The notes under the pieces: model-generated
Database searches by the model: none
The model's input: only the letters and a program-made list of their open reading frames with translations
What the model was told of the DNA's origin: nothing
Position numbers and translations under genes: made by a program
Assembly: GCA_031269465.1 (NCBI GenBank)
Contig: JAISZB010000068.1
Location: forward strand, 1 to 64,000
Length of the DNA stretch: 64,000 nucleotides
Reading direction: 5' to 3'
Source of the DNA: Clostridiales bacterium
GTDB taxonomy: Bacteria > Bacillota > Clostridia > Lachnospirales > WQUN01
Shown: positions 1-64,000 of the stretch, in pieces
How positions within the stretch are numbered: position 1 is the first letter of the stretch
Layout of the letters: every line of letters begins with the position of its first letter

Positions 1-116
1 ATTATGCATATCGGGAATATTATAAAGGAAAATAGACAGAAATTCAATAGTTTTATGGCATTGACTAAATTAGATGTAATATACCATTAATTGTAAATAA
101 ACTCATGACTGTCAAG
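1..116 (-). repeat. 116-bp direct repeat, copy 1, carrying a leftward promoter
   Basis: This stretch matches 42527-42642 with only a few differences. It may extend left beyond the window. On the minus strand it holds a good sigma-A-type promoter: TTGAAT (42-47) and TATAAT (19-24) with a 17-bp spacer, pointing out of the window. In the second copy the same promoter faces the truncated hydrolase gene at 41093-42535. What lies to the left of this copy is unknown, so I cannot say which gene it would drive. Confidence 0.85.
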
Positions 117-807
117 TGAATCTGAATTTTGTGAAATATTACCTTCAAATCCCATTTTCCATTATTTGACTTATGAAAACGCTCATTTAGAGTATGATGT
201 CTTGCCGTACAATGGCTATGCGTTAGGCTCCACGGGATCAGTGACGCGGGCGCTGCGGAAATGGAACGCCTGCCGGAGGGGCGGGAAGAACAAAGAATAT
301 CAAAAGAAACTCCAGTTGCGGGCAAATCAAGACTTTAAGCGGCTTGGTGAAAGGAGGCCCGCCAGGCAGCGCCGTAATGCGAGGCCTCTGATATGCTGAT
401 GCGCACGGGAAATCCCCCTATCCTTCATATGCCTTAACCTCATAATGGGTCTGATGCCTTGGCCGCGACCTATCCGGACTAAAGCCTGACATTGTTCTAT
501 CTAAATACATAGATCCTCGAATTTTAGCGTTAAGTTTTTCCCCCATCTCCGCCCTCCAAGTTTGCATGCCTGGCAATTAGGCGCTATAATGAAATAGTTG
601 CTTCATGCATGGCTTTTTGAAGCTGGCATGCGCCATGGCATAATCGCAAAAGCGTGTTTCTCTTCTTCCACGCCTGCATGCTAAAGTTTTAAACGGTTTT
701 CTTGAAAGTTGAAATACGCCGTAAAGCGCCGTACTCCTCTTGATTGCCCTAATGCTTTGGGATAGGGCGCGGTTTCTTTGCGTTGGAGTTTGTTCTGAGG
801 CTTGACA
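117..807. other. Stretch without a recognisable gene
   Basis: About 690 bases between the 116-bp repeat and the first palindromic element. Short open frames exist on both strands, for example 166-399 (+), but none has a convincing ribosome site, family motif or sensible composition. No RNA gene was recognised. It could be a decayed gene. Confidence 0.5.
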
Positions 808-888
808 ATACTGATTTGCATATGAAAGCTCATATTTTGTAGCTTGACTATATAAATCAAGCTCCAAAATAGGTGGATATGAAAGCAG
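808..888. repeat. Short palindromic element, type B-like, core lost
   Basis: Starts ATACTGATTTGCATATGAAA (end 2, type B). The inner arms TAGCTTGACTATATA and AATCAAGCTCC are almost fused, so the central hairpin is missing. Lies about 260 bp upstream of the zapA-like gene. Confidence 0.65.
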
Positions 889-978
889 AGCGGTACAATT
901 GCGGATAGGATAGTTATGAATAACTGCCGCTTAACTCTCTCTGAAAAATTAAAATTATTTTGAAATATTTTATGCTTA

Positions 979-1007
979 TTTATATCCTAGCAAAAATACT
1001 GTATAAT
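979..1007 (+). promoter_or_regulatory. Candidate promoter for the zapA-like/U32 operon
   Basis: A perfect -10 hexamer TATAAT (1002-1007) with a weak -35 TTTATA (979-984) and a 17-bp spacer, about 140 bp upstream of the start codon, in an AT-rich stretch. The -35 match is poor, so this is tentative. Confidence 0.4.
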
Positions 1008-1147
1008 ATTCATTATTCAGTTAGTTGTCTAGAGCTGTGCTATCAATTTTAAACAATTCGCCATAAAAAAGAGTTTGGCGTTTATAAAGGCGCTTCCAGC
1101 TTTAGCTTTACAGCGGCGTATGGAAACGCGAAAGGAGGCAATTCGGG

Positions 1148-2044
1148 ATGGAAAGCTACAACAAGGTTCAGGTGGCCATTTGCGGCGAAGTAATTACGCT
1201 TGTGTCAAATGAAGATGAAGCCTATATCAGAAGGCTTGCTTCATACATTGACGGCAAGATGAACGCTATGCCCAATTCAAAGGCCAACATCCATCCCACC
1301 GCGCGCGGCATTCTTACAGCGATAAACATAGCCGACGACTTATTCAAAGAGCGGGAAAATGCTAAGCTTCAAGAAGGCGCTGGGGACAAAAGCGAAAACG
1401 CCAGGCTCCGAGCATTGGCGGAGGATCTTCAAAAAGCGCTGGATGACGCGCGAGACGATTTATTCCTGACCCAGGACGACTTGGCAATGACTCAGGCAGA
1501 TTTGGCCAGAGCCCACAGCAAGCTCAAGTCCTGCGAGTCCGAATTGGAAAAGTCCAAAGCGGAATTGGCGGCTGCGAAGGAGGAGCTCGCCATATTTCAG
1601 GATGATTATGCAAACATCCAAGACGATTTTCAAATTGCTCAAAACGATTTGTCCAAAACCCAGGATGATCTTGAAAACTCACAGGATGAGCTGGCAAAGG
1701 GGCAAAATGAGTTGAAGTCTCTCCGAGACGCCTTGCGTGCGTCCGAAGACGCCCGCAAAGCGTCTTCGGATACTCTTGAGAAAGTCTCCAGAGAACTGAT
1801 TAAGGCAAAGGCGGATTTTACAGAATGCCTTGAAGAGTGCATAAAAGCCAAGTCAGAGTCAATCCGGGCTGAAACCGAATTGCGCGAGGCTCGAATTGAG
1901 CTAGGCGAAACCAAGGAATATCTTGAGCTGGTAGAAGCGGATCTCGAAGAACGCAAAAAAGCCTCCTCAGCAGCCTTTCCAGCCATTTTGGCAGATGCCA
2001 GAAAAAATAGCGTCAGAAAGGAAGCTACCGCCAAAAGCAGATGA
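1148..2044 (+). CDS. zapA: ZapA-domain protein with a long coiled-coil tail
   Basis: The first ~75 residues resemble ZapA, the small protein that bundles FtsZ at the division site (an ICGEVITLVSNEDEAYIRRLA-type beginning and a LTAINIADDLF helix). ZapA of Gram-positives is usually about 85-150 residues; this one has 298. Residues ~90-270 are almost pure heptad coiled coil built on repeated TQDDL/QDEL units, rich in Asp, Glu, Lys and Ala. The start is fixed by AAAGGAGG eight to nine bases upstream. The stop overlaps the next ATG by four bases (ATGA), so it is translationally coupled to the U32 gene; a zapA-U32 pair is common in Clostridia. The division role is inferred from the N-terminal domain; the tail has no known function and might be a spacer or a second oligomerisation surface. 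Confidence 0.75.
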   Translation: MESYNKVQVAICGEVITLVSNEDEAYIRRLASYIDGKMNAMPNSKANIHPTARGILTAINIADDLFKERENAKLQEGAGDKSENARLRALAEDLQKALDDARDDLFLTQDDLAMTQADLARAHSKLKSCESELEKSKAELAAAKEELAIFQDDYANIQDDFQIAQNDLSKTQDDLENSQDELAKGQNELKSLRDALRASEDARKASSDTLEKVSRELIKAKADFTECLEECIKAKSESIRAETELREARIELGETKEYLELVEADLEERKKASSAAFPAILADARKNSVRKEATAKSR

Positions 2045-4404
2045 AAAATAACAATGAAAAAAAGCCGGAGCTGCTCGCCCCGGCCGGAGATCCAGAAAGC
2101 CTTGAAGCGGCAACCAGCCAGGGATGCGATGCGGTTTACCTGGGGGGAAAGCTCTTCAGCGCCAGGGCGAGCGCTCAAAACTTCACAGAGGACGAGATAT
2201 TCAGCGCTATAGACTTCTGCCACTTGAGAGGAATAAAGGTGTACGCGGCGCTAAATACCATTTATAAGAACCGGGAGCTGCCGGATGTGCTTGAAACAGT
2301 TTGGAAGCTTGCTTGCCGCGGCGCCGACGCCTTCATCCTGCAAGACATCGGCGCAGCCTCAGCCATCAAGAAGTGCTGGCCCCAGCTGAAGCTCCACGCA
2401 AGCACCCAAATGACGGCCCAGACGCTTGACGACGTCCTGTTTTTGGCTGAGTCCGGATTCAGCCGAGTCGTTTTGAGCCGCGAGCTTGCCCTTTCAGAAG
2501 TGAAGGCCGCAAGCCGGATTATTGAGACGGAGGTCTTCATCCACGGCTCTTTGTGCGCAAGCTACTCCGGTCGATGCCTTATAAGCGCGGCGCTTGGATG
2601 CCGAAGCGGCAACAGAGGCAAATGCGCGCAGACGTGCAGGATGAGGTTCAGGCTCGAGGAGGACGGCGCAGAGGTTTCAGACGGCTATCTGCTCAGCGCT
2701 AAAGACATGATGACGCTTGACATCCTGCCCGAAATAATCGACTCCGGAGCGTCCAGCCTTAAAATAGAGGGCAGAATGAGAGGCGCCGCATACACGGCCT
2801 GCGCTGTATACGCGTACAGGCAGGCCCTGGACGGCCTTGCGGAAAACCCTGAAGCGCTGAAAAATGACCTCCTGCAAGTTTTCAATAGAGGCGGCGGCTT
2901 CTGCCAGGGATATTTCAAGACTCACGCAGGCAAAGAAATGATTAGCGTGAAGACTTCAAGAAATACAGGCGTCAAAGCAGGATATGTGAAAAGCTGGAAC
3001 GAGAAGAAAAAAAGCTGCCTTGTTCAAGCTTTGGTCGATTTCTCAGCCGGAGACGGACTGGCGGTAATGACGCAAGAGGAGCCTGTCCCCGGCTGCCGGG
3101 TGAACCGCCCCGCCAGAGCCGGCGAGGCTTTCTTTGCTCCTGTTTCCGGAAAAATAAGAAATGGGGATCCGGTATACAAGACCTTTGACAAGGCCTTAAA
3201 CGACAAGCTGCTTAAACTGTCTAAGGCAAGCCCTAAGAAGATGGCGCTTCGCGGGGAGTTCTCCGCCGACGCGGGCAAGCGCGCCCGACTGGCTCTTTAT
3301 TTCGAAGGAATTTGCGCGGAAGCTTTTTCAGAGGTTCTTGAGACGGCGCAAAGCAGCCCTTCTTCAGAGGATGAAATAAAAAAGCGCCTGTCCAAAACAG
3401 GCGCCTCTCCCTTTGATATTGCATGGTCTGAGTTTAGGGTTGGAGAAGGGTTGTTTTTTCCCGTCTCCTCAGCTAACAGCCTCCGGCGCGAAGCGATGGA
3501 AATTGCGTCCGGCCTCATCCTTGAGAGCCGCAGAAGGGATCTCAAGGCATTCGACATCTCATGCGCCCCTAAAAAATCCTGCGGCGGGAAAAGTCTTAAG
3601 CTTCTAAGCGTTTATGTCCAGAATTCGGTGCAGCTTAAAGCGGCGGCTCAAGAAGGAGTTGACAGGATTTCACTTCCGCTTGGAGCTTGCGGGGATCTTT
3701 CAGGCGCCTTGAGCTTATGCGAAAAATACGGCGTCAGCCTCTTCATTGCACTTCCAGATATTGGCCCCTGCAGCGAAAATGATATAAAAAGGCTTGAGAA
3801 AACAGGCATCGAAGGCTACACCGTCAGGCAGTGGGGCCAATTCAAGCTGCTGGAAGAAAGCAAAAAGAAAAAGCACGCAGATTTCACCTTTCCTATATAC
3901 AACAGGATTTCCTTGGAATTTATTGAAGATTTCGCTGATACCGCAACGCTGTCTCCAGAGATGAAAATAGATGAAATAGAAGAGACGGCTGATGAGAGAT
4001 CCGAACTCATAGCCTACGCAAGACTGCCTCTTATGACTACAAGGCAGTGCCCGGTCGGAAACTTTATCGGACAGCGAAGCGAAGGAGGAAAATATTGCAG
4101 CTTAAAAGACAATTTCGATCATGGCTACGTTATTATAGACAGAAAGAATATAAGCTTCCCTCTGGAAAGGGACTGTGAACGCTGCGTATGCCACGTGCTG
4201 AACTCAACGCCTCAGGACTGGCTGAGCAAAGCCCGCGATGCGTCAAGGCTTCCCGCAGGCAGGCTCGGACTGCACTTTCATGGAGAGGACTGCGCCTTGA
4301 TTGAATCGGCAGTCGGAAAATGGGTCGCCGCCTTAAGAGGAGGCTTTTCCTGCGCGCAGGAAGGCGCATTCACTTACGGGCTTCTTTTCAGGGGCGTGGA
4401 TTAG
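2041..4404 (+). CDS. U32 family peptidase-like protein (RlhA-type, long form)
   Basis: A 787-residue protein of the U32 family. It opens with the typical ELLAPAGDPESLEAA strand/loop and contains the U32 signature around residues 165-200: EVFIHGSLCASYSGRC, followed by GNRGKCAQTCR. The long form has a C-terminal collagenase-like half. A cysteine-rich segment near residues 660-720 (RQCPVGNF, GKYCSLKD, CERCVCH) probably helps bind a metal or Fe-S centre. Although named peptidases, several U32 members are now tied to RNA hydroxylation: RlhA acts on 23S rRNA and TrhP/TrhO-type enzymes on tRNA. By length and architecture this one is closer to RlhA, but that is inference. The start overlaps the zapA stop, indicating a two-gene operon. 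Confidence 0.85.
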   Translation: MKNNNEKKPELLAPAGDPESLEAATSQGCDAVYLGGKLFSARASAQNFTEDEIFSAIDFCHLRGIKVYAALNTIYKNRELPDVLETVWKLACRGADAFILQDIGAASAIKKCWPQLKLHASTQMTAQTLDDVLFLAESGFSRVVLSRELALSEVKAASRIIETEVFIHGSLCASYSGRCLISAALGCRSGNRGKCAQTCRMRFRLEEDGAEVSDGYLLSAKDMMTLDILPEIIDSGASSLKIEGRMRGAAYTACAVYAYRQALDGLAENPEALKNDLLQVFNRGGGFCQGYFKTHAGKEMISVKTSRNTGVKAGYVKSWNEKKKSCLVQALVDFSAGDGLAVMTQEEPVPGCRVNRPARAGEAFFAPVSGKIRNGDPVYKTFDKALNDKLLKLSKASPKKMALRGEFSADAGKRARLALYFEGICAEAFSEVLETAQSSPSSEDEIKKRLSKTGASPFDIAWSEFRVGEGLFFPVSSANSLRREAMEIASGLILESRRRDLKAFDISCAPKKSCGGKSLKLLSVYVQNSVQLKAAAQEGVDRISLPLGACGDLSGALSLCEKYGVSLFIALPDIGPCSENDIKRLEKTGIEGYTVRQWGQFKLLEESKKKKHADFTFPIYNRISLEFIEDFADTATLSPEMKIDEIEETADERSELIAYARLPLMTTRQCPVGNFIGQRSEGGKYCSLKDNFDHGYVIIDRKNISFPLERDCERCVCHVLNSTPQDWLSKARDASRLPAGRLGLHFHGEDCALIESAVGKWVAALRGGFSCAQEGAFTYGLLFRGVD

Positions 4405-4524
4405 TCTGCGGGCAAAAGCATCACGCGTTTCATCGCCCGCGGCTGCCTTCCCCGCTTTCGGCAGCGAATAAGCCGGAATAATGTTCCACGGGCCGCCCGC
4501 AATTGAGTCGGCGAGCATATGCTT

Positions 4525-4632
4525 TATGCGCATATGAAAGCTTCGAGATCGAAGCTTGAAAGTTCCGTTTTCGGAACTTGATTATGCAGCGTGAAACGCG
4601 GATAATCAAGCTCCGAAATCGGTGCATCCAGC
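4525..4632. repeat. Palindromic element, diverged type B
   Basis: Outer left arm TGCGCATATGAAAG is related to the type B end 2. The inner arms are GGAACTTGATTAT and ATAATCAAGCTCC around a shortened centre (GCAGCGTGAAACGC). A second local hairpin, AAGCTTCGAGATCGAAGCTT, sits in the left part. It ends about 65 bp before the FtsW/RodA start codon. Confidence 0.7.
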
Positions 4633-4695
4633 TTCGCATCCGCGTGCTGCCTGCCAGCGCAATTCGGCGCCTCATACTTACAGGCGGTGATTCGA

Positions 4696-6081
4696 ATGTT
4701 TCAGCTAGCTATTATGTTTTGCAGATACCTTTTTCTGTTCTACATCATTTACTTCCTTTGGGAAGGCGTTATGTACCTGGTCAATGAGCGCGGCATCAAA
4801 AAGCTTGACAGCCGGATTTCTGTGGCAAGCCAGCGAGTGTCCATCGTTTTCATGCATCTCACCGGTTTTCTCATCCTCGCCTACAGGCCGGGCGAACTCA
4901 GCTTCGATCTCGAAGTGCTCAAGGCTGCCGGAGCGGGGCTTGCCTTTCTTCTGTTAGGCCAAGTTCTGGTCAGCCTTTTCTATAAGAACAGCTGCCCTCT
5001 TTTATGGAACGGCATGTTTTTTCTCTTGGATCTAAGCATCATTGTCCTTCAAAGAGTGGATTCAGACGGAGTGATGCGTCAGCTTGCCTTTATAGGCATC
5101 GGATTCGGCATGATGCTTTTGGTTCCAATCATATTCAAATTAGTGCCTAAATTTGAGAAGCTTGAATTCGTCTACCTGATAGCAGGCTTCATTCTCCTCA
5201 TTCTTCCGTTTTTTTTCCCGAATGAAAAAAACGGCTCTCTCAACTGGGTTGTTATAGGATCATTCAGCTTTCAGCCTTCTGAAATAGTGAAGTTCCTTTT
5301 TGTGTTTTACCTTTCTTCAGTGCTTAGAAAATCACTCCATTTCAGGGATCTCATTTTCCCTGGGGCGGCGGCCGCAGTCTTCGTCCTAATCCTGGTTCTG
5401 CAGAATGACTTGGGTGGAGCCCTCATCTTCTTTATGACTTTCATGGTTCTGCTCTACATCTCAACCGGAAACAAGCCTCTGGCCCTCGCCGGAATGCTAG
5501 CGGCATGCGGCGCTTCTTGGGCGGCCTACCGCCTATTCAGCCATGTGCAAACTCGCATAGTCGCCTGGCAAAATCCCTGGGCTGATCCATACAACAGAGG
5601 GCATCAGATACTCCAGTCCCTCTTTGCACTGGGAACGTGGGGCCTCCTTGGAAGCGGGCTGACAAGAGGAATCCCTGGATACGTGCCTGTCGTCAAGAGC
5701 GACTTCATATTTGCGGCGATCTGCGAGGAATTCGGAGGAATTTTCGGAATGGGAGTAATAGGCGTATTCATGCTCGTTTTCTATCGAGGCGTAAACGTCG
5801 CTCTCAGGTGCAAAAGGCCCTACTACAGCCTGCTTGCGGCAGGTTTCACGAGCATTTTGGCCTTTCAGTCCTTTTTAATCCTCGGAGGAGTCATAAAGTT
5901 CATCCCGCTTACAGGCGTAACGCTCCCGTTTGTGAGTTCGGGAGGAAGCTCGGCAATCGTCTGCATAGCCATGATAGGCATACTGGAATGGATTTTTAAG
6001 GAAAGCGCGAAGACAGACGACGAGATCTTGGCGGAAAGGATGAAAAGCTCAGTGCCGGCAGGCCCCAATCCCTTGATATAG
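4696..6081 (+). CDS. FtsW/RodA/SpoVE-family peptidoglycan glycosyltransferase
   Basis: A polytopic membrane protein (461 residues, about ten to twelve hydrophobic segments) of the SEDS family, which polymerises lipid II into glycan strands with a partner class B PBP. Family landmarks are clear: QNDLGGALIFF mid-protein, RGHQILQSLFALGTWGLLG, KSDFIFAAICEEFGG, and the C-terminal IPLTGVTLPFVSSGGSS. A GTG at 4687 is in frame, but AGGCGG lies at the right distance only for the ATG at 4696, so I start there. The N-terminal ~100 residues with extra hydrophobic helices are longer than in plain FtsW. No PBP, FHA or division gene lies next to it, so whether it serves division, elongation or spore cortex cannot be decided. 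A palindromic element fills the upstream gap. Confidence 0.88.
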   Translation: MFQLAIMFCRYLFLFYIIYFLWEGVMYLVNERGIKKLDSRISVASQRVSIVFMHLTGFLILAYRPGELSFDLEVLKAAGAGLAFLLLGQVLVSLFYKNSCPLLWNGMFFLLDLSIIVLQRVDSDGVMRQLAFIGIGFGMMLLVPIIFKLVPKFEKLEFVYLIAGFILLILPFFFPNEKNGSLNWVVIGSFSFQPSEIVKFLFVFYLSSVLRKSLHFRDLIFPGAAAAVFVLILVLQNDLGGALIFFMTFMVLLYISTGNKPLALAGMLAACGASWAAYRLFSHVQTRIVAWQNPWADPYNRGHQILQSLFALGTWGLLGSGLTRGIPGYVPVVKSDFIFAAICEEFGGIFGMGVIGVFMLVFYRGVNVALRCKRPYYSLLAAGFTSILAFQSFLILGGVIKFIPLTGVTLPFVSSGGSSAIVCIAMIGILEWIFKESAKTDDEILAERMKSSVPAGPNPLI

Positions 6082-6181
6082 AGATGATCCTGAAGCTATG
6101 CGCGAACCCCCTTTAATCCAATTTTTTCAAAATTCAGAAAAGCCTTGTCGGATTCGGCCTCAAGCATTTCCGCCTTCGGCG

Positions 6182-6955
6182 CTAAAGCCCAATCGCCCCC
6201 AAGTCCACCCACAGCGCCGGCCTGACGCAGCACATCGGCTCAGACGCCAGAGCGCCCAAGTACACAGGCTTTCCGTCTACATGGACAAATGCCTGGGTAT
6301 TCTCCAATACTCCGGGGGTGCGAAGCCACCACCACTCCGGCTGGCCTCGGTAGACGCCTACTCTGGAGGCGTCATCCTCAAAGTACTCCTCCACCTCGTC
6401 CAGGCTCAGCAGAAAGACCAAATCCTCAGTGTCAGGCTCATCTTCAAACGGTTCATACCCTTTGACTTTTTGAGCCTTATTTTTTATCTTTGCAGGCTCA
6501 ATGACGCCTTCCAAGTGAGTAATGAACTCTGTGTTCAGCCACTGCCTCAACGGGCTTGAAACCCAGGCGGACTTTTCTCCTTCTTCATGAAAAGGCCTTT
6601 TGCCGATGCAGCGATCCGATATCAGAAGCGCAAGCCGGCCCCTTACGCTAAGCACCCTCCAATCCAAGGTTCTGCCGTTGTAGTCCCCAAAGGTGACGAT
6701 ATCTCCCGGAAGCACCTTTCGCGGCATATTGAGCGGCTCAGCTTCGGTCTTCACTCCAAGGCCGCTTATGCTTCCTTGAATGCCGTTAATCTGCTCCTGC
6801 ATTCCAAATACTTGCTCCCAGATTACAGTAAGCTGATCCTGCATCTCTCTGATTAGATGCTGCATCCCACTTGCCAGTTCATGAGTTTTCGCCATTTGCT
6901 CCTTAATCAGCGCAATCTCAACGTTTTCTGCCTCGTTAGGCTCTTCCAGCGCCAT
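6182..6955 (-). CDS. DUF6273-like protein with N-terminal coiled coil
   Basis: A 257-residue cytosolic-looking protein. Residues ~1-65 form an amphipathic, Gln/Glu-rich helix (HELASGMQHLIREMQDQL and so on), probably a coiled coil. From ~80 on the sequence follows the DUF6273 pattern: GDIVTFGDYNGRTLDWRVL, a SDRCIG segment, then SPLRQWLNTEF, EDLVFLLSLDEVEEYF, WWWLRTPGV and a C-terminal strand-rich end. DUF6273 domains often sit in secreted or phage-tail-like proteins of gut Clostridia; their function is not established. An upstream ATG at 6994 has no ribosome site, whereas GGGGGTG precedes the ATG at 6955. No signal peptide or membrane segment. It converges on the FtsW gene; a mini palindromic element lies just upstream. 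Confidence 0.7.
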   Translation of the reverse strand: MALEEPNEAENVEIALIKEQMAKTHELASGMQHLIREMQDQLTVIWEQVFGMQEQINGIQGSISGLGVKTEAEPLNMPRKVLPGDIVTFGDYNGRTLDWRVLSVRGRLALLISDRCIGKRPFHEEGEKSAWVSSPLRQWLNTEFITHLEGVIEPAKIKNKAQKVKGYEPFEDEPDTEDLVFLLSLDEVEEYFEDDASRVGVYRGQPEWWWLRTPGVLENTQAFVHVDGKPVYLGALASEPMCCVRPALWVDLGAIGL

Positions 6956-6992
6956 ATTTGCACCCCCGGTACAGCAGAATTTCAAGCATTCC

Positions 6993-7039
6993 ATACCGAT
7001 TTGCAGTCAACTGGAAATTTTCTCATGCAAATCAATATA
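6993..7039. repeat. Mini palindromic element, type B outer arms only
   Basis: ATACCGATTTGCAGTCAA on the left is answered by ATGCAAATCAATATA on the right, with only a short AAATTT-rich centre. The inner arm and central hairpin are absent. It lies in the leader of the DUF6273-like gene. Confidence 0.65.
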
Positions 7040-7142
7040 AAAACTGTACGTTTTCCGAAAGGCGATGCGAGCTTTGATTATAATGAACTCTAGCGAAGCG
7101 CAAAAGCGCTTCTGCAAGCCGTCGCATCGTCTGAGCACCACC

Positions 7143-7278
7143 TATACTGCTTTTCATGTAAAATTACCTTTTTGGGAGCTTGATTATACAGCGTGCGCGA
7201 AATGCGGATTATTGGCATTTGGCACCATTCAATGGATAATCAAGCTCCAAAAAATGAACATTTGATGAAAAGCTATAT
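7143..7278. repeat. Palindromic element, type A, end 2 on the left
   Basis: Full-length copy. Left TATACTGCTTTTCATGTAAA, inner arm GGAGCTTGATTATACAGCG, centre with imperfect hairpin (GCGCGAAATGC / GCATTTGGCACC), inner arm ATAATCAAGCTCC, right ACATTTGATGAAAAGC. The final TATA follows one altered base. Confidence 0.85.
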
Positions 7279-7573
7279 CCTCGTTGCATTTTGCGGCATA
7301 AAGCGCAAATTTTGTCTTATTGTGCAATATATGCAGTTTTTTTCTATCCCCAGTTAAGGCCTGATGCCCTAATGCTCAGGAACGATTTCCAGTTCACCTA
7401 TGGCTTATTGCAGATATCTGCATGTTTTACTTATTTTCCTCATTATTATATCATAAACGCCTGGAAATGAAATCAAAACATATGTTTCTGCATAATTCGC
7501 ATCTAAGAGCATGAACAGGGTAATTCGCTAAATTGCCAGGATAAAAGGAACGCAACCTCTAAGGAGAATTTCA

Positions 7574-8401
7574 ATGGAAAAAAAACTGTTTTGCGAGCTG
7601 GGTCCGCTTGCCTACGCAGTATCAGTGAGCAAAGAGCGAGCTAATCGAAATATAAAGAATCTGCTGGGAAAAGAAATCTACAGCAGGCAAAAGGCAAGCC
7701 CTCTGCCAATTGCGATTTGCAGGCATAAATCCTTAATCAGGCGCAAACTGGGAAATGTCGACATGTCTCTTCAGGAGAACAAGGCTGTGAATTTAGCCTT
7801 GACAGCGCCGAAGATCGACGGGGTGCTGATAAAGCCGGCAGAGACCTTCTCGTTCTGGAAGCTGGCAGGCCGCTGTACAAAATCCAAGGGCTACCTCGAG
7901 GGGCTTGCCATATCTAACGGCCGGCCTTCAAGCGCCATCGGAGGCGGCATGTGCCAATTCACCAACCTCATCCACTGGCTGGTTCTGCATAGCCCATTGG
8001 AGATTACAGAGCATCACCACCACAACAACTTGGATCTGTTTCCTGACTTTGGCCGCCAAATTCCCTTCGGCTGCGGAACTTCAATCTTCTACAATTATCT
8101 GGATTACCGATTCGTAAATAACACTGAAAACACTTTCCAGCTTTCAGTTGGAGTAGACGGTCAATATCTCTGCGGAGTGCTGAGGGCTGCTTTTCCGATT
8201 GGACATTCCTATCACATAATCGAAAGAGATAAGCATTTCGTTCTGGAAAACGGCCAGTACTTCAGAAGAAATAAAGTTTACAGGCAAATAATCGATAAGA
8301 GGACGGGAAATGCGGTTTCAGAAAGCCTCATAAGTGAAGCTGACGCCAAGGTTCTTTACGATCCAAAGTTGATAGGTTCGGATATGCCGCTTAAATCTTA
8401 A
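7574..8401 (+). CDS. VanW family protein
   Basis: A 275-residue protein that is mostly a VanW domain. Typical features are IDGVLIKPAETFSFWKLAG, KGYLEGLAISNGR, GGGMCQFTNLIHWL and a histidine-rich ITEHHHHNN segment. VanW occurs in the vanB-type vancomycin resistance cluster as an accessory gene, but free-standing copies are frequent in Firmicutes without resistance and their biochemical role is unknown. No other van gene is present, so resistance should not be inferred. AAGGAG lies seven bases before the ATG. There is no signal peptide. It stands alone between palindromic elements. Confidence 0.85.
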   Translation: MEKKLFCELGPLAYAVSVSKERANRNIKNLLGKEIYSRQKASPLPIAICRHKSLIRRKLGNVDMSLQENKAVNLALTAPKIDGVLIKPAETFSFWKLAGRCTKSKGYLEGLAISNGRPSSAIGGGMCQFTNLIHWLVLHSPLEITEHHHHNNLDLFPDFGRQIPFGCGTSIFYNYLDYRFVNNTENTFQLSVGVDGQYLCGVLRAAFPIGHSYHIIERDKHFVLENGQYFRRNKVYRQIIDKRTGNAVSESLISEADAKVLYDPKLIGSDMPLKS

Positions 8402-8514
8402 TTATACCGATTTGCGCTCAAATGCGCTTAACTTGAAGCTTTATCATCCACTTTGCAGCCAAGGCGAGAAATAGGCAGTTTCCTATGCAAATAAGCATAG
8501 TCATGCCGCCCATC

Positions 8515-8630
8515 TATACTTATTTTCTTATAAAATTGCCATTTTAAACTTGATTATGCAGCGAATGCGATTGATATCGGCATTCCGCGCCGCTCGATGG
8601 ATAATCAAGTTCCAAAATAGGAACATTCAT
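8515..8630. repeat. Palindromic element, diverged type A, end 2 on the left
   Basis: Left TATACTTATTTTCTTATAAA, inner arms AACTTGATTATGCAGCG and GATAATCAAGTT. Compared with the usual GGAGCTTG/CAAGCTCC, one G-C pair has become A-T on both arms, so pairing is kept. A separate right-end remnant (GGCAGTTTCCTATGCAAATA) lies just before it, at about 8473-8500. Confidence 0.75.
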
Positions 8631-8872
8631 AGGGAGGGTGATATGGTTGATTCAGGCGGCGCGATAAAGCTGCTGCGCCAGCTTTATCGCTCTGCTTGCA
8701 AAAAAGCCTGCGTTTTAGTATTATTTTCTTATGAGCATCCAAGGCCTTGCCCGCAGACGCAAGAAGCTTTGGCTCTTTCAGGCGCCGCCAGCATGCATTG
8801 GCAAGAAGCGGCGGCTGCATTCTTAAATATGCTCAACGCTTAATTTTAGAAGCAATGTCGAGCTTTCAAGGC

Positions 8873-9001
8873 TATACCCGTCCGACTTGCAGCCAAGCGC
8901 ATCTATTTTTAAGCTTTATTATCGGTACGAAATGCCGATATCAATCGCACTCGCTGTACTGCCAAGCGGCGAATAGGCGCTTTCATATCCAAATCAGTAT
9001 A
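8873..9001. repeat. Palindromic element, type B, end 1 on the left
   Basis: TATACCCGTCCGACTTGCAG on the left (a slightly enlarged end 1), a centre with ACGAAATGCCGATATC, and TTTCATATCCAAATCAGTATA-type end 2 on the right. It ends 48 bp before the start of the Sel1-repeat gene and so probably lies in its leader. Confidence 0.75.
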
Positions 9002-9048
9002 GCATCAGCAGGAAATGGAAACTGCATCAGGCTCAGGGGTGAATTGAA

Positions 9049-12000
9049 ATGGACGCAATAATTGAGATTCTTCAAAGGGCAATTAAAGCAAACGGAGCAA
9101 GTATCCTTCTCTCATCGCCAGATATCGTAAAAAAGATGCTGCTGGATGAAGGAGCGCAAAGAAGCCAGGCGGTTCGCGTCAAAGCCGCCCTTAAAACAGG
9201 ATGGCTGAATTCGCTCTTAAAGGCTCGGGACTTTCCTGTTGACTGCAAGGATCTTTTTTTCAAGATAAAAGCGATATCCGAAGACACAGGCTATTCTTTT
9301 GAAACCGCCTTAAACGCTGCGTACATCATTATTAAAGCCGCCGGAATTAAAGTGGATCTCAGGGAAGAGAAAATAATAAGCCTGCTGGAGAAGTTAACGG
9401 AAATCGGCCTCAATGGTGGCGGCAGCGCGCGTGAAGAGTTTGAAGACGAAATCTTTGAGGACGGACGGATTGAAGACGATGAGTATGAAGACTGCAATCC
9501 AGGCGGCGAATGGGCTGAGGACAGCTTTGAAACGGCAGACCCTTATTGCATTCTTCAGGCAAGCGCTTTTTTCACGCTCTTCGGAAATCAGGAAAGCTTA
9601 AATGCAAATGATGAACCAACCGCGAACTATAAGCCAGGAGACAAAGATGAGCCTAGCCTGGGCAACACCCGGGAAAATCAAGATCTTTTAATAAAGGCCT
9701 GTTTGTCAAACATCCTTTCGGATGTGGAGCAATTGAAATCAGTTGCGGAAAATGGCGATCCCTTCTCTCAAACAATGCTTGGACATCTCTATGAAGAGGG
9801 CATCTGCGTTGGCCAAAGCATCGACGACGCTCTCAGCTGGTATCGTAAAGCGGCGGAGCAAGGCTATGCCGACGCCCAGCTCAGCCTGGCTGAATGCATG
9901 ATGGAAGGCAAGGGAATGCTAAAAAGCGCCGCTGAAGCCGTAAAATTGTTCAAGCGAGCCGCAGCCCAAGGCAACCCTGACGCCAAGTACAGGCTGGGAC
10001 AATTGTATGAAACGGGCGATGGAATTGCGCAAAGCGCAAAAGAAGCTGGAAAGCTTTATTTGGAGGCTGCCGAAAAAGGCGTCTGCGAAGCGCAGCTCAG
10101 TCTCGCCCAAATGCTTGAAGAAGGGCGGGGAATGCCCCAGGATTTCAAGGCGGCTATTTTCTGGTACGAAAAAGCGTCCAAGAAAGGCGATCTTTCCGCA
10201 AAGGTAAATCTTGCCCAAATGTATGAAGAAGGCCGCGGCGCCGAGGTTGATTTGCCTAAAGCCGCAAGGCTTTACACCGAAGCTGCTGAACTCGGAGATG
10301 CCATGGGTCAGTTTTTCATCGGCCAAATGCATGAGCTTGGCTATGGGGTCGAAATGAACTGCGAGCTTGCAGCCAAATGGTACGAGAAATCCGCGGAGCA
10401 AGGCGACTCAGACGCGCAGTACAATCTGGGCCGGCTTTATGAGTCGGGCGCGGGAGTCGAAAAGAACTATGAAAAAGCGGCGCATTGGTTTAATGAGTCT
10501 GCGGGTCAGGATGACGAGGAAGCCATGCATGCCCTGGGACGCCTCTACGAACTCGGCAAGGGCGTTGAGAAAAGCGCTCGGACTGCTGCGCAGTGGTATA
10601 GGCGGTCTGCTGAAATGGGCTGCGCGAATTCACAGCATCGTTTGGCTTTGATGCTTGAATCCGGCGAAGGCGTGGACGAAGACATCGCGGAGGCCGCTTC
10701 TTGGCACGAAAAGGCCGCGGGGCAAGGCCATGTGAAATCGGCCCACATTTTGGGACAAATGTATGAAACCGGGCATGGAGTCGCGCAGAATTTAGGCATA
10801 GCCTCAAAATGGTATTCAAAGGCCGCAGAGCTCGGATATGCCGCCTCGCAAGTCAATCTTGGGATTTTCTATGAAAATGGATCAGGGGTTTCCAAAAACG
10901 TTGATTTAGCCGCGAAATGGTACATCAAAGCAGCTGAGAACGGGCATTCAACAGGGCAGTTCAATTTAGGCGCCCTCTATCAAAGCGGCAAGGGCCTGGC
11001 CAAAGATTTCGAGAAGGCGGCCTTCTGGTATGCGAAGGCTGCCGAACAAGGCGACCTCGATGCATGCGCTTGCCTGGGAGATTTGTACGCGCAGGGAAGC
11101 GGCGTAAGGCAGGATTACGCAGAAGCCGTCAAATGGTATGAAAAATCGGCTGCCGACAACAACTGCGCCGCAATCCTGGGCCTTGGACATCTGTACGCAA
11201 ACGGCCGCGGCGTGCCGCAAGATCGCTTGAAAGCCTCAAAGCTTTATGAAAGGGCGGCTATGCTCGGCAGCCGCGATTCCCAGCTGGCGCTTGCAGCTCT
11301 TTGCGAATGCGAGGAAGGCATCCCCAACCATTTAGAGCAAGCTGTAAAATGGTACAAAAAAGCGGCTGAAGGCGGAGAGCCGTCCGCCATGTGGCGTCTG
11401 GCAGACATTTTCCTTTCGACTCTCAAGGAATTTGATCAAGGCGCGGCATGGCTGCGAAAAGCTGCGGATATGAAAGTGCCTGAAGCTGAAGTGTGGCTTG
11501 CCATTTTGCTGGAAGAAGGCAAATCTATAAAGCAAGATTTGGAAAAGGCGGCGGAGTATTACAAATCCGCAGCAGAGCAGGGAAACCTGCAGGCTCAGTA
11601 CAATTTGTCCCTTATGCTATTAGATGGGCGCGGTTGCCCGGAAAACGGCGAAGAAGCGATTTCCCTGCTGAGTAAATCGGCTTCAGGAGGGTTTGCGGAT
11701 TCGAAGGAAGCCTTGGGGCTAATCTATGAAACGAAGCAGAAGTACGAGCTCGCGGCCAAATGGCTCAAAGAAGCTTCGGAACACGGCAAGGCCAAGGCCG
11801 GGCTCCACCTGGCAAAACTGCATGAATACGGCTTAGGCGTGGAAAAAAATCTGAAGACGGCCGCGAAATATTATTCTGATTCCGCCGCTTTAGGAAACGC
11901 CGAAGCTCAGTACAACCTCGGACGCATTTACGACTACGGATTAGGAGTTTCGCAAAGCGACAAGCTAGCCGCGCATTGGTACGGCAAGGCAGCGGAGCAA

Positions 12001-13128
12001 GGCCATCCTGACGCGCAGTGCAGTTACGGAGTCATGCTCGAATGCGGCCAGGGAATGGAAATAAATATGGAAAAGGCATTCGATCTATATGCCGCTTCAG
12101 CTCAACAGGGCAATATAGAAGCGGAGTTCAACCTAGCACTCCTTTACGAAAGCGGATCAGGCATCGCTAAAAATGATTCTCTAGCGGCATTTTGGCACAA
12201 GAAGGCGGCGGATCAAGGACATGTCAAAGCCCAGCTCCAACTCGCCGCCATCTTTGCGCAAGGCTGCGGCGTCCCTCAAGACTATGAAGCGGCGGCTTTA
12301 TTGTATCTTAACGCCGCCGAGAAAGGAAGCGCCGACGCTCAGTATGCGCTGGCAAGCTTTTACGACGCGGGCTTGGGCCTGCCTCAAAGCAGCGAAAATG
12401 CTGCAGCCTGGCTTCTCAGCGCCGCAGAAAAAGGGCACAGGGAAGCGCAGTACAACCTGGCGCTAGCTTATGAGCAAGGCCAGGGAGTTCAAAAAAGCTA
12501 TGAAAAAGCCGCTCAATGGTATGAAGCGTCAGCTTTGCAGGGAGAGTCGAGCGCGCAGTACAACCTCGGCGAATTGTATTATTACGGCCAAGGCGTTTCG
12601 CAAAACTTCAAAACAGCTGCAAAGTGGTATGAAATGGCTGCCGCGCAAGGCGATTCCGACGCGCAGTGCATGCTTGGGTACATGTGCAAAAATGGAGACG
12701 GAATGAAAGCGGATCCCGCAAAGTCCAGCAGATGGTACGCTGCGGCAGCCAGCCAGGGAAACCCTTCCGCCCAATACAATCTGGCTCTCCTGTACTGGAG
12801 CGGCGCAGGCGTGGCAAAAAACGATGTGGAAGCTGCCAACCTTTATAGGAAAGCGGCTCTTCAAGGCCATGACTTGGCGCAGTGCAACCTGGGGGTCATG
12901 TATGAGCGAGGAGAAGGCGTTGAAAAGAACTTGCCTGAAGCTTGCAGATGGTACCAAGCTTCCGCAGAGTCAGGAAACGCTTCGGCCCAGTTCAATTTGG
13001 CCTTGATGATGGAAAGCGGCGCAACCTCCAAAAATATGGACGCGGCGCTGAAATGGTATGAGAAGTCCGCCGCCCAGGGCAATGAAAAAGCCAGAAGGAG
13101 GGTTGAGGAGTTGACTGTGCAGCCGTGA
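9049..13128 (+). CDS. Giant Sel1-like repeat protein (31 full repeats)
   Basis: A 1359-residue protein. Residues 1-~110 form a helical N-terminal domain I do not recognise (KMLLDEGAQRSQAVRVKAAL, GYSFETALNAAYIIIKAAGI). Residues ~125-210 are an acidic linker. From ~225 to the end there are 31 near-perfect 36-residue Sel1-like repeats of the form AEQGDADAQYNLGRLYESGxG plus VxKNxEKAAxWYxKA, and a final partial repeat; repeats 16 and 19 are shortened to about 32-33 residues. Sel1 repeats are TPR-like helix pairs that build superhelical scaffolds for protein-protein contacts. There is no signal peptide or membrane segment, so it is expected in the cytosol. GGGGTGA lies upstream of the ATG. It has no operon partners. 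The repeats differ at DNA level, so the array is old rather than freshly amplified. Confidence 0.92.
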   Translation: MDAIIEILQRAIKANGASILLSSPDIVKKMLLDEGAQRSQAVRVKAALKTGWLNSLLKARDFPVDCKDLFFKIKAISEDTGYSFETALNAAYIIIKAAGIKVDLREEKIISLLEKLTEIGLNGGGSAREEFEDEIFEDGRIEDDEYEDCNPGGEWAEDSFETADPYCILQASAFFTLFGNQESLNANDEPTANYKPGDKDEPSLGNTRENQDLLIKACLSNILSDVEQLKSVAENGDPFSQTMLGHLYEEGICVGQSIDDALSWYRKAAEQGYADAQLSLAECMMEGKGMLKSAAEAVKLFKRAAAQGNPDAKYRLGQLYETGDGIAQSAKEAGKLYLEAAEKGVCEAQLSLAQMLEEGRGMPQDFKAAIFWYEKASKKGDLSAKVNLAQMYEEGRGAEVDLPKAARLYTEAAELGDAMGQFFIGQMHELGYGVEMNCELAAKWYEKSAEQGDSDAQYNLGRLYESGAGVEKNYEKAAHWFNESAGQDDEEAMHALGRLYELGKGVEKSARTAAQWYRRSAEMGCANSQHRLALMLESGEGVDEDIAEAASWHEKAAGQGHVKSAHILGQMYETGHGVAQNLGIASKWYSKAAELGYAASQVNLGIFYENGSGVSKNVDLAAKWYIKAAENGHSTGQFNLGALYQSGKGLAKDFEKAAFWYAKAAEQGDLDACACLGDLYAQGSGVRQDYAEAVKWYEKSAADNNCAAILGLGHLYANGRGVPQDRLKASKLYERAAMLGSRDSQLALAALCECEEGIPNHLEQAVKWYKKAAEGGEPSAMWRLADIFLSTLKEFDQGAAWLRKAADMKVPEAEVWLAILLEEGKSIKQDLEKAAEYYKSAAEQGNLQAQYNLSLMLLDGRGCPENGEEAISLLSKSASGGFADSKEALGLIYETKQKYELAAKWLKEASEHGKAKAGLHLAKLHEYGLGVEKNLKTAAKYYSDSAALGNAEAQYNLGRIYDYGLGVSQSDKLAAHWYGKAAEQGHPDAQCSYGVMLECGQGMEINMEKAFDLYAASAQQGNIEAEFNLALLYESGSGIAKNDSLAAFWHKKAADQGHVKAQLQLAAIFAQGCGVPQDYEAAALLYLNAAEKGSADAQYALASFYDAGLGLPQSSENAAAWLLSAAEKGHREAQYNLALAYEQGQGVQKSYEKAAQWYEASALQGESSAQYNLGELYYYGQGVSQNFKTAAKWYEMAAAQGDSDAQCMLGYMCKNGDGMKADPAKSSRWYAAAASQGNPSAQYNLALLYWSGAGVAKNDVEAANLYRKAALQGHDLAQCNLGVMYERGEGVEKNLPEACRWYQASAESGNASAQFNLALMMESGATSKNMDAALKWYEKSAAQGNEKARRRVEELTVQP

Positions 13129-13236
13129 CCGGATGCATTTTAATTGGAGCATCCCGCAGCGGCGCCAATCCATCCTCAGTCCAAGAAACAAGCGACGCGT
13201 AGACGAGCAAGGGCTTCACGCCGAACCACCGGGCGC

Positions 13237-13365
13237 TATGCCGATTTTCACCAAATGTTCCCTTTTTTGTTGATTATCCGTTGGAAGGCACGAAATTCCG
13301 ATATCAATCGCACTAGCTGTATAGTCAAGCTCCAAAAAAGGTAATTTTCAATGAAAATCAATATA
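13237..13365. repeat. Palindromic element, type A, end 1 on the left
   Basis: Left TATGCCGATTTTCACCAAAT then the T-tract and GTTGATTAT; centre ACGAAATTCCGATATCAATCG, which has lost the central palindrome; right inner arm TCAAGCTCC and right end ATGAAAATCAATATA. About 110 bp after the Sel1-repeat gene. Confidence 0.8.
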
Positions 13366-13374
13366 TTAATCAAC

Positions 13375-13409
13375 AAAAGGCTTAGGCGCTCAGTTCTAAG
13401 CCTTTTTGG
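13375..13409. terminator. Intrinsic terminator between the Sel1-repeat gene and relQ
   Basis: Stem AAAAGGCTTAG (13375-13385) pairs with CTAAGCCTTTT (13396-13406); ten-base loop; T-run on the plus strand and A-run on the other side, so it could work in both directions. It would serve the plus-strand Sel1-repeat gene and possibly the convergent alarmone synthetase. Confidence 0.7.
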
Positions 13410-13447
13410 TGCCAATATGCTAATCTGCATAGAAAATTGAGCTAAAA

Positions 13448-13500
13448 TATATCGATTTTCATTCAATGTTCCTTTTTTTGTTGATTATACATTGAAAAGT
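13448..13500. repeat. Half palindromic element, type A end 1 only
   Basis: TATATCGATTTTCATTCAAT, then the T-tract and GTTGATTATACATTG. The partner arm is missing. A lone end 1 such as this shows that copies break up. Confidence 0.7.
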
Positions 13501-13600
13501 GTACCTTGCCAGCATTGATCGCCAGACGGCATGCGGCAAGGGAGGCCAAAAAGCAAAAACCGCCCTTGAGATTTTTACCTGATGTACGCGCCTGCCCAGA

Positions 13601-13731
13601 TATACTGCTTTTCATATAAAATCACCTTTTTTTGGAGCTTGATAATACAGCGGGTGCGATGATATTGGCATTTCGCACCACTTAATGGATAATCAAGCTC
13701 CAAAAAGGTATATTTGATGAAAAGCGGTATA
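13601..13731. repeat. Palindromic element, type A, end 2 on the left
   Basis: Full-length: TATACTGCTTTTCATATAAA on the left, GGAGCTTGATAATACAGCG and GGATAATCAAGCTCC inner arms, ATGAAAAGCGGTATA on the right. It lies 15 bases beyond the stop codon of the alarmone synthetase gene (minus strand), where it would form a strong hairpin in the 3' end of the transcript. Confidence 0.9.
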
Positions 13732-13745
13732 TTTCAGACGCCCCG

Positions 13746-14429
13746 CTATTTTCTCATCCTAAAATAGCGGATCAATGAATCCATGTCGAAATCAACATTT
13801 GATAGGATCGTTGCGGAGGATTTAAGCTTTCTGGCAACCTCTTCAGAAATGACATTGCTGCTTTTATACTTGATCTCGTGCTCAAAGCAAGCCCATATAT
13901 CCATAGCTTGGGTTCTTATCTGCACTTCCGCAGGAATATATTCCGTAACAGACGCTATGGCTATAGGCACCTGGATTATTAGATGCAGGCTTCTATAGCC
14001 GCTCTCTTTAGGCTTTTCAATATAGTCGCTCCTTCTTAGGAGCACTATGTCATTCTGAGACAAAAGCAACTCAGCAAGCTCATAAATATCTTCAACGTAA
14101 TGGCAAACTACCCTCAACCCCGCTATGTCAGTTATATACTTGGTCATGTTCTCTATTGAAACCGCTATCTTCTTCTTTTCCATCTTTTCAAGAATGCTTT
14201 TTGGCGTTTTCAGGCGTTTCTCTATATGATGCACTGGATTGTGATCCCGCATGGCGGCAAACTCGTCGCTTATGATTTCAAGCCTTGTGCCTACATCCTT
14301 GATAGCCGCGTTATATACTGAATACAGCCTGGCCGCCTGCTCTCTCCTGTCTTCCTCGGCGGCTAGACTCATGTCGAGGCTGATATTTTCAAGCAGGCCT
14401 TGAATGAATGAATTTTTTTCATGCACCAT
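13746..14429 (-). CDS. relQ: Small alarmone synthetase, RelQ/YjbM-like GTP pyrophosphokinase
   Basis: A 227-residue synthetase-only member of the RelA/SpoT family, which makes (p)ppGpp from GTP or GDP and ATP. The synthetase landmarks are present: RLKTPKSILEKM near residue 72, ITDIAGLRVVCHYVEDIY near 100, EKPKESGYRSLHL near 138 and EVQIRTQAMDIWACFEHEI near 165. No hydrolase, TGS or ACT domain, and the length is that of RelQ/RelP (about 210-230). The open frame continues upstream to 14621, but that extension is basic and out of character, while GAGGGG sits nine bases before the ATG at 14429, so I start there. Stands alone; no toxin-antitoxin partner visible. RelQ versus RelP cannot be settled by eye. 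Confidence 0.88.
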   Translation of the reverse strand: MVHEKNSFIQGLLENISLDMSLAAEEDRREQAARLYSVYNAAIKDVGTRLEIISDEFAAMRDHNPVHHIEKRLKTPKSILEKMEKKKIAVSIENMTKYITDIAGLRVVCHYVEDIYELAELLLSQNDIVLLRRSDYIEKPKESGYRSLHLIIQVPIAIASVTEYIPAEVQIRTQAMDIWACFEHEIKYKSSNVISEEVARKLKSSATILSNVDFDMDSLIRYFRMRK

Positions 14430-14771
14430 GACGCTTTCCCCTCTTTTTCTCCGCCGCGCCACTATGCGAAGACGCAATCCGCGTACCGATCCCAGGACGG
14501 CATTATGAATTGAAGAGCCGCAAATCCCGTCGTAAAATCGGAATCGCAAATGCGCGTCAGCATATAGAGCAAATGCATATCGATTCAAAAAGATTGGCAG
14601 ATTATCGGGGTAAATTGCCAAGGGCGCGTTAAATTCAGAACATGATCAAGCTTGCTCTGATTTTAAAATGTTCCAGGACGCAGCCTTGAGAGCCTGTTTT
14701 GAAGTGGCGAAAACCCATGCAGCTGTGGCAGCTCCAAATGCGGGAATTTACCGCGTCATAAAGATTCACGC

Positions 14772-14904
14772 TATACCGATTTTCATTCAATGTTCCTTTT
14801 TTTCTTGATTATCCACTGAGTGGCGCGAAATGCCTGTACAGGCATTTTGCACTCACTATATAATCAAGCTCCAAAAAAGGTAATTTTATATGAAAATCAG
14901 TATA
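14772..14904. repeat. Palindromic element, type A, end 1 on the left
   Basis: Left TATACCGATTTTCATTCAAT; inner arm CTTGATTATCCACTGAGTGG; central hairpin GCGAAATGCCTGTACAGGCA with TTTTGC, whose middle GCCTGTACAGGC differs from the usual GCCGATATCGGC yet is still a perfect palindrome; right end ATGAAAATCAGTATA. Confidence 0.9.
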
Positions 14905-15328
14905 TATAAATACCTCTCCAGATCGAAGCCGGCAATCAAAAAACCCCTCTACGCTCACTGATTTGAATATGAAAGTTTAGGTTTAATCGGTACATGTGAC
15001 TGCAAACCGCCAGTGTACATGCTGATTCGCAGCAAATGAGCCCCAGGGTATAACTAGATAAGGCGATATGCAATATGCATTAATAGCGCCGCTATTACAG
15101 GCGTTCTAATTTCATATCGCTTAATTATAACCTATTTTTAGATAATCATCAATAGGAAACATGGTCATAATATACAATATTAAGAGAGATCTAAGCATAT
15201 CATAGACATGTTTTTGTCCGTCATACTTAAAGCGGTTCGCGGGCGTCATTTCTGGACTTCATCCGCTGAAGCGCGCGGGAAAGCTCCGATTTTGATGATA
15301 TGCAGATTTGCCGCCAAAGGCATGCCCG

Positions 15329-15520
15329 TTGCAGTCAAATGCATCTATTCTGAGCTTGGCTGTCCACTGGGCGCTGATATTCTTATATGCGTGACTTCAG
15401 CGCTTTCAAGGCGCGAAACGCCGATATGGCATTTCGCACCGCAGTATAGCCAGGACGCAGCACAGGCAGCTCCATATGCTGATTTTCACAGGAAACCGCT
15501 CAATATTTGATGAAAATCGG
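15329..15520. repeat. Degenerate palindromic element, type B with type A fragment
   Basis: GTTGCAGTCAAATGCATC and GAGCTTGGCTGTCCACTGGG on the left and GCGCGAAACGCCGATATGGC further right recall a type B copy with a spread-out centre. GCTGATTTTCACAGGAAACC and TGATGAAAATCGG after it look like type A arms. Poorly preserved. Confidence 0.35.
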
Positions 15521-15629
15521 GGCAAAAACCAGCATGGGCTTTTTTAGTGAAGGCGGACAATCAATCTCCGCGATCACTGGCTTCGCATCAGCGCAACATC
15601 CCGAGGATGTCAATCTGCAACCGCTTCAA

Positions 15630-16088
15630 TCAATCATTCGACTGCGGCAGCCTCTTCTTCCCGCCCTCTTTTTTTCCTCTGGAGCCAGCTTCTCTTTCTT
15701 CTCTTATAGCATCGCACTCAGGGCAGAACTCAGGTATGTTCTGCCAGTCTATATTGTAATATATAGTGTTCCCGCAACCGAAAAAGCCGTGGCCGGGGCA
15801 GGATTTCTTTTTCCATTTAGCTTCGTCGGGCTTGCGGGCGAGCTCCTCCACAGCCTTTTCGTACTTAGCTTGGCATGCGGGGCAAAAAGCGGGCGGCTTT
15901 TCGTCATCTGCGGCATAGACAATGATTTGCCTGCAACCCAGAGGCTTCTTGAATCCAGGGCACTTTTTAGCAAGATGCCGCTTGTCCTCCCCTGTTCCGC
16001 CGCACTGTTCGCATGCCACATACCCCTTCAAGGAATCTTCCCAAACATTGCCTTTCCCAAAGCAAACCTTGCACTGAGCATAGTTCAT
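15630..16088 (-). CDS. Cysteine-rich zinc-ribbon-like protein
   Basis: A 152-residue, soluble, strongly charged protein with six or so Cys pairs. The N-terminal CKVCFGKGNV and CEQCGGTGEDK are the CxxCxGxG signature of the DnaJ zinc-binding region. Further pairs are CPGFKKPLGC, FCPACQAKY, SCPGHGFFGC and FCPECDAI, so up to three or four metal sites are possible. No J domain, signal peptide or membrane segment. I do not recognise a named family; a role as a small chaperone-like or nucleic-acid-binding protein would be a guess. The ribosome site is weak (GGGGAG 17 bases upstream). The high, regular Cys content and lack of stops favour a real gene over the open frame on the opposite strand. Confidence 0.6.
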   Translation of the reverse strand: MNYAQCKVCFGKGNVWEDSLKGYVACEQCGGTGEDKRHLAKKCPGFKKPLGCRQIIVYAADDEKPPAFCPACQAKYEKAVEELARKPDEAKWKKKSCPGHGFFGCGNTIYYNIDWQNIPEFCPECDAIREEREAGSRGKKEGGKKRLPQSND

Positions 16089-16176
16089 ATAAAACGCTTC
16101 AATTGCTCCCCATATCTTTGAGGCAAAGGGGCAACAGCCGCTTCCTCCCTTCCGTCAATAAGGAATCTCTCATAAA

Positions 16177-16340
16177 TATGCCGATTTACATATGAAGCCG
16201 ACTGTTTGAACACGAGCGAGCGCGAATGCCGATATCAGAATCGCACATTTAAAGGCGCTGACTTCAGGCATTTAAAAATATCAGCGCCAGGACAGTCAAG
16301 TTCAAGATAGGGCTCATTAGACCGCAAACAGGCATAATAT
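16177..16340. repeat. Degenerate palindromic element with enlarged centre
   Basis: TATGCCGATTTACATATGAA on the left (mixed end), GCGAATGCCGATATC in the middle, and an extra unrelated hairpin (AAAGGCGCTGA / TCAGCGCC) inserted before the right arm CAGTCAAGTTCAAG. Confidence 0.4.
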
Positions 16341-16542
16341 GAATTTCGGCATAAAGCTAAAGCATAGTCGCAGTCTAAGAATCAAGCTGTTTATTTAAAT
16401 CCGTCCAGATCGCTTTCCAACTGCACCCAATATATCACATAAAAGCGGATAATTCAAGTGCATTCCCCAGTTAAAGAAGTTGAGGAGTCTTTCAATAAAA
16501 TTGGGGGCATGTTCAAGACTTGAAATTTCTTTGTGAATTACT

Positions 16543-16571
16543 GTATATGAAGCGAATATTTGGCAATAATA
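16543..16571 (+). promoter_or_regulatory. Candidate sigma-F promoter of spoIIR
   Basis: GTATA (16543-16547), 14 bases, then GGCAATAATA (16562-16571). The second box fits every conserved position of the published sigma-F -10 pattern GGnnAnAHTR, and GTATA fits the GYWTA -35. SpoIIR is a known sigma-F gene in Bacillus. The spacer is a little short and the leader would be about 180 bases long. Confidence 0.5.
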
Positions 16572-16686
16572 CTATATAATGCTTGATATATTGATTTGCA
16601 TTTGAACTGCCAGGGGGCATTTGACTGCAAATCTTAATAATTCAATAGCCTCTTAATTAATAGCGCAGGCACGCGAAATAAGCTAA

Positions 16687-16740
16687 GATTTGCAGTCAAA
16701 TGCACCTATTTAAATAGGCGCTTCGGCGCAAATCAGTATA
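16687..16740. repeat. Mini palindromic element, type B, in the spoIIR leader
   Basis: GATTTGCAGTCAAATGCACC on the left and GGCGCAAATCAGTATA on the right, with ATTTAAATAGG between. Ten bases separate it from the start codon of spoIIR, so it must be part of the transcript. Confidence 0.7.
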
Positions 16741-16750
16741 ATCAAGGGAG

Positions 16751-17503
16751 ATGATAGCGATTATAAAAATCAGCCTTAAAAAAGAACTAAAAATCCTTGC
16801 CGCCTCGCTTGTGTGCGGCATTATACTTGCCATGTGCCTGGGCTACGCTACAAAGGCTTATTCCGAGACAGTGCAGGAAAGCATCGCTAAAGAAGTGCTG
16901 AGGTTCCATGTCCTTGCCAACAGCGATGAAGAGAAGGATCAAGAACTTAAGCTCAAAGTGCGCGACGGCGTCCTTGAAACGTTTAAAGAGGGCTTGTCTA
17001 TGTCGTCTTCCGTAGATGAAACCCGCAAGTTTTTAAGCGCCAGACTCAATGATATTGAGGCGCGAGCTGAAGAGATAGTATTGGAAAACGGCTATTCATA
17101 TAAAGTCTCCGCAAGCCTTTCACACGACTTTTTCCCGACCAAAACCTACGGAGACATAACCTTCCCTCCTGGAAGCTATGAAGCCCTTCGCTTGGTCATA
17201 GGCGAAGGAGAAGGCAAAAACTGGTGGTGCGTCATGTTCCCTCCGCTTTGCTTTGTGGATGTCACAAAGGGAAAGACTACCGATGAAAGCAAGTCGCAGC
17301 TCCAAAGCATAACTACAGCCAGTGAATACAAGCTTCTTTCTGATGACGCCAGAGAACAGGAAGTCACTGTAAAGGTGAAATTCAAAGTGGTGGAATGGTG
17401 GCAGAATATTCTGCGCAAACGCTCCGAGCCGGACGAACCCAAGCAGAAGAGCTATGTCTTGAAAGATTTGGCGCCTAAAGCCAAGCCTTCTGAAAAAGAA
17501 TGA
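16751..17503 (+). CDS. spoIIR: Stage II sporulation protein R
   Basis: A 250-residue secreted signalling protein. In Bacillus, SpoIIR made in the forespore crosses into the intermembrane space and triggers SpoIIGA to process pro-sigma-E in the mother cell. Evidence: N-terminal signal/anchor segment (ILAASLVCGIILAMCLGYA, residues ~15-33), then the hallmark LRFHVLANSDEEKDQELKLKVRD and, near residue 155, GKNWWCVMFPPLCFVD. The C-terminal ~60 residues are basic and less conserved. An oddity is that AAGGGAG directly abuts the ATG with no spacing, so initiation may be weak or use a different in-frame codon just downstream. A candidate sigma-F promoter and a mini palindromic element precede it; a strong terminator follows. 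Its presence indicates an endospore former. Confidence 0.95.
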   Translation: MIAIIKISLKKELKILAASLVCGIILAMCLGYATKAYSETVQESIAKEVLRFHVLANSDEEKDQELKLKVRDGVLETFKEGLSMSSSVDETRKFLSARLNDIEARAEEIVLENGYSYKVSASLSHDFFPTKTYGDITFPPGSYEALRLVIGEGEGKNWWCVMFPPLCFVDVTKGKTTDESKSQLQSITTASEYKLLSDDAREQEVTVKVKFKVVEWWQNILRKRSEPDEPKQKSYVLKDLAPKAKPSEKE

Positions 17504-17554
17504 ATTGTACAAGCAACTTTCAGCAAGCCTTCCCTCCTTCCTCTTTTCTATATA

Positions 17555-17592
17555 GAAAGAGCGGCCTTTAATCTGGCCGCTCTTTCCTTTTC
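17555..17592 (+). terminator. Intrinsic terminator after spoIIR
   Basis: Perfect 12-bp stem GAAAGAGCGGCC (17555-17566) with GGCCGCTCTTTC (17575-17586), eight-base loop, followed by a pyrimidine run. It starts about 50 bases after the spoIIR stop. Confidence 0.9.
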
Positions 17593-17634
17593 TCTCCAAG
17601 GGGAAAATCGCCTTTTTTCGCGCATGAAGTTAAT

Positions 17635-18213
17635 ATGCCTCATTTCAATAAAACGTTTTTTTGCAGTAATCGTCATTATTTCTTACATTACGGCATTTTC
17701 CAAGATTATTTCCTTGACTGCGGGCTTAGGCTAAGCTATACTAAAAGCCAGCAGAGCCAATCTGAGATGATGCAAGAAGTTGCAAGGCTCTTCTCATGCT
17801 TTTCCGCATTGGAGAGCTCCAGCTGCATGGCCGGCTATACAAGCTTGGCGACAAACAGCCCGCCATCTGTGGATTTTGATTGCTCTTCAATATATCAGAG
17901 CCTCAATTGCAACTCCTTTCCATGCTTAAGTCTGAAGATGGCCATGGAAAGCCAAAATCACAAGAGCTATAAGGATTCATATTTCCGCGCTGATCGCGAT
18001 TTTCGAATATTTCATTTTCATTTCACGGATTATTCTAGTGGTTATTTTGAAAATATTTTTTATCATATTATTGCTTATCACATTTTAAATTTGTCGTTAT
18101 TTCATACATCAGACCCTTGCTTGAGCCATTTTTCATTCATTTTTCCTATAATTCAAAACATTTCAGATTATTTACTTAACATTGAGCTTATAAATCCAAT
18201 TGATGCCTTGTAA
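17635..18213 (+). CDS. Doubtful open reading frame, possibly a frameshifted secreted protein
   Basis: An open frame of 192 codons without family resemblance and without a ribosome site. Its first 35 residues are unusually rich in Phe, Tyr and His, as in a frame read out of register. In another frame an ATG at about 17624 opens a 36-residue hydrophobic segment (MKLICLISIKRFFAVIVIIS and onward) that looks like a signal or membrane anchor and stops at a TAG. A real gene with a frameshift near 17730 would reconcile the two, but nothing else supports it. Treat as unproven. Confidence 0.2.
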   Translation: MPHFNKTFFCSNRHYFLHYGIFQDYFLDCGLRLSYTKSQQSQSEMMQEVARLFSCFSALESSSCMAGYTSLATNSPPSVDFDCSSIYQSLNCNSFPCLSLKMAMESQNHKSYKDSYFRADRDFRIFHFHFTDYSSGYFENIFYHIIAYHILNLSLFHTSDPCLSHFSFIFPIIQNISDYLLNIELINPIDAL

Positions 18214-18423
18214 GTTCTGTTCATGCCTAAATATATATACGGAATTACTAAATGTAGACTTTGTTTTCGTGCTTTTTTAGCATTGTCTTAATAAACAATC
18301 ATAATTGCACCAGCAGTTACATAAGCGCGTATTTTGTTTTTATGTTTACATAGATCATTTATCACCATATGATCCAGCCGCTTTGAGCAGTTTCCGGCGC
18401 AATCTTCTAATATAACAAAACTA

Positions 18424-18452
18424 TTGACAAATTAATACATGTTTGATATCAT
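18424..18452 (+). promoter_or_regulatory. Strong sigma-A promoter for the surface-protein cluster
   Basis: Consensus -35 TTGACA (18424-18429) and -10 TATCAT (18447-18452), spacer exactly 17. It predicts a leader of about 245 bases ahead of the signal-peptidase gene. I looked for a c-di-GMP riboswitch in that leader because matrix genes often have one, and did not find its conserved segments. Confidence 0.6.
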
Positions 18453-18706
18453 GGTCTTATAATTCTAGCCTCTCTTGTCTAGCTTGGTCGCATCACTGCT
18501 GATTTTCGCGAGAAAAGCGGCTGTCAAGAGATTCCTTCTGGAAATTGTTCATCGCCGCGCGAATTTTGGCGCCAAGCATTGAGAAGGCAGGAATAAGCAT
18601 GTGCGTCTCATTCATGATTGCGCCGCAAATAGCGGTTTGCGGGAATGGCCCCCGATTTTTTGAAATATAAGTCGAAGAATTTTTTTGGGATAAGGCAGGT
18701 GAAAAT

Positions 18707-21700
18707 ATGGCAAAAGCGCTTAACGAACTGAATCATGAACTGCAAACAGAATTCAGCCAAGAACCAACGCTGGATCCTTCCAAATTTCCGGAACCCTATC
18801 CAAGCTTTACGATCTTGAAAGCTGGCAGCGATCAACTTCGGGACGCACAAAATGACAAAAATGCTGGCCAGAGATCACCTGACGCACCCGTCACCAAGTC
18901 TTCGGCCTCTAGCATGTACGATATGGAGTCTGCCAAGCCTTTCATCTTGGATTTGTACAAGCCTATACCAACCCCGACGCCGCCTCAGGACTTATTCCCT
19001 CCGAGGCCCGCGCCGAATTTTCTACAGAGCTCCCAGCAGAAATCAGAGGATATTAAGCAGATCCAGCTGGATCCGCCCCGCTTTCCTACTGCCATAGAAC
19101 TCTTCGCTCAGACCGAGGCTCAGTTTCCAAAAGAGCTGCCGGCCCCTCCAGGGCCGAAGCCGCAGAACTATTATCAGCCTGAGGCGTCGAAGCCTTTGAA
19201 AGATCTCAACGCTAAGCCTCTTTCTAAAGACTTCTATTCTACAGCGACCTCAGCCAAGCCGCTTGCGCCCGGATTCTACTCTCCGGCAACCGACTACATA
19301 AGCTCCTCGTTTCCGCCTCCGGCCGCCGAAACTTATAAAACTCCTGCGGCGCCCAAGGCGTCTTACAAGCCTGGAGATTATTACGAGGCTCTCCAGAGGC
19401 AGAAAATGCAGGCTCAAAGAGCCGAACCGCCTGCTCAGGAAACGCCCAAGGCATTGCAGTTCGCTCCTGAGCCCTCCAAGTCCCCGCTGTATGAGCCGCC
19501 GAAGGCGGCAACATATGAACCGCCCAAGATGACTACATATGAACCGCTCAAGATAACACCGTATGAGCCCCTTAAAATAGAGACGCATGAATCTCCCAAG
19601 GCTGCATCCTATGAACCGCCCGCATCGCCGCCTTCTGCTCCTGAGTCTCCGTTTGCCCAGTATTTTCTGGATCTGCGCAAGATTGCGCCTTACACTCCGG
19701 AAATCCCCCCGCAAACGCAGCAAACTCCAGAGGCAAATCCAGCCCTGAGCGCCCGCGCTCCAGAGGCGAAGGCTCAATCAAGCCCTTATATGCCCGATGT
19801 GAAGCCGTCGCCGCAGACGTACATACCAGAAGCAAAGGTTCTGCATAATCCCTACGCTCCCGGACTCACTCCGCCTTACACAAGCGAGTATTCCGCGAAG
19901 CCGTCCGGAGGGAATTTTTACTCTGCAAAGCCCGGTTCACAGGAAAACGCGCAGATGCCGGCGCGAGGCTTCCCGCTGGAAGCTTCCTCCTTTCCAGCTG
20001 AAGCGCAGAACTACTTCAACGCTCAGCAAACCTATAATCCTTCTTCTGGCGGCATGAAGGCCGCCTCGCCAACCGAGGCCCAGCTTAATGACGCCTATAT
20101 GGCAACAGCTGCAAGGCTTCAGCAGAGCGGATATAGGGCTCCTGATCCCCAAAACGGATATGGACGCCAGAATCTTCAAGACTATGCGCCATCGAGACAG
20201 GGAATTCCCGAATACACTCCGTCCCGGCAGGAATCCGAGGGCTATGCTCAGCCCCGGCAAGGCATTCCCGAATACACTCCGCCCCGGCAGGAATCTGAGG
20301 GCTATGCTCAGCCCCGGCAAAGCGATCCAGAATACATGCTTCCCGCGAGCCAGGACTCCCAGCCCAGAATGCCGGCCTTCGACTACAGCAGGCCGAAGCA
20401 GGCGAGCCAGGACTCCCAGCCCAGAATGCCGGCCTTCGACTACAGCAGGCCGAAGCAGGCGAGCCAGGACTCCCAGCCCAGAATGCCAGCCTTCGACTAC
20501 AGCAGGCCGAAGCAGGCGAGCCAGGACTCCCAGCCCAGAATGCCGGCCTTCGACTATAGCAGGCCGAAGCAGGCGAGCCAGGACTCCCAGCCCAGAATGC
20601 CGGCCTTCGACTATGGGCAAACCCGGCAAGAAAAGCGCCCTGTTGCTTCTTATACACAGTCCAAGCAACCTCATGAAGAACCTCAAAAGGCGTTTGCTAA
20701 TGACGAGCCGATTTCAAAGCAAACTTCCGCCGATTATGCTCCGCGTCAGACAAACCAAGATGATCCGCCTCAGACGCAGGATTTTGCTCAGTTGCGGCAG
20801 GCAAGCCAAGAGTTCGCGAATAGGCAGACGGCTCAATCTCCACTTAAGCCGCCTCATGAATATGTACAGTCCCTGACAAGGCCTACGACTCAAAGCGGCG
20901 TCAGGCCCAGCCAATCCCAACCAGGCTATGCCTTGGCGGCGCCTTCGCAGGCAGCAGGCGCAAAGCCTGTGCAAGGAAAGCAAAACGGCAAGATATCCCG
21001 AGTCCAGAAGACAAGGCATAACGGCAAGACCGCTCAGAATCAAGTCGGCGCCGCGCCTGCATCAAGCTATCAAAACACCGCTAATCCATATGGGCCGAGC
21101 GTATTCTCCAACCCGAACGCCTTCAGCCGCGTAGGCGCGCAAAACTTAAGCATCTTCAGCGCCGGAGAGAATCAGAAATACCTTGAAGAGCAGCATAGCG
21201 AAGGGCATGACCCTTATATGCCGCCTCAGCAGAATGGCCAGCCATCATACGAGCAGGTTCAAAACCTCACTCAGCCGAGCGGGCGCGCATACCAAAACAT
21301 TCGGGATCCCGACAGCCAGGACAATCATGTTCTCCCGGAAAACCAGGCGCGCTATCCGGCTCCTAAAAGCAAGGAGCACTATGCATCCGCCAAGAATCAG
21401 GAACGCCATCCATCCACTAGAAGCCAGGGCAGCCACCCTTTTCCGAAGAGCCAGTCGGGAGCATCCCAGCATGCTGACGATGGCGCGTCCGAGCGCTTCG
21501 ATGTATCAGCCATCAACAGATCATTCTTGGAGAATCCGGATGTAGTTCCCCATACTGTAGATCCTTCTCGAAAGAAAAGCTATCCGAAGGCTTCGTCCAA
21601 GCAGCAGCCTTACAGCGGCAAGCGAGAAGCTAGTAAACAGGCTCCCGGCAATAAAGCCGTCCAGAAAAGGCCTCCCGCAAAAATCGAGGATGGAGCTAAG

Positions 21701-22288
21701 AAGAAAAGGCCGATAACAGTATGGACCAGGGTTTCAGACGCTATATTTTACCTGGCTTTAGTGCTTATGGTGGGAGCGGCAGTCTATTACAACACAAGGG
21801 AGAACGGTCCGATTGTCCTTTTCAAGCATTCTATAATGACTGTGCTCACAACAAGCATGCAGAGCGTCTACCCCAAGGGTTCGCTGGTAGTGCTGAAAGA
21901 AGTTGATCCAGACACATTGGTTGAAGGCGATGACATAACCTACATGAAGGATCAGAGCACTTCAGTAACCCACCGCATTCAAGAGATTTTCGAAAACTAT
22001 GAAAACACTGGCGCTAGAGGCTTCCAGACTTACGGCGTAAACAACGGCGCTCCGGATCAGGGGATTGTCCCCGCAATCCATGTAAGAGGGAAAGTGATCT
22101 TCCATATACCTAAGTTGGGCATGGTCATAGCCTATGTGGGCGACAACATCGTCCTCCTAGTGGGCATGTTCGGCCTTCTGCTCATTCTTTCCTTCCTGGT
22201 CAGAGGCCTGTTCAAAAACGACGACTTGCAAAGCGGAAAATCTCCCGGCAGCATTAAGAAGAGGAAGAGCAGCGAAGCATACTCCTAA
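18707..22288 (+). CDS. ER-type (SipW-like) signal peptidase I with a ~1000-residue proline/glutamine-rich N-terminal extension
   Basis: 1193 residues. The last ~190 are a complete ER-type signal peptidase I: membrane segment at ~1015-1035 (ISDAIFYLALVLMVG-like), nucleophile Ser1050 in TTSMQSVYPKGS, His1089 in VTHRI (His in place of bacterial Lys is the ER/SipW hallmark), Asp1117 in NNGAPDQGIVP, then a second membrane helix and a basic tail. Residues 1-~1010 are low-complexity, rich in Pro, Gln, Ala, Ser, Tyr and Lys, without signal peptide. They include YEPPK-type repeats (~265-305), GIPEYTPxRQESEGYAQPRQ repeats (~500-540) and five 19-residue units (QDSQPRMPAFDYSRPKQAS). SipW-type peptidases are normally about 180-200 residues; I know of no standard family with this extension. 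The topology would place it in the cytosol. AGGTGA lies six bases upstream of the ATG. The next two genes encode likely substrates. Confidence 0.85.
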   Translation: MAKALNELNHELQTEFSQEPTLDPSKFPEPYPSFTILKAGSDQLRDAQNDKNAGQRSPDAPVTKSSASSMYDMESAKPFILDLYKPIPTPTPPQDLFPPRPAPNFLQSSQQKSEDIKQIQLDPPRFPTAIELFAQTEAQFPKELPAPPGPKPQNYYQPEASKPLKDLNAKPLSKDFYSTATSAKPLAPGFYSPATDYISSSFPPPAAETYKTPAAPKASYKPGDYYEALQRQKMQAQRAEPPAQETPKALQFAPEPSKSPLYEPPKAATYEPPKMTTYEPLKITPYEPLKIETHESPKAASYEPPASPPSAPESPFAQYFLDLRKIAPYTPEIPPQTQQTPEANPALSARAPEAKAQSSPYMPDVKPSPQTYIPEAKVLHNPYAPGLTPPYTSEYSAKPSGGNFYSAKPGSQENAQMPARGFPLEASSFPAEAQNYFNAQQTYNPSSGGMKAASPTEAQLNDAYMATAARLQQSGYRAPDPQNGYGRQNLQDYAPSRQGIPEYTPSRQESEGYAQPRQGIPEYTPPRQESEGYAQPRQSDPEYMLPASQDSQPRMPAFDYSRPKQASQDSQPRMPAFDYSRPKQASQDSQPRMPAFDYSRPKQASQDSQPRMPAFDYSRPKQASQDSQPRMPAFDYGQTRQEKRPVASYTQSKQPHEEPQKAFANDEPISKQTSADYAPRQTNQDDPPQTQDFAQLRQASQEFANRQTAQSPLKPPHEYVQSLTRPTTQSGVRPSQSQPGYALAAPSQAAGAKPVQGKQNGKISRVQKTRHNGKTAQNQVGAAPASSYQNTANPYGPSVFSNPNAFSRVGAQNLSIFSAGENQKYLEEQHSEGHDPYMPPQQNGQPSYEQVQNLTQPSGRAYQNIRDPDSQDNHVLPENQARYPAPKSKEHYASAKNQERHPSTRSQGSHPFPKSQSGASQHADDGASERFDVSAINRSFLENPDVVPHTVDPSRKKSYPKASSKQQPYSGKREASKQAPGNKAVQKRPPAKIEDGAKKKRPITVWTRVSDAIFYLALVLMVGAAVYYNTRENGPIVLFKHSIMTVLTTSMQSVYPKGSLVVLKEVDPDTLVEGDDITYMKDQSTSVTHRIQEIFENYENTGARGFQTYGVNNGAPDQGIVPAIHVRGKVIFHIPKLGMVIAYVGDNIVLLVGMFGLLLILSFLVRGLFKNDDLQSGKSPGSIKKRKSSEAYS
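20345..20614 (+). repeat. 57-bp tandem repeat array inside the signal-peptidase gene
   Basis: Five units starting at 20345, 20402, 20459, 20516 and 20573, the last incomplete. The first four are identical apart from one or two silent changes, which indicates very recent expansion by slippage or unequal crossing-over. Each unit encodes 19 residues in frame (QDSQPRMPAFDYSRPKQAS), so copy-number change would not break the protein. Confidence 0.95.
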
Positions 22289-22946
22289 AGAGCAAGAGCG
22301 GCAAGGCGCGCTCCTGATATATTCATACAGGGAAAAGCCTCATTCAGAATCACCAAGCAACCTTTGCAGCGCTTATCACTCTTATTGATACAATTTCCCA
22401 GAAAGGAGAAGCTGCCAAACAAGCAAGCGGTTTATCCCTTATGCACCGCCAAAGGTGCGTGCAATAAATAAGGAACGGTGGATCGAAAGATTCATCGCGC
22501 CCTTAAGCCTTCGGAGCAATACCCGAATAAAGCAAGCTCCAGCGGATTTAAAACCCAGCCCCGCAATTCAGCAGGCAAAATGACAAACGCTTCCCCCAAA
22601 GCGCATCGGATTATTTATGGCCGCTGATTTACAGGACAATACATAACGGGCAGTTTTTCAAGCTGCCTGCGCTGATGAGTGGCTTGAGCATTTCAAGAGG
22701 AGAGCGCAAAAGCTCTCATGCCTCCTGAAAATGAGCCGTTCAGCTTGCGGCATATTGAGGCAAGTTGCTCCGATGGCATGCAGAAGCATGGACTTTGAAG
22801 CTAAAAGTCCAGCTCCGTCGCACACTTTTATACATTCGCTAAGGCGCCTGTTTGGAGCGCGGTTTTCTTTTTAGCTGCGCTTAATGCTTAATTGATAAAG
22901 GCTAGAGGATGAATCTCTTGAGTGCCTTTATAGGCAGCGCTTAATT
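22289..22946. other. 660-bp gap between signal-peptidase gene and first substrate gene
   Basis: No gene or known RNA recognised. Small hairpins are visible: GAGAGC/GCTCTC (22700-22717), GGACTTT/AAAAGTCC (~22793-22813) and ATAAAGGC/GCCTTTAT (~22894-22932), the last just before the next start codon where it could affect initiation. The length suggests that the substrate gene has its own promoter, but I could not pick a convincing one. Confidence 0.5.
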
Positions 22947-23882
22947 ATGAGCAAAAAGAAAAAAATCATTGCTGTTTTCAGCATTCTCATTTCCGTAAGC
23001 ATGTTGGCAAGCGGCACTTTCGCTTGGACTCAGATGGTTACCAAAACCAACGAATTCATCGGCTCTTCCAGCGGCAATATAATCCTACACGACGACTTTG
23101 ATCCCGCGACAGGGCTGAAGGATGTATATGTGGAAAGCCTTGGTCCGAAAAAGACATTGTTCGTTCGGATAAAGCTAGGCGAATACATGAATTTGAATAG
23201 CTCCGACAAGCCTTCCGATTTGGAAGATCCTGAAATGTATCCGTCATATTACAAGCCGCATTTCCACGCAGGCATGATTTCACCTGAGGACTGCGGACAG
23301 GCCAATGACGAAGGCGATAAATTCCACGACTCCTTCAAGTGGACTGTGGGAGGGCAAAAATTCTACTACCCGGCAGTAGCTCCGGACGCGTCGCTCCTTG
23401 ATCAAGATCCAGAGGCGGACGTTTTCTGCGACACAACCTACTATGACGGTTCTGAAACGTATGTTCGACAAACTCCTGATGCCAACCTTATAAGCATCGA
23501 CTCATACAATTCATTAAGCGATGCGGAGAAAAAGGCTCTTACAGCCTGGATTATGGACAAGGACGGATTTGCATACTGGTCCCAGCCTTTAGGGGAAGAG
23601 TCCGAAGGCACAAGCATCACCCCTGAAACCGGGTTGCTCCTGCATCATGTAGAAACGCTCGACTCCGCAAAGGATAAAGATTTTTACTACGCGATAAATA
23701 TCAAATGCGAGGCCGTAGACCACTCAGATCTTCTCATGTGGACAGATGACGGCGACTCAATTGACCCCATCCTTGGCGTCAAGCAGGGAGTCCCTTCAGT
23801 TGACGGTTCGGGGCGCAGATTTACTTTAGCTACGGACGAAGCCATACAAGCTCTTAATTCGATAATATCATTAGCTCCTTAA
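22947..23882 (+). CDS. SipW-dependent secreted matrix-type protein (TasA/BsaA/camelysin-like)
   Basis: 311 residues. The N-terminus (KKKKIIAVFSILISVSMLASGTFAW) has the SipW-cognate leader pattern: basic start, hydrophobic core, then SGTFAWT. TasA, CalY/camelysin and clostridial BsaA, all processed by SipW, share it. The mature part starts with a beta-rich stretch (NEFIGSSSGNIILHDDFDP) and is acidic and aromatic-rich, with no C-terminal anchor, consistent with a released or fibre-forming protein. Two Cys pairs may form disulfides. The protein is longer than BsaA or TasA in the middle part, so fibre formation is inference from leader type and neighbourhood. It lies directly downstream of an ER-type signal peptidase, the expected processing enzyme. 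The ribosome site is weak. A double hairpin terminator follows. Confidence 0.75.
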   Translation: MSKKKKIIAVFSILISVSMLASGTFAWTQMVTKTNEFIGSSSGNIILHDDFDPATGLKDVYVESLGPKKTLFVRIKLGEYMNLNSSDKPSDLEDPEMYPSYYKPHFHAGMISPEDCGQANDEGDKFHDSFKWTVGGQKFYYPAVAPDASLLDQDPEADVFCDTTYYDGSETYVRQTPDANLISIDSYNSLSDAEKKALTAWIMDKDGFAYWSQPLGEESEGTSITPETGLLLHHVETLDSAKDKDFYYAINIKCEAVDHSDLLMWTDDGDSIDPILGVKQGVPSVDGSGRRFTLATDEAIQALNSIISLAP

Positions 23883-23912
23883 GACATGCCGGAGAGGATG
23901 ATTTTCTTCATT

Positions 23913-23987
23913 GCTTGCCGCAAAGCGGCGGCGCTCCGCCGTTACAGGCAAGCCTTGGATAATTTTCCAAGGCATTTGCGTTTTTTT
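23913..23987 (+). terminator. Double-hairpin terminator after the matrix-type gene
   Basis: GCTTGCC (23913-23919) pairs with GGCAAGC (23947-23953) around a smaller CGGCGG/CCGCCG hairpin. An overlapping second hairpin, GCCTTGGA (23952-23959) with TCCAAGGC (23966-23973), is followed by a seven-T run at 23981-23987. The two stems share bases and cannot form at once. Confidence 0.75.
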
Positions 23988-24097
23988 GAATGCTCAGGAT
24001 TTAGGGATTTACGGTACATTCGCAGTCAGCGTTGGTTTTTGCGATCCTTTGCAAATGTAACCTAACTTCAATTTTATGCCAGGTAGCGGGTGATTTT

Positions 24098-27097
24098 ATG
24101 AGAAACGCCAATAGAAAGATAGATAAATTCTTCGAAAATAACAAGTTGGTTTTCAAAACGCTTTGCGTGCTTTTAAGCTGCGTTTTCGTCCTGTCTACTT
24201 TTATGTCGGGCACATATACATGGAGCGCTATTATAAACAAGACGGGGACGTTTATAAATAAAGCGTCTGCTGAAGGCATGTCAAGGCTAATGATATCCAA
24301 ATCCGCCGTTGCTATGGACGGCTCGGAGCTTTCCGGCGAAGAGCTTGAGGCATTATACGCCTTCACGGTGGACATACCGAATGTCGCCGACAAGCAGGTT
24401 GAATACCATATAAAAACCGACGCCACAGGAGAGATTTCCAGGCAGGGCGCCTTTACGCCCGCCGGCTTGGATGGCGAGGACAGCACGCTCTATCTTAAGC
24501 CGGGAGAGTCCGCGATAATTTTTGACATACCGACAGGCTCCTGGTACAGGGTCATTGAAAAGCCTGGCTACGGCTACATTATTTCAAGCAACGGCCACAA
24601 TGGAAATGTGCTGCCTGACGGAAGCCACGCCGAATTCGCCAACAGAATATACGAAGAGCCTATAGAAACCGGAACGCTGGAAATAAGCAAGCGCGCGGAA
24701 TCCGGCAATCGACAGTTCAAATTCACAATAACCTTCGATTACAACGGCGAACCGTACACCGAACCCGTAAAGTACAGCTTGGGTTCCGGAACAGAAACGC
24801 TGCTGCCCAGTGAAGGAGCCATTTATTTGCAGCCGGATGAAACCGCTTATTTCAAGGGACTCCCAGCCGGCTTGCATTACACCCTTGCTGAAGACGACTA
24901 TGAAAGCGAAGGGTACATATCAAGCGCCGACACGACAAGCGGCTATGTAATTCCCGACAGCTCGAGGCTTGAGGTTTACAATGAGCTTATAGATGCGGAT
25001 GGGGATGACATTTCTTATGTCATTATAGAAAAGAATATCTTGAACAGCGATGAAGACTACGACCAGCCATTTAACTTCAGAGTGAAGATAGATGAGTCAG
25101 GCGTGTCAAGCTCTTGGCTAAATGTTGATGAAATTCCAGATTCAGAAGTGCCTGAGCCGGATGTCCCCGAAGGCGGCTCATTTGATGAGGAAGGCGACAT
25201 CCAAACTTCAGGGAGCGGATTAAGCGCCTCCCTTGCCAGAGACGCTGCGTTTTACAGCGCGTTTTCCATAGATCCAAGCGAATTCGCGTCTTTAGAAGCC
25301 GAGCCTTCAACCGGAGATGCCGACGTCTCAGAATACGGCGCCGCCTCCGATGCCGCAGAAAGCTCCGATGCCGCAGAAAGCTTCGATGCCGCAGAGACCG
25401 ATTCCGCCGGTTTCGATGATTCAGAAGCAACCGATGAAGAGACTGCATTTGAGGCTAACAGCGAAAGCTATCAAGAACCCAGTCAGGCGCTAGAATCTGC
25501 CGAACCAACCGCGACCTCAGAACCCGCCAGCGCTTCCGAGCCGCCGACAGCCTCTGAGAAGCCGGCATCGACCGAAGAACCTGAAGGCGCCACTGATGCG
25601 GCTGATGACGAAATCGAGGCTTTTGCCGAAGAAGGCCTTGAAGGTGAAAACTCCGAGGAGGAAATTCCTGAAGAGGAAACAGAGGAAACAGGCCTGGAAA
25701 TCGAGCCGCTCGAAGCGCCCTTATTTGGACTGGAAGCGTTCAGCATTGAAAACTACTTCGAAAGTGACGGACGATTCCTTTATTCGATGATTGAAGATGA
25801 AGATCTCGCCTATGTTTTATCGCTAGGTCACTATGTGCATTTCGTCGGAGATCACGCAGACGAGGACTCATATGAAATAGACGTAAATGGAGACATTCTG
25901 CTGAGCATGCATCACGGAGACATCGCTACAATCATAAACATTCCTGTAGGCGCCAACTATATTGTCACTGAGGAGCTTGGCTCGACCGATGAATTCCTTC
26001 CAGTAATTGAGTCTGTTTCCGGCAAGGCTGCAAGGAATCCTCAAAGCCTGGTATTCGCCAATTACCGCAGGGATATGGCAGAGCTTACAGTTACAAAGGT
26101 TGTTGTTGGAAATGACGAAGCCGACGACGAATTCACAGCCAGAGTCTTTGTAGATGGAGAGGAAAGGCATTCAGCTGTTCTTAAAAACGGAGAGAGTGAA
26201 ACATTCCTTGTACCCAAAGGCGCCACCTACGATGTTATAGAAGATGACGCGTATGGACTCGGGTATTACGGCTACGTCGCAAACGGATACGGTACAGTCG
26301 TTTCAGACGAAATATTGGCAGTGATAACCAATACCAAGATTGGAATGCCAAGCGCTACACCTACGCCCGGCGCCCCGGAAGAACTCACTCCCACTCCGTC
26401 GGCTGCTACCCCTACGCCTGAAATTCCAGAGGGACCGATAACTCCTCCCGGCGGCAATACAGAAGAAGATCCGCCATCCCCCACACCGGAGCCATCGCCC
26501 AGCGCTACAGTTGCTCCTGCCGAGCCTTCACCGACTCCGGCAGACGTTCCCTCACCGACGCCAGGCGGAACCGGCGGCGGCGATCCCTCGCCTACTCCGG
26601 CAGATGTTCCTTCACCGACGCCAGGCGGAACCGGCGGCGGCGATCCTTCGCCTACTCCGGCGGAATCAGGGCCGACAGGATACCCGACGCCTCAGCCGAC
26701 TTCAATTCCAAGCTGGCCCGATAATCCGTCGACTCCGCAACCTGATTATCCACGCTACACTCCAACGCCTACTCCTGATCAGCAGGAAAGCGCGAGTCCA
26801 GCCCCGAGCGCCACTCCCACGGAAGCGCCTCCCGACGAAGGATTTACAGAAATTCCTACGCCCACGCCTCCCGGAACAGGCGGCGGATTCTTGGATGTTC
26901 CCACTCCGCCTGCATATTCAGAGCCTTCGCTAACTCCGGAGCCTCCACCTAAAGGCAATGTGGACCTGCCTGACAATCCGAAGACTGAAGACGCCTCGAA
27001 TCCCATACCGTGGTTCTTATTGATGGTTGCAAGCGCCGTGCTGCTTCGGCTGATGCTTCTGCACAGGCCGGTGTCCTCTGCGGTTCCAGTAAAATAA
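24098..27097 (+). CDS. Large SipW-type secreted protein with repeat domains, Pro-Thr stalk and NPKTE C-terminal anchor
   Basis: 999 residues. The leader is SipW-like (LCVLLSCVFVLSTFMSGTYTW, residues ~25-46). Then come about four beta-sandwich-type repeats (each with a GTLEISKRAES/ELTVTKVVVG start, an LKPGES/LQPDET or LKNGES motif, and a GAxYxVxE end). They resemble DUF5979/SpaA-like domains of Gram-positive surface proteins. Between repeats 2 and 3 lies a Ser/Glu/Ala-rich acidic stretch (~380-540). A Pro-Thr-Ser stalk with PSPTPADV units (~770-950) follows. The C-terminus is LPDNPKTEDASNP, a hydrophobic helix, and a short basic tail: the layout of a sortase sorting signal. No sortase is in the window. 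The ATG at 24098 has GGGTGAT ahead of it; an upstream in-frame ATG at 24032 has none. Likely a wall-anchored partner of the neighbouring matrix-type protein. Confidence 0.75.
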   Translation: MRNANRKIDKFFENNKLVFKTLCVLLSCVFVLSTFMSGTYTWSAIINKTGTFINKASAEGMSRLMISKSAVAMDGSELSGEELEALYAFTVDIPNVADKQVEYHIKTDATGEISRQGAFTPAGLDGEDSTLYLKPGESAIIFDIPTGSWYRVIEKPGYGYIISSNGHNGNVLPDGSHAEFANRIYEEPIETGTLEISKRAESGNRQFKFTITFDYNGEPYTEPVKYSLGSGTETLLPSEGAIYLQPDETAYFKGLPAGLHYTLAEDDYESEGYISSADTTSGYVIPDSSRLEVYNELIDADGDDISYVIIEKNILNSDEDYDQPFNFRVKIDESGVSSSWLNVDEIPDSEVPEPDVPEGGSFDEEGDIQTSGSGLSASLARDAAFYSAFSIDPSEFASLEAEPSTGDADVSEYGAASDAAESSDAAESFDAAETDSAGFDDSEATDEETAFEANSESYQEPSQALESAEPTATSEPASASEPPTASEKPASTEEPEGATDAADDEIEAFAEEGLEGENSEEEIPEEETEETGLEIEPLEAPLFGLEAFSIENYFESDGRFLYSMIEDEDLAYVLSLGHYVHFVGDHADEDSYEIDVNGDILLSMHHGDIATIINIPVGANYIVTEELGSTDEFLPVIESVSGKAARNPQSLVFANYRRDMAELTVTKVVVGNDEADDEFTARVFVDGEERHSAVLKNGESETFLVPKGATYDVIEDDAYGLGYYGYVANGYGTVVSDEILAVITNTKIGMPSATPTPGAPEELTPTPSAATPTPEIPEGPITPPGGNTEEDPPSPTPEPSPSATVAPAEPSPTPADVPSPTPGGTGGGDPSPTPADVPSPTPGGTGGGDPSPTPAESGPTGYPTPQPTSIPSWPDNPSTPQPDYPRYTPTPTPDQQESASPAPSATPTEAPPDEGFTEIPTPTPPGTGGGFLDVPTPPAYSEPSLTPEPPPKGNVDLPDNPKTEDASNPIPWFLLMVASAVLLRLMLLHRPVSSAVPVK
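26525..26664 (+). repeat. 60-bp tandem repeat in the Pro-Thr stalk
   Basis: Two nearly identical 60-bp units and part of a third, encoding 20-residue units with PSPTPADV and GGTGGGD. In-frame and therefore length-variable without loss of the anchor. Confidence 0.85.
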
Positions 27098-27104
27098 TCT
27101 CGCT

Positions 27105-27143
27105 AAGGGATGGAAACGGCTATTGCCGCTTCCATCCCTTTTC
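27105..27143. terminator. Convergent terminator between the anchored protein and cheV
   Basis: AAGGGATGGAAACGGC (27105-27120) and GCCGCTTCCATCCCTT (27125-27140), one mismatch in 16 pairs, four-base loop, with T-runs at the right place in both directions. Confidence 0.85.
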
Positions 27144-27151
27144 ATGGCACC

Positions 27152-28075
27152 CTACTTCAAAACCCTATCTATAATCGTTATGAGCTTCGCTATCTCCGGC
27201 TTTGTAATCTGCGCTGTCGCGCCTAATTTCTCGCCTTTTTTATACATTTGCTCGTTTATGAGCGATGAGAATATTATTACGGGAACGTCCTTAAAATCAT
27301 CATCCTCCCTAATAAGCTTCAAGAGCCGGTGCCCGTCCATTTTCGGCATTTCTATGTCTGTTATCACAAGAGAAACTTTATCTTTCATCTTCCCCGGCCT
27401 GCCCTTAATCTCATCAAGCATCTTCCAAGCTTCTTCACCGTTCGAGCAACGCATTACATTGATGTATCCCGCCTTGTCAAGGCATTTTACAATCACCTTT
27501 TCCAGTAGAGGCGAATCCTCTGCAAGCATAATGGGCTTCTTTACTTTCTCCCTGTCCTCCATTTTCTCAATTTCGCTGACCTTAATGCTTTCAACCGGGC
27601 TTATGTCCGCGACTATCTTCTCGAAGTCTATCAAAGTAATAAGCCTGCCGTCATATCTTGCGATTCCAGTCGCAATGCCCTCTTCTCCCCCGTATATTGC
27701 GGAGTCGGGCTTCTCTATGTCCTTCCAGCCAAGGCGGTGTATGTCCTCCACGGAATGCACGTGGAAAGCTGAATGCATTTTATTGAAGTTCGTTACAATT
27801 ACAATGTCATTCTCTGGATTTGCGGAAGCCGGCAGCCCTAAGTATTTAGCTAAGTCTATAACGGTGATGATAATGTCTCTAGGCTTGAACACGCCTTCGA
27901 CGTACCTATTCGAGTGAGGCATAGGCGTAATGTTGTCTTCATAGCGGAGAATTTCCTCCACCTTTGAAACATTTATGCCGAAATGTCTATTGTCAATTGT
28001 GAACTCAATGAGTTGGAGCTCGTTGGTTCCGCTCTCCAGCAATATCTCGCTTTTCTCTTTCATGCTTACAGCCAT
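27152..28075 (-). CDS. cheV: Chemotaxis protein CheV (CheW domain + receiver)
   Basis: 307 residues, the normal CheV length. Residues ~10-165 are a CheW-like coupling domain (NELQLIEFTIDNRHFGINVSKVEEI, FKPRDIIITVIDLAKYLGL, GRLITLIDFEKIV). Residues ~185-305 are a receiver: PIMLAEDSPLLEK with acidic pair, phospho-acceptor Asp in SLVITDIEMPKMDG, Ser and Lys in VIIFSS and ITKPE. CheV couples receptors to CheA and can tune signalling by being phosphorylated. The frame extends upstream to 28225 but through a palindromic element; GAGGAGG lies five bases before the ATG at 28075, so I start there. No other chemotaxis or flagellar gene is nearby; solitary cheV genes are not unusual in Clostridia. Confidence 0.92.
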   Translation of the reverse strand: MAVSMKEKSEILLESGTNELQLIEFTIDNRHFGINVSKVEEILRYEDNITPMPHSNRYVEGVFKPRDIIITVIDLAKYLGLPASANPENDIVIVTNFNKMHSAFHVHSVEDIHRLGWKDIEKPDSAIYGGEEGIATGIARYDGRLITLIDFEKIVADISPVESIKVSEIEKMEDREKVKKPIMLAEDSPLLEKVIVKCLDKAGYINVMRCSNGEEAWKMLDEIKGRPGKMKDKVSLVITDIEMPKMDGHRLLKLIREDDDFKDVPVIIFSSLINEQMYKKGEKLGATAQITKPEIAKLITIIDRVLK

Positions 28076-28110
28076 GGTTGCCTCCTCTGTCCAAAATGAC
28101 CCAAAGCCAG

Positions 28111-28420
28111 ATAATACAGATTTGCAGTCAAATGCATCTATTTTGGAGCTTGATTGTCCATGTACCGATTTGCAGTCAAACGCATCTGTACTGATTTTCA
28201 TAGGAAACTGCTTTTTTTGGAGCATGATTATACAGCGAGTGCGATTGATATAGGCATTTCGTACCGCTCAATGGATCATCAACAAAAAAAGTAACATTTA
28301 ATGAAAATCGGTAATCTAGGAGTTTGACCGTCCATTTTCAAGCTTCGAAATTACGATATCAATCGCGCTTGCTGTACAGTCAAGCTTCAAAACAGGAAAT
28401 ATCATGTGCAAATCAGTATA
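28111..28420. repeat. Type B palindromic element material interrupted by a type A copy
   Basis: The left part (28113-28186) holds two type B end-1 arms in a row (GATTTGCAGTCAAATGCATC with GGAGCTTGATTGTCC, then TACCGATTTGCAGTCAAA). The right part (28316-28420) is a type B half with GTACAGTCAAGCTTCAAAAC and end 2 (ATGTGCAAATCAGTATA). A full type A copy (28187-28314) lies between. Confidence 0.65.
28187..28314. repeat. Palindromic element, type A, end 2 on the left, nested
   Basis: TACTGATTTTCATAGGAAAC on the left, GGAGCATGATTATACAGCGAG, centre TGCGATTGATATAGGCATTT, right GGATCATCAACAAAAAAAG and ATGAAAATCGGTA. Sits upstream of cheV, inside type B sequence. Confidence 0.8.
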
Positions 28421-28511
28421 GCTGGCTTTGCCAGCATGTCGGCATATGTTTAAGCGCTTGGCCGAAGGGCCAAATGCTGCTATTCCTTTTTTACGCAACT
28501 TTTTCCTGAGT

Positions 28512-28640
28512 TATACTGCTTTTCATATAAAATTACCTTTTTTGAATCTTGACTGTACAGCGAGTGCAAAATGCAGATATCAATCGTACCACTCAATGGA
28601 TAATCAACAAAAAAAGGAACATTTGATGAAAAGCGGTATA
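28512..28640. repeat. Palindromic element, type A, end 2 on the left
   Basis: TATACTGCTTTTCATATAAA on the left; inner arms TCTTGACTGTACAGCG and GGATAATCAACAAAAAAAG; right end ATGAAAAGCGGTATA. The left inner arm is mutated while the right is canonical for end 1. Confidence 0.85.
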
Positions 28641-28992
28641 GCTTCTAAAAGCGAATTCGATTCACTGGCCTATTAGGTGAGAAGCAGTTGGTTATTTGAC
28701 TCTAACGCGGTTCAGTATATGTTCAAGATGACACACAGTTTATTATGCCCTGCAAGCTTATATTTAAAGCAAGAGAAGCGTCTCATTGACTTCCAATATT
28801 TGCGCAGGTGAACATTCTCGCATGCTAAAAAATGCCGAACCGACAGCATGAATGAAGATTTAAACTCATTTTTTGCCTCATTAGGTTTGAAATCTATGGA
28901 AATATGAAGTATAATTGAATTATATATCTGATGCGCGCAGGAAAATTCCGATTTTGTCAGAGGATCATTCAGTGCTGCTATGGCTGATGCGA

Positions 28993-29094
28993 CGGCAATT
29001 TGCAGTCAGACGCACCTATTTTGGAGCTTTATTGCCTATAGAAGCTCTGCAGCCACTCACCAAAATAGGCAGTTTCATATGCAATTCATTATAT
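28993..29094. repeat. Palindromic element, type B, end 1 on the left
   Basis: GCAATTTGCAGTCAGACGCA, then GGAGCTTTATTGCC; the right side has CACCAAAATAGGCAG and TTTCATATGCAATTCATTATA (end 2). The central hairpin has been replaced by AAGCTCTGCAGCC. Confidence 0.6.
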
Positions 29095-29121
29095 TTGGCT
29101 GCGCCGAAACAATTGAACCGC

Positions 29122-29138
29122 TATACCGATTCAGTATA
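29122..29138. repeat. Two fused element termini (TATACCGATTCAGTATA)
   Basis: A left terminus TATACCGATT runs directly into a right terminus CAGTATA with nothing between. It looks like an element that lost its whole interior, or a footprint of excision. Confidence 0.4.
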
Positions 29139-29439
29139 GCTGCATTCCTCAAGTCTTTTATGCAGAAGAGCCTTTGACGCGCTGAAATTGCAATAAGCCT
29201 CGGCATGCAAGGCCGAAGAAGAGGCGCCATCCCAAGCCTTAATCCCTCTATAGGCTTGATGCCGGACTTCGCGCTGCGCAGTGACGCTTAAAATCGGAGC
29301 AATGAGAGCGAACAACAGTATAATCGAGCTCAAAACCAGTATATTTGCCTGTTGAGTTTGGGTAGAATATAAATGGCAGCCATTTCCATTAAGCGAAATT
29401 TACTTGCACCACTGAAAGGACTTTTCACAGCAACTATTC

Positions 29440-29537
29440 TGATTGGCAGCCAAATGTACCGATTTTAGAGCTTGAATACGCGCTTTCGCTCTGTATAGTC
29501 AAGCTCCAAAATCGGAACTTCATATGCAAATCAGTAT
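29440..29537. repeat. Palindromic element, type B, end 1 on the left
   Basis: GATTGGCAGCCAAATGTACC, GATTTTAGAGCTTGAATACGC on the left; GTATAGTCAAGCTCCAAAAT and CATATGCAAATCAGTAT on the right. The centre is reduced to GCTTTCGC. Confidence 0.75.
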
Positions 29538-29669
29538 TTATAATCCGACCTCAAAATATCGGATTTTTTGAGTGCGGCTCAGTTAATTAAGAGTTTACCC
29601 GTAAACAAGGCGAATTGCCTAAAATTAAGGAGTCGCTAATGTCTCAGAATAGCCGGCAACCTCTCCATC

Positions 29670-29797
29670 TATACTGATTATCATAGTATAAACTGCCTTT
29701 TTTAGCTTGATTATACAGCGAGTGCGATTGATACCGGCATTTCGCCGCTCAATGGACAGTCAAGCTTCAAAAGGAACATTTGATGAAAATCAGTATA
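29670..29797. repeat. Palindromic element, type A, end 2 on the left
   Basis: TATACTGATTATCATAGTAT on the left, AGCTTGATTATACAGCGAG, centre TGCGATTGATACCGGCATTT, right GGACAGTCAAGCTTC and ATGAAAATCAGTATA. It lies about 190 bp upstream of asnB. Confidence 0.85.
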
Positions 29798-29988
29798 TTT
29801 ACGGGCAAGCTCTATGTGACATACGCCCTTGCGACATCAATATATACGATTTATGACGCCTGAAGCTTGAAAGACCCATTTCCGCTTCTCATTGACGCGG
29901 AAGCATTTCGGGTTTTCCCTTCTGGCATAACGCTAAGCGCCTTCACGCCCTCCCAGCTGAATAGGCGCCTTTAATGAGAGGATATGCT

Positions 29989-31863
29989 ATGTGCGGATTT
30001 GTAGGCTTTACTGGACATTTGGACAACAAAGAGCAATTAATCAATGAAATGATGGATTTGATAGCCCATAGAGGGCCGGATTCTTCAGGCACATTTTTGG
30101 GCGATGATCTCGTCTTGGGTTTTCGCAGGCTTTCCATAATAGGACTGGACGACGGGACTCAACCAATATATAATGAAGACGGCTCATTAGTCGTCGTTTT
30201 CAATGGAGAAATCTATAACTACCAGGAACTTAAGGCTATGTTGGAAGAAAAAGGCCATATCTTCTCCACCCATTCAGACACTGAAACTCTTCTTCACCTT
30301 TATGAGGAATTCGGAGTCAACCTTCTGGATCATTTAAGAGGCATGTTCGCTTTCGCCTTGTATGACATATCTGCCAAAAAACTCTTCTGCGCCAGAGATT
30401 TCTTCGGAATCAAGCCTTTGTACTATTCTCAGACTGATGAAGGCAATCTTATCTTCGGCTCAGAGATTAAAGGCTTTCAGCCTCACCCTGAGTTCAAAAA
30501 AGTGTTGAATGAAACTGCTCTGGAAAACTATTTGACTTTCCAGTACTCAGTTCTGCCGGAAACATTCTTCAAGGGAGTTTTTAAGTTGCCGGCGGGACAC
30601 TATATGATCTGGGAAGGCGGCAGGCTGACAGTCGAGAAGTATTGGGAATCAGTATTCTCCCCCAAAGACATGAGCCTTGAGGATACTGTATCAAGAATTG
30701 AGTCGGTTCTCCAGGAATCTGTGGACAGGCACAAGCTGGTTTCCGACGTTGAAGTGGGATCGTTCTTATCATCGGGAGTGGACTCCAGCTATGTAGCGGC
30801 AAGTTTCAAAGGCGACAAGACATTTACCGTCGGCTTCGACTATGACAACTACAATGAGATTGAGTACGCAAAAGAGCTGTCTGCTTCTGTAGGGATTGAA
30901 AACTACTCAAAGACCATTACCACAGAGGAATATTGGGCGCATCTTCCGAAAGTCCAGTACCATATGGATGAGCCTTTGGCTGACGCGTCAGCAATCGCCT
31001 TATTCTTTGTCAGCCAGGTGGCAAGCAAGCATGTGAAGGTGGCGCTCTCCGGCGAAGGCGCGGATGAATTCTTCGGAGGCTACAACATCTACAAGGAGCC
31101 TCTGGATCTTATGATGCTGACATCGCTTCCGATGCCGATAAGAAGATTATTAGGAAAGCTTGCCAGCCTTCTGCCTTTTGACATAAAAGGCAAAAACTTT
31201 TTCATACGTGGTAGCAAGACCATAGAAGAGCGCTTTATAGGAAATGCGAACATTTTCAGCAAAAAAGAAAGGGAGCGCATCCTCAAGCATGTAACCGGGA
31301 AGTATGATCCTGCAGAGATTACGAAGCCTTACTATGCCCTCTGCAAGGATGCAAGCGGCAAGCCTCAGGATGACATAACCAAAATGCAAACCCTGGACAT
31401 CCACTTGTGGATGGTGGGAGACATCCTGCTAAAAGCCGATAAGATGAGCATGGCTCATTCTCTTGAGATAAGGGTTCCGTTTTTGGACAAGGAAGTTTTC
31501 AAGGCCGCAAGTGAAATCCCCACCATATTCAGATGCAACCGGACTGACACAAAGTATGCTTTCAGGCAAGCTGCGCGCGGGTTGCTTCCGGAGTTCGTAG
31601 CTGGTAAGAAAAAGCTTGGATTTCCAGTGCCCATTCGCATTTGGCTTAAAGAAGATAAATACTATTCCAAAGTCAAAGAATACTTTGAAAGCGATGCGGC
31701 TCGTGAGTACTTCCATGAGGACAAGCTGATCCGCCTTCTTGATGATCATAAAGCGGGCAAGCGCGACAACAGCCGAAAAATATGGACTATTTTCATGTTC
31801 CTCATGTGGCATGAGCAGTTCTTTGGCAAGGCAAATGCAGGAGCTATGGCCGCGCAGGCGTAA
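29989..31863 (+). CDS. asnB: Asparagine synthetase (glutamine-hydrolysing)
   Basis: 624 residues. The N-terminal class II glutamine amidotransferase domain requires Cys as residue 2; the frame opens at 29974, but the ATG at 29989 gives MCGFVGF and has AGAGG at the right distance, so this is the start. HRGPDSSG, NGEIYNY and DTETLLHLYEEFG follow. The synthetase half has the PP-loop SGVDSSY (near residue 260) and LSGEGADEFFGGY. It makes asparagine from aspartate, ATP and glutamine; some homologues amidate peptidoglycan or other carboxylates (LtsA-like), so the substrate is not certain. It is a single gene with no amino-acid operon or T-box leader visible. Confidence 0.93.
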   Translation: MCGFVGFTGHLDNKEQLINEMMDLIAHRGPDSSGTFLGDDLVLGFRRLSIIGLDDGTQPIYNEDGSLVVVFNGEIYNYQELKAMLEEKGHIFSTHSDTETLLHLYEEFGVNLLDHLRGMFAFALYDISAKKLFCARDFFGIKPLYYSQTDEGNLIFGSEIKGFQPHPEFKKVLNETALENYLTFQYSVLPETFFKGVFKLPAGHYMIWEGGRLTVEKYWESVFSPKDMSLEDTVSRIESVLQESVDRHKLVSDVEVGSFLSSGVDSSYVAASFKGDKTFTVGFDYDNYNEIEYAKELSASVGIENYSKTITTEEYWAHLPKVQYHMDEPLADASAIALFFVSQVASKHVKVALSGEGADEFFGGYNIYKEPLDLMMLTSLPMPIRRLLGKLASLLPFDIKGKNFFIRGSKTIEERFIGNANIFSKKERERILKHVTGKYDPAEITKPYYALCKDASGKPQDDITKMQTLDIHLWMVGDILLKADKMSMAHSLEIRVPFLDKEVFKAASEIPTIFRCNRTDTKYAFRQAARGLLPEFVAGKKKLGFPVPIRIWLKEDKYYSKVKEYFESDAAREYFHEDKLIRLLDDHKAGKRDNSRKIWTIFMFLMWHEQFFGKANAGAMAAQA

Positions 31864-32005
31864 GCTTGCAGGAAAAAAGTAACGCCAAGCCAAGACGCCT
31901 ATTTGCCGTCAAACTCCCAATTCCGGTGCATTCTACCGCCAACTGTAAATAGCGCCTTTGCCTTTTGCATAATCACATGAGAGAAATTCATTATTCGAGG
32001 AGTTT

Positions 32006-32812
32006 ATGATTAAAAACCATCGTTTTTCCAGAACTGAGCAGATGATAGGCAAGCCGGCGCTTGCCAAGCTCAGCAAGTCCAAAGTCGCGGTTTTCGGCAT
32101 CGGAGGCGTAGGCGCCTTCGCTGCCGAGGCGCTGGCGCGAAGCTCAGTGGGAACGCTTGTGCTTGTTGACGACGACCTAATCTGCGAGACAAATGTCAAC
32201 AGGCAGCTTCTAGCTCTTTCCTCAACGATCGGAAAGCCAAAGGTAGAAGTCATGAGAGACAGGATCATGGACATAAATCCCGGCGCTGTCGTTGAAACGA
32301 TCCAAATCTTCTATCTTCCCGGCGCCGAAGGGTTCAGCTGGGACTATGACTATGTCGTAGACGCAGTCGATACCGTGTCTGCCAAGCTTTCCATCATATC
32401 TGAATGCAAGAAGAGGGAGATTCCCATCATTAGCGTGATGGGTGCAGGCAATAAGCTGGATCCCACAAAATTCGAAGTCGCAGATATCTATGAGACGTCT
32501 GTATGCTCGCTCGCCAAGGTAATGAGGCATGAACTCAAAAAAAGGGCGATAGCATCTCTCAAAGTTGTATATTCCAAAGAGCAGCCCATCAAAAACAGCA
32601 ATTCGCTGGCAGGATGCAAAAACGGCTGCATTTGCCCGCCGGGAACCAAGAGAACCTGCGCCATGCGGCGTCAGATTCCCGCAAGCATTTCATTTGTGCC
32701 TCCCGTTGCCGGATTTATCGCCGCTGGAGAAGTTATCAAGGATTTAGTAGAAGATATGCGTGAAGAACTGGAATTTCCCCAGGAAAATTGCAGCTATGCC
32801 TCTGAAAACTGA
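32006..32812 (+). CDS. tcdA: tRNA threonylcarbamoyladenosine dehydratase
   Basis: 268 residues of the ThiF/MoeB/E1-like superfamily. TcdA (YgdL/CsdL) uses ATP to cyclise t6A at position 37 of ANN-decoding tRNAs to ct6A. Visible: RTEQMIGKPALAKLSKSKV start, nucleotide loop GIGGVGAFAAEALAR (~30-45), DDDLICETNVNRQL, YDYVVDAVDTVSAK and MGAGNKLDPTKF. A CxnC-type patch (CKNGCICPPGTKRTC, ~208-222) is a little different from the usual C-terminal cysteines. GAGGAG lies upstream of the ATG. A strong terminator follows immediately. Confidence 0.9.
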   Translation: MIKNHRFSRTEQMIGKPALAKLSKSKVAVFGIGGVGAFAAEALARSSVGTLVLVDDDLICETNVNRQLLALSSTIGKPKVEVMRDRIMDINPGAVVETIQIFYLPGAEGFSWDYDYVVDAVDTVSAKLSIISECKKREIPIISVMGAGNKLDPTKFEVADIYETSVCSLAKVMRHELKKRAIASLKVVYSKEQPIKNSNSLAGCKNGCICPPGTKRTCAMRRQIPASISFVPPVAGFIAAGEVIKDLVEDMREELEFPQENCSYASEN

Positions 32813-32821
32813 TTGGTCGTG

Positions 32822-32864
32822 AACAAGGCTTTGCAGGCAGCTTGCCTGCAAAGCCTTGTTTTGA
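32822..32864 (+). terminator. Intrinsic terminator after tcdA
   Basis: Perfect stem CAAGGCTTTGCAGGCA (32824-32839) with TGCCTGCAAAGCCTTG (32843-32858), three-base loop, then TTTT. It also faces the convergent gene at 32901. Confidence 0.92.
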
Positions 32865-32900
32865 CGCAACGCTTTTAAACTCATGAATATGAAGCGGCAG

Positions 32901-33698
32901 CTAGCGGTTCAAAAGAGCTTTTCTGTCAAGTCGCTTCTTGTCGTCATCTTCTGAGAAAATAGCAATCAGAGCAAAAATGACGCCAATGGCAATGCCTGCA
33001 AAAGAGGATGCAAATGATAAAAGAATTCTGCTTTTATTCGCTTCCTCAATTTCATTGCCCGTTTCTCCTAAATGATGGAATATAGCGTGGCATGAGTCAG
33101 ATTCAAAAACCTGAGATGTTTTTACGCCCTTGAAGTTCTTGCGAAATTCCATGCTGGAAGAAGTGAGAAAGGCAAAGTGGATTTTAGCTTTGCCAGCGGA
33201 TTGAAACTTGCCCGCGTTCAAGTTATTCAATAGAATGCCGAGCCTGCTTTCAATTTCCTTCCCGTTACTCCTGCTATATTTGATGGCTTTTAGCAATTGA
33301 GCGTCAAGCCATCCCGGCGTAAGAGCAAATGGAAATCCTGAAGAAGATGTTGTCAAGCTGTCAATCAGCTCTGACTGAAAACTCTCGAAATCATCAATTA
33401 TCGCGCCTGATAGTCTGCAAATCAGCGGACAATTCGCCTCATCAGCCTCAAAGACGATATTGGCGAACCAGTCAATGCCAGTATTTCTGTTTTTTCCATT
33501 TAAGTTCTTTGCCGCAAGCAAAGTTCTTCCCTTGGATGTCATTAATGCCAGCCGGAACCCCTCATTAAAGAGAAGGCTCTTGGCCTCCTGTGAAATCGCG
33601 GTGCCTTCAGCAGGCGCCATGCCGGCGGAACTTAGCCTTGCCAGCCTGTATCCTTCTTGCGCTTGGCCGCAATAGGCGTAAAAATAGACATCAATCAC
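32901..33698 (-). CDS. Unknown protein with C-terminal membrane anchor
   Basis: 265 residues, family not recognised. The bulk (1-~215) is soluble alpha/beta-looking (VYFYAYCGQAQEGYRLARLS, FEADEANCPLICRLSGAIID). It ends with one hydrophobic segment (ILLSFASSFAGIAIGVIFAL, ~230-250) and a basic tail (KKRLDRKALLNR), so the protein would be tail-anchored with its main domain in the cytosol. The start appears to be GTG (33698) with GAGGCG upstream. It has no operon partner and converges on tcdA. Confidence 0.6.
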   Translation of the reverse strand: MIDVYFYAYCGQAQEGYRLARLSSAGMAPAEGTAISQEAKSLLFNEGFRLALMTSKGRTLLAAKNLNGKNRNTGIDWFANIVFEADEANCPLICRLSGAIIDDFESFQSELIDSLTTSSSGFPFALTPGWLDAQLLKAIKYSRSNGKEIESRLGILLNNLNAGKFQSAGKAKIHFAFLTSSSMEFRKNFKGVKTSQVFESDSCHAIFHHLGETGNEIEEANKSRILLSFASSFAGIAIGVIFALIAIFSEDDDKKRLDRKALLNR

Positions 33699-33730
33699 GC
33701 AATCGCCTCTTTCTATGCTTTACATTGGAC

Positions 33731-33830
33731 AGTTCAGATTTTGGAGCAGGATTATACAATGAGCGCGATACGCCGATAGCGGCGTTTCGCGCCTTGAAAG
33801 TGGATAATCCCGCTCCAAAACCGAAACTTG
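33731..33830. repeat. Palindromic element, variant inner arm
   Basis: Inner arms GGAGCAGGATTATACA and GGATAATCCCGCTCC. Compared with GGAGCTTGATTAT/ATAATCAAGCTCC one T-A pair has become G-C on both strands; the adjacent pair is now an A-C mismatch. Central hairpin ATACGCCGATAGCGGCGT. Outer arms CAGATTTT and AAAACCGAAAC are short. Located just upstream of the tail-anchored protein gene. Confidence 0.8.
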
Positions 33831-33962
33831 CCATGCACGCCAGCATGCCTGCCAATCAATTCACCTCTTGGCTTTAGGCAGACTAATCAATCTTTCAACA
33901 ATTGTATTGTACAACAAATAAAACTGCGGGGCAATGGCAAGGAGCAGGGCAATTCCCATGCC

Positions 33963-34060
33963 TAATCGCAGTCTAATGCATTGCCGTCCACTTTCAAGAT
34001 GCGATTGATATCGTGAATTCGCGCTCTCTGTACAGTCAAACAGGCAGTTTCATATGCATG
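33963..34060. repeat. Degenerate palindromic element, type B
   Basis: TAATCGCAGTCTAATGCATT on the left (end 1), GATGCGATTGATATCG in the centre, TACAGTCAAACAGGCAG and TTTCATATGCATG on the right (end 2). Confidence 0.5.
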
Positions 34061-34100
34061 CCTCGTAAATGAGGCAAAGCGAAGGACTATGCTGTAAAAA

Positions 34101-34193
34101 GCTGACCATTTTCAAGGCGCGATTGATATAGGCATTTCGCACCACTCAATGGATAATCAACAAAAAAAGGAACATTAGATGAAAAGCGGTATA
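34101..34193. repeat. Right half of a type A palindromic element
   Basis: The left outer arm is replaced by GCTGACCATTTTCAAGG. From GCGATTGATATAGGCATTTC onward it is canonical (GGATAATCAACAAAAAAAG, ATGAAAAGCGGTATA). Its final TATA is shared with the start of the next copy. Confidence 0.7.
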
Positions 34194-34294
34194 TACCGAT
34201 ATGCAGTCAAATGCACCGATTTTAGCTTGATTATCCATATGGGCACTGTATAATCAAGCTAAAATCGGAATTTTCATGTGCAAATCATCATATA
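34192..34294. repeat. Palindromic element, type B, end 1 on the left
   Basis: TATACCGATATGCAGTCAAA then GATTTTAGCTTGATTATCC; right GTATAATCAAGCTAAAATCG and CATGTGCAAATCATCATATA. The arm GATTTTAGCTTG pairs perfectly with CAAGCTAAAATC. The centre is only ATATGGGCACT. Confidence 0.85.
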
Positions 34295-34316
34295 GAATCT
34301 GGAACGACTGCAAGGG

Positions 34317-34377
34317 GATAAATAAAGTCCCGATTATACGCCAGCCATTGAATAATCAGGACTTAATATGCAAATTA
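34317..34377. repeat. Short hairpin related to the palindromic elements
   Basis: AAGTCCCGATTATACG and AATAATCAGGACTT pair with one mismatch and end in ATATGCAAATTA. The GATTAT/ATAATC core is shared with the family, but the flanking bases differ on both arms together. Confidence 0.5.
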
Positions 34378-34499
34378 ATGCCAGCAAAGCCCGCAACGTA
34401 TTCCTGGAGGCAAGCCTATTTCTGGATTTTTCAACCTTTAATGGCACCCAAGCATTGGCGCATTGTTGCGCATTTTTATCCGTCGAAATCTTAATATGT

Positions 34500-35567
34500 C
34501 TAAATCATAAATCTGTACAGGCCGTTTTCAAACATAGAGACATTGCTTTGGAAGACTATTTCGCTTCCTACATATATTGAATCCGATGCAGGGCGGATAT
34601 CTCTCAAGAGATATTCCACAAGGAATTTGGATGCCAAATAGGTTTGCATATACGGATTTTTGCATATGAGGTTTGTAAAGACCCCTGATTTCAGAAATTG
34701 GACGCTTTCCTCAAAGATGTCGCTGCCTATGGCGAGAACCTTTCCAGCCAAACCCGTTTCTCTAAGCGCGTTTCCCAAAATCACGCTTGTTCTGGCGCTG
34801 ATGGAAAAGCATGCAGCTATGTTTTTCCTGTTCAAAAGTTCGTTCTGTATACGCAATTTAGTATTTTCATGGTCGCTGGAAGTGTATATTTTAACAGATT
34901 TACTTTTTATGCCATGCTCTTTTGCGAATTCATCAAATCCTTGGACTATCTGGTAGTGCGAAGGAATAATCGGATCCCCCGCGCAAAACAAAATATCCCC
35001 GTCTCCATGTATTTGACGCATAAGCAACTCTGCCAGCATCCTGCCCGTCATGTGAAAGTTGGGCAGCACGCAGCACATCCTGCCTGATAGCGGTATGTCG
35101 TTTGCAAAGAGCACAACCGGAATCTTTTGCTCTACATATGGCTGGATCGACACCCTCCCATGAACGTCCACATAGCCTAGGGTAAGCAGCCCATCTACTT
35201 CCACGCGCTGCAAAAGAGAACTCAATTCCTCAGTCTGATTGCTGTCTCCATAAAATGGCACTTCAATAGATTCTATATTGAAGTCGCTTACTGTCTCCAA
35301 GTAATCCCTGAAGCCCTCCCAAGCATAAGAGTAATAAAATCTATTTTCATCAGTAGAGCCTGGAAATGCCGCTGCTATCTTGATAGTTTTGCGCTTCAGC
35401 GAGGATGCCACTGAATTGGCCCTATAGCCTTGCCTCTTGGCAATCTCCTGAATGTTGCGCCGCATCTCCTCTCCTACCCCGGGTTTTCCAGTCAGCGCGC
35501 AGTGAACAGTGCCAATTGACACCTTTGCTATCTCCGCAATATCCTTTATAGTGACCCTTTGCCCCAT
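34500..35567 (-). CDS. LacI-family transcriptional regulator
   Basis: 355 residues. The N-terminal helix-turn-helix and hinge are clear (RVTIKDIAEIAKVSIGTVHCALTGKPGVGEEMRRNI, then ANSVASSLKR). The rest is a periplasmic-binding-protein fold as in regulators that sense sugars (VDGLLTLGYVDVHG, IPVVLFANDIP, LPNFHMTGRMLAELL, GDGDILFCAGDP). A GTG at 35576 is in frame, but AAGGTGG is positioned for the ATG at 35567. A perfect palindrome AAAACGTTTT lies 15 bases upstream and may be its own operator. No sugar transporter or catabolic gene is adjacent, so the ligand and target genes are unknown. Confidence 0.88.
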   Translation of the reverse strand: MGQRVTIKDIAEIAKVSIGTVHCALTGKPGVGEEMRRNIQEIAKRQGYRANSVASSLKRKTIKIAAAFPGSTDENRFYYSYAWEGFRDYLETVSDFNIESIEVPFYGDSNQTEELSSLLQRVEVDGLLTLGYVDVHGRVSIQPYVEQKIPVVLFANDIPLSGRMCCVLPNFHMTGRMLAELLMRQIHGDGDILFCAGDPIIPSHYQIVQGFDEFAKEHGIKSKSVKIYTSSDHENTKLRIQNELLNRKNIAACFSISARTSVILGNALRETGLAGKVLAIGSDIFEESVQFLKSGVFTNLICKNPYMQTYLASKFLVEYLLRDIRPASDSIYVGSEIVFQSNVSMFENGLYRFMI

Positions 35568-35580
35568 ACACACCACCTTG

Positions 35581-35595
35581 CCAAAACGTTTTAGG
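35581..35595. promoter_or_regulatory. Candidate operator of the LacI-type gene
   Basis: CCAAAACGTTTTAGG, a near-perfect palindrome centred on CG, as typical for LacI-family operators, directly upstream of the ribosome site. Confidence 0.5.
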
Positions 35596-35711
35596 AATGA
35601 TCAGGACGCATCCTTGAATGTCATCCAAGAAGCTCAAAAACTGATGCGGAAAATTGAAATGCATTTCATCTGCAAGCAGCCTGCATTATATCCGATGCGC
35701 AGGCGCATGAT

Positions 35712-35745
35712 TGGATTTTGGAACTTGATTATCCGCTTAAAACCT
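35712..35745. repeat. Fragment of a palindromic element (one inner arm)
   Basis: GGATTTTGGAACTTGATTATCC only; no partner arm found nearby. Confidence 0.45.
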
Positions 35746-36098
35746 AAACTTTTTCCCAATCGTTACTGATGAGCAACCTGAATTTCTGATTAAGAATGAC
35801 TAATCGAGCATTATGAGTTTTACTGAACATCTGCACGTCGCCTTTCGCACGCTTGAAAAGAATTTGACCCATTCTATTATATGCAGCAGGATTCAGCGCT
35901 AATCAGCCAGATTCTCAGATCTTAGATGCGCCTCAAGAATGCCTGCGCTAACGGCAAAGACCATGCCGACTTACATGCCAATTCTTATAAATAAGCCGCA
36001 AGGCACACGAGGCCCGCGCCGTTGGGCGCGTCGAACGAGAAACCCGCGCCTCTTTATGCAACAGGGTGTATGCCAGGCTGTAACTGCCATTATATGCA

Positions 36099-36231
36099 TA
36101 TACCGCTTTTCATCAAATGTTCCTTTTTTTGTTGATTATCCATTGAATGGTGCGAAATGACGAAATCGGCATTTTGCACTCGCTGTATAATCAAGCTCAA
36201 AAAAAGGTGATTTTATATGAAAAGCAGTATA
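36099..36231. repeat. Palindromic element, type A, end 1 on the left
   Basis: One of the best-preserved copies: TATACCGCTTTTCATCAAAT, GTTGATTATCCATTGAATGG, centre TGCGAAATGACGAAATCGG with CATTTTGCACTCGCTG, TATAATCAAGCTC, and ATGAAAAGCAGTATA. Confidence 0.92.
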
Positions 36232-36240
36232 TCTAATCAT

Positions 36241-36451
36241 ATGAACCGATTTTTGAGCTTGATCATCACTTTCCATCAAATGTTCCTTTTTTGTTGATTA
36301 TCCATTGAGTGGTGCGACTGATATCGGCATTTCGCACTTGCTGTATAATCTAGCTCCAAAAAAGGCAGTTTTCTATGAAAATCAGTATATAAATCGCGCT
36401 CGCTATGCAGTCAAGCTCAAAAATCGCAACTTTCATATGCGCGTCGGTATA
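36241..36451. repeat. Type B palindromic element split by a type A copy
   Basis: Left half: AACCGATTTTTGAGCTTGATC (36244-36264). Right half: ATGCAGTCAAGCTCAAAAAT (from ~36404) followed by TTTCATATGCGCGTCGGTAT. The arms TTTTTGAGCTTGA and TCAAGCTCAAAAA are exact complements although 140 bases apart, because a complete type A copy sits between them. Confidence 0.8.
36270..36389. repeat. Palindromic element, type A, end 1 on the left, nested in a type B copy
   Basis: TTTCCATCAAATGTTCC, GTTGATTATCCATTGAGTGG, centre TGCGACTGATATCGGCATTT, TATAATCTAGCTCC, ATGAAAATCAGTATA. The left outer terminus is eroded. Confidence 0.85.
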
Positions 36452-36503
36452 TACCGATTTGCGGCCATATGCGCCTATTCGGATCTTTCACAAATCAGCA
36501 TAT
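36450..36503. repeat. Mini palindromic element, type B
   Basis: TATACCGATTTGCGGCCATA and CACAAATCAGCATA with a short centre; shares its first bases with the end of the preceding copy. About 30 bases from the stop codon of the S8 protease gene. Confidence 0.6.
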
Positions 36504-36533
36504 TGCGAACTGAACTAAAGAGGCGGCTCCGCT

Positions 36534-38801
36534 TTATTTGGCCAGCCTGACACTGGCAATGTCTCGGATGACCTCTCCTTCAAATTTAAATCCCAGTACA
36601 GCTCCTATTGCATTAAGCGGCATGCTGGCGCATTCCGGATCTTCGTAGCGTTGAGCCCAGTACCAGCCATTTCCCAATAACAGTAAACTTCCGCCATTTC
36701 GCACATAAGAGATAAGCGCCGATATCTCCCTTTCGCTAAATGAGATTGACGGATCCCCGAGCACCACTACCCCAGCGTTAGCCATCATAGTTCCGAGTAT
36801 TCGAAGAGGAACCACTTCATAATCTTTCTTCTCAACCAACGCCTTAACCGCTGGAGAAAAGTTCCCGACAGTAAGAGCCTCGCCATGGTTATCAGGAAGT
36901 CCAACATTGTTGTACTTGCTTCCAGTTAAGAGCCAATCTAGAAGATTAAGCCTGAATCTATTGTTGCTTGCCGAATGATCCAGCTCAGCTTTGAAGTTGG
37001 AGTCATTTGCCATTGCAATGAATTTTCCATTCCCGTAAGCTCCAGCTACAGCTACCGGGAAATTCTCAGTTTCTGAGCCAGCTACAAGTATAGGATATAT
37101 TTCATTTCCAAGAATAGATATCTTAGATAGATAGATATTAGGATCATACTTTTCAACTGATGCGTAAAGCAAGTCCTTGACTGACTTGACCTCGACAGAG
37201 TACGCGAAAACCTTTACCATATTAAGGATTCCTTCGCCATATCTATTGTCCCAGCCTAAAAGCCCCTTGTCGTCAGCGCTCGCTCTAATCGCCGATTCCA
37301 GTTTTTTAGGAGTCAGTGAAGGATCGTTCGCCTTGAACATAGCCGCCGCTGCCGACACAAACGCCGCCGCAAAGGAAGTGCCGCTAAAAGAGGCGAAACC
37401 GCCTCCAGGCATGCTGCTCCCTATGCTCGAGCCTGGAGCTGAGATGTCAATTTCAGTTCCATAATTCGAAAATCCAGCCGCCTCATCATTTTGATCTACC
37501 GCCGCAACCACTGTCGCTTCGCTTATATTTGCAAGGCAGTTCAAAGCGGAGTCGCCTGCTTCATCTCCAGCTGAAACAATGACCGCAACGCCTTTTTCAA
37601 TAGCTTGGGCGATGCATTCATTGATGAAGTCCGAGCTGTCCGGGCCGGAGACGCTTAGGTTTATAATGCTCGCCTTGCAGGAAACAGCATGGATTATTCC
37701 CAGCCCCAAAGTCAAGCTTGTCCCAGCTCCATCGGCGTTTAGAGCTTTGATTGGAAGAACTTTTATTCCAGTCGCCCCCGACGTCGAGTCTGATATTATG
37801 CCTGATACATGCGTTCCATGGAAGTTGTCATCAGCGGGATTGTCGTCATTGTTTATGTAGTCGTAACCTCCGCTCGCAATTCTTCCTTTTAATGATGGAT
37901 GCGAATAATCGATCCCCGTGTCTACGACGGCAACTATGACGCTGTTTTTATTTCCCGCCTTGACTAGATCTCCTGCATACCGATCCGCGCCAATCCTGGC
38001 TGCGCCCCATGGCGAAGTTGGTGGAGATTCCAGCGCTTTTGCGCCGTTTGCAATATATCTATCCGGCTCTATGAATGAAACGAGTTCGTCCTTTATAAGC
38101 TCTTCATAGGCGCGTTTCGTCTCAATCAGCGTAGGAAACTGAAGAACGTAAAGGTTTCCGGGCCCCTTGAGCACTTTCCCATTAAGAGGCTCAACCATAG
38201 AAAACACTTTATCATCCTCTGCCTTTACAAGCAAGCGCTTCGTTTGAAACTCTCTGGTCAAGGATATCACTTTGGACGATGGATCCCATCCAACTTCAAA
38301 TCCGAAATTCTCCGCAAGCACCCGCAAAGGAATCATTGTTCTCCCATTTTCTATCGTCGGAGGGACGTCGGAAAGCAATCTGACTCCGTTCGCATAGATG
38401 ATATCAGAATCTATCTGCATATATACAGTGAATTCAAGATCCTGCATCAGCACTCGGCGATCAGCTGAGGTGTACTGCACATAAACGCCAACTTCTTCCA
38501 TAATCGCCCTCGCTGGAACCAAAACCCTGTCTTGGCTGATTATTGCGGAAGTTCCCTGTCCTGGATCTATCTCTTTTTTCACTCCGTCTACATACATGTA
38601 GGGATCATCCACCGCAAGAGTGATTTTACCTACATAATCGTCACTCCATCCAGATTTTGCCAACCCCGCAGCCTGGCTGAGAAATATTGAGGAGTCCTCA
38701 GCAACAGCGGGAATCTCCGCTGAAAAAACGGCAATTGGTGAAAGCGTTAGAATTAATGAAAGCAGAGCAGAAGATGTCCTAAGATTTATTCTTTTCTTCA
38801 T
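36534..38801 (-). CDS. Secreted S8 (subtilisin-like) serine protease with N-terminal copper-amine-oxidase-like stalk domain
   Basis: 755 residues, signal peptide 1-~28. Residues ~58-185 form the CuAO_N1-type domain common in clostridial wall proteins (VLVPARAIMEEVGVYVQY, TMIPLRVLAENFGFEVGW). Residues ~188-250 resemble an I9-type propeptide. The S8 domain follows: Asp294 in AVVDTGID, His328 in NFHGTHVSG, Ser476 in FSGTSFAAA. The usual oxyanion-hole Asn (AAGNE) is Asp413 here (SAGDEAGD). The C-terminal ~200 residues resemble a GATase-like/DUF4350-type fold (VVVLGDPSISFSEREISALI, NGGSLLLLGNGWYW). No sorting signal. AGGAGG lies seven to eight bases before the ATG. A long structured leader precedes it (38987-39106). 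Expected outside the cell or at the wall. Confidence 0.88.
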   Translation of the reverse strand: MKKRINLRTSSALLSLILTLSPIAVFSAEIPAVAEDSSIFLSQAAGLAKSGWSDDYVGKITLAVDDPYMYVDGVKKEIDPGQGTSAIISQDRVLVPARAIMEEVGVYVQYTSADRRVLMQDLEFTVYMQIDSDIIYANGVRLLSDVPPTIENGRTMIPLRVLAENFGFEVGWDPSSKVISLTREFQTKRLLVKAEDDKVFSMVEPLNGKVLKGPGNLYVLQFPTLIETKRAYEELIKDELVSFIEPDRYIANGAKALESPPTSPWGAARIGADRYAGDLVKAGNKNSVIVAVVDTGIDYSHPSLKGRIASGGYDYINNDDNPADDNFHGTHVSGIISDSTSGATGIKVLPIKALNADGAGTSLTLGLGIIHAVSCKASIINLSVSGPDSSDFINECIAQAIEKGVAVIVSAGDEAGDSALNCLANISEATVVAAVDQNDEAAGFSNYGTEIDISAPGSSIGSSMPGGGFASFSGTSFAAAFVSAAAAMFKANDPSLTPKKLESAIRASADDKGLLGWDNRYGEGILNMVKVFAYSVEVKSVKDLLYASVEKYDPNIYLSKISILGNEIYPILVAGSETENFPVAVAGAYGNGKFIAMANDSNFKAELDHSASNNRFRLNLLDWLLTGSKYNNVGLPDNHGEALTVGNFSPAVKALVEKKDYEVVPLRILGTMMANAGVVVLGDPSISFSEREISALISYVRNGGSLLLLGNGWYWAQRYEDPECASMPLNAIGAVLGFKFEGEVIRDIASVRLAK

Positions 38802-38986
38802 AGCTAACCCTCCTAAGTCTTGGTTTTGGCATCAGTTCGATAGTCTATGGTTAATGCAAAATTGCTACTAAGCCGCCCGCCTCTTTAAGCGGCGCGGTGA
38901 ATCGGCATGGCTTCAGACTGCGCTAACGCGCTGGCAAAACGGACAGTTTGGCTTCGCGCGAGCCTCCCCTTCCTATTAAGCTAAAG

Positions 38987-39106
38987 AAAAGCGCAATCAG
39001 CGCGGGATTCCCGTCCCTCTGGGCGGCAGATTCTCCCTTCGCCAAAGTCGTCCTGAGGCCTTAAGCGCCATTTCCGCCGCAGATTAGCACCGTCTGCAGG
39101 CGCTTA
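38987..39106 (-). ncRNA. Structured leader of the S8 protease gene; loose resemblance to a c-di-AMP (ydaO/yuaA) riboswitch
   Basis: On the minus strand AAGCGC (39105-39100) can pair with GCGCTT (38994-38989), closing a ~120-base GC-rich domain. Inside are GTGCTAATCTGCGG, AAGGGAGAATCTGCC and GACGGGAATCCCGCGCTGAT in an order that recalls the conserved GCUUAAUC, GGGUGAAUC and CCGAAUCCGUCAGCUAA blocks of ydaO RNAs. Several conserved positions do not fit. It ends about 185 bases before the start codon. ydaO RNAs often control cell-wall hydrolases, and cdaA is present in this window, but the assignment is weak. Confidence 0.25.
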
Positions 39107-39728
39107 TACATTCTTTTGCAACGCAACCCTCAAAGGGTTTAGGCGGGACAACTTAAACCTGCCGGATGGAAGCGCCGCTTCAAACGGCTTCCATAAGTAA
39201 CCGGCGGGATGCACGCAAAGCAGTCAAGCTCCAAAGTCTGAAGCTTCTAGTGGCATAGGCGTAAACGATACCTATACTGATTTGCACTGGATAATACGAC
39301 CTCAGAATCGGTACATTTGGCTGCAAATCAATATATCTGAAAAAGCAATGTGGATGTACAAAAATATAGGGCAGATTGCGTCAAGGAGATGCTGGGGAAC
39401 ATTCTAAATAAGCTGCGTCACATGCACTTGTCCGCATTATTTTTATACTCGCCCTTTCTGCCGGGTAAATCGCTCAGGTGAAATGTCTGACCCTAAGACA
39501 AAAATGCCTGCGCCTTTGCAATTGGCTGTCTCAAGTCTTTTTGAGGCCTTTCCCTAAAATATCATCGACAGGTCGCAGCATTCCCGTCATGCCTTCCCAT
39601 ATGAGGCTGGCATTCTCCGCTCGAAACGGCGCGCCGCATGGATCCTGCGGAATCGAATCAAGCATCTCAGCATACATCTCAATTACTGAGCAAAACCGGG
39701 CCGATTCAGCGCTAATCGACTGGAAAAC
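39107..39728. other. Intergenic stretch without a recognised gene
   Basis: Contains a hairpin (GGAAGCGCCGCTTC / GGCTTCC around 39165-39195), a lone element arm (AAGCAGTCAAGCTCCAAAGT, ~39216) and the shortened element at 39273-39335. Short open frames on both strands near 39478-39803 show no family features. Confidence 0.5.
39273..39335. repeat. Shortened palindromic element, type B
   Basis: TATACTGATTTGCA (end 2) jumps directly to the right half CTGGATAATACGACCTCAGA and ends GGCTGCAAATCAATATA (end 1). The left inner arm and centre have been deleted. Confidence 0.6.
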
Positions 39729-39961
39729 GCCGATGTGCAGGCAAATGTACCGATTTTGGAGCTTTACTATCCATTGAGTGGTGCGAAATGCCGATATCGG
39801 CATATTGCACTCGCTGTATAATCCATTCCCAAAATCGGAACTTTAGTACGAAAATACATTTTATGGACATTTGTCCATGCCTCAAACACACAAATGGCTT
39901 AATATTTTCATCCTTAGTGGTGAAGCGAAGCTTCATAGGGGTTTCTATGCGCATCAGTATA
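39729..39961. repeat. Palindromic element, type B, end 1 on the left, with a ~108-bp extra module
   Basis: Left GCCGATGTGCAGGCAAATGT, GGAGCTTTACTATCCATTGAG; perfect centre TGCGAAATGCCGATATCGGC; right GTATAATCCATTCCCAAAAT. The right outer arm is then interrupted after GGAACTT by a module (39842-39951) before ending TATGCGCATCAGTATA. Confidence 0.85.
39842..39951. repeat. Insert module, copy 1
   Basis: About 108 bases from TTTAGTACGAAAATAC to CATAGGGGTTT, closely matching 62522-62626. Contains a perfect palindrome ATGGACAT/TTGTCCAT-type site at 39863-39878 and no open frame. It sits at the equivalent point of the right arm in both host elements. Confidence 0.85.
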
Positions 39962-40109
39962 AATAAGCTTGAGGTTTTTGATTAGGCTGCATATTACATT
40001 TTAGCATCTAGAGAAAGAAATTGATAGTGTTGTGAAATAAAACAAGGCGCAAAACGCGATGTTCCATGATTTATAAATTGCAATATCAAATGCAACAGAT
40101 GCCATAGGG

Positions 40110-40815
40110 ATGTTTTTCTTTTCCCCAAGTGGAAGACGTAGGAGCAGGGGTCTGGCGGCGGCGAAGGCGCGCCGCTCTGCCCCTTGCGCTGTTTTGAGGA
40201 TCTCTGTCTCAAACATTTCCGCAGGAGTCTTGCAACCCAGAATTTTCCTGGTAAGGCTGTTGTTCCAGTCCGCCGCCTTGGAGATCAGCTGCGTGGGCAT
40301 GCCGCCCGCGCTTCCCCCCTTTTCCGCGAAGCGGCGCGGAAGCCCGCTGCGGCGCTCGCTCGCCCCCTTCTCGAAGCTGGAGCGGGGATGGCGGAAATAG
40401 ACGGCGCGCTCTGCGGCGCCGCCTCGCCGAAGCTTCCGGCAACCTGCCCGGCCGCCGCGTCCGCGGCGCCGCTGCCGCCGGGTTCCGCAGCGATCTGGCT
40501 GCTCGCCTTCCTCTCGACTATCGCTGGAACTGCGGACTTGTCTGATTTCTTTCCTGCGGCCGAGCCGATTTCCCAATGGCCGAGCTTCTCGCCGGCGAAC
40601 GCCATGAAATCGGGGCGTCCAGCAATTTTCAGGGGCTTGCGGCAATTCTTGCAGCTTTTTCCATGCGCCGCCCCGCCCGTCTCGGCGAAATGCCCGAGCC
40701 TCTCCGCTGAACCGCCGTCCGACCGCCTCGCCGTCCCGCGCTTTATCGCCCGCGCCATTAATTTGCAGCATAAATTATCCACGGCTTTTGCCGAAGAACG
40801 CAAGCGTTTACGCAC
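40110..40815 (-). pseudogene. IS30-family transposase remnant, frameshifted
   Basis: Two frames of one decayed gene. Upstream (minus strand, about 40815-40420): GRPDFMAFAGEKLGHWE then AAGKKSDKSAVPAIVERK, the IS30 catalytic-core pattern (GHWEGDxVxGKKG, LVERK). Downstream (about 40280-40190): DWNNSLTRKILGCKTPAEMF, the IS30 C-terminal NLPRKILGYKTPEELF pattern. The frame changes near 40400. The region is far richer in GC than its surroundings, with stretches of GC-only codons, which points to a foreign source or mutation bias after transfer. Inverted terminal repeats could not be identified with certainty. Not functional. Confidence 0.75.
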
Positions 40816-41092
40816 GCTCTGGTTACTCGCCGTGGATAGTATTTTTCGAGTATAACCTCTTTACTAATTCAATACGCGCCCGATTATTATATTAGTTATC
40901 CACGGAAGCAAAATATGTCTGCACGGGCAGCATGTGACGTCGCCGGAGAATTTGCGTTTTCTGCCGCCAGAGAACGCTCCGGAGCATTGCAGGTTTCCGA
41001 TTCCGAATGTACCCGGTGTGCCGAAATACGCCTGGGAGAATAACCTCGCGTGAGGGCGGGGTTGACGGTTACTTTTTCTTTGTCAGTGAACA

Positions 41093-42535
41093 TCATGCAT
41101 TTGAGTAAATTACGCTGGGTGCAAAAGAATACTCCTCACTACCATAATGGCGGCGAGGAGTATTGTCGTGCTCTTTATTTCGTTTAAACAGCGGTTCAAG
41201 CACATCCGCGTATTTTTCAAAAATATCAATCAAGTAAGTGTTCCAATGGCGGTCGTCCTTTTCGGAACTGCCGAAGACATAGTCTTCCTGACCGTAGTCG
41301 ATCACGTCGAATCCGGGAATAGCCTTGCTTGCGCCTGCACTTCTGTAAGCGGCGACATCTGCCAGCGAGAAGGAAACGCTACCACTATTCACACTAACCC
41401 AACTGCTAATGTCCATACCATTCGCCGATTCAGAATCACCGTTGATCGTCTGCTTTTCTGCCACCGGCTTGGCGACACTTACCGCACCTTCCACATATTC
41501 GCCATACATCTGATCCACATACAGAGAGAAACTGTCTCCCAGTACTTCAGAAGGAACGTGTCCACCATTCCACTGCCATTCCTGCTCTGCGTCAACACCG
41601 GCATTCAACCATGAGATGCGCAGATTCAGGGAGTTAAACATGGATATGTCACCCTCGGATGCACCCATGATGATTTTTGTCCATGTAGGATTATCTGTAC
41701 CATCAGCACCGATATAGTTCAGAGGGTTATAAAGGGAGACGATGTTGTTTCCGTACTTGTCTCAAGCATAAACTTCCTCTATGTCTTCCCTGAAAGATGT
41801 GACCATTTCATCATAACTTGTATAGCTGGCAGAATCGATCTTGCCCGTTGCTGATTGGGTTGTACCTTCATCAGGTGTTCCAACTTCATTTCCGCCGGGT
41901 TCCCAATTGGGCATACTTTCGCCCATGTTACCGGGCAGTTCGCCGTCAGGAGGCGTTCCATTGGGGCCGCCGTTTGGCATCCCGCTTATATTTCCGGGCA
42001 GTTCGCCGTTAGGTAAATCTCCCATTCCTCCAGCAATGGATTTCGTGTATCGACCCTCAATAAATGCCTGAGACTTTTCCACGGTTGTCATGGCAGCGAC
42101 AGCATCAGCGCTCATGGCGGTGCCGTCTGAATCAAACCATGTCCATCCATCTGCATAATCCAAATTGTCCATATACCACTGGAGGTTCTGGGTAAATTCT
42201 GCAAGGTATATGTCGAGATATGTGCCATAGTAACCGTTGGTCTCAGGGTGCGCGTTAATATCGTGTTCGATGGTCAGCGTAATGGTGGAATCCAAAGCGC
42301 CGTCGCCATTCAGATCGAAGCCAACGTCACTTTCCTTGACGGAAAGATTCTGGCTGTTGATATATTCCATGTAGCTTATGGACAGATACTCGGCAAGCTG
42401 GGCTTGGAAGGATGGCCCGAAGCTATATTCGGTATTCAGATGATACTCAAAGGCCAGAGCCATATCTGCTTCATACAAGGAAGTAATTCGCTTGCCTAGC
42501 CAACCCTCCTTAATAATAATCCCCATATTATGCAT
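41093..42535 (-). pseudogene. Truncated tannase-like alpha/beta hydrolase with an internal TGA
   Basis: One continuous frame broken only by TGA at 41762-41764, where homologous sequence expects Gly (EEVYA-stop-DKYGNN). The sequence resembles clostridial subtype B tannase-like hydrolases: ITSLYEADMALAFEY, a Gly/Pro/Met-rich low-complexity loop (GELPGNISGMPNGGP), NPLNYIGADGTDNPTW, IIMGASEGDISMFNSLNL and the presumed catalytic-His segment QWNGGHVPSEVLGDS. The N-terminal ~200 residues, which would hold the nucleophile Ser, are missing: coding similarity starts right at the 116-bp repeat (42527-42642). That repeat supplies a promoter reading into the remnant. The C-terminal ~25 residues look foreign. 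Not expected to be active; family call moderate. Confidence 0.65.
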
Positions 42536-42642
42536 ATTGGGAATATTATAAAGGAAAATAGGCAGAAATTCAATAGTTTTATGGAATTGACTAAATTAGA
42601 TGTAATATACCCTTTTTTGTAAATAAACTACTGACTGTCAAG
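42527..42642 (-). repeat. 116-bp direct repeat, copy 2, with leftward promoter
   Basis: Matches 1-116 with few differences. The minus-strand promoter is TTGAAT (42568-42573 region) and TATAAT (42545-42550), spacer 17, reading into the truncated hydrolase. The right end overlaps the last codons of the fragment at 42628-42843. Confidence 0.85.
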
Positions 42643-42843
42643 TTCAAATTCTGCTTGCACGATAACATCAAAGCGGATAGCGTCCCCAAGAAAGTCGTAA
42701 ATGTCCACACGCTTGATTGTCAGGTCGGACAGTTCCGTTTCCTCCGCTCGTTCAACCCTGTGTGAACGCAGTTCAAGGCTGTCCGCGTTATCCGGAATTG
42801 TAGAAAGCTCATGGATGCAAAAGGATGAACCTACACTAAAGGT
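42628..42843 (-). pseudogene. C-terminal fragment of an unrecognised gene
   Basis: An in-frame stretch of 71 codons with no start, preceded by TGA. It reads like a true protein: HELSTIPDNADSLELRSHRV, TELSDLTIKRVDIYDFLG, DAIRFDVIVQAEFELDSQ. The codon use is balanced and the composition acidic and beta-rich. I do not recognise the family. Its 3' end falls in the 116-bp repeat, so the repeat may have formed by recombination at this gene. Confidence 0.45.
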
Positions 42844-42947
42844 TCAGCCCTATATCCCTAACTACCCTCCCGTCTGACGATATTTACACTCAAAAGGGCA
42901 TAAAAAAATAGGACTAAATCAGCGAAACCCTTGTGTATAAAGGTTTT

Positions 42948-43040
42948 CTAATCTAGTCCTATTATATCGTCAGCATAATATCGCAATGTGGAGATGGGAA
43001 CGCCTGTGAGTTTAGAAACCTCTCCGATAGAGTAGAACAT
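42948..43040 (-). pseudogene. MerR-family regulator, N-terminal remnant (30 codons)
   Basis: GGAGGA, then an ATG opening FYSIGEVSKLTGVPISTLRY followed by YADDIIGLD and a stop. This is the complete first helix-turn-helix of a MerR regulator (normally YYDEIGLL and another ~100 residues). The remainder is gone; an imperfect inverted repeat (GGACTAAAT ... TAATCTAGTCC, 42911-42960) sits exactly at the break. The start codon, ribosome site and divergent promoter are intact. Confidence 0.8.
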
Positions 43041-43082
43041 AGTGCTCCTCCATGATGTTCATAAAAAGTTCTCAATTTCCTA

Positions 43083-43113
43083 TTGACCTAAACCTAACTT
43101 TAGGTTCTATAGT
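43083..43113 (+). promoter_or_regulatory. MerR-type promoter with 19-bp spacer
   Basis: TTGACC (43083-43088), 19 bases, TATAGT (43108-43113). The spacer carries a perfect dyad ACCTAAA (43086-43092) and TTTAGGT (43099-43105). An over-long spacer with a dyad is the defining layout of MerR-activated promoters. It lies divergently from the MerR remnant and reads to the right, but no intact gene follows. Confidence 0.85.
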
Positions 43114-43175
43114 ATTATATAGATGGATAATGTCAATGTCAATTATTAAATATTGAGAATATGGCTTAGGGAAAT

Positions 43176-43244
43176 GCATTGGAGCTGTTCTCGCCAAACG
43201 AAGCAGTCAGAAAGGCGCTGGTTGACCGCTATCCAAGTATCTAA
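43176..43244 (+). pseudogene. Possible 3' end of the lost MerR target gene
   Basis: Twenty-two in-frame codons ending in TAA, reading ALELFSPNEAVRKALVDRYP plus SI. It looks like a protein C-terminus, has no start, and lies 63 bases after the MerR-type promoter. Too short to name. Confidence 0.25.
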
Positions 43245-43283
43245 GAACACGGCGAAGCATCCGACAGAAGAGGTGCGCGCCGC

Positions 43284-43338
43284 TATGCCGATTTGCAGCC
43301 AATGAGCCTTAGGAAATATTCCATATGCAAATCAGTAA
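43284..43338. repeat. Mini palindromic element, type B
   Basis: TATGCCGATTTGCAGCCAA on the left and CATATGCAAATCAGTA on the right. Confidence 0.65.
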
Positions 43339-43356
43339 TTTCTCAAAGGTTCACGT

Positions 43357-43475
43357 CATACTGATTTTCACATAAAATTAACTTATTTAAAGCTTGATTA
43401 TCCATTGAGTGGTGCGACTGATATCGGCATTTCGCACTCGATCCAAAAAGGCAGATTTCTATGAAAAGCAGTATA
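43357..43475. repeat. Palindromic element, type A, chimeric ends
   Basis: The left outer arm is end 2 (CATACTGATTTTCACATAAA), yet the adjacent core is that of end 1 (TTATCCATTGAGTGG). The right inner arm is deleted (CACTCGATCCAAAAAGG). The right end is ATGAAAAGCAGTATA. Suggests exchange between copies. It precedes the DUF362 gene by about 120 bp. Confidence 0.8.
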
Positions 43476-43596
43476 TCTCACTTGCAGAACTATGAAAAGG
43501 GACTGCAAGACCGCTCAGGAAGAACTTCACGAATCTCCGAGAGCGTTGCAAACCGTCTACTTTTTAATAAGATGAAACTTTGAAGGAGTACGAGCT

Positions 43597-45093
43597 ATGA
43601 AACCGCACAAAAAGAACGCTCTTGCCATCGCGCTTGCACTCGCCGCCGTGCTTGCGCTGGGAGTTTGCGCTGTAATTGCCGCGACAAACGATAGCGCTTC
43701 GTCAGATACGTTGGCTTCGTCTTCGTCGTCAAATGTGGTTGCTTCGCCAGTTGCCTCGGCATCCGGTCAAACCGCGCGAACTGAAACTACTATAAAGCTG
43801 GCTATCGGCAAGCCGACCATAACGGTAAATGGACAGCAGTCTCCAATTGACGAGGATGACACGGTTCCCGTAATCCAAGAAGGCCGGACGCTCATGCCAA
43901 TCCGCGCTGTTGTGGAAGCGATGGGCGGCACTGTGTCATGGGAGCAGACAAACCAAACCGCGACGCTCGTTTGCGGAGGACAGACCATCCAGCTTGCCAT
44001 CGGACAAACGACTGCGTATTTGGGCAATGAAGCGAAAGCACTAGATGTCGCGCCAGTCATCATAAACGGCAGGACGATGCTCCCTATTCTCTTTGTGGCG
44101 GAGAGTTTCGGGTATGCCGCAAGTTGGAATGGAGATGCCCAGGAAGTCACAATCACGAATATGGGGACAGACGCAAATGATGCAGTTGCTGTATATATGG
44201 TGACGGCCATCACTCCAGACGGTCTGCAAGCGGTCTACGAAGCGCTCGGCATCGCGCCGGACGCAGACGATAAAGTAGCGGTCAAGGTCAGTACAGGCGA
44301 ACCTCCCGCAAGCAACTATCTTCGCCAAGAGCTTATCGGCGAGTTAGTCAAAGGCTTAAACGGAACTTATATCGAGTGCAACACGGCTTACGGCGGTCAG
44401 CGCGCGGCAACCGCCATGCATTATCAGGTCGCGAAAGACCACGGATTTGACCCGATTGTCCTGATTGACGATTGCGGGACGAAGGAGATTCCTATTTCGG
44501 GTGGCGCGGTGCTGACGAAAGATATTGTCGGCGATCGCATTGACGACTTCAACTTCCATATCGTACTGTCCCATTTCAAAGGCCATGCTATGGCGGGATA
44601 TGGCGGCGCGCTCAAAAATCTCTCAATAGGCTACGCTTCATCTAGCGGCAAAAATCTCATTCACAGCGGCGGCGCAAGCGAATCAAGTTTTCGCGGCGAT
44701 GGTCAAGACGCTTTCTTAAAAGCAATGGCGGACGCCGCGACTGGAGTCGTTCGCTATGTCAATTCCCTTGAAGGCGGACAAATGATTTACATAAACGTCA
44801 TGAACCGACTGTCAATCGACTGCGACTGTAACGGCAATCCCTCCGAGCCTGACATCCACGACATCGGCATACTCGCTTCAGCTGACCCAGTTGCTCTTGA
44901 TCAAGCCTGCATTGACTTGATTTACAAAGCGGAAGGGAACGAAAGTTTTGTGCGGCGGGTGGAGCGGCAGAACGGCGTTCTCACGATTGAAAGCGCGGAG
45001 GCCATCGGGCTAGGTACACGGAAGTACACACTGGTTTCTCTCGATAATAGAACAGCGGAATCTGCGAACACGGCCATCAATTTCGATGTTTGA
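43597..45093 (+). CDS. Secreted CuAO_N1-domain + DUF362 protein
   Basis: 498 residues. N-terminal signal/anchor (ALAIALALAAVLALGVCAVIA, ~8-28) followed by a Ser/Thr/Ala-rich linker. Residues ~65-195 are a copper-amine-oxidase-like N-terminal stalk (EGRTLMPIRAVVEAMGGTVSW, NGRTMLPILFVAESFGYAASW). Residues ~205-480 are a DUF362 domain (VAVKVSTGEPP, YIECNTAYGGQR, FNFHIVLSHFKGHAMAGYGGALKNLSIG, DIGILASADPVALDQACIDLIY). DUF362 domains are often next to or fused with ferredoxins; here only scattered Cys (CDCNGNP) are present. Function unknown; a metal-linked redox role is a guess. AAGGAG precedes the ATG. The stop lies inside the next gene (8-base overlap), so the two are coupled. Confidence 0.85.
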   Translation: MKPHKKNALAIALALAAVLALGVCAVIAATNDSASSDTLASSSSSNVVASPVASASGQTARTETTIKLAIGKPTITVNGQQSPIDEDDTVPVIQEGRTLMPIRAVVEAMGGTVSWEQTNQTATLVCGGQTIQLAIGQTTAYLGNEAKALDVAPVIINGRTMLPILFVAESFGYAASWNGDAQEVTITNMGTDANDAVAVYMVTAITPDGLQAVYEALGIAPDADDKVAVKVSTGEPPASNYLRQELIGELVKGLNGTYIECNTAYGGQRAATAMHYQVAKDHGFDPIVLIDDCGTKEIPISGGAVLTKDIVGDRIDDFNFHIVLSHFKGHAMAGYGGALKNLSIGYASSSGKNLIHSGGASESSFRGDGQDAFLKAMADAATGVVRYVNSLEGGQMIYINVMNRLSIDCDCNGNPSEPDIHDIGILASADPVALDQACIDLIYKAEGNESFVRRVERQNGVLTIESAEAIGLGTRKYTLVSLDNRTAESANTAINFDV

Positions 45094-46000
45094 AATTCTT
45101 AGCCGTGAGCGGGTTTATCTGTGGTACTACTTCACGGTTCAGTTTGATCAAATCTTTCCTTATTGGGCGCTGGGGATCGTACTCGGCTCGACGATTTCCA
45201 CATTCGGAAAGGAAAGAATACACGCTATGCTCACGGCATTGCAAGGAAAGCGGCTCGGCGCATTCGGTGCACTCCCCGCAAGCGCGCTGGGCATTGCCTC
45301 GCCACTGTCATGCTACGGCACAATTCCGCTTACCGCTTCTTTTTCCGAGAAGGGAATAAAGGACGACTGGCTCGCGGCGTTTATGATGAGTTCTATTCTA
45401 TTGAATCCGCAACTTATTATCTACAGCGCCGCACTCGGCTCAACCGCACTCACTATTCGGATAGCAACGTGCTTTTTTAGCGGCGCGGTTGCGGGACTGC
45501 TTGTGAGAATTTTCTATGTGCGAAAAGGTAAAAACTTCTTCCGATTTGACAGTTTCAACGAACCGCCTGCCAACCGAGACACAGCCCCAAATCTACTGAT
45601 GCGATTGCTCAAAAGCATCGGGCGCAACATCAAGGCGACTGGGTTGCATTTCATTATCGGCATCGCTCTGTCCGCCGCATTCCAACGGTATGTCCCGGCT
45701 GACGCAATGACTCGGTTGTTCGCGGGCAACGAAGCGTGGGGAGTGCTGATGGCGGCGACTATCGGAGTGCCGCTCTACGCCTGCGGCGGCGGCACTATAC
45801 CTCTCCTGCAAAGTTGGCTGTGGGAGGGCATGAGCATGGGCAGCGCGGCGGCGTTTATGCTCACTGGCCCCGCTACGAAGATAACGAATCTTGGCGCGAT
45901 GAAAATCGTGCTGGGGACGCGAAATTTCGCGCTGTACATATTCTTCAACATGGCGTTCGCGCTCGTCTGCGGACTTGTTTTGAATGTAATTGTGAAATGA
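45086..46000 (+). CDS. YraQ/ArsP-family (UPF0718) permease
   Basis: 304 residues, about eight hydrophobic helices. The pattern ALPASALGIASPLSCYGTIP in the first half and its counterpart GVPLYACGGGTIPLLQSW plus FMLTGPATKITNLGAMK in the second half are the duplicated hallmark of this permease family, which includes ArsP, an exporter of trivalent organoarsenicals. One Cys lies in each half-motif. The substrate here is unknown. Overlaps the DUF362 gene by eight bases. Base composition and codon use in these two genes are visibly more GC-rich than in the neighbours, and with the MerR remnant and promoter just upstream they may have come in as one piece. A palindromic element starts 24 bases after the stop. 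Confidence 0.85.
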   Translation: MFEILSRERVYLWYYFTVQFDQIFPYWALGIVLGSTISTFGKERIHAMLTALQGKRLGAFGALPASALGIASPLSCYGTIPLTASFSEKGIKDDWLAAFMMSSILLNPQLIIYSAALGSTALTIRIATCFFSGAVAGLLVRIFYVRKGKNFFRFDSFNEPPANRDTAPNLLMRLLKSIGRNIKATGLHFIIGIALSAAFQRYVPADAMTRLFAGNEAWGVLMAATIGVPLYACGGGTIPLLQSWLWEGMSMGSAAAFMLTGPATKITNLGAMKIVLGTRNFALYIFFNMAFALVCGLVLNVIVK

Positions 46001-46023
46001 ATACTGATATCTTGTTTGACTTC

Positions 46024-46156
46024 TATACGGATTTGCATATGAAAGTTTCGATTTTGGAGCTTGATTATACAGTGAGTGCGATTGACATCGGCATTTCTCA
46101 CTGCTCTATGGATAATCAAGCTCCAGCATCGGTACATTTAACTGCAAATCGGTATA
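46024..46156. repeat. Palindromic element, type B, end 2 on the left
   Basis: TATACGGATTTGCATATGAA, GGAGCTTGATTATACAGTGAG, centre TGCGATTGACATCGGCATTT, GGATAATCAAGCTCC, and ACTGCAAATCGGTATA. Directly downstream of the permease gene. Confidence 0.92.
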
Positions 46157-46339
46157 TATGCGACGTACTCTAAATAAGGGTTTGCATAAGTTAAATAATG
46201 GAAACATGGATTCGGAGAGTATCAAATCTTCTCAATCAAAGGGATAGAGCGCCTCTGGACGCCTGTACATAAATTCTCTTCAATTTTGAACTTTTCTGCA
46301 AGAATTTTATGCTCTTTTGACTGGTGAATAATGCTAATA

Positions 46340-47000
46340 GAGTTGTCGGAACAGTTCCTATAAATCCTTGTTTCCGACCTGAACCCGGTACTCTTCGGCA
46401 ACGAAAGCGAAGTCCTTCCCGAACTCCCAGATGAAGTCGCGGATATTCGCCACGATTGACTCTCTCGGTTCCTACTCATTGAGGTTCTCTGGCACGTCGA
46501 GGAATTCAAGGACGCAACTGTCGCGGAGCGCGATCAATCCTGTGTTCTTGGAACAGCTTGTTTTTCACGCCGGAAAAAATCATGCTCTCAAAGAGCATCC
46601 TGTCAATTTGCAGTTCCAGTTCACGCTTGGCTTAGTTGTTGCAGCTGCAAAACAGCAGATAGAATTCCCGAGCCTTGTTGGTCTTTGACCGCGGCATAAT
46701 CAGAAGGTTATGAGCGCAGCTAATTTCTCGCACCGAGGTGCGAGTTTTTAATTTTTCGCACCAGAGGTGCGTGTTTTTTATTTTTCGCACCAGAGGTGCG
46801 TGTTTTTCATTTTCTTTGCATGTCTCCGTAAGATTTCCACTTGCGACAGATGTTTGAAGCCGAGAATCCTTTAAAGTCCTCAAACTCAACCTTGCCCCAG
46901 CTTCCCCCAGCTCCCGTGCTTCACCTTCTCGCTGACGCAGCCGCCGATGTCCCAGTACAGTCAGGCAATAGCGATTTTGAAGCTTTCCAATGAGCATCAT
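46340..47000 (-). pseudogene. DUF1016 (YhcG-type PDDEXK nuclease) remnant 2
   Basis: Pieces of a DUF1016 protein appear in order on the minus strand in different frames: a QNRYCLTV and HIGGCVSEKVKHGSWGK start (~46990-46900), GFSASNICR (~46860), an APLVRKI/REISCAHNLLIM segment (~46790-46700), REFYLLFCSCNN-stop-AKRELELQIDRMLFE (~46680-46590), and LEFLDVPENLNE then VANIRDFIWEFGKDFAFVAE, YRVQVGNKD (~46510-46365). At least two stops and several frameshifts. DUF1016 proteins are PDDEXK nucleases linked to defence or mobile elements. The C-terminal domain past GNKD is missing. Confidence 0.75.
46727..46812 (-). repeat. Three tandem ~28-29-bp units inside the DUF1016 remnant
   Basis: TCGCACC(AGA)GGTGCG followed by a T-rich spacer, three times, at about 46727, 46755 and 46784. 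On the plus strand each looks like a tiny terminator. On the minus strand the unit is the coding segment for APLVR(K/E)I, normally present once, so this is a tandem triplication of a stretch of the gene; a unit not divisible by three would shift the frame. Confidence 0.75.
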
Positions 47001-47060
47001 TACACCTTTCTTTTCCTCCTCCCAAAAACCTCCTAAAGATTTATCCTCAGTTAAGAGATT

Positions 47061-47076
47061 GTTAATAAATTATTTA
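47061..47076 (+). promoter_or_regulatory. Shared 16-mer upstream of the sensor kinase gene
   Basis: GTTAATAAATTATTTA. It matches 15 of 16 bases of 49720-49735, upstream of the export operon. Both regions also have a CCTCAGTT nearby. Candidate binding site for the response regulator. Confidence 0.4.
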
Positions 47077-47255
47077 TATATTCATAGTAGAATTGAGACT
47101 ATGGTTCCTGCATGCTTATCAGAAACGAATCCTGCATGGCATTTTACTCGCATTAGGTTTAAGCGCCATTAAATTAGATTTGCAGACTCCTTGCTTTATG
47201 CCGCCCCCATGCAATAAAATAAGCTTGAAATCCATGCAAGGAAAAGAGGAATTAA

Positions 47256-48689
47256 ATGCCTATCAAGAAGAAATTGATAATAGCCAGCATAAGCATATTC
47301 TTCATTCCCATTTTTTCAAGCATTTTGATAGCTTCCGCTTTTATGCGCGGCTATAATGAGAAATACGGCAATGAGAATACTCAGAATCAAGTTCAGCTGC
47401 TTGAGAGATTCATACTGGGTTCCGACTTACTTTCATTCCATCAGCTTTGCTTAATTCTTGAAAAACAGAATTATTACATCCAAGCTGACATAAACGGAAC
47501 CAGATATGAGACGCCTGGTTTTAAAAGCATCCAGAGCAAGAGCGCTTATGAGCTGAGACTCAAGAATGACGCCAATCTTTTCATCATGTCTTCCCTCAAT
47601 GGATTTGAGTACTATTCCACCCTTGAAAACGGCTACATCTGCGTTGTTTCCAAAAAACCGCCCTCGACTTTTTTCACAAGGGTTTTATCGGAACCTGGAA
47701 GCCAGTACATCGAAGCTACAATGACATGGGTCATATTGTCAATCACCGGTATAGTGGTTTTGGTTATAGCTTTGTCTGTATGGATCATAACAAGAAGCAT
47801 TTTGAAGCCTCTAGGGCTTATCCAAGAGGGAACGAGGCAGATAAAAAACGGAAACCTGCACTATAAAATCGAGTACGCTAAAAATGATGAGTTCGGGGCT
47901 GTTTGCGAGGATTTCGAGGATATGAGGCTAAGCCTGCTAAGGCTCAAGGAAGAGGAGGAGCGCTATGAGGATAACCGCAAAGAGCTGATAGCTGGGATCA
48001 CTCATGATCTCAATACGCCGCTCACATCGATAAAGGGCTTTGCGTCAGGATTGCTGGACGGAATAGCCAACACTCCCCAAAAGACTAGGGCTTATCTTGA
48101 AAATATAAAGTCCACTGCAGACAGAATGGGCCGCCTTATAGCTGAACTCCTGCTGTATTCAACGCTTGACATGGGCGGAGTGCCTTTTTCTTTTGAGCGA
48201 ATTGACATGAATGAATACTTTGCCGACTGCTGCAGGGATCTTTACGACGACTATCTTGAAAAAGATATGGTGATGCATTTCAAATCAACAAATGAAAATG
48301 TCTGTTGCAACATAGATATCGTTCAGTTCAACCGCGCAGTCATAAATGTTTTGGAAAACTGCGCAAAGTACAAATGCGACGGCAAAGGAAACATATATAT
48401 CAGCGTAACGAAAGCCGGCAGCTGCGCCCTTTTTTCTTTCAGGGACGACGGTTTGGGCATATCCCCGGTTGAAGCGGGCAACGTTTTCCAGGTTTTCTAC
48501 CGCGAAGACAAATCAAGGGGCAAAACAGTCGGAAGCGGCTTGGGCCTTGCAATAGTCCAGAGAATAATAACCGCTCACAACGGCACAGTTCAAGTGAACC
48601 CAGCATACACAAACGGACTTGAAATAATCATGACTCTGCCGCTAGTTCAAGAAGGAGCCGAGAAGCATGAAGCGAATACTGATCATTGA
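47256..48689 (+). CDS. Sensor histidine kinase with HAMP domain
   Basis: 477 residues. Membrane helix 1 (~6-29), an extracellular sensing region of ~125 residues without a recognised domain, membrane helix 2 (~157-179), HAMP (~180-232), dimerisation/phosphoacceptor domain with His250 in AGITHDLNTPLTSIKGF, and an HATPase with N (ENCAKYK), G1 (RDDGLGIS) and G2 (GSGLGLAIV) boxes. GAGGA precedes the ATG at 47256. It overlaps the response regulator by 23 bases. Sensing region plus the downstream exporter suggests a cell-envelope or antimicrobial-stress sensor; the signal is unknown. Confidence 0.92.
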   Translation: MPIKKKLIIASISIFFIPIFSSILIASAFMRGYNEKYGNENTQNQVQLLERFILGSDLLSFHQLCLILEKQNYYIQADINGTRYETPGFKSIQSKSAYELRLKNDANLFIMSSLNGFEYYSTLENGYICVVSKKPPSTFFTRVLSEPGSQYIEATMTWVILSITGIVVLVIALSVWIITRSILKPLGLIQEGTRQIKNGNLHYKIEYAKNDEFGAVCEDFEDMRLSLLRLKEEEERYEDNRKELIAGITHDLNTPLTSIKGFASGLLDGIANTPQKTRAYLENIKSTADRMGRLIAELLLYSTLDMGGVPFSFERIDMNEYFADCCRDLYDDYLEKDMVMHFKSTNENVCCNIDIVQFNRAVINVLENCAKYKCDGKGNIYISVTKAGSCALFSFRDDGLGISPVEAGNVFQVFYREDKSRGKTVGSGLGLAIVQRIITAHNGTVQVNPAYTNGLEIIMTLPLVQEGAEKHEANTDH

Positions 48690-49359
48690 AGACGACAAGC
48701 AGATAGCTGAATTTGAAAAAGACTACCTGGAGGCAAGCCAGTATGAAGTGGATGTCTGCGCAACCGGCGACTCGGGCCTTAGAAAAGCCGAAGAGGCGGA
48801 CTACAGCCTAATCATCCTGGACATTTCGATGCCTAATATGGACGGCTTCGAGGTTTGCAGGCAACTTGCAAAAAAGCGGGACATACCAATCATCTTTGTC
48901 AGCGCGAAAAGCGACAGCCTTGACAAGCTCAAGGGTTTCGGGCTGGGCGCCGCAGATTACGTGGTCAAGCCGTTCGAGCCTTCAGAGCTTGTAGCCCGAG
49001 TAAATACTCACATAAAAAGATATGATCTCCTTACTAATTCCAAAGAAGCAAGCGCCAATGAAATCTTGTCTGGCGATCTCAGAATAGAAAAGCAATCCCG
49101 GCGCGTATTCCTAAAGGACAGCGAGGTTTCTCTAGCAAACAAGGAATTTGATCTCTTGCTCTTCATGGCGGAGAATCCCAATATAGTCTTCAGCAAAAAC
49201 AAGCTTCTTGATGAAGTCTGGGGCATAGACGCATACGTGGATCTTTCCACTGTAGCGGTGCACATCAATAGGATTAGGGAGAAAATTGAAGAGAACTCCA
49301 GCAAGCCAAAATTCGTGGAAACCGTCTGGGGCGCTGGATACCGCTTCAATAAGCGATGA
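48667..49359 (+). CDS. OmpR/PhoB-family response regulator
   Basis: 230 residues. Receiver with the acidic pair (IIEDDK), phospho-acceptor Asp52 in IILDISMPNMDG, and Ser/Thr-Lys switch region (FVSAKSD, VVKPFEP). The C-terminal winged helix is complete (LANKEFDLLLFMAENPNIVFSK, VWGIDAYVDLSTVAVHINRI, ETVWGAGYRF). It starts within the kinase gene, so the pair is translationally coupled. Confidence 0.95.
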   Translation: MKRILIIEDDKQIAEFEKDYLEASQYEVDVCATGDSGLRKAEEADYSLIILDISMPNMDGFEVCRQLAKKRDIPIIFVSAKSDSLDKLKGFGLGAADYVVKPFEPSELVARVNTHIKRYDLLTNSKEASANEILSGDLRIEKQSRRVFLKDSEVSLANKEFDLLLFMAENPNIVFSKNKLLDEVWGIDAYVDLSTVAVHINRIREKIEENSSKPKFVETVWGAGYRFNKR

Positions 49360-49719
49360 GCCTGACGTCGAAACATTTTAAGTGTATTATAATTTGACTT
49401 TTTCAAGCAGTAACAGTATATTGGCAAAGAAGGATAAGCTCTTTCTTGGCTGCGCGCTTGAAATAAAAGCTCCCTCGAGAGAACATAACGCTCCAAAGCG
49501 AAACCCAGGGATGATCTCCGGAGGTGCAGAATTTGATAGGCAAAATGTAAGAAACAGAAATAGTCCTTATTTTGGAAGAACTGTATAATGGCAGTAAGAA
49601 GCGATGCAAAAGCTTTTTAGTCAGATAGGCATTTGAAAACCTTCACTAAATCTCTGCTTGAATCCGACACTAAGGGCTTTCTTGTGGCTTGTCAAGAGCC
49701 TCTTTAGAATTCATAAATC

Positions 49720-49735
49720 GTTAATAATTTATTTA
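49720..49735 (+). promoter_or_regulatory. Shared 16-mer upstream of the export operon
   Basis: GTTAATAATTTATTTA, followed by CTCAGT (49737-49742), 17 bases, and CATAAT, which could be the -35 and -10 boxes. The partner site lies upstream of the kinase gene. Confidence 0.4.
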
Positions 49736-49827
49736 GCCTCAGTTTATGAACATCTTGTATCATAATGCTATAGTCTCAAAAATCCTTGGCGTGCTTTTTA
49801 CGCCTGACTAAACCAAGAGGTGGGCAT

Positions 49828-51939
49828 ATGGCAGCTCCAAAAAATAAAAACAAATCTAAACGAATAAGGATCATTGTCATAGCGGCGATTGCAGTGCTCC
49901 TTGGCTCCGGCTTCATTTATTTTCAGACTCAAAGGGCAGAGGCTTTCGCTATGGCAGCTGCGGAAAGGATTCAAACGATTTCCTTGGCCTCAGGGGACAT
50001 TTCCAAAACCATCTCAGTTTCAGGGGCTGTTGAGAGCACGAACACGAAAAACGTTTATTCCCAGCTCTCCTATACTGTAAAAGAGGTTGCCGTTGAAGTT
50101 GGAGATACAGTAGCTGAGGGAGACGTTTTAGCCACTCTCGATGTGGATAATCTGCTAAGCGACATAACCCAAGCTGAAAACAACTATGCAAACGCCTTGA
50201 AGGCTGTGGAGGATGAGCAGAAAACCCTTCAAAACAACATTGTAAATGCCTCCACTTCTCTCGAATCGGCTCAACTTGCTTTGGAAAAGCAGCTTCTAAG
50301 CTATCAGAACATACTTAAGGATCTTCAAAAAGCGAAGGACAAAGTCGCAGATCCATTTGATCCATACACATATGAAAACGCAATTTCAGACGCTCAGCAC
50401 GCTTTGGAGCGCAGAAAGCAGGAGCTAGAAGACGCTGTAAACGATGATCTGGATGATTCCAGCGATTTTGATCCTTATTCTTACGAGAATGCCATAAAAG
50501 AAGCCAAAATTTCCTTGGATAGAAGGAAAACCGAGCTGGCTGACGCTGAAAAAGCCTTGCAGGACGAAAAAGACGATGCGGGAAAGAACTTTGACGACTA
50601 CAAATTGCGGCTTGCCATAACAGACGCCGAAACCGCTCTGGACAGAAGAAAGGCTGATTTCGATCAGGCAGAGGCCAACTACTACAACGCTTGGATGGAA
50701 TACAACCTGTCTCCCAGCGAAATCGCAACCTCAGCATGGCTGAAGGTTGAAAGCTCTGAGCAAACCATGAATGCAGCCGAACAGGCGGTCACTGACGCTG
50801 AAAAAACCCTGGAGAGGGCTAAAACGGAGCTTCAAAGAAGCCAGGATGACTACTTCACCAACAATTCAGAAGCCAAAACAGATGCGATAGACGCCCTTCA
50901 GACAAAGGTCGACGCTGCGAAAAAGACTTTGGAAGATGCTCAAAGAGCTTATGACAAGTCGCTAAGCGACCTGGAAAAGGCGAAGAGCGATTTTGAGAAG
51001 TCTTTGACTGACAAAGACAAAACGTTTTCCGATCAAAAATCTGATAAAGTCAAAGCGGCAGAAAAGGCTGTGGAAGACGCTGACAGAGCATATCAAAAGG
51101 CCGTGGCAGATATGGCCAAAGCCAAGGACAAGGCCATTGAGGATGCTGACGATCAGCTCGAGGCAGCCGTCAAAAACGAAGCCGATGGCGCCAAGCAGGT
51201 GGAGAGCGCCAAGCTGAGCGTTAAAACATCGGAGAATTCCTTAAGCCAGGCTAAGGCAAAGGAAGGAACCGCAAGCACCAATGCCCTGAATTCAAAGCTT
51301 GCCCTAGACAAGCTGACAAAGCAGCTTGACGACAGCGTAATCTTATCCCCAGTAGGCGGAGTGATAACCCAAACAAACGCCACTGTAGGCGCGCCGCCTT
51401 CCGGAGTGCTCTTTGTCATAGAAAACTCCGAGGTTCTCTATGCAACTGCAAAGGTTAAAGAATATAACCTTTCAGAGATTTCGCTCGGGCAAAAGGTCTC
51501 CATTACAACCGATGCCGCGCCTGACAGAATATATGACGCCTATATTTCATATCTGTCCCCCAAAGCGGTAAGCGCCGCAGGCTCCACCAACGTCGAATTC
51601 GAAATCCGCGCCGACATCATCAATCCCGACCAGGACTTAAAAATCGGCATAAACGCATTTCTTGAAATATACACGGATTTCAAGGAAGACGTATTTACCT
51701 TGCCTCTGTCTTCAATTGCCACCAACGAACGCGGAAGCTTCGTATACGCCCTTAAGAACGAAAAGACAATGGAAACTGAGGAAATCCCGGTAACATTAGG
51801 GCTGACTACCTCGACCGCCGCTGAGATCTCCGGCGACGGCCTATATGACGGCATAGTCCTGCTTGCAAATCCCACTGACGCATTAGGCGGCTCGCAAAGC
51901 TCAACGCGAATGAGGGGGCTCATAAATGCTAGAACTTAA
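49828..51939 (+). CDS. HlyD/MacA-type adaptor with very long coiled-coil hairpin
   Basis: 703 residues, against 350-450 for most adaptors. N-terminal membrane anchor (IIVIAAIAVLLGSGFIYF, ~13-30). Lipoyl half-motifs: VYSQLSYTVKEVAVEVGDTV (~78-100) and VILSPVGGVITQTNATVG (~502-522). Between them are about 400 residues of helical hairpin with internal repeats built on DPYTYENAISDAQ, ALERRKQELEDA and related AxDAxKALERA units. Then the beta-barrel (VLYATAKVKEYNLSEISLGQKV, GINAFLEIYTDFKEDVFTLPLSSI). The ATG at 49828 has GAGGTGGG upstream; the frame extends further without a site. It links the MacB-like transporter below to the cell exterior. The hairpin could reach across a thick wall; that is inference. 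Confidence 0.88.
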   Translation: MAAPKNKNKSKRIRIIVIAAIAVLLGSGFIYFQTQRAEAFAMAAAERIQTISLASGDISKTISVSGAVESTNTKNVYSQLSYTVKEVAVEVGDTVAEGDVLATLDVDNLLSDITQAENNYANALKAVEDEQKTLQNNIVNASTSLESAQLALEKQLLSYQNILKDLQKAKDKVADPFDPYTYENAISDAQHALERRKQELEDAVNDDLDDSSDFDPYSYENAIKEAKISLDRRKTELADAEKALQDEKDDAGKNFDDYKLRLAITDAETALDRRKADFDQAEANYYNAWMEYNLSPSEIATSAWLKVESSEQTMNAAEQAVTDAEKTLERAKTELQRSQDDYFTNNSEAKTDAIDALQTKVDAAKKTLEDAQRAYDKSLSDLEKAKSDFEKSLTDKDKTFSDQKSDKVKAAEKAVEDADRAYQKAVADMAKAKDKAIEDADDQLEAAVKNEADGAKQVESAKLSVKTSENSLSQAKAKEGTASTNALNSKLALDKLTKQLDDSVILSPVGGVITQTNATVGAPPSGVLFVIENSEVLYATAKVKEYNLSEISLGQKVSITTDAAPDRIYDAYISYLSPKAVSAAGSTNVEFEIRADIINPDQDLKIGINAFLEIYTDFKEDVFTLPLSSIATNERGSFVYALKNEKTMETEEIPVTLGLTTSTAAEISGDGLYDGIVLLANPTDALGGSQSSTRMRGLINART

Positions 51940-52627
51940 AAACATTGTAAAAAAGTATTTCATAGGCGAACCCAACGAGCTTACCGTGCTAAGGAATATC
52001 AACCTGAAGGTGCTAGACGGAGAATTCGTATCCATCGTAGGCGCCTCGGGTTCCGGAAAAAGCACTATGATGAACATTTTGGGCGCGCTAGACAGGCCTA
52101 CAGAAGGAATATACTCCCTTGACGGGCAAAGCACGGGAAGCATGACTGATAATCAGCTCTCTGAGATAAGAAACGAGAGAATAGGCTTCGTTTTTCAAAC
52201 ATTCAACTTGATCCCCAGAAATACCGCCCTAGCCAATGTAGAGCTTCCCATGTTCTACTGCGGCATGGGCAAGAAAGCCAGGCGGGAAAGGGCCAAAGAG
52301 CTTCTCGCCCTTGTAGGCATGGAAGACAGGATGGATCACATGCCCAATGAGCTCTCCGGAGGCCAAAAGCAGCGCGTAGCCATCGCCAGATCCCTTGCCA
52401 ACAATCCTTCCATAGTGCTAGCGGACGAACCGACCGGCGCCCTTGACACAAAGACCGGCAACATGGTAATGGACTTGTTTTTAAAAATCAATGAAGAAGA
52501 GAAGAGGACTGTCATCCTCATTACTCATAATGAGGAGCTGGCACTGGAAACTCAGAGGATGATAACCCTGAGAGACGGCGAGATCATTTCTGACAAGCGC
52601 ATCTCAGAAAGAGGGCGGGTTTCATGA
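51926..52627 (+). CDS. ABC transporter ATP-binding protein (MacB/LolD type)
   Basis: 233 residues. Walker [10 protein letters not shown] (~36-44), Q-loop FQTFNLIP, signature [15 protein letters not shown] (~137-151), Walker [13 protein letters not shown], switch His in LITHNEE. This is the ATPase of MacB-type mechanotransmission transporters. It overlaps the adaptor gene by 14 bases and the permease gene by four, so all three are coupled. Confidence 0.95.
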
Positions 52628-53922
52628 TTGTTGAAAATATAGCTCTTGCCTTTTCTTCTATAAGGGCGAACAAAATGAGATCCTTGCTCACTATGCTTGG
52701 GATCATAATCGGGATCATGTCCGTCATAGCAATCGTCATCGTAGGAGACGCCATGACTGCATCCGTTACGGAAAACATGTCATCTCTGGGGGCTGGCAAC
52801 ATTACTGTGAGCATTCAGGAAAAAGGCCTGGATTCCGCGGAGATAAACGTCATTGCGGGTGAAAGGATATCCCTGTCTGGCGGAAGGACGGCTAGAACCG
52901 GCAATTCCCCCGAGTCCAGCGACTTGATAACCGACGAGATGATAAACAGTGTCGCCGAAAGCTTCCCCGGTGAAGTCCTTGGAGTTTCCGTCAGCTATTC
53001 CGGAGGATCCGCGCAGGTAAAAAGCAAAGATCTCTATGCCAATATCTCTATAAGCGGAACAAATTCCGGTTATGCCACCGCAAATAACATCACTATGATA
53101 TCTGGACGCTACATCTCTGAAAGAGACGTTGAGGCAAGAGCAATGACCGCTGTTGTTTCAGACAAGTTAGTAGGCAATATGTTTCCAAACGGAGATGACC
53201 CAATAGGAGAGAAAGTTAAAGTATATAAATCCAACAGCATAGAGACTTACACGATTGTGGGCATATACGAATATGAGCAAATGGGCTTTGGCGGCATGGC
53301 TGCTGACATTGACATAAGCACTCCTTTTTACATCCCTGTTTCAACAGCCAAGGCTGATGTCCTGGAAAAAAACTATACCTATTTTACTGTTATAGCTGCC
53401 AACAATGTCGATGTAAACGCAATGACTGACAAGCTGCAGAATTACTTCGACAATCTTTACAGGAACAATAAACTCTGGAAAGCTTCAGCATCAAATATGA
53501 GTTCAATGCTCGATTCGATTTCAGAGACTTTGGGCACAATTTCTCTTGCCATCGCCTTCATAGCAAGCATCTCCTTGCTAGTCGGAGGCATCGGCGTCAT
53601 GAACATAATGCTCGTATCCGTTACTGAGAGAACAAGGGAAATCGGAACAAGAAAAGCTTTGGGCGCTAAAAATTTCAATATAAAAATACAATTTGTAATT
53701 GAAGCAGCCATTATTTCTCTTGTAGGCGGAATAATAGGAATAATATTGGGAATCTTCATCGGCATAATCATCACGAATGTCATAGATGCGCCGCTTGTAA
53801 TATCATCCATTGTTGTCCTGGGCATCGCCATGTTCTCAATGGCCATAGGAATTTTCTTCGGATGGTACCCAGCCAGCAAGGCTGCAAAGATGGATCCCAT
53901 TGAAGCTCTGAGATATGAGTAA
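52624..53922 (+). CDS. MacB-like ABC transporter permease
   Basis: 432 residues with the MacB layout: membrane helix 1 (~18-40; MRSLLTMLGIIIGIMSVIAI), a large extracellular MacB_PCD domain (~45-290), and an FtsX domain with three helices (IAFIASISLLVGGIGVMNIML, VSVTERTREIGTRKALGA, and the last helices ending ASKAAKMDPIEALRYE). MacB-type systems in Firmicutes export or sense antimicrobial peptides and lipids. Last gene of the operon. Confidence 0.95.
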   Translation: MIVENIALAFSSIRANKMRSLLTMLGIIIGIMSVIAIVIVGDAMTASVTENMSSLGAGNITVSIQEKGLDSAEINVIAGERISLSGGRTARTGNSPESSDLITDEMINSVAESFPGEVLGVSVSYSGGSAQVKSKDLYANISISGTNSGYATANNITMISGRYISERDVEARAMTAVVSDKLVGNMFPNGDDPIGEKVKVYKSNSIETYTIVGIYEYEQMGFGGMAADIDISTPFYIPVSTAKADVLEKNYTYFTVIAANNVDVNAMTDKLQNYFDNLYRNNKLWKASASNMSSMLDSISETLGTISLAIAFIASISLLVGGIGVMNIMLVSVTERTREIGTRKALGAKNFNIKIQFVIEAAIISLVGGIIGIILGIFIGIIITNVIDAPLVISSIVVLGIAMFSMAIGIFFGWYPASKAAKMDPIEALRYE

Positions 53923-54062
53923 GGCATAATATCCCTTGGGATATTCTTGGCTGGAAGCACCGTCAGAATTTAAGAACTCAGCCGGAACGCTGCATTTTCA
54001 GAAAAGAGCCTTTGACTGGAGAATTTGAAGTCGACAGCCCTTGGCGGTTAGTATGAAAGAGC

Positions 54063-54113
54063 TATGTCGATTTGAAGCCCATCGACATAAGGGGTCATAT
54101 GCAAATCAGCATA
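54063..54113. repeat. Mini palindromic element, type B
   Basis: TATGTCGATTTGAAGCCCA and TCATATGCAAATCAGCATA. Between the export operon and its terminator. Confidence 0.6.
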
Positions 54114-54146
54114 GCCTCTTGCTTTCAGGTGCGCCAGATAAAACTT

Positions 54147-54187
54147 AACGCTGAGAAGGCGGCATAAGCTGCCTTCTCAGCGTTTTC
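54147..54187. terminator. Convergent terminator between the export operon and cdaR
   Basis: AACGCTGAGAAGGC (54147-54160) pairs perfectly with GCCTTCTCAGCGTT (54171-54184), loop GGCATAAGCT, followed by TTCTTA; A-rich on the other side. Confidence 0.88.
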
Positions 54188-54223
54188 TTATTTAGATCAT
54201 GAAACTTCAGACTTCTGGGATTT

Positions 54224-55576
54224 CTAGTCCAACGGATCATAGGCTGGGAGGGCTTCATTGCCATCTGGGGATGACAAGTCATCCAGGGACGACAAGCCTG
54301 AAGGAAAGATGGTGGCAGTGCTTGTCCGCTCGTTTATGACCACTCGAATCATTACTGGGCCGCCAAGCTTTACTACCTTCGGAGAAAGCTCGAAATGAAG
54401 CGCTACATCGTGAATGCCCTGCGACAGTCCTGAGAGATCCAGCTCTGCGAGCAGATTGCTGCTGTTGATTTTTTCTACTTCGTCAGCTGGACCTCTTATT
54501 GTAACTTTCACAGGCTCCGGAGGTATCTGAACCACGAAATTGCCTATATCCCTGATAATTGAAATGGAGCTTGAAGGAATAGTAATATCCTTCACAGCCT
54601 CTTCGTCTATCTCAACTCTCACTATCACGCTGTCAGACGCAGTTGATCTAACAGCTACTTTACCTGTCAGCAACTCCCTTATGCTAAAGGATGCAACCTT
54701 TGATTCCATGTCCCCGTCAATTATCACAGGCTTGAGAGCAATCTCAACAATTGAGTCCAGTTCCTCCTGCGGCCCTACGAGATCAATTGTCTCAGGCTCC
54801 ACAGTCAAGCTGGAAACCCAATACCCTTCATTGGGGCTTCCTTCGAACGAAGGCTTGATTGGAACTGTCTTTATCTGATAAACCGGCACTTTGACAGCTA
54901 TGCTTTCCACAGATAAAGTCAAGCTTTCTGTTATGTCCTTGCCATCAGCATTATATGCATAAATGGGAGCGTCCTGTATTTCGACGTCTTTATCAGCATC
55001 CTTGACGCTTACCACTGTGCGAATGGATGCCACGGTATCTACAACAGACTTCGGCCCGGTTACTTCCACCACATCCTGATAAGTCGGATTTTGGCACTCA
55101 AAGCCCTGCTTAGGCTCTCCTTCTATAATTACAAGCACCGGCGATGGCTGCGTTATTATCCTGTCTATTATCACTATAATGCTTTCCGGCTTCTGGCTAA
55201 GCGGAACTGCATTTGTATACACTTCAACCTTTATAGGCAAATTTATAGGCTCGCCCAGCCTGTTGCTGTTGGTGGAAGTGATTAGAGAGCTCAAATCCAC
55301 ATAGGCTGAAACGAAAGTGGATAAATTGTCTCTTATGCTTCGCTTAGCTTGGATTTTTATGCTTACGCTCTGAGTAAGCTTATCCTTATTGGTAATAATG
55401 AAGCCGTTCTCAAGCAAAACGTCTTCATGCACAAGCGTTATAGGCTTTGTGATTGTTCTTGTATACAGAGTATCATCTATGTTGTAAACTACAAACCAGA
55501 GAAGTACGGCAGAGACGAGCGCCAGTAATTTCCAGCCTATGTCTTTTAAGAAGAAGTCATTCAGAATTCTTATCAC
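54224..55576 (-). CDS. cdaR: CdaR, YbbR-domain regulator of diadenylate cyclase
   Basis: 450 residues: a short cytosolic start, one membrane helix (WKLLALVSAVLLWFVVYNI) and four YbbR domains outside the cell (repeated patterns such as VEVTGPKSVVDTVASIRTVV, IDLVGPQEELDSIVEIA, VTIRGPADEVEKINSSN). In Bacillus, CdaR binds CdaA and modulates its activity. The start is a GTG at 55576 with AAGGAGG seven bases upstream; the frame extends to 55621 but without a site. It overlaps cdaA by 20 bases. The usual third gene, glmM, is not directly downstream here: the locus ends at a terminator facing another operon. Confidence 0.9.
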   Translation of the reverse strand: MIRILNDFFLKDIGWKLLALVSAVLLWFVVYNIDDTLYTRTITKPITLVHEDVLLENGFIITNKDKLTQSVSIKIQAKRSIRDNLSTFVSAYVDLSSLITSTNSNRLGEPINLPIKVEVYTNAVPLSQKPESIIVIIDRIITQPSPVLVIIEGEPKQGFECQNPTYQDVVEVTGPKSVVDTVASIRTVVSVKDADKDVEIQDAPIYAYNADGKDITESLTLSVESIAVKVPVYQIKTVPIKPSFEGSPNEGYWVSSLTVEPETIDLVGPQEELDSIVEIALKPVIIDGDMESKVASFSIRELLTGKVAVRSTASDSVIVRVEIDEEAVKDITIPSSSISIIRDIGNFVVQIPPEPVKVTIRGPADEVEKINSSNLLAELDLSGLSQGIHDVALHFELSPKVVKLGGPVMIRVVINERTSTATIFPSGLSSLDDLSSPDGNEALPAYDPLD

Positions 55577-56414
55577 GTCTTTGCCTCCTTCTTGCATTCG
55601 TCTCCTTCTCTTCTTTAACATCGCCTTGCAAAAGCATTTCGCTTATCTGTTTCTCTGTAACCCTTCTTTGGAGCTTTCCTCCTCTGGCAACGCTCATGGC
55701 CCCGGTCTCCTCAGAAACCACCAGGACTACGGCATCAGAAACCTCGCTGGCGCCCACTGCGGCGCGGTGCCTGGTTCCAAGCTCCTTTCCTATCTCAACC
55801 GTCGTAAGAGGCAGTATGCATGCGGCGGCGGTTATCCGATTTGATCGGATTAATACAGCTCCATCATGAAGCGGCGTTTTGTCTTCGAAAATATTAATTA
55901 GCAATTGACTGGTAATGACCGCGTCAATGGGAATGCCTGTCTGTTCATGATCTCCAAGAGCAACATGCTGCTCTATAACAATAAGCGCTCCAGTCCTGGC
56001 TTCCGCCATGAGTTTGGAAGCTTTGACTATTTCGCTGATAGAAAAAGGAGACAAATTGGATAGTTTTTTCTCATCGTTTTTCAAAAAGACTCCCAAAATC
56101 TTTCCTTTTCCCAATTGCTCCAGAGCTTTGCGAAGCTCAGGCTGGAAGAGCACTACTAGAGCTATCAAGCCAATGTTGAACGTCATGCGCATGACCCAAA
56201 GGATAGTGATGAGGTTCAGCAGACTCGCCACAGCGTATACCAGAAGAACTATCAAAAAGCCTTTAAACAAAGACCAGGCTCTGGTCTCGCGGATCCACTG
56301 AAGAATTTTGTAGATTGCCAAGGATATCGCCAGAATGTCGATGAAATTGCCAAGCCAGACCGGCACTTCAATGACTGGGATCCAGCCGTTTAAAATATTC
56401 TGTATAAACCCCAC
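55557..56414 (-). CDS. cdaA: Membrane-bound diadenylate cyclase
   Basis: 285 residues. About three N-terminal helices (~22-90), then the DAC (DisA_N) domain with DGA at 184-186 and RHR at 215-217, the residues that bind ATP and metal. It makes c-di-AMP, which controls potassium and osmolyte transport and wall homeostasis. The start is GTG with AAAGGTGA at the right distance. The C-terminal ~20 residues are basic and variable (KEEKETNARRRQRRDKNSE). Confidence 0.95.
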   Translation of the reverse strand: MGFIQNILNGWIPVIEVPVWLGNFIDILAISLAIYKILQWIRETRAWSLFKGFLIVLLVYAVASLLNLITILWVMRMTFNIGLIALVVLFQPELRKALEQLGKGKILGVFLKNDEKKLSNLSPFSISEIVKASKLMAEARTGALIVIEQHVALGDHEQTGIPIDAVITSQLLINIFEDKTPLHDGAVLIRSNRITAAACILPLTTVEIGKELGTRHRAAVGASEVSDAVVLVVSEETGAMSVARGGKLQRRVTEKQISEMLLQGDVKEEKETNARRRQRRDKNSE

Positions 56415-56472
56415 CTGTATTTCACCTTTGCTCCGTGCGCGCTCCTGCTAAAGGCCGCGATATTTTAGGACT

Positions 56473-57459
56473 TCAGTTGTAGCCGCTGTCGGGCTCGGCG
56501 CGGCGCACCTTGCTGCGAAGGACTCGGTTTCGCCTGGTCATTATGACCTTCGGAACGACTTTAACGAAATAGTAATTCTCTTCGTCCTCAAACTCCACCC
56601 GCTCAGCCCTTCCATAATCCAGAACCACATCAAAGAACCTCACAAGCTCCGCCAATCCCGCTGATATGATTGTAAAAACGAGCACAAAGAATATGTCCTC
56701 ATCTATTCCCGTCATTATCTTCGCGATGATAAAGCTGATGACTACCATCAGAGCGCCAAGCGCAACGCTTATGTCCTTGGAATAGTCAATTGACATGCGC
56801 GATATGCCATATACCACAAGAAGCACCATCGCGAAAATAAAAGAGTAGAATATCCAGCTTTGATTCCCAGAAACGCTTGAAACCAATTCGCGAAGGATTG
56901 CTCCGAAGGTTTCTGGCATATCCATGATTGCCAAACCCGCTGATTTTGTAGTTTGAGTCAGTTCATGCACTACAGGTATGAAATTCCAGATGAATATTCC
57001 TATGGATATCGGAATAAGCGCGGTAACGCTGAAATACAAACCCGCCAGAATGGGAACTAGATAAGGTATCTTGAAATAAAAGGCAGCTAAAGTAAGCAGT
57101 ATTAGTATACTCTCCCTTGGCGCCAATCTTGCATAGAAGAACAGGACGCAAAGCAAAAACAGCGTAACCAGCAAAGCTATCTCAGTGTACTGCGACAATT
57201 GTATCCCTATGTCCACAATCATAATACCATAGGAAAGGCTGTGCGGGAGTATTACAAATATCACTCCCAGGAGGAGGGTTATCGGCAGAGCAAGAGGGGC
57301 TTCAAAAAAAGGCCTGAAGACGTCCAAGGGGTATCCTATGCCTGAAATGATATTGAATGCCGCAATGCCCGCAATGAACCGCAAAAGAAATAGCAACCCG
57401 ACCTCGAACTGCTTATATAAGCGAACTATCGCTTCTCGTGCTTGCAATATCGCCTTCAT
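56473..57459 (-). CDS. Polytopic membrane protein linked to cdaA
   Basis: 328 residues, eight or nine hydrophobic helices (FLLRFIAGIAAFNIISGIGY, ALPITLLLGVIFVILPHSLS, ALLVTLFLLCVLFFYARLA, LIPISIGIFIWNFIPVV, IFYSFIFAMVLLVVYGI, ALGALMVVISFIIAKIM, FFVLVFTIISAGLAELV) and a basic cytosolic tail of ~45 residues ending REVRRAEPDSGYN-like. No family recognised and no transporter signature. The open frame extends upstream to 57534; GGAGGAG precedes the ATG at 57459 at a somewhat long distance. It overlaps the next upstream gene by 47 bases and lies 58 bases before cdaA, so all four genes form one operon. A role in c-di-AMP control or transport is an inference from position only. Confidence 0.7.
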   Translation of the reverse strand: MKAILQAREAIVRLYKQFEVGLLFLLRFIAGIAAFNIISGIGYPLDVFRPFFEAPLALPITLLLGVIFVILPHSLSYGIMIVDIGIQLSQYTEIALLVTLFLLCVLFFYARLAPRESILILLTLAAFYFKIPYLVPILAGLYFSVTALIPISIGIFIWNFIPVVHELTQTTKSAGLAIMDMPETFGAILRELVSSVSGNQSWIFYSFIFAMVLLVVYGISRMSIDYSKDISVALGALMVVISFIIAKIMTGIDEDIFFVLVFTIISAGLAELVRFFDVVLDYGRAERVEFEDEENYYFVKVVPKVIMTRRNRVLRSKVRRAEPDSGYN

Positions 57460-57877
57460 AGTAGAGATTTGTCTCCTCCTCAAATTGTTCGCGGGGCGGG
57501 CGGATCTTATCCACCATGACCAGAAGGCGCACATAGTTTTTAAGTCTGGTCTGGCACTTCGCGTACTGCCTGGCGGCGGTAATTGTACCGATCAGCGTGT
57601 ACGCCGCCATAACTATTAGAATGAATACGGCTGCGTCTATCCCCGCTTTTCTGAAGTCAATTGACAGAATGTCAACCTGTTTCACCAGAAGCTCATTCAG
57701 CCAGTATATCAGAAGAGCTATCATTGATCCCAAAAAGGCGCAAAGCCGCGTCCACATGTTTTTCTTGTAGATGAAGTCATGCCTGAAAAATTCATTAGTC
57801 CTTTTGTCTTGTGCACCGTAGTGCTTGTCATAAATGGCAAGCTTCGTCATTACCATGATTCTCTTTTCATTAATCAT
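57413..57877 (-). CDS. Two-helix membrane protein at the head of the cda operon
   Basis: 154 residues. A basic N-terminal part (MTKLAIYDKHYGAQDKRTNE, FFRHDFIYKKNMW) is followed by two close helices (LCAFLGSMIALLIYWLNELL, DAAVFILIVMAAYTLIGTIT) and a cytosolic tail with a charged helix (RQYAKCQTRLKNYVRLLVMV). Family not recognised. GGGGGG lies five bases ahead of the ATG at 57877. The long overlap with the following gene implies coupled translation. Confidence 0.65.
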   Translation of the reverse strand: MINEKRIMVMTKLAIYDKHYGAQDKRTNEFFRHDFIYKKNMWTRLCAFLGSMIALLIYWLNELLVKQVDILSIDFRKAGIDAAVFILIVMAAYTLIGTITAARQYAKCQTRLKNYVRLLVMVDKIRPPREQFEEETNLYYEGDIASTRSDSSLI

Positions 57878-57971
57878 ATCCCCCCTGCCCTCCTGTTCAG
57901 ATTTTGGGCCTTGCGCCGAACCGTTTGAAACTTGCAATTTCCTGCAAAACAATTGGTTCGAGCACAATCCT

Positions 57972-58000
57972 CCCTTGAATCCGCATCGCGGATTCAAGGG
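57972..58000. terminator. Perfect hairpin upstream of the cda operon
   Basis: CCCTTGAATCCGC (57972-57984) and GCGGATTCAAGGG (57988-58000) pair perfectly around a three-base loop. There is no T-run in either direction, so it is either an unusual terminator for the lipoprotein gene upstream or a leader structure of the cda operon. Confidence 0.5.
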
Positions 58001-58162
58001 AATTTAAATTCTCGCTTCAAGCCATGAAAGCTTTATAACGCCACATGGCAATAATCTCTCATAATTGCACTATCTCTGTGACCCAAGCAGATCCTCGACC
58101 TGCGCACTGATGAAGCTTATCCATATGATTCACTGGAATCTCTTAAAGCTGGGCAGACTTCA

Positions 58163-59467
58163 TCATTCTTCAAGCGAAGCAAGCTCCTTTTCCTCAGAAG
58201 GCGTATTCTTGCGCGCAAGCGCTGGACTTCCAGACATGCCCGCCGCATCGTAGCGCACTCCTGGATCCCAAAGCAGCCATTCATCTACACCTGCGTCAAG
58301 CGCGCCTTGAATTTGCGCGCCTCTTTCATCTCCCCCATACTGCAGGTGCCTTGATAGCCATGATGCGGTGAAGTCTTGAAGCCATGGACGGACTTTCGCC
58401 CTATGCTCCCCTTCCGGTATCTTATTTAGCCTTTCATTTGAGAGTTCCATGGATTCATATATAGTATCATATGGAAGCAAATCGGGAATGTCAAGACCCA
58501 TTGAGCCATTGGCGTAATGCGAAGGATACACCATCGGGCATAAGACATCCACTATCTTTCCCAGCTCTGTATAATTTTGCCCTACAATTGCGGCATCTAT
58601 GTCGCTATTTATAATTGTTCCATAAACATCTGCAGAAACTTTCACTCCGTAAGGCCTGAGAACATCCATAGCAAGCCTCGCGAAATCCTCAATGGCCTCT
58701 GAGCGGCTTTTTCCTCCGGTATCGCCCATATCTGCTGAGTCGAGCCTGGATGATGCGGCGAATCTGACATAGTCGAACTGGATCTCTTTGAATCCAGCTT
58801 CAGCGGCCGCCTTGGCAAAGCTCAGAACATACTCGCAAGCCTCTTTATTGTACGGGTTTAGCCACGCATTCCTCTGCGGATCCAGCCAGATGCTGCCGTC
58901 TTGATTATGTATATACAATTCTGGCTTGAAATGATAGCTGTTGTTGTCTTTGAACGCAACAAGCCTGGCAATGGGATAGATGCCGTTTAATTCCAGAATA
59001 TCCATAAGCGCTGAGACATCCTCAATGTTTCCTACGGATATGCCCAACTCGTCTGCCATTTCAAAGCCCTTAAACGTCATAAGCCCCTCTTCGGTCTTGA
59101 CGTCTATAACCATGGCATTAACTCCGCCTTCTTTGCAGACGTCTAGAATATCTTGCATATACTGATCCCCGCCTGCCCGATTGCTGGTTACATAAATTCC
59201 GTGCACCACAGGAACCTCTGGAAGCGGCGCAAAATCCAGGGGAGGAGGCGTCATGTAAAAATCAAATGTAATAGGCGCCTCCTCAATCGCCGGCGTCGGC
59301 TCCGGCTCGGCTGTCTGCGCCAAAGCCTCCTCAGCGGCTTCGGTTGCGCGCGTCGGCGGCATACTCGGATCCAAGTTCATGAATACCCCATCCTTCGGCC
59401 CATTGGAGCAGCCGGCAAGAATCAATGCGGCAAAAGCCAAGACGCCGCGCCTCTTAATATTTTTCAA
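58163..59467 (-). CDS. Lipoprotein with putative glycoside hydrolase domain (DUF4015/GH13-like)
   Basis: 434 residues. Lipobox LILAGCS at ~16-22, then a Pro/Glu/Ala/Thr linker to ~70. From ~85 the domain of putative glycosidases found in Firmicutes: VVHGIYVTSNRAGG, AMVIDVKTEEGLMTF, IYPIARLVAFKDN, WLNPYNKEACEYVLSFAKAA, EIQFDYVRFAA, VKVSADVYGTI, VLCPMVYPSHYANGSMG, RPWLQDFTASW. The order fits a TIM-barrel with acidic residues at strand ends. The substrate is unknown; a cell-wall or envelope glycan is likely given its lipid anchor. The start codon is TTG with GGGGGAG upstream. It reads toward the cda operon. Confidence 0.85.
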   Translation of the reverse strand: MKNIKRRGVLAFAALILAGCSNGPKDGVFMNLDPSMPPTRATEAAEEALAQTAEPEPTPAIEEAPITFDFYMTPPPLDFAPLPEVPVVHGIYVTSNRAGGDQYMQDILDVCKEGGVNAMVIDVKTEEGLMTFKGFEMADELGISVGNIEDVSALMDILELNGIYPIARLVAFKDNNSYHFKPELYIHNQDGSIWLDPQRNAWLNPYNKEACEYVLSFAKAAAEAGFKEIQFDYVRFAASSRLDSADMGDTGGKSRSEAIEDFARLAMDVLRPYGVKVSADVYGTIINSDIDAAIVGQNYTELGKIVDVLCPMVYPSHYANGSMGLDIPDLLPYDTIYESMELSNERLNKIPEGEHRAKVRPWLQDFTASWLSRHLQYGGDERGAQIQGALDAGVDEWLLWDPGVRYDAAGMSGSPALARKNTPSEEKELASLEE

Positions 59468-59585
59468 CTAATTCTCCCCCTATGCTGTGTTTTGAAATTC
59501 ATCATTGGCGTTTATATAGCGCATAAAGATCCCGCAGCGGCTGCCGGGGTTTTCCGGCTTCTGTACTGGCGCTTTTTCGCCTTGC

Positions 59586-59722
59586 TATACTGATTCGCAT
59601 ATGAAGGTTCCAATTTTGGCGCTTGATTGTACAGCGAGTGCGAAATGCCGATATCGGCATATCACATCTTGAACGTGGATAATCAAGCTCCAAAATTGGA
59701 ACATTTGACTGCTATCGGTATA
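59586..59722. repeat. Palindromic element, type B, end 2 on the left
   Basis: TATACTGATTCGCATATGAA, GGCGCTTGATTGTACAGCGAG, perfect centre TGCGAAATGCCGATATCGGC, right GGATAATCAAGCTCC and GACTGCTATCGGTATA. About 120 bp upstream of the lipoprotein gene. Confidence 0.92.
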
Positions 59723-60440
59723 TCAGCTGGAATGGTCGCTCAAGCTGACTTCTGATTTCAAACACGCTTTTTTTCTCTATAAGATCCATTCTTGTGACTG
59801 GCGCCGCTTATTTCGCTTTGATGCGGCATTCAGTTATGAAAGCAGCAGGGCATTTATAGCGCCTTAACCCGCAATCATCGCGAAATGTCCTTGCCTGAGG
59901 CTTTACTGTGCCTAACATCCCAATTATATATATATGTCTTTCCTGCGCTTATTATTTTGGGATGATGAACTGATTGAACCTGATAATTGAACGTATCAGC
60001 CATGATGAAAAGCAACATGCATTTTGGGGGCTAAAGTCCTCCGGTTAAGGAGAAAGTCGGAAAGCAAGGATGGGTTCCATAAAGCGCGTGGCTTTGCAAT
60101 CGCCTTCATCATCTCTTTAGCCAGCATAATGCGCGTTTCTGAAAGCGCGGAATGCGCTTAGGCAGTTAAACGTTTCGCTGAATTCCAAAATTACCAGTGC
60201 CAAATGCAACCCTAAAAGGGCATTTCTGGATTTTTAAGCGCTAAGCGGCGTAAAAAATCTACTAATATATTATACCACAGTTTTATTTAGTACGGCATTG
60301 ATAAGCTGGCTTTTAGTGAAAATTTTCTGCCAAACACAGTAAAAAAAGGATCACTGAGGAGACATAGAGCGGCATTCGACAAAATCTCAGTTTATCGCAA
60401 TGCTATTTATGATGCAGACGATCGTTTTCAAAGTTTCGGA
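59723..60440. other. Intergenic stretch without a recognised gene
   Basis: About 720 bases, AT-rich in the right half. No open frame with family resemblance, no rRNA, tRNA or riboswitch pattern seen. Confidence 0.5.
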
Positions 60441-60487
60441 TCAGGCTTAATCGAATGCGGAGCTCCCTGCCCCGCCGCGAAATCGCT

Positions 60488-60660
60488 TTAGACGATGTAT
60501 CCGTCTATCTCCGTCTTGCGAAGACACGCCGCGAGCTTGTCCGTATGGAGCAGAGCCATCATCCCGAGAATCAGATCGCGCTCTGATTCGGCCATGCGGA
60601 ATTTGATCTGTGCCGTGCGAATGCGTGCGCGCCCTTTTTGCTTTCGTTTTCCATGCCGTA
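60488..60660 (-). pseudogene. MobC-like relaxosome protein, N-terminal remnant
   Basis: In one minus-strand frame ending at TAA (60488-60490): RTAQIKFRMAESERDLILGM, then MALLHTDKLAACLRKTEIDG and YIV. This fits the beginning of MobC-family proteins (QIKFRVTxxERxLI ... MAxLGTxNxAAYLRKMAIDGYI), DNA-binding accessories of relaxases. It is about 45 residues of a normal ~110-120 and stops right after DGYIV. No relaxase follows. Confidence 0.6.
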
Positions 60661-60696
60661 TGCCCTTTCTTCCACAGGGGTTTGGGGCTTTTCCCC

Positions 60697-60736
60697 GGCA
60701 AGCATAGGAAGCGGGTACCCGCTTCCTATGCTTGCC
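60697..60736. other. 40-bp perfect palindrome, candidate oriT or relaxosome site
   Basis: Twenty bases on each side of the centre are exactly complementary (GGCAAGCATAGGAAGCGGGT and its reverse complement), with no loop. It lies about 40-70 bases upstream of the MobC remnant, where mobilisable elements carry oriT inverted repeats. It is unrelated in sequence to the TATA-ended element family. Confidence 0.55.
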
Positions 60737-60739
60737 AAG

Positions 60740-61700
60740 ATTATCATTGCGTGATGATTAATCAGTAATCATTACTTTTCTTTCATCAGCACAGAGCGAA
60801 AGGAAGCCGTCGTTTCGCGATATTCAGCGCATCTGGCGCTGATTAGGAATTGGGGGTTTGCGCGGAGGCTGCCCATGGAGAAATTGGGGCGCGAGTTCGC
60901 AAGTGATGATTAAAAACTCAGAATGACGATTAGTTTTGCTCCAGCAAGCGCAAAGCAGGACGCCATTTGGTCTCTTGGAGAAATTTTTAATCAGCATATC
61001 GCAAGTCTGCAATCACGAATGCGTTTTTTAATCAGCACCGAGCAGCCCTTAAACGCCCACAGACAAAGCGTTCGTTTGCCCGGTGCCGATTTAAGAAAAG
61101 TGATGATAACTGGCTTGACTTATCAGGAATTCCTGATAACCATTATGTATGTCCAATTGCGAGGTATTTTCTCGGAGTTTCAGCAAATCCGCTTCCCAGA
61201 CGCGATTCCGTATGTTCTCTCATTCATTTCACAATTGATTTGGTTGCGAAGTTGAGCGAACATCTCAAGAACTTATATTTTTATACTGCCAAATTGGAGT
61301 TGGAGATGATAGAATATTTTATAGCTATCGCATAGCAATTTAATGTAATTCATTATGGATGTATGCTTTGCAATAGCTCGGAATATAACGATTTTGGATT
61401 AATATTCATACATTTTGTTAGATAATTTGTAACAACCATGAAATCAATTTGAATAATTTGGATATATATTTGCATCCTTCAAAAATCTCGATTTCAAGTG
61501 CGTCAGCCGAAAAATCTCCTTATTTTAATGTTGGAGTTGTGCCTCAGTCAGAATGCAGCTATTTTTGTATGGTTCGAATTTGCAATGAACTTGCTTCGAT
61601 ATCAGGGTTATATGAAGTCAAAAAATTGATATTGATGGTGATTCATTGGAAGAATAGTAATTGAATTTTCCAGACGGCGTCTGGAAAATTTAAAATAAGC
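60740..61700. other. Stretch with no convincing gene
   Basis: Open frames at 60923-61255 and 61449-61664 (+) lack ribosome sites and known motifs. Composition swings from GC-rich (60780-61100) to AT-rich (61260-61480), as in a patchwork of decayed sequence. Confidence 0.45.
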
Positions 61701-61715
61701 GGAGGAGGCTCTTCC

Positions 61716-62405
61716 ATGGAATGGGGTGCTATGGAACATCTGGTAGACTATGATAAAATATATTATGCCTGAACTCATGAGCGAGTCGCGGGAACTGTAA
61801 ATACAGTCATGCTTTCGACCTATTGGGAAGCCGGAAGCTCAATAGTAGAGGGCGAACAAAGCGGCGAGCATAAAGCGCAGTACAGCTAGAGTGTTGTTTC
61901 TGAGTTGTCAAAACGGCTGACGATTGACTTTAAAAAAGGTTATTCCATGAACAATCTTTATAATATGCGCGCTTCTTTACGCCCTATCCAAAATTCCAGA
62001 AGCCATCTGGAAAACTGTCGTGGTCATTGAACTGTCAGCAGTAAAGGACTTGGACGCACACTCATTTTATGAACATGAAAGTGCCAATGGCAAGTGGTCG
62101 ATTGATGAGTTGCGTCGTCAAATAGGCACATCGTTATTTGAGCGGCTCGTACTCTCCGAAGGTCAGCCTAGCAAGGAAAAAATTCTTTCGCTCGCTCGTC
62201 AAGGCGGGGTTATAGAGAAACCCAAGGATATTTTGAGACAACCGTATGTGTTTGAGTTTCTTGGCGTACGAGAAGAGAAGCCCATGCTTGAAAAAGATTT
62301 GGAAGCGAGGCTGATTCGCCACATTGAAGATTTTCTGCTTGAATTGGGGGGAGGATTCATGTTTGTTGGCAGTCAACAACGTATCACCGTCGGGCGCCGT
62401 CACTA
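61716..62405 (+). pseudogene. DUF1016 (YhcG-type PDDEXK nuclease) remnant 1, interrupted by a palindromic element
   Basis: Starts at ATG 61716 with GGAGGAGG seven bases upstream. The N-terminal part reads TVNTVMLSTYWEAGSSIVEG, SELSKRLTIDFKKGYSMNNL, typical of DUF1016. Stops at 61770 (TGA) and 61887 (TAG) and a frameshift near 61990 break it. The second part continues in another frame: FYEHESANGKWSIDELRRQI, SLFERLVLSEGQPSKEKI, IEKPKDILRQPYVFEFLGV and FLLELGGGFMFVGSQQRITV, GRRHYY. Just where the family continues with its catalytic FYIDLVFYNR segment, the type A element begins. Confidence 0.85.
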
Positions 62406-62406
62406 C

Positions 62407-62634
62407 TATACCGCTTTTCATCAAATGTTCCTTTTTTGGAGCTTGACTGTCCATTGAGTGGTGCGAAATGCAGGTATCGGCATTTCGCACTCGCTGTATA
62501 ATCAAACTCCAAAAAAGGTAATTTAGTACGAAAATACATTTTATGGACATTTGTCCATGCTTCAAATACACAAATGCCTTAATATTTTCAGCCTTGGCGG
62601 TGAAGCGCAGCGTCATAGGGGTTTATATGAAAAG
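62407..62634. repeat. Palindromic element, type A, end 1 on the left, with the ~105-bp extra module, inserted in a DUF1016 gene
   Basis: TATACCGCTTTTCATCAAAT, GGAGCTTGACTGTCCATTGAG, centre TGCGAAATGCAGGTATCGGC, GTATAATCAAACTCC, then after AAGGTAATTT the module (62522-62626) and ATATGAAAAGGAAC. The final terminus after the module is eroded. Confidence 0.88.
62522..62626. repeat. Insert module, copy 2
   Basis: TTTAGTACGAAAATAC to CATAGGGGTTT; about 90 percent identical by eye to 39842-39951, including the palindrome ATGGACAT/TTGTCCAT-type site at 62543-62558. Confidence 0.85.
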
Positions 62635-62716
62635 GAACGAAGTTAAGGCTCTGCTGGCGCAAGAGGCTGAGGTGCAAGACGAAGCTGATTTCGGTAAAAC
62701 AATGGAAGACAAGTAA
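62627..62716 (+). CDS. Small open frame, 29 residues, possibly a gene fragment
   Basis: MKRNEVKALLAQEAEVQDEA then DFGKTMEDK and TAA. The ATG is the last ATG of the element terminus. Charged, helical, no family recognised. GGGG lies eight bases upstream within the insert module. It may be a chance fusion of the element with a residual gene end. Confidence 0.25.
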   Translation: MKRNEVKALLAQEAEVQDEADFGKTMEDK

Positions 62717-62885
62717 AATTTGTCGTGGAGTCGGATGGGATTATGACATTCAATGAAAATACACAGGTCAAGATAACGCGATTTTGCCTCTGATGCGATT
62801 GGACTATGACTAAGTGTCTTTGAAGAATACCGTTTGTGGCCGCGGCTCAACTATGTTCATGGATGTTTCTCCGAGAGCATTCAGC

Positions 62886-62932
62886 GAATGCCGATTCTTA
62901 TCAAATGTTCCTTTTTTGGAGCTTGATTATAC
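62886..62932. repeat. Half palindromic element, type A end 1
   Basis: ATGCCGATTCTTATCAAATG, T-tract, GGAGCTTGATTATAC, and then unrelated sequence. It lies just past the stop codon side of the methyltransferase gene. Confidence 0.65.
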
Positions 62933-62995
62933 TATGATGATTTGGGACGACCGTTTCTCAAGATTTTTGAAGTTCGCTGGCCTCGATAACATTTG

Positions 62996-63679
62996 TCATA
63001 TGTTCGCCTCCCGCTTGTCGAGCCGCACCATAAAACCGATACCGGACTTGGTAATCTCGTGCCGGGGGAAGGACGTTTTTGCAATAAGCTCCTCAAAGCC
63101 GTCGCGTGTATATGCGCCGCTTTTCAAAAATGTTTTGAACGAAAGTTTAACAAAAAACCTATCAAAACCTTTCATGCCGGTTTTATTAAGCTCGTTTTCA
63201 AACTCCTCTTTCGTGGCGTTATGGTTCATGTCGATAATAAGCGCTGTTCCGTTCGGCTTTAGGACACGGTACATTTCGTTGAGAGCTGTAAGCGGCTCCT
63301 TAAAATTCTTGAACGGGTCGGAGCAAATGATACTATCAAACTGTCCGTCCTGCAGAGGAAGATCAGAAGCGTTGCCCTGCTTGAAATCCACAGTGGCATT
63401 CGCTTCTTTTGCGTTGCTCTTTTCAATCTCCACAAAATCCTGACTGAGTTCAACGCCTGTGACCTTAAAGCCGCGCCGAGCCAGTTCAATCGAAAGATAA
63501 CCGGGGCCGGGCGCGACTTCCAGCACCGATGCGCCTTTATCAGCAAGGCCGCTCACTACATTTGCATATTCGTTCATCTCATTAAGCCGCGACGAGCGTG
63601 TGTTTTTGTCATACCATTTCGCCATCACGCCATAAATGCCGAGATCTTTTTTCCTGCGCGAGTTTTTCAAGAAAGCCAT
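62996..63679 (-). CDS. Class I SAM-dependent methyltransferase
   Basis: 227 residues. Rossmann methyltransferase motifs: I VLEVAPGPGYLSIEL (~52-66), II VTGVELSQDFVEI, III KQGNASDLPLQDGQFDSIIC, IV-V YRVLKPNGTALIIDM. The substrate is not evident. Two ATGs six bases apart are possible; AGGAGG is at good distance only from the inner one (63679). Divergent from the TetR-type gene 130 bp away, which suggests it is the regulated target. Confidence 0.85.
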   Translation of the reverse strand: MAFLKNSRRKKDLGIYGVMAKWYDKNTRSSRLNEMNEYANVVSGLADKGASVLEVAPGPGYLSIELARRGFKVTGVELSQDFVEIEKSNAKEANATVDFKQGNASDLPLQDGQFDSIICSDPFKNFKEPLTALNEMYRVLKPNGTALIIDMNHNATKEEFENELNKTGMKGFDRFFVKLSFKTFLKSGAYTRDGFEELIAKTSFPRHEITKSGIGFMVRLDKREANI

Positions 63680-63741
63680 ACTCATCCTCCTATTGATTCT
63701 TGCGTGGTGTTATGATAAAATAGTTCATTAACAATAATTTA

Positions 63742-63755
63742 ACACTGTTAAGTGT
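63742..63755. promoter_or_regulatory. Candidate TetR operator
   Basis: ACACT-GTTA-AGTGT, a perfect short palindrome in the divergent intergenic region between the methyltransferase and TetR genes. Confidence 0.45.
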
Positions 63756-63809
63756 ACTCATTAATACCGATAATGTCAATAGGTTTAAGAGATTTCATGA
63801 GGTGAGAAG

Positions 63810-64000
63810 ATGTCGGTCACAAAGGAAATGATTGTTGAGGTTTCTATAAATATATTAAACAGCGACGGAGAGGAGAGCTTATCCATGCGAACCATCGCAC
63901 AGGGACTGAACATAAAAGCCGCTGCTCTGTATTGGCATTTCAAAGGAAAGCTGGAATTGTATGGCGCGATTGCGGAGCATTTATGTTCGCAAATAACAAT
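63810..64000 (+). CDS. TetR/AcrR-family regulator (partial, runs off the window)
   Basis: The first 63 residues: VTKEMIVEVSINILNSDGEE, SLSMRTIAQGLNIKAAALYW then HFKGKLELYGAI. This is the TetR helix-turn-helix with the typical ALYWHFKGK recognition helix. GAGGTGAGA lies upstream of the ATG at 63810. The ligand-binding part is outside the window. Confidence 0.9.
   Translation, partial: MSVTKEMIVEVSINILNSDGEESLSMRTIAQGLNIKAAALYWHFKGKLELYGAIAEHLCSQIT

Follow-up and report, generated by a model that had tools for sequence, protein, structure and literature searches.

Background

Signal peptidases are mostly regarded as housekeeping enzymes of the membrane that carry no cellular address. Neither SipA of S. 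pyogenes, an S26A-type homologue, nor the S26A enzyme SpsB of S. aureus is known to have a long cytosolic extension. The described enzymes most similar to the one analysed here are the SipW signal peptidases of Bacillaceae, which share with it the catalytic domain, the Ser/His/Asp triad, the membrane anchoring and SipW-type substrates encoded by neighbouring genes (PMC4551309). The Bacillaceae homologues, however, are ~190 aa long and have hardly any residues ahead of the first membrane helix, and their substrates differ from those of our locus, which include a DUF7601 adhesin with a sortase-type tail. S. pyogenes SipA (4n31) is a catalytically dead signal-peptidase homologue that is needed for fibre assembly (PMC4049620); it resembles our enzyme in the signal-peptidase fold (Foldseek E 1.5e-3), and its setting, a pilus locus that includes a sortase of class B, is comparable to the putative surface-fibre locus studied here (PMC4049620, PMC3019223). 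Like three relatives of our enzyme it is a dead member that still matters, whereas our enzyme itself retains the catalytic residues.

Two further systems bear on the placement of such enzymes. Septal enrichment has been reported for SpsB, which must be active in cleavage for a surface protein to be deposited at the septum (PMC11898559), so that placing a signal peptidase can decide the destination of a surface protein. GpsB, a homologue of DivIVA, binds the first 16 residues of the cytosolic tail of PBP1, and proximity to the membrane is reported to be important for this binding (PMC6335420).

We analysed a stretch of 64,000 nucleotides (the window) from the genome of a Clostridiales bacterium, and compared one of its genes with relatives that are designated below by our own genome, contig and locus labels. 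S26B and SipW-type peptidases were known before; the layout described here, with a putative address peptide on a tether, is a new variation.

Results and discussion

A SipW-like signal peptidase with a long N-terminal extension

The gene encodes a protein of 1193 aa, the last ~190 residues of which constitute an ER-type (S26B, SipW-like) signal peptidase (Table 1). In an alignment with relatives and Bacillaceae homologues the triad is intact, with Ser1050, His1089 and Asp1117 at exactly the positions given by the first-pass annotation of this DNA, and the presence of serine, histidine (not lysine) and aspartate at the catalytic positions places the enzyme in S26B. The frame matches the NCBIfam model TIGR02228 with 70.8 bits (cutoff 51.85), and the best PDB matches found by Foldseek with an AlphaFold2 model of the full-length protein, built on a shallow alignment, are SEC11C (E 3.6e-6) and SEC11A (E 1.6e-5), followed by S. 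pyogenes SipA. Pfam yielded no signal-peptidase match to the frame at E 0.1, and the score of the peptidase against the SipW model NF046067, 58–63.5 bits, is under the cutoff of 190; the enzyme is SipW-like and not the equivalog of Bacillus SipW. By the positive-inside rule, the extension would lie on the cytosolic side.

Table 1. Features of the peptidase locus in window coordinates
Feature	Position	Strand	Basis
Sigma-70-like promoter, TTGACA-17-TATCAT, TG before -10, ~255 nt 5' of gene	18424..18452	+	consensus scan, 11/12 matches; predicted
Shine-Dalgarno AGGTGA, 4 nt before ATG	18697..18702	+	sole in-frame start listed with Shine-Dalgarno
Signal peptidase, SipW-like (S26B), 1000-aa N-terminal extension, 1193 aa	18707..22288	+	ORF, TIGR02228, AlphaFold2
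Conserved N-terminal peptide MAKALNELNHELQT, residues 1-14, predicted helix 2-14	18707..18748	+	profile search, leave-one-out, AlphaFold2
Disordered Pro/Ala/Gln/Ser linker, residues 15-1003	18749..21715	+	composition, low-pLDDT coil
24-nt repeats (8-aa YEPPKxxT type)	19490..19566	+	repeat scan
60-nt repeat, 2.2 copies (20 aa)	20204..20336	+	repeat scan
57-nt repeat, 4.7 copies at 98% (19-aa ASQDSQPRMPAFDYSRPKQ)	20345..20613	+	repeat scan
First membrane helix, residues 1005-1030, basic patch before	21719..21796	+	AlphaFold2 secondary structure
S26B catalytic domain, residues 1041-1134, beta-rich	21827..22108	+	TIGR02228, alignment, AlphaFold2, Foldseek
Ser1050 codon	21854-21856	+	alignment
His1089 codon	21971-21973	+	alignment
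Asp1117 codon	22055-22057	+	alignment
Second membrane helix, residues 1148-1168	22148..22210	+	AlphaFold2
Secreted protein, SipW-type signal peptide (ASGTFAWTQ...NEFIG), probable substrate	22947..23882	+	signal pattern; adjoins peptidase in relatives too
Large DUF7601-repeat adhesin, SipW-type signal peptide, probable substrate	24095..27097	+	PF24547 E 6.9e-40, 4 stretches; signal pattern
NPKTE, sortase-B-like sorting signal before C-terminal hydrophobic segment	26975..26989	+	comparison with relatives; inference

The low-complexity extension of ~1000 residues that the same annotation had described is borne out by both composition and model. Residues 1–1000 contain 14.6% Pro, 11.3% Ala, 10.5% Gln and 10.3% Ser with no Cys and no Trp, and residues 15 to about 1000 are modelled as low-confidence coil; low pLDDT on a shallow alignment is by itself weak evidence of disorder, and the residue composition agrees with it. 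The three separate repeat types claimed earlier were also recovered. Because the assembly may have collapsed the 57-nt array, the exact length of the protein is uncertain. Long disordered tails, N- or C-terminal, are found on further S26B paralogues in the genus and family of the window enzyme as well.

The full length appears to be made. An internal start near 21690 had been raised as a possible source of a short form, and the listing of in-frame starts shows none there: ATG18707 alone has a Shine-Dalgarno sequence, and the last candidates 5' of the membrane helix, ATG at codon 838 and TTG at codon 941, have none. For the linker of a congeneric pair (G008:C170 and G007:C152) dN/dS is ~0.25 over 273 codons in the true frame and dN about equals dS in the other two frames, in a protein-level alignment that somewhat favours the true frame and for linkers of ~290–350 aa, with the window gene itself outside the test. 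Differences at the three codon positions number 85/80/145, and the partial peptidase part of the pair gives a dN/dS of 0.09. Such in-frame purifying selection indicates that the extension of these relatives is translated and constrained; together with orthologues sharing the N-terminus, it led us to reject a chance open frame.

A conserved peptide at the far end of the extension

Thirteen peptidases of one family, the window enzyme included and one of them a fragment, share a start of the form MxKxLNELNxEF, followed by a linker and then a peptidase domain between two transmembrane segments. Long-extension relatives of this family (f1) with a visible 5' end have similar starts, namely MAKALNELNHEL (window), MAKPLNELNLEF, MAKALNELNEDF, MPRPLHELNLEF, PRSINEINNDF, VKPLNEINREF, SLEDINREF, MAKPLNELNTEF and SLEQLNWEF. 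In the AlphaFold2 model the peptide is an isolated helix, with a mean pLDDT of 67 for residues 1–10. An N-terminal profile of nine sequences and 21 columns, searched in 8 genomes, returned only peptidase N-termini at E<1e-3, 12 of them from S26B peptidases and one from a fragment. Three peptidases held out of the profile were recovered with E values of 2.8e-7, 3.8e-5 and 8e-4, and so was the fragment (G009:C205, cut by the contig end, E 3.4e-5), likewise held out; the next best match had an E value of 0.22. When the sequences were left out one at a time, six of nine outranked every non-peptidase ORF, while the remaining three fell just below one decoy that had been picked as a weak profile match.

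Among the relatives, the first membrane helix lies anywhere between 90 and 1003 residues from the N-terminus, indicating that the peptide is conserved and the length of the linker is not. Linkers of the peptide-bearing members (about 75 to 990 aa) evolve fast, and in G009:C97 only ~80 aa separate the peptide from the helix. By sequence comparison, broad conservation within the extension is confined to its first ~12 residues, and the repeats are the least conserved part, being wholly different between relatives and sometimes nearly absent. Three peptidases (G007:C234, L098 and L099) have no N-terminal peptide, and a similar stretch in L100, LTLEELTAEF, was set aside as internal to the protein.

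Loss of the catalytic Ser and His has occurred in three relatives (G001:C40, G008:C138 and G007:C160), all of which retain the peptide, and each of the three genomes has a second copy with the triad (G001:C425, G008:C170 and G007:C234, respectively). The dead G007:C160 is probably the positional orthologue of the window copy, as both lie in the same gene order of peptidase, adhesin, CheV, asparagine synthase and ThiF. Retention of the peptide without catalysis suggests a function for it other than cleavage. In the tree, the window copy groups with G001:C425 (84/91) and G000:C67, from the window's own genome, groups with G001:C40 (96/87), which makes two paralogous loci in the genus.

Distribution was surveyed in the 38 genomes of f1 and in samples of the order (246 genomes), class (391) and phylum (398). 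With a nine-row profile, relatives above ~170 bits occur in f1 only, plus one case in the class (G560); this relative (L149) has a longer frame with a different N-terminus. S26B frames in the samples outside f1 are mostly 170–480 aa long, the exceptions being frames of 593–673 aa in two families of the phylum. A four-row alignment scan of named genomes gave seven loci, and the close named records are MAGs, among which bins labelled Kf353 and Ncb351 were obtained from two termites, Kalotermes flavicollis and Neotermes cubanus (PMC11707648). In the sequences surveyed, the system occurs in a single Clostridia family, some members of which live in termite guts, and all peptide bearers are draft genomes.

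Gene neighbourhood and probable substrates

The first-pass annotation recognised the peptidase correctly and overlooked its surroundings, that is, the DivIVA-domain gene, SipW-type substrates and sortase found at this locus or its relatives. Upstream of the window gene lie spoIIR and a terminator-like hairpin, and Rfam gave no match in 16000–28500. Two genes for secreted proteins with SipW-type signals lie 3' of the peptidase; both match the signal pattern, compared with none of the 31 other ORFs of the window, and neither protein matches an NCBIfam model. The product of the smaller gene belongs to no Pfam or NCBIfam family, and its AlphaFold2 model has a pLDDT of 34, too low to judge a TasA/camelysin fold. 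At the end of the adhesin, NPKTE precedes a hydrophobic segment and a short tail; the motifs compared with it in relatives are NPQTG, SPQTM and NPKTS. We saw no sortase gene next to the window copy; five related loci have one, G000:C67 in the window's own genome among them.

DivIVA-like genes (PF05103) scoring above 200 bits number six in 246 genomes, and all six are directly upstream of such a peptidase, at a distance of 20–30 nt in five loci and 294 nt in one; a pairing this complete is hard to explain without a functional link. Beside the window copy and its closest relative G001:C425, both of which follow spoIIR, there is no DivIVA gene, and a partner for the window enzyme would consequently come from the paralogous locus G000:C67, which has a DivIVA-domain gene and a peptidase. 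In our literature search, no title or abstract linked DivIVA with a SipW signal peptidase, and no paper was found on a disordered N-terminal extension of a Sec11-type signal peptidase.

A possible docking tether

The peptidase domain, the open frame, the N-terminal peptide, the linker constrained in one pair, the DivIVA pairing and the substrate-type signals are all features read from sequence, and from them we infer, with a probability of about 0.5, that the tail serves as a tether for docking in the cytosol and so positions a signal peptidase dedicated to the neighbouring surface proteins, likeliest at a DivIVA-like scaffold. The first ~12 residues would form an amphipathic docking helix, with MAKALNELNHELQTEF as the candidate docking peptide of the window protein, and across the disordered linker this helix could bind a distant scaffold in the cytosol, with the catalytic domain remaining on the outer side of the membrane. 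The scaffold would most likely be the DivIVA-domain protein whose gene directly precedes that of the peptidase in related loci. The enzyme may then be concentrated at the pole, the septum or a site of fibre assembly, where it would cleave the SipW-type signals of the smaller secreted protein, putatively TasA-like, and of the DUF7601 adhesin, which a sortase would subsequently anchor. That dead relatives keep the far-end peptide suggests that the tail holds the enzyme at one specific site of surface-fibre building in the cell. A more specific version, in which active and dead paralogues alike are docked on a co-encoded DivIVA-type scaffold by the helix at the end of a tether as long as ~1000 residues, and fibres are processed and anchored at one cell site, is tentative, and we lean somewhat against it.

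DivIVA as the partner is our leading guess, drawn from the gene pairing and from the binding mode of GpsB and PBP1, which likewise combines a DivIVA-domain protein with a membrane enzyme whose cytosolic N-terminus carries a short conserved peptide. The analogy has its strains: the peptide reads LNELNxEF and lacks an SRxxR-type GpsB motif, and it is ~75–990 residues from the membrane among the relatives and ~1000 in the window protein, against the reported importance of membrane proximity for GpsB binding (PMC6335420). The missing DivIVA gene beside the window copy and G001:C425 also speaks against the docking tether, as do the measurement of constraint on relatives with shorter linkers, the three leave-one-out sequences below the decoy and the confinement of the bearers to drafts of one family. 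The helix might instead bind another ligand, such as the Sec translocase, a sortase complex, a kinase or the membrane surface, with the linker still acting as a tether. The peptide does occur without an adjoining DivIVA gene, not only in the two copies just named but also in G016:C172, G009:C79, G008:C138 and G007:C160, and the receiver-domain peptidases described below indicate that the cytosolic module need not be the same everywhere; yet all six DivIVA-like genes of the PF05103 type adjoin such peptidases, and we consider another ligand unlikely.

According to the earlier annotation, the extension could scaffold or gather substrates at the membrane. A translated, mostly disordered extension with a scaffolding or positioning role fits our results, but gathering of substrates by the repeats, or a membrane condensate formed by them, is improbable despite the length of the Pro/Gln/Tyr-rich repeats and the long disordered tails of other S26B paralogues. 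Signal peptides are cut on the outer face of the membrane and not in the cytosol, where the repeats would lie, and the repeats differ between relatives and are nearly absent in G009:C97. A peptide common to 13 peptidases, including three dead ones, points to docking at the far end of the tether rather than to repeat-driven gathering. Neutral low-complexity expansion with no role beyond the enzyme would suit the roughly tenfold variation in length, the slippage-type repeats and the unusually large genomes of the genus (7.7–8.8 Mb versus 1.7–3.7 Mb in the rest of the family), but it has a small chance of being correct given a peptide conserved at every linker length and in dead copies, and a linker under purifying selection in the congeneric pair. 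Production of the ~190-residue peptidase alone, by internal initiation or processing, is very improbable. The C-terminal part does match an ordinary SipW in size and fold, but we rejected an internal start for lack of one with a Shine-Dalgarno sequence near the membrane helix, motif-bearing relatives with a visible 5' end share the N-terminus and have an uninterrupted frame, and the linker is constrained as protein in the relative pair.

The family suggests that some signal peptidases bear an address peptide on a long tether, retained even after catalysis is lost; if true, it would offer a simple way to test how bacteria pick the site for building surface fibres. S26B peptidases of 572–668 aa that carry a receiver domain at the N-terminus occur in two further families of the phylum (L167, L168 and L169; of the PF00072 matches, those in L169 and the second copy in L168 fall short of the Pfam cutoff). 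In these enzymes a disordered linker of ~270–360 aa is followed by the membrane S26B domain, and their genes adjoin those of SipW-type secreted proteins. They differ from the window enzyme in having a folded REC module rather than a short helix and in a distant peptidase domain that scores ~80 bits, compared with 277 for the window, and probably have an independent origin. Their similar layout supports a linker that joins a cytosolic module to the enzyme, and these fusions suggest that cytosolic modules were joined to SipW-type enzymes via long linkers more than once.

Long tails on other signal peptidases and on DivIVA-like proteins

Long N-terminal extensions also occur in a separate S26B branch in the window's genus (G000:C100, locus L056; G001:C211, L057; G000:C327, L058), where 202–765 aa, counted from the first start, precede the membrane helix. 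The LNELNxEF peptide is absent from the extensions of this branch, and in G000:C100 the catalytic His position is occupied by Arg. In a further S26B branch (G009:C86, L062; G003:C66, L061; G004:C339, L063) the long tails are C-terminal rather than N-terminal; they are of low complexity and presumably cytosolic as well. The N-terminal peptide is retained in three catalytically dead S26B paralogues.

S26B peptidases from two further families of this phylum bear an N-terminal receiver (response-regulator) domain followed by a long disordered linker. The domain matches in L169 and the second L168 copy fall below the Pfam cutoff, and in that second copy the catalytic Ser and His appear to be missing. 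Long Pro-rich tails are also found on two DivIVA-like proteins whose genomes encode the peptidases studied here.

Coordinates of related genes (own coordinates of each relative's stretch) and of two other window genes
Feature	Position	Strand
Dead paralogue	L048:1505-4228	
Dead paralogue	L142:3119-3898	
Dead paralogue	L143:6678-7478	
Receiver-domain S26B peptidase	L167:4997-6979	-
Same, first L168 copy	L168:3376-5382	+
Same, second L168 copy	L168:8869-10605	+
Same	L169:6228-7997	-
DivIVA-like, 298 aa in total	L145:5610-6506	-
DivIVA-like, 401 aa in total	L146:644-1849	+
1359-aa protein	window 9049-13128	
Protease	window 36534-38801	-

Read by eye, the 1359-aa window protein is apparently built from Sel1-like (TPR) repeats, and the protease is subtilisin-like with N-terminal repeats of copper-amine-oxidase type.
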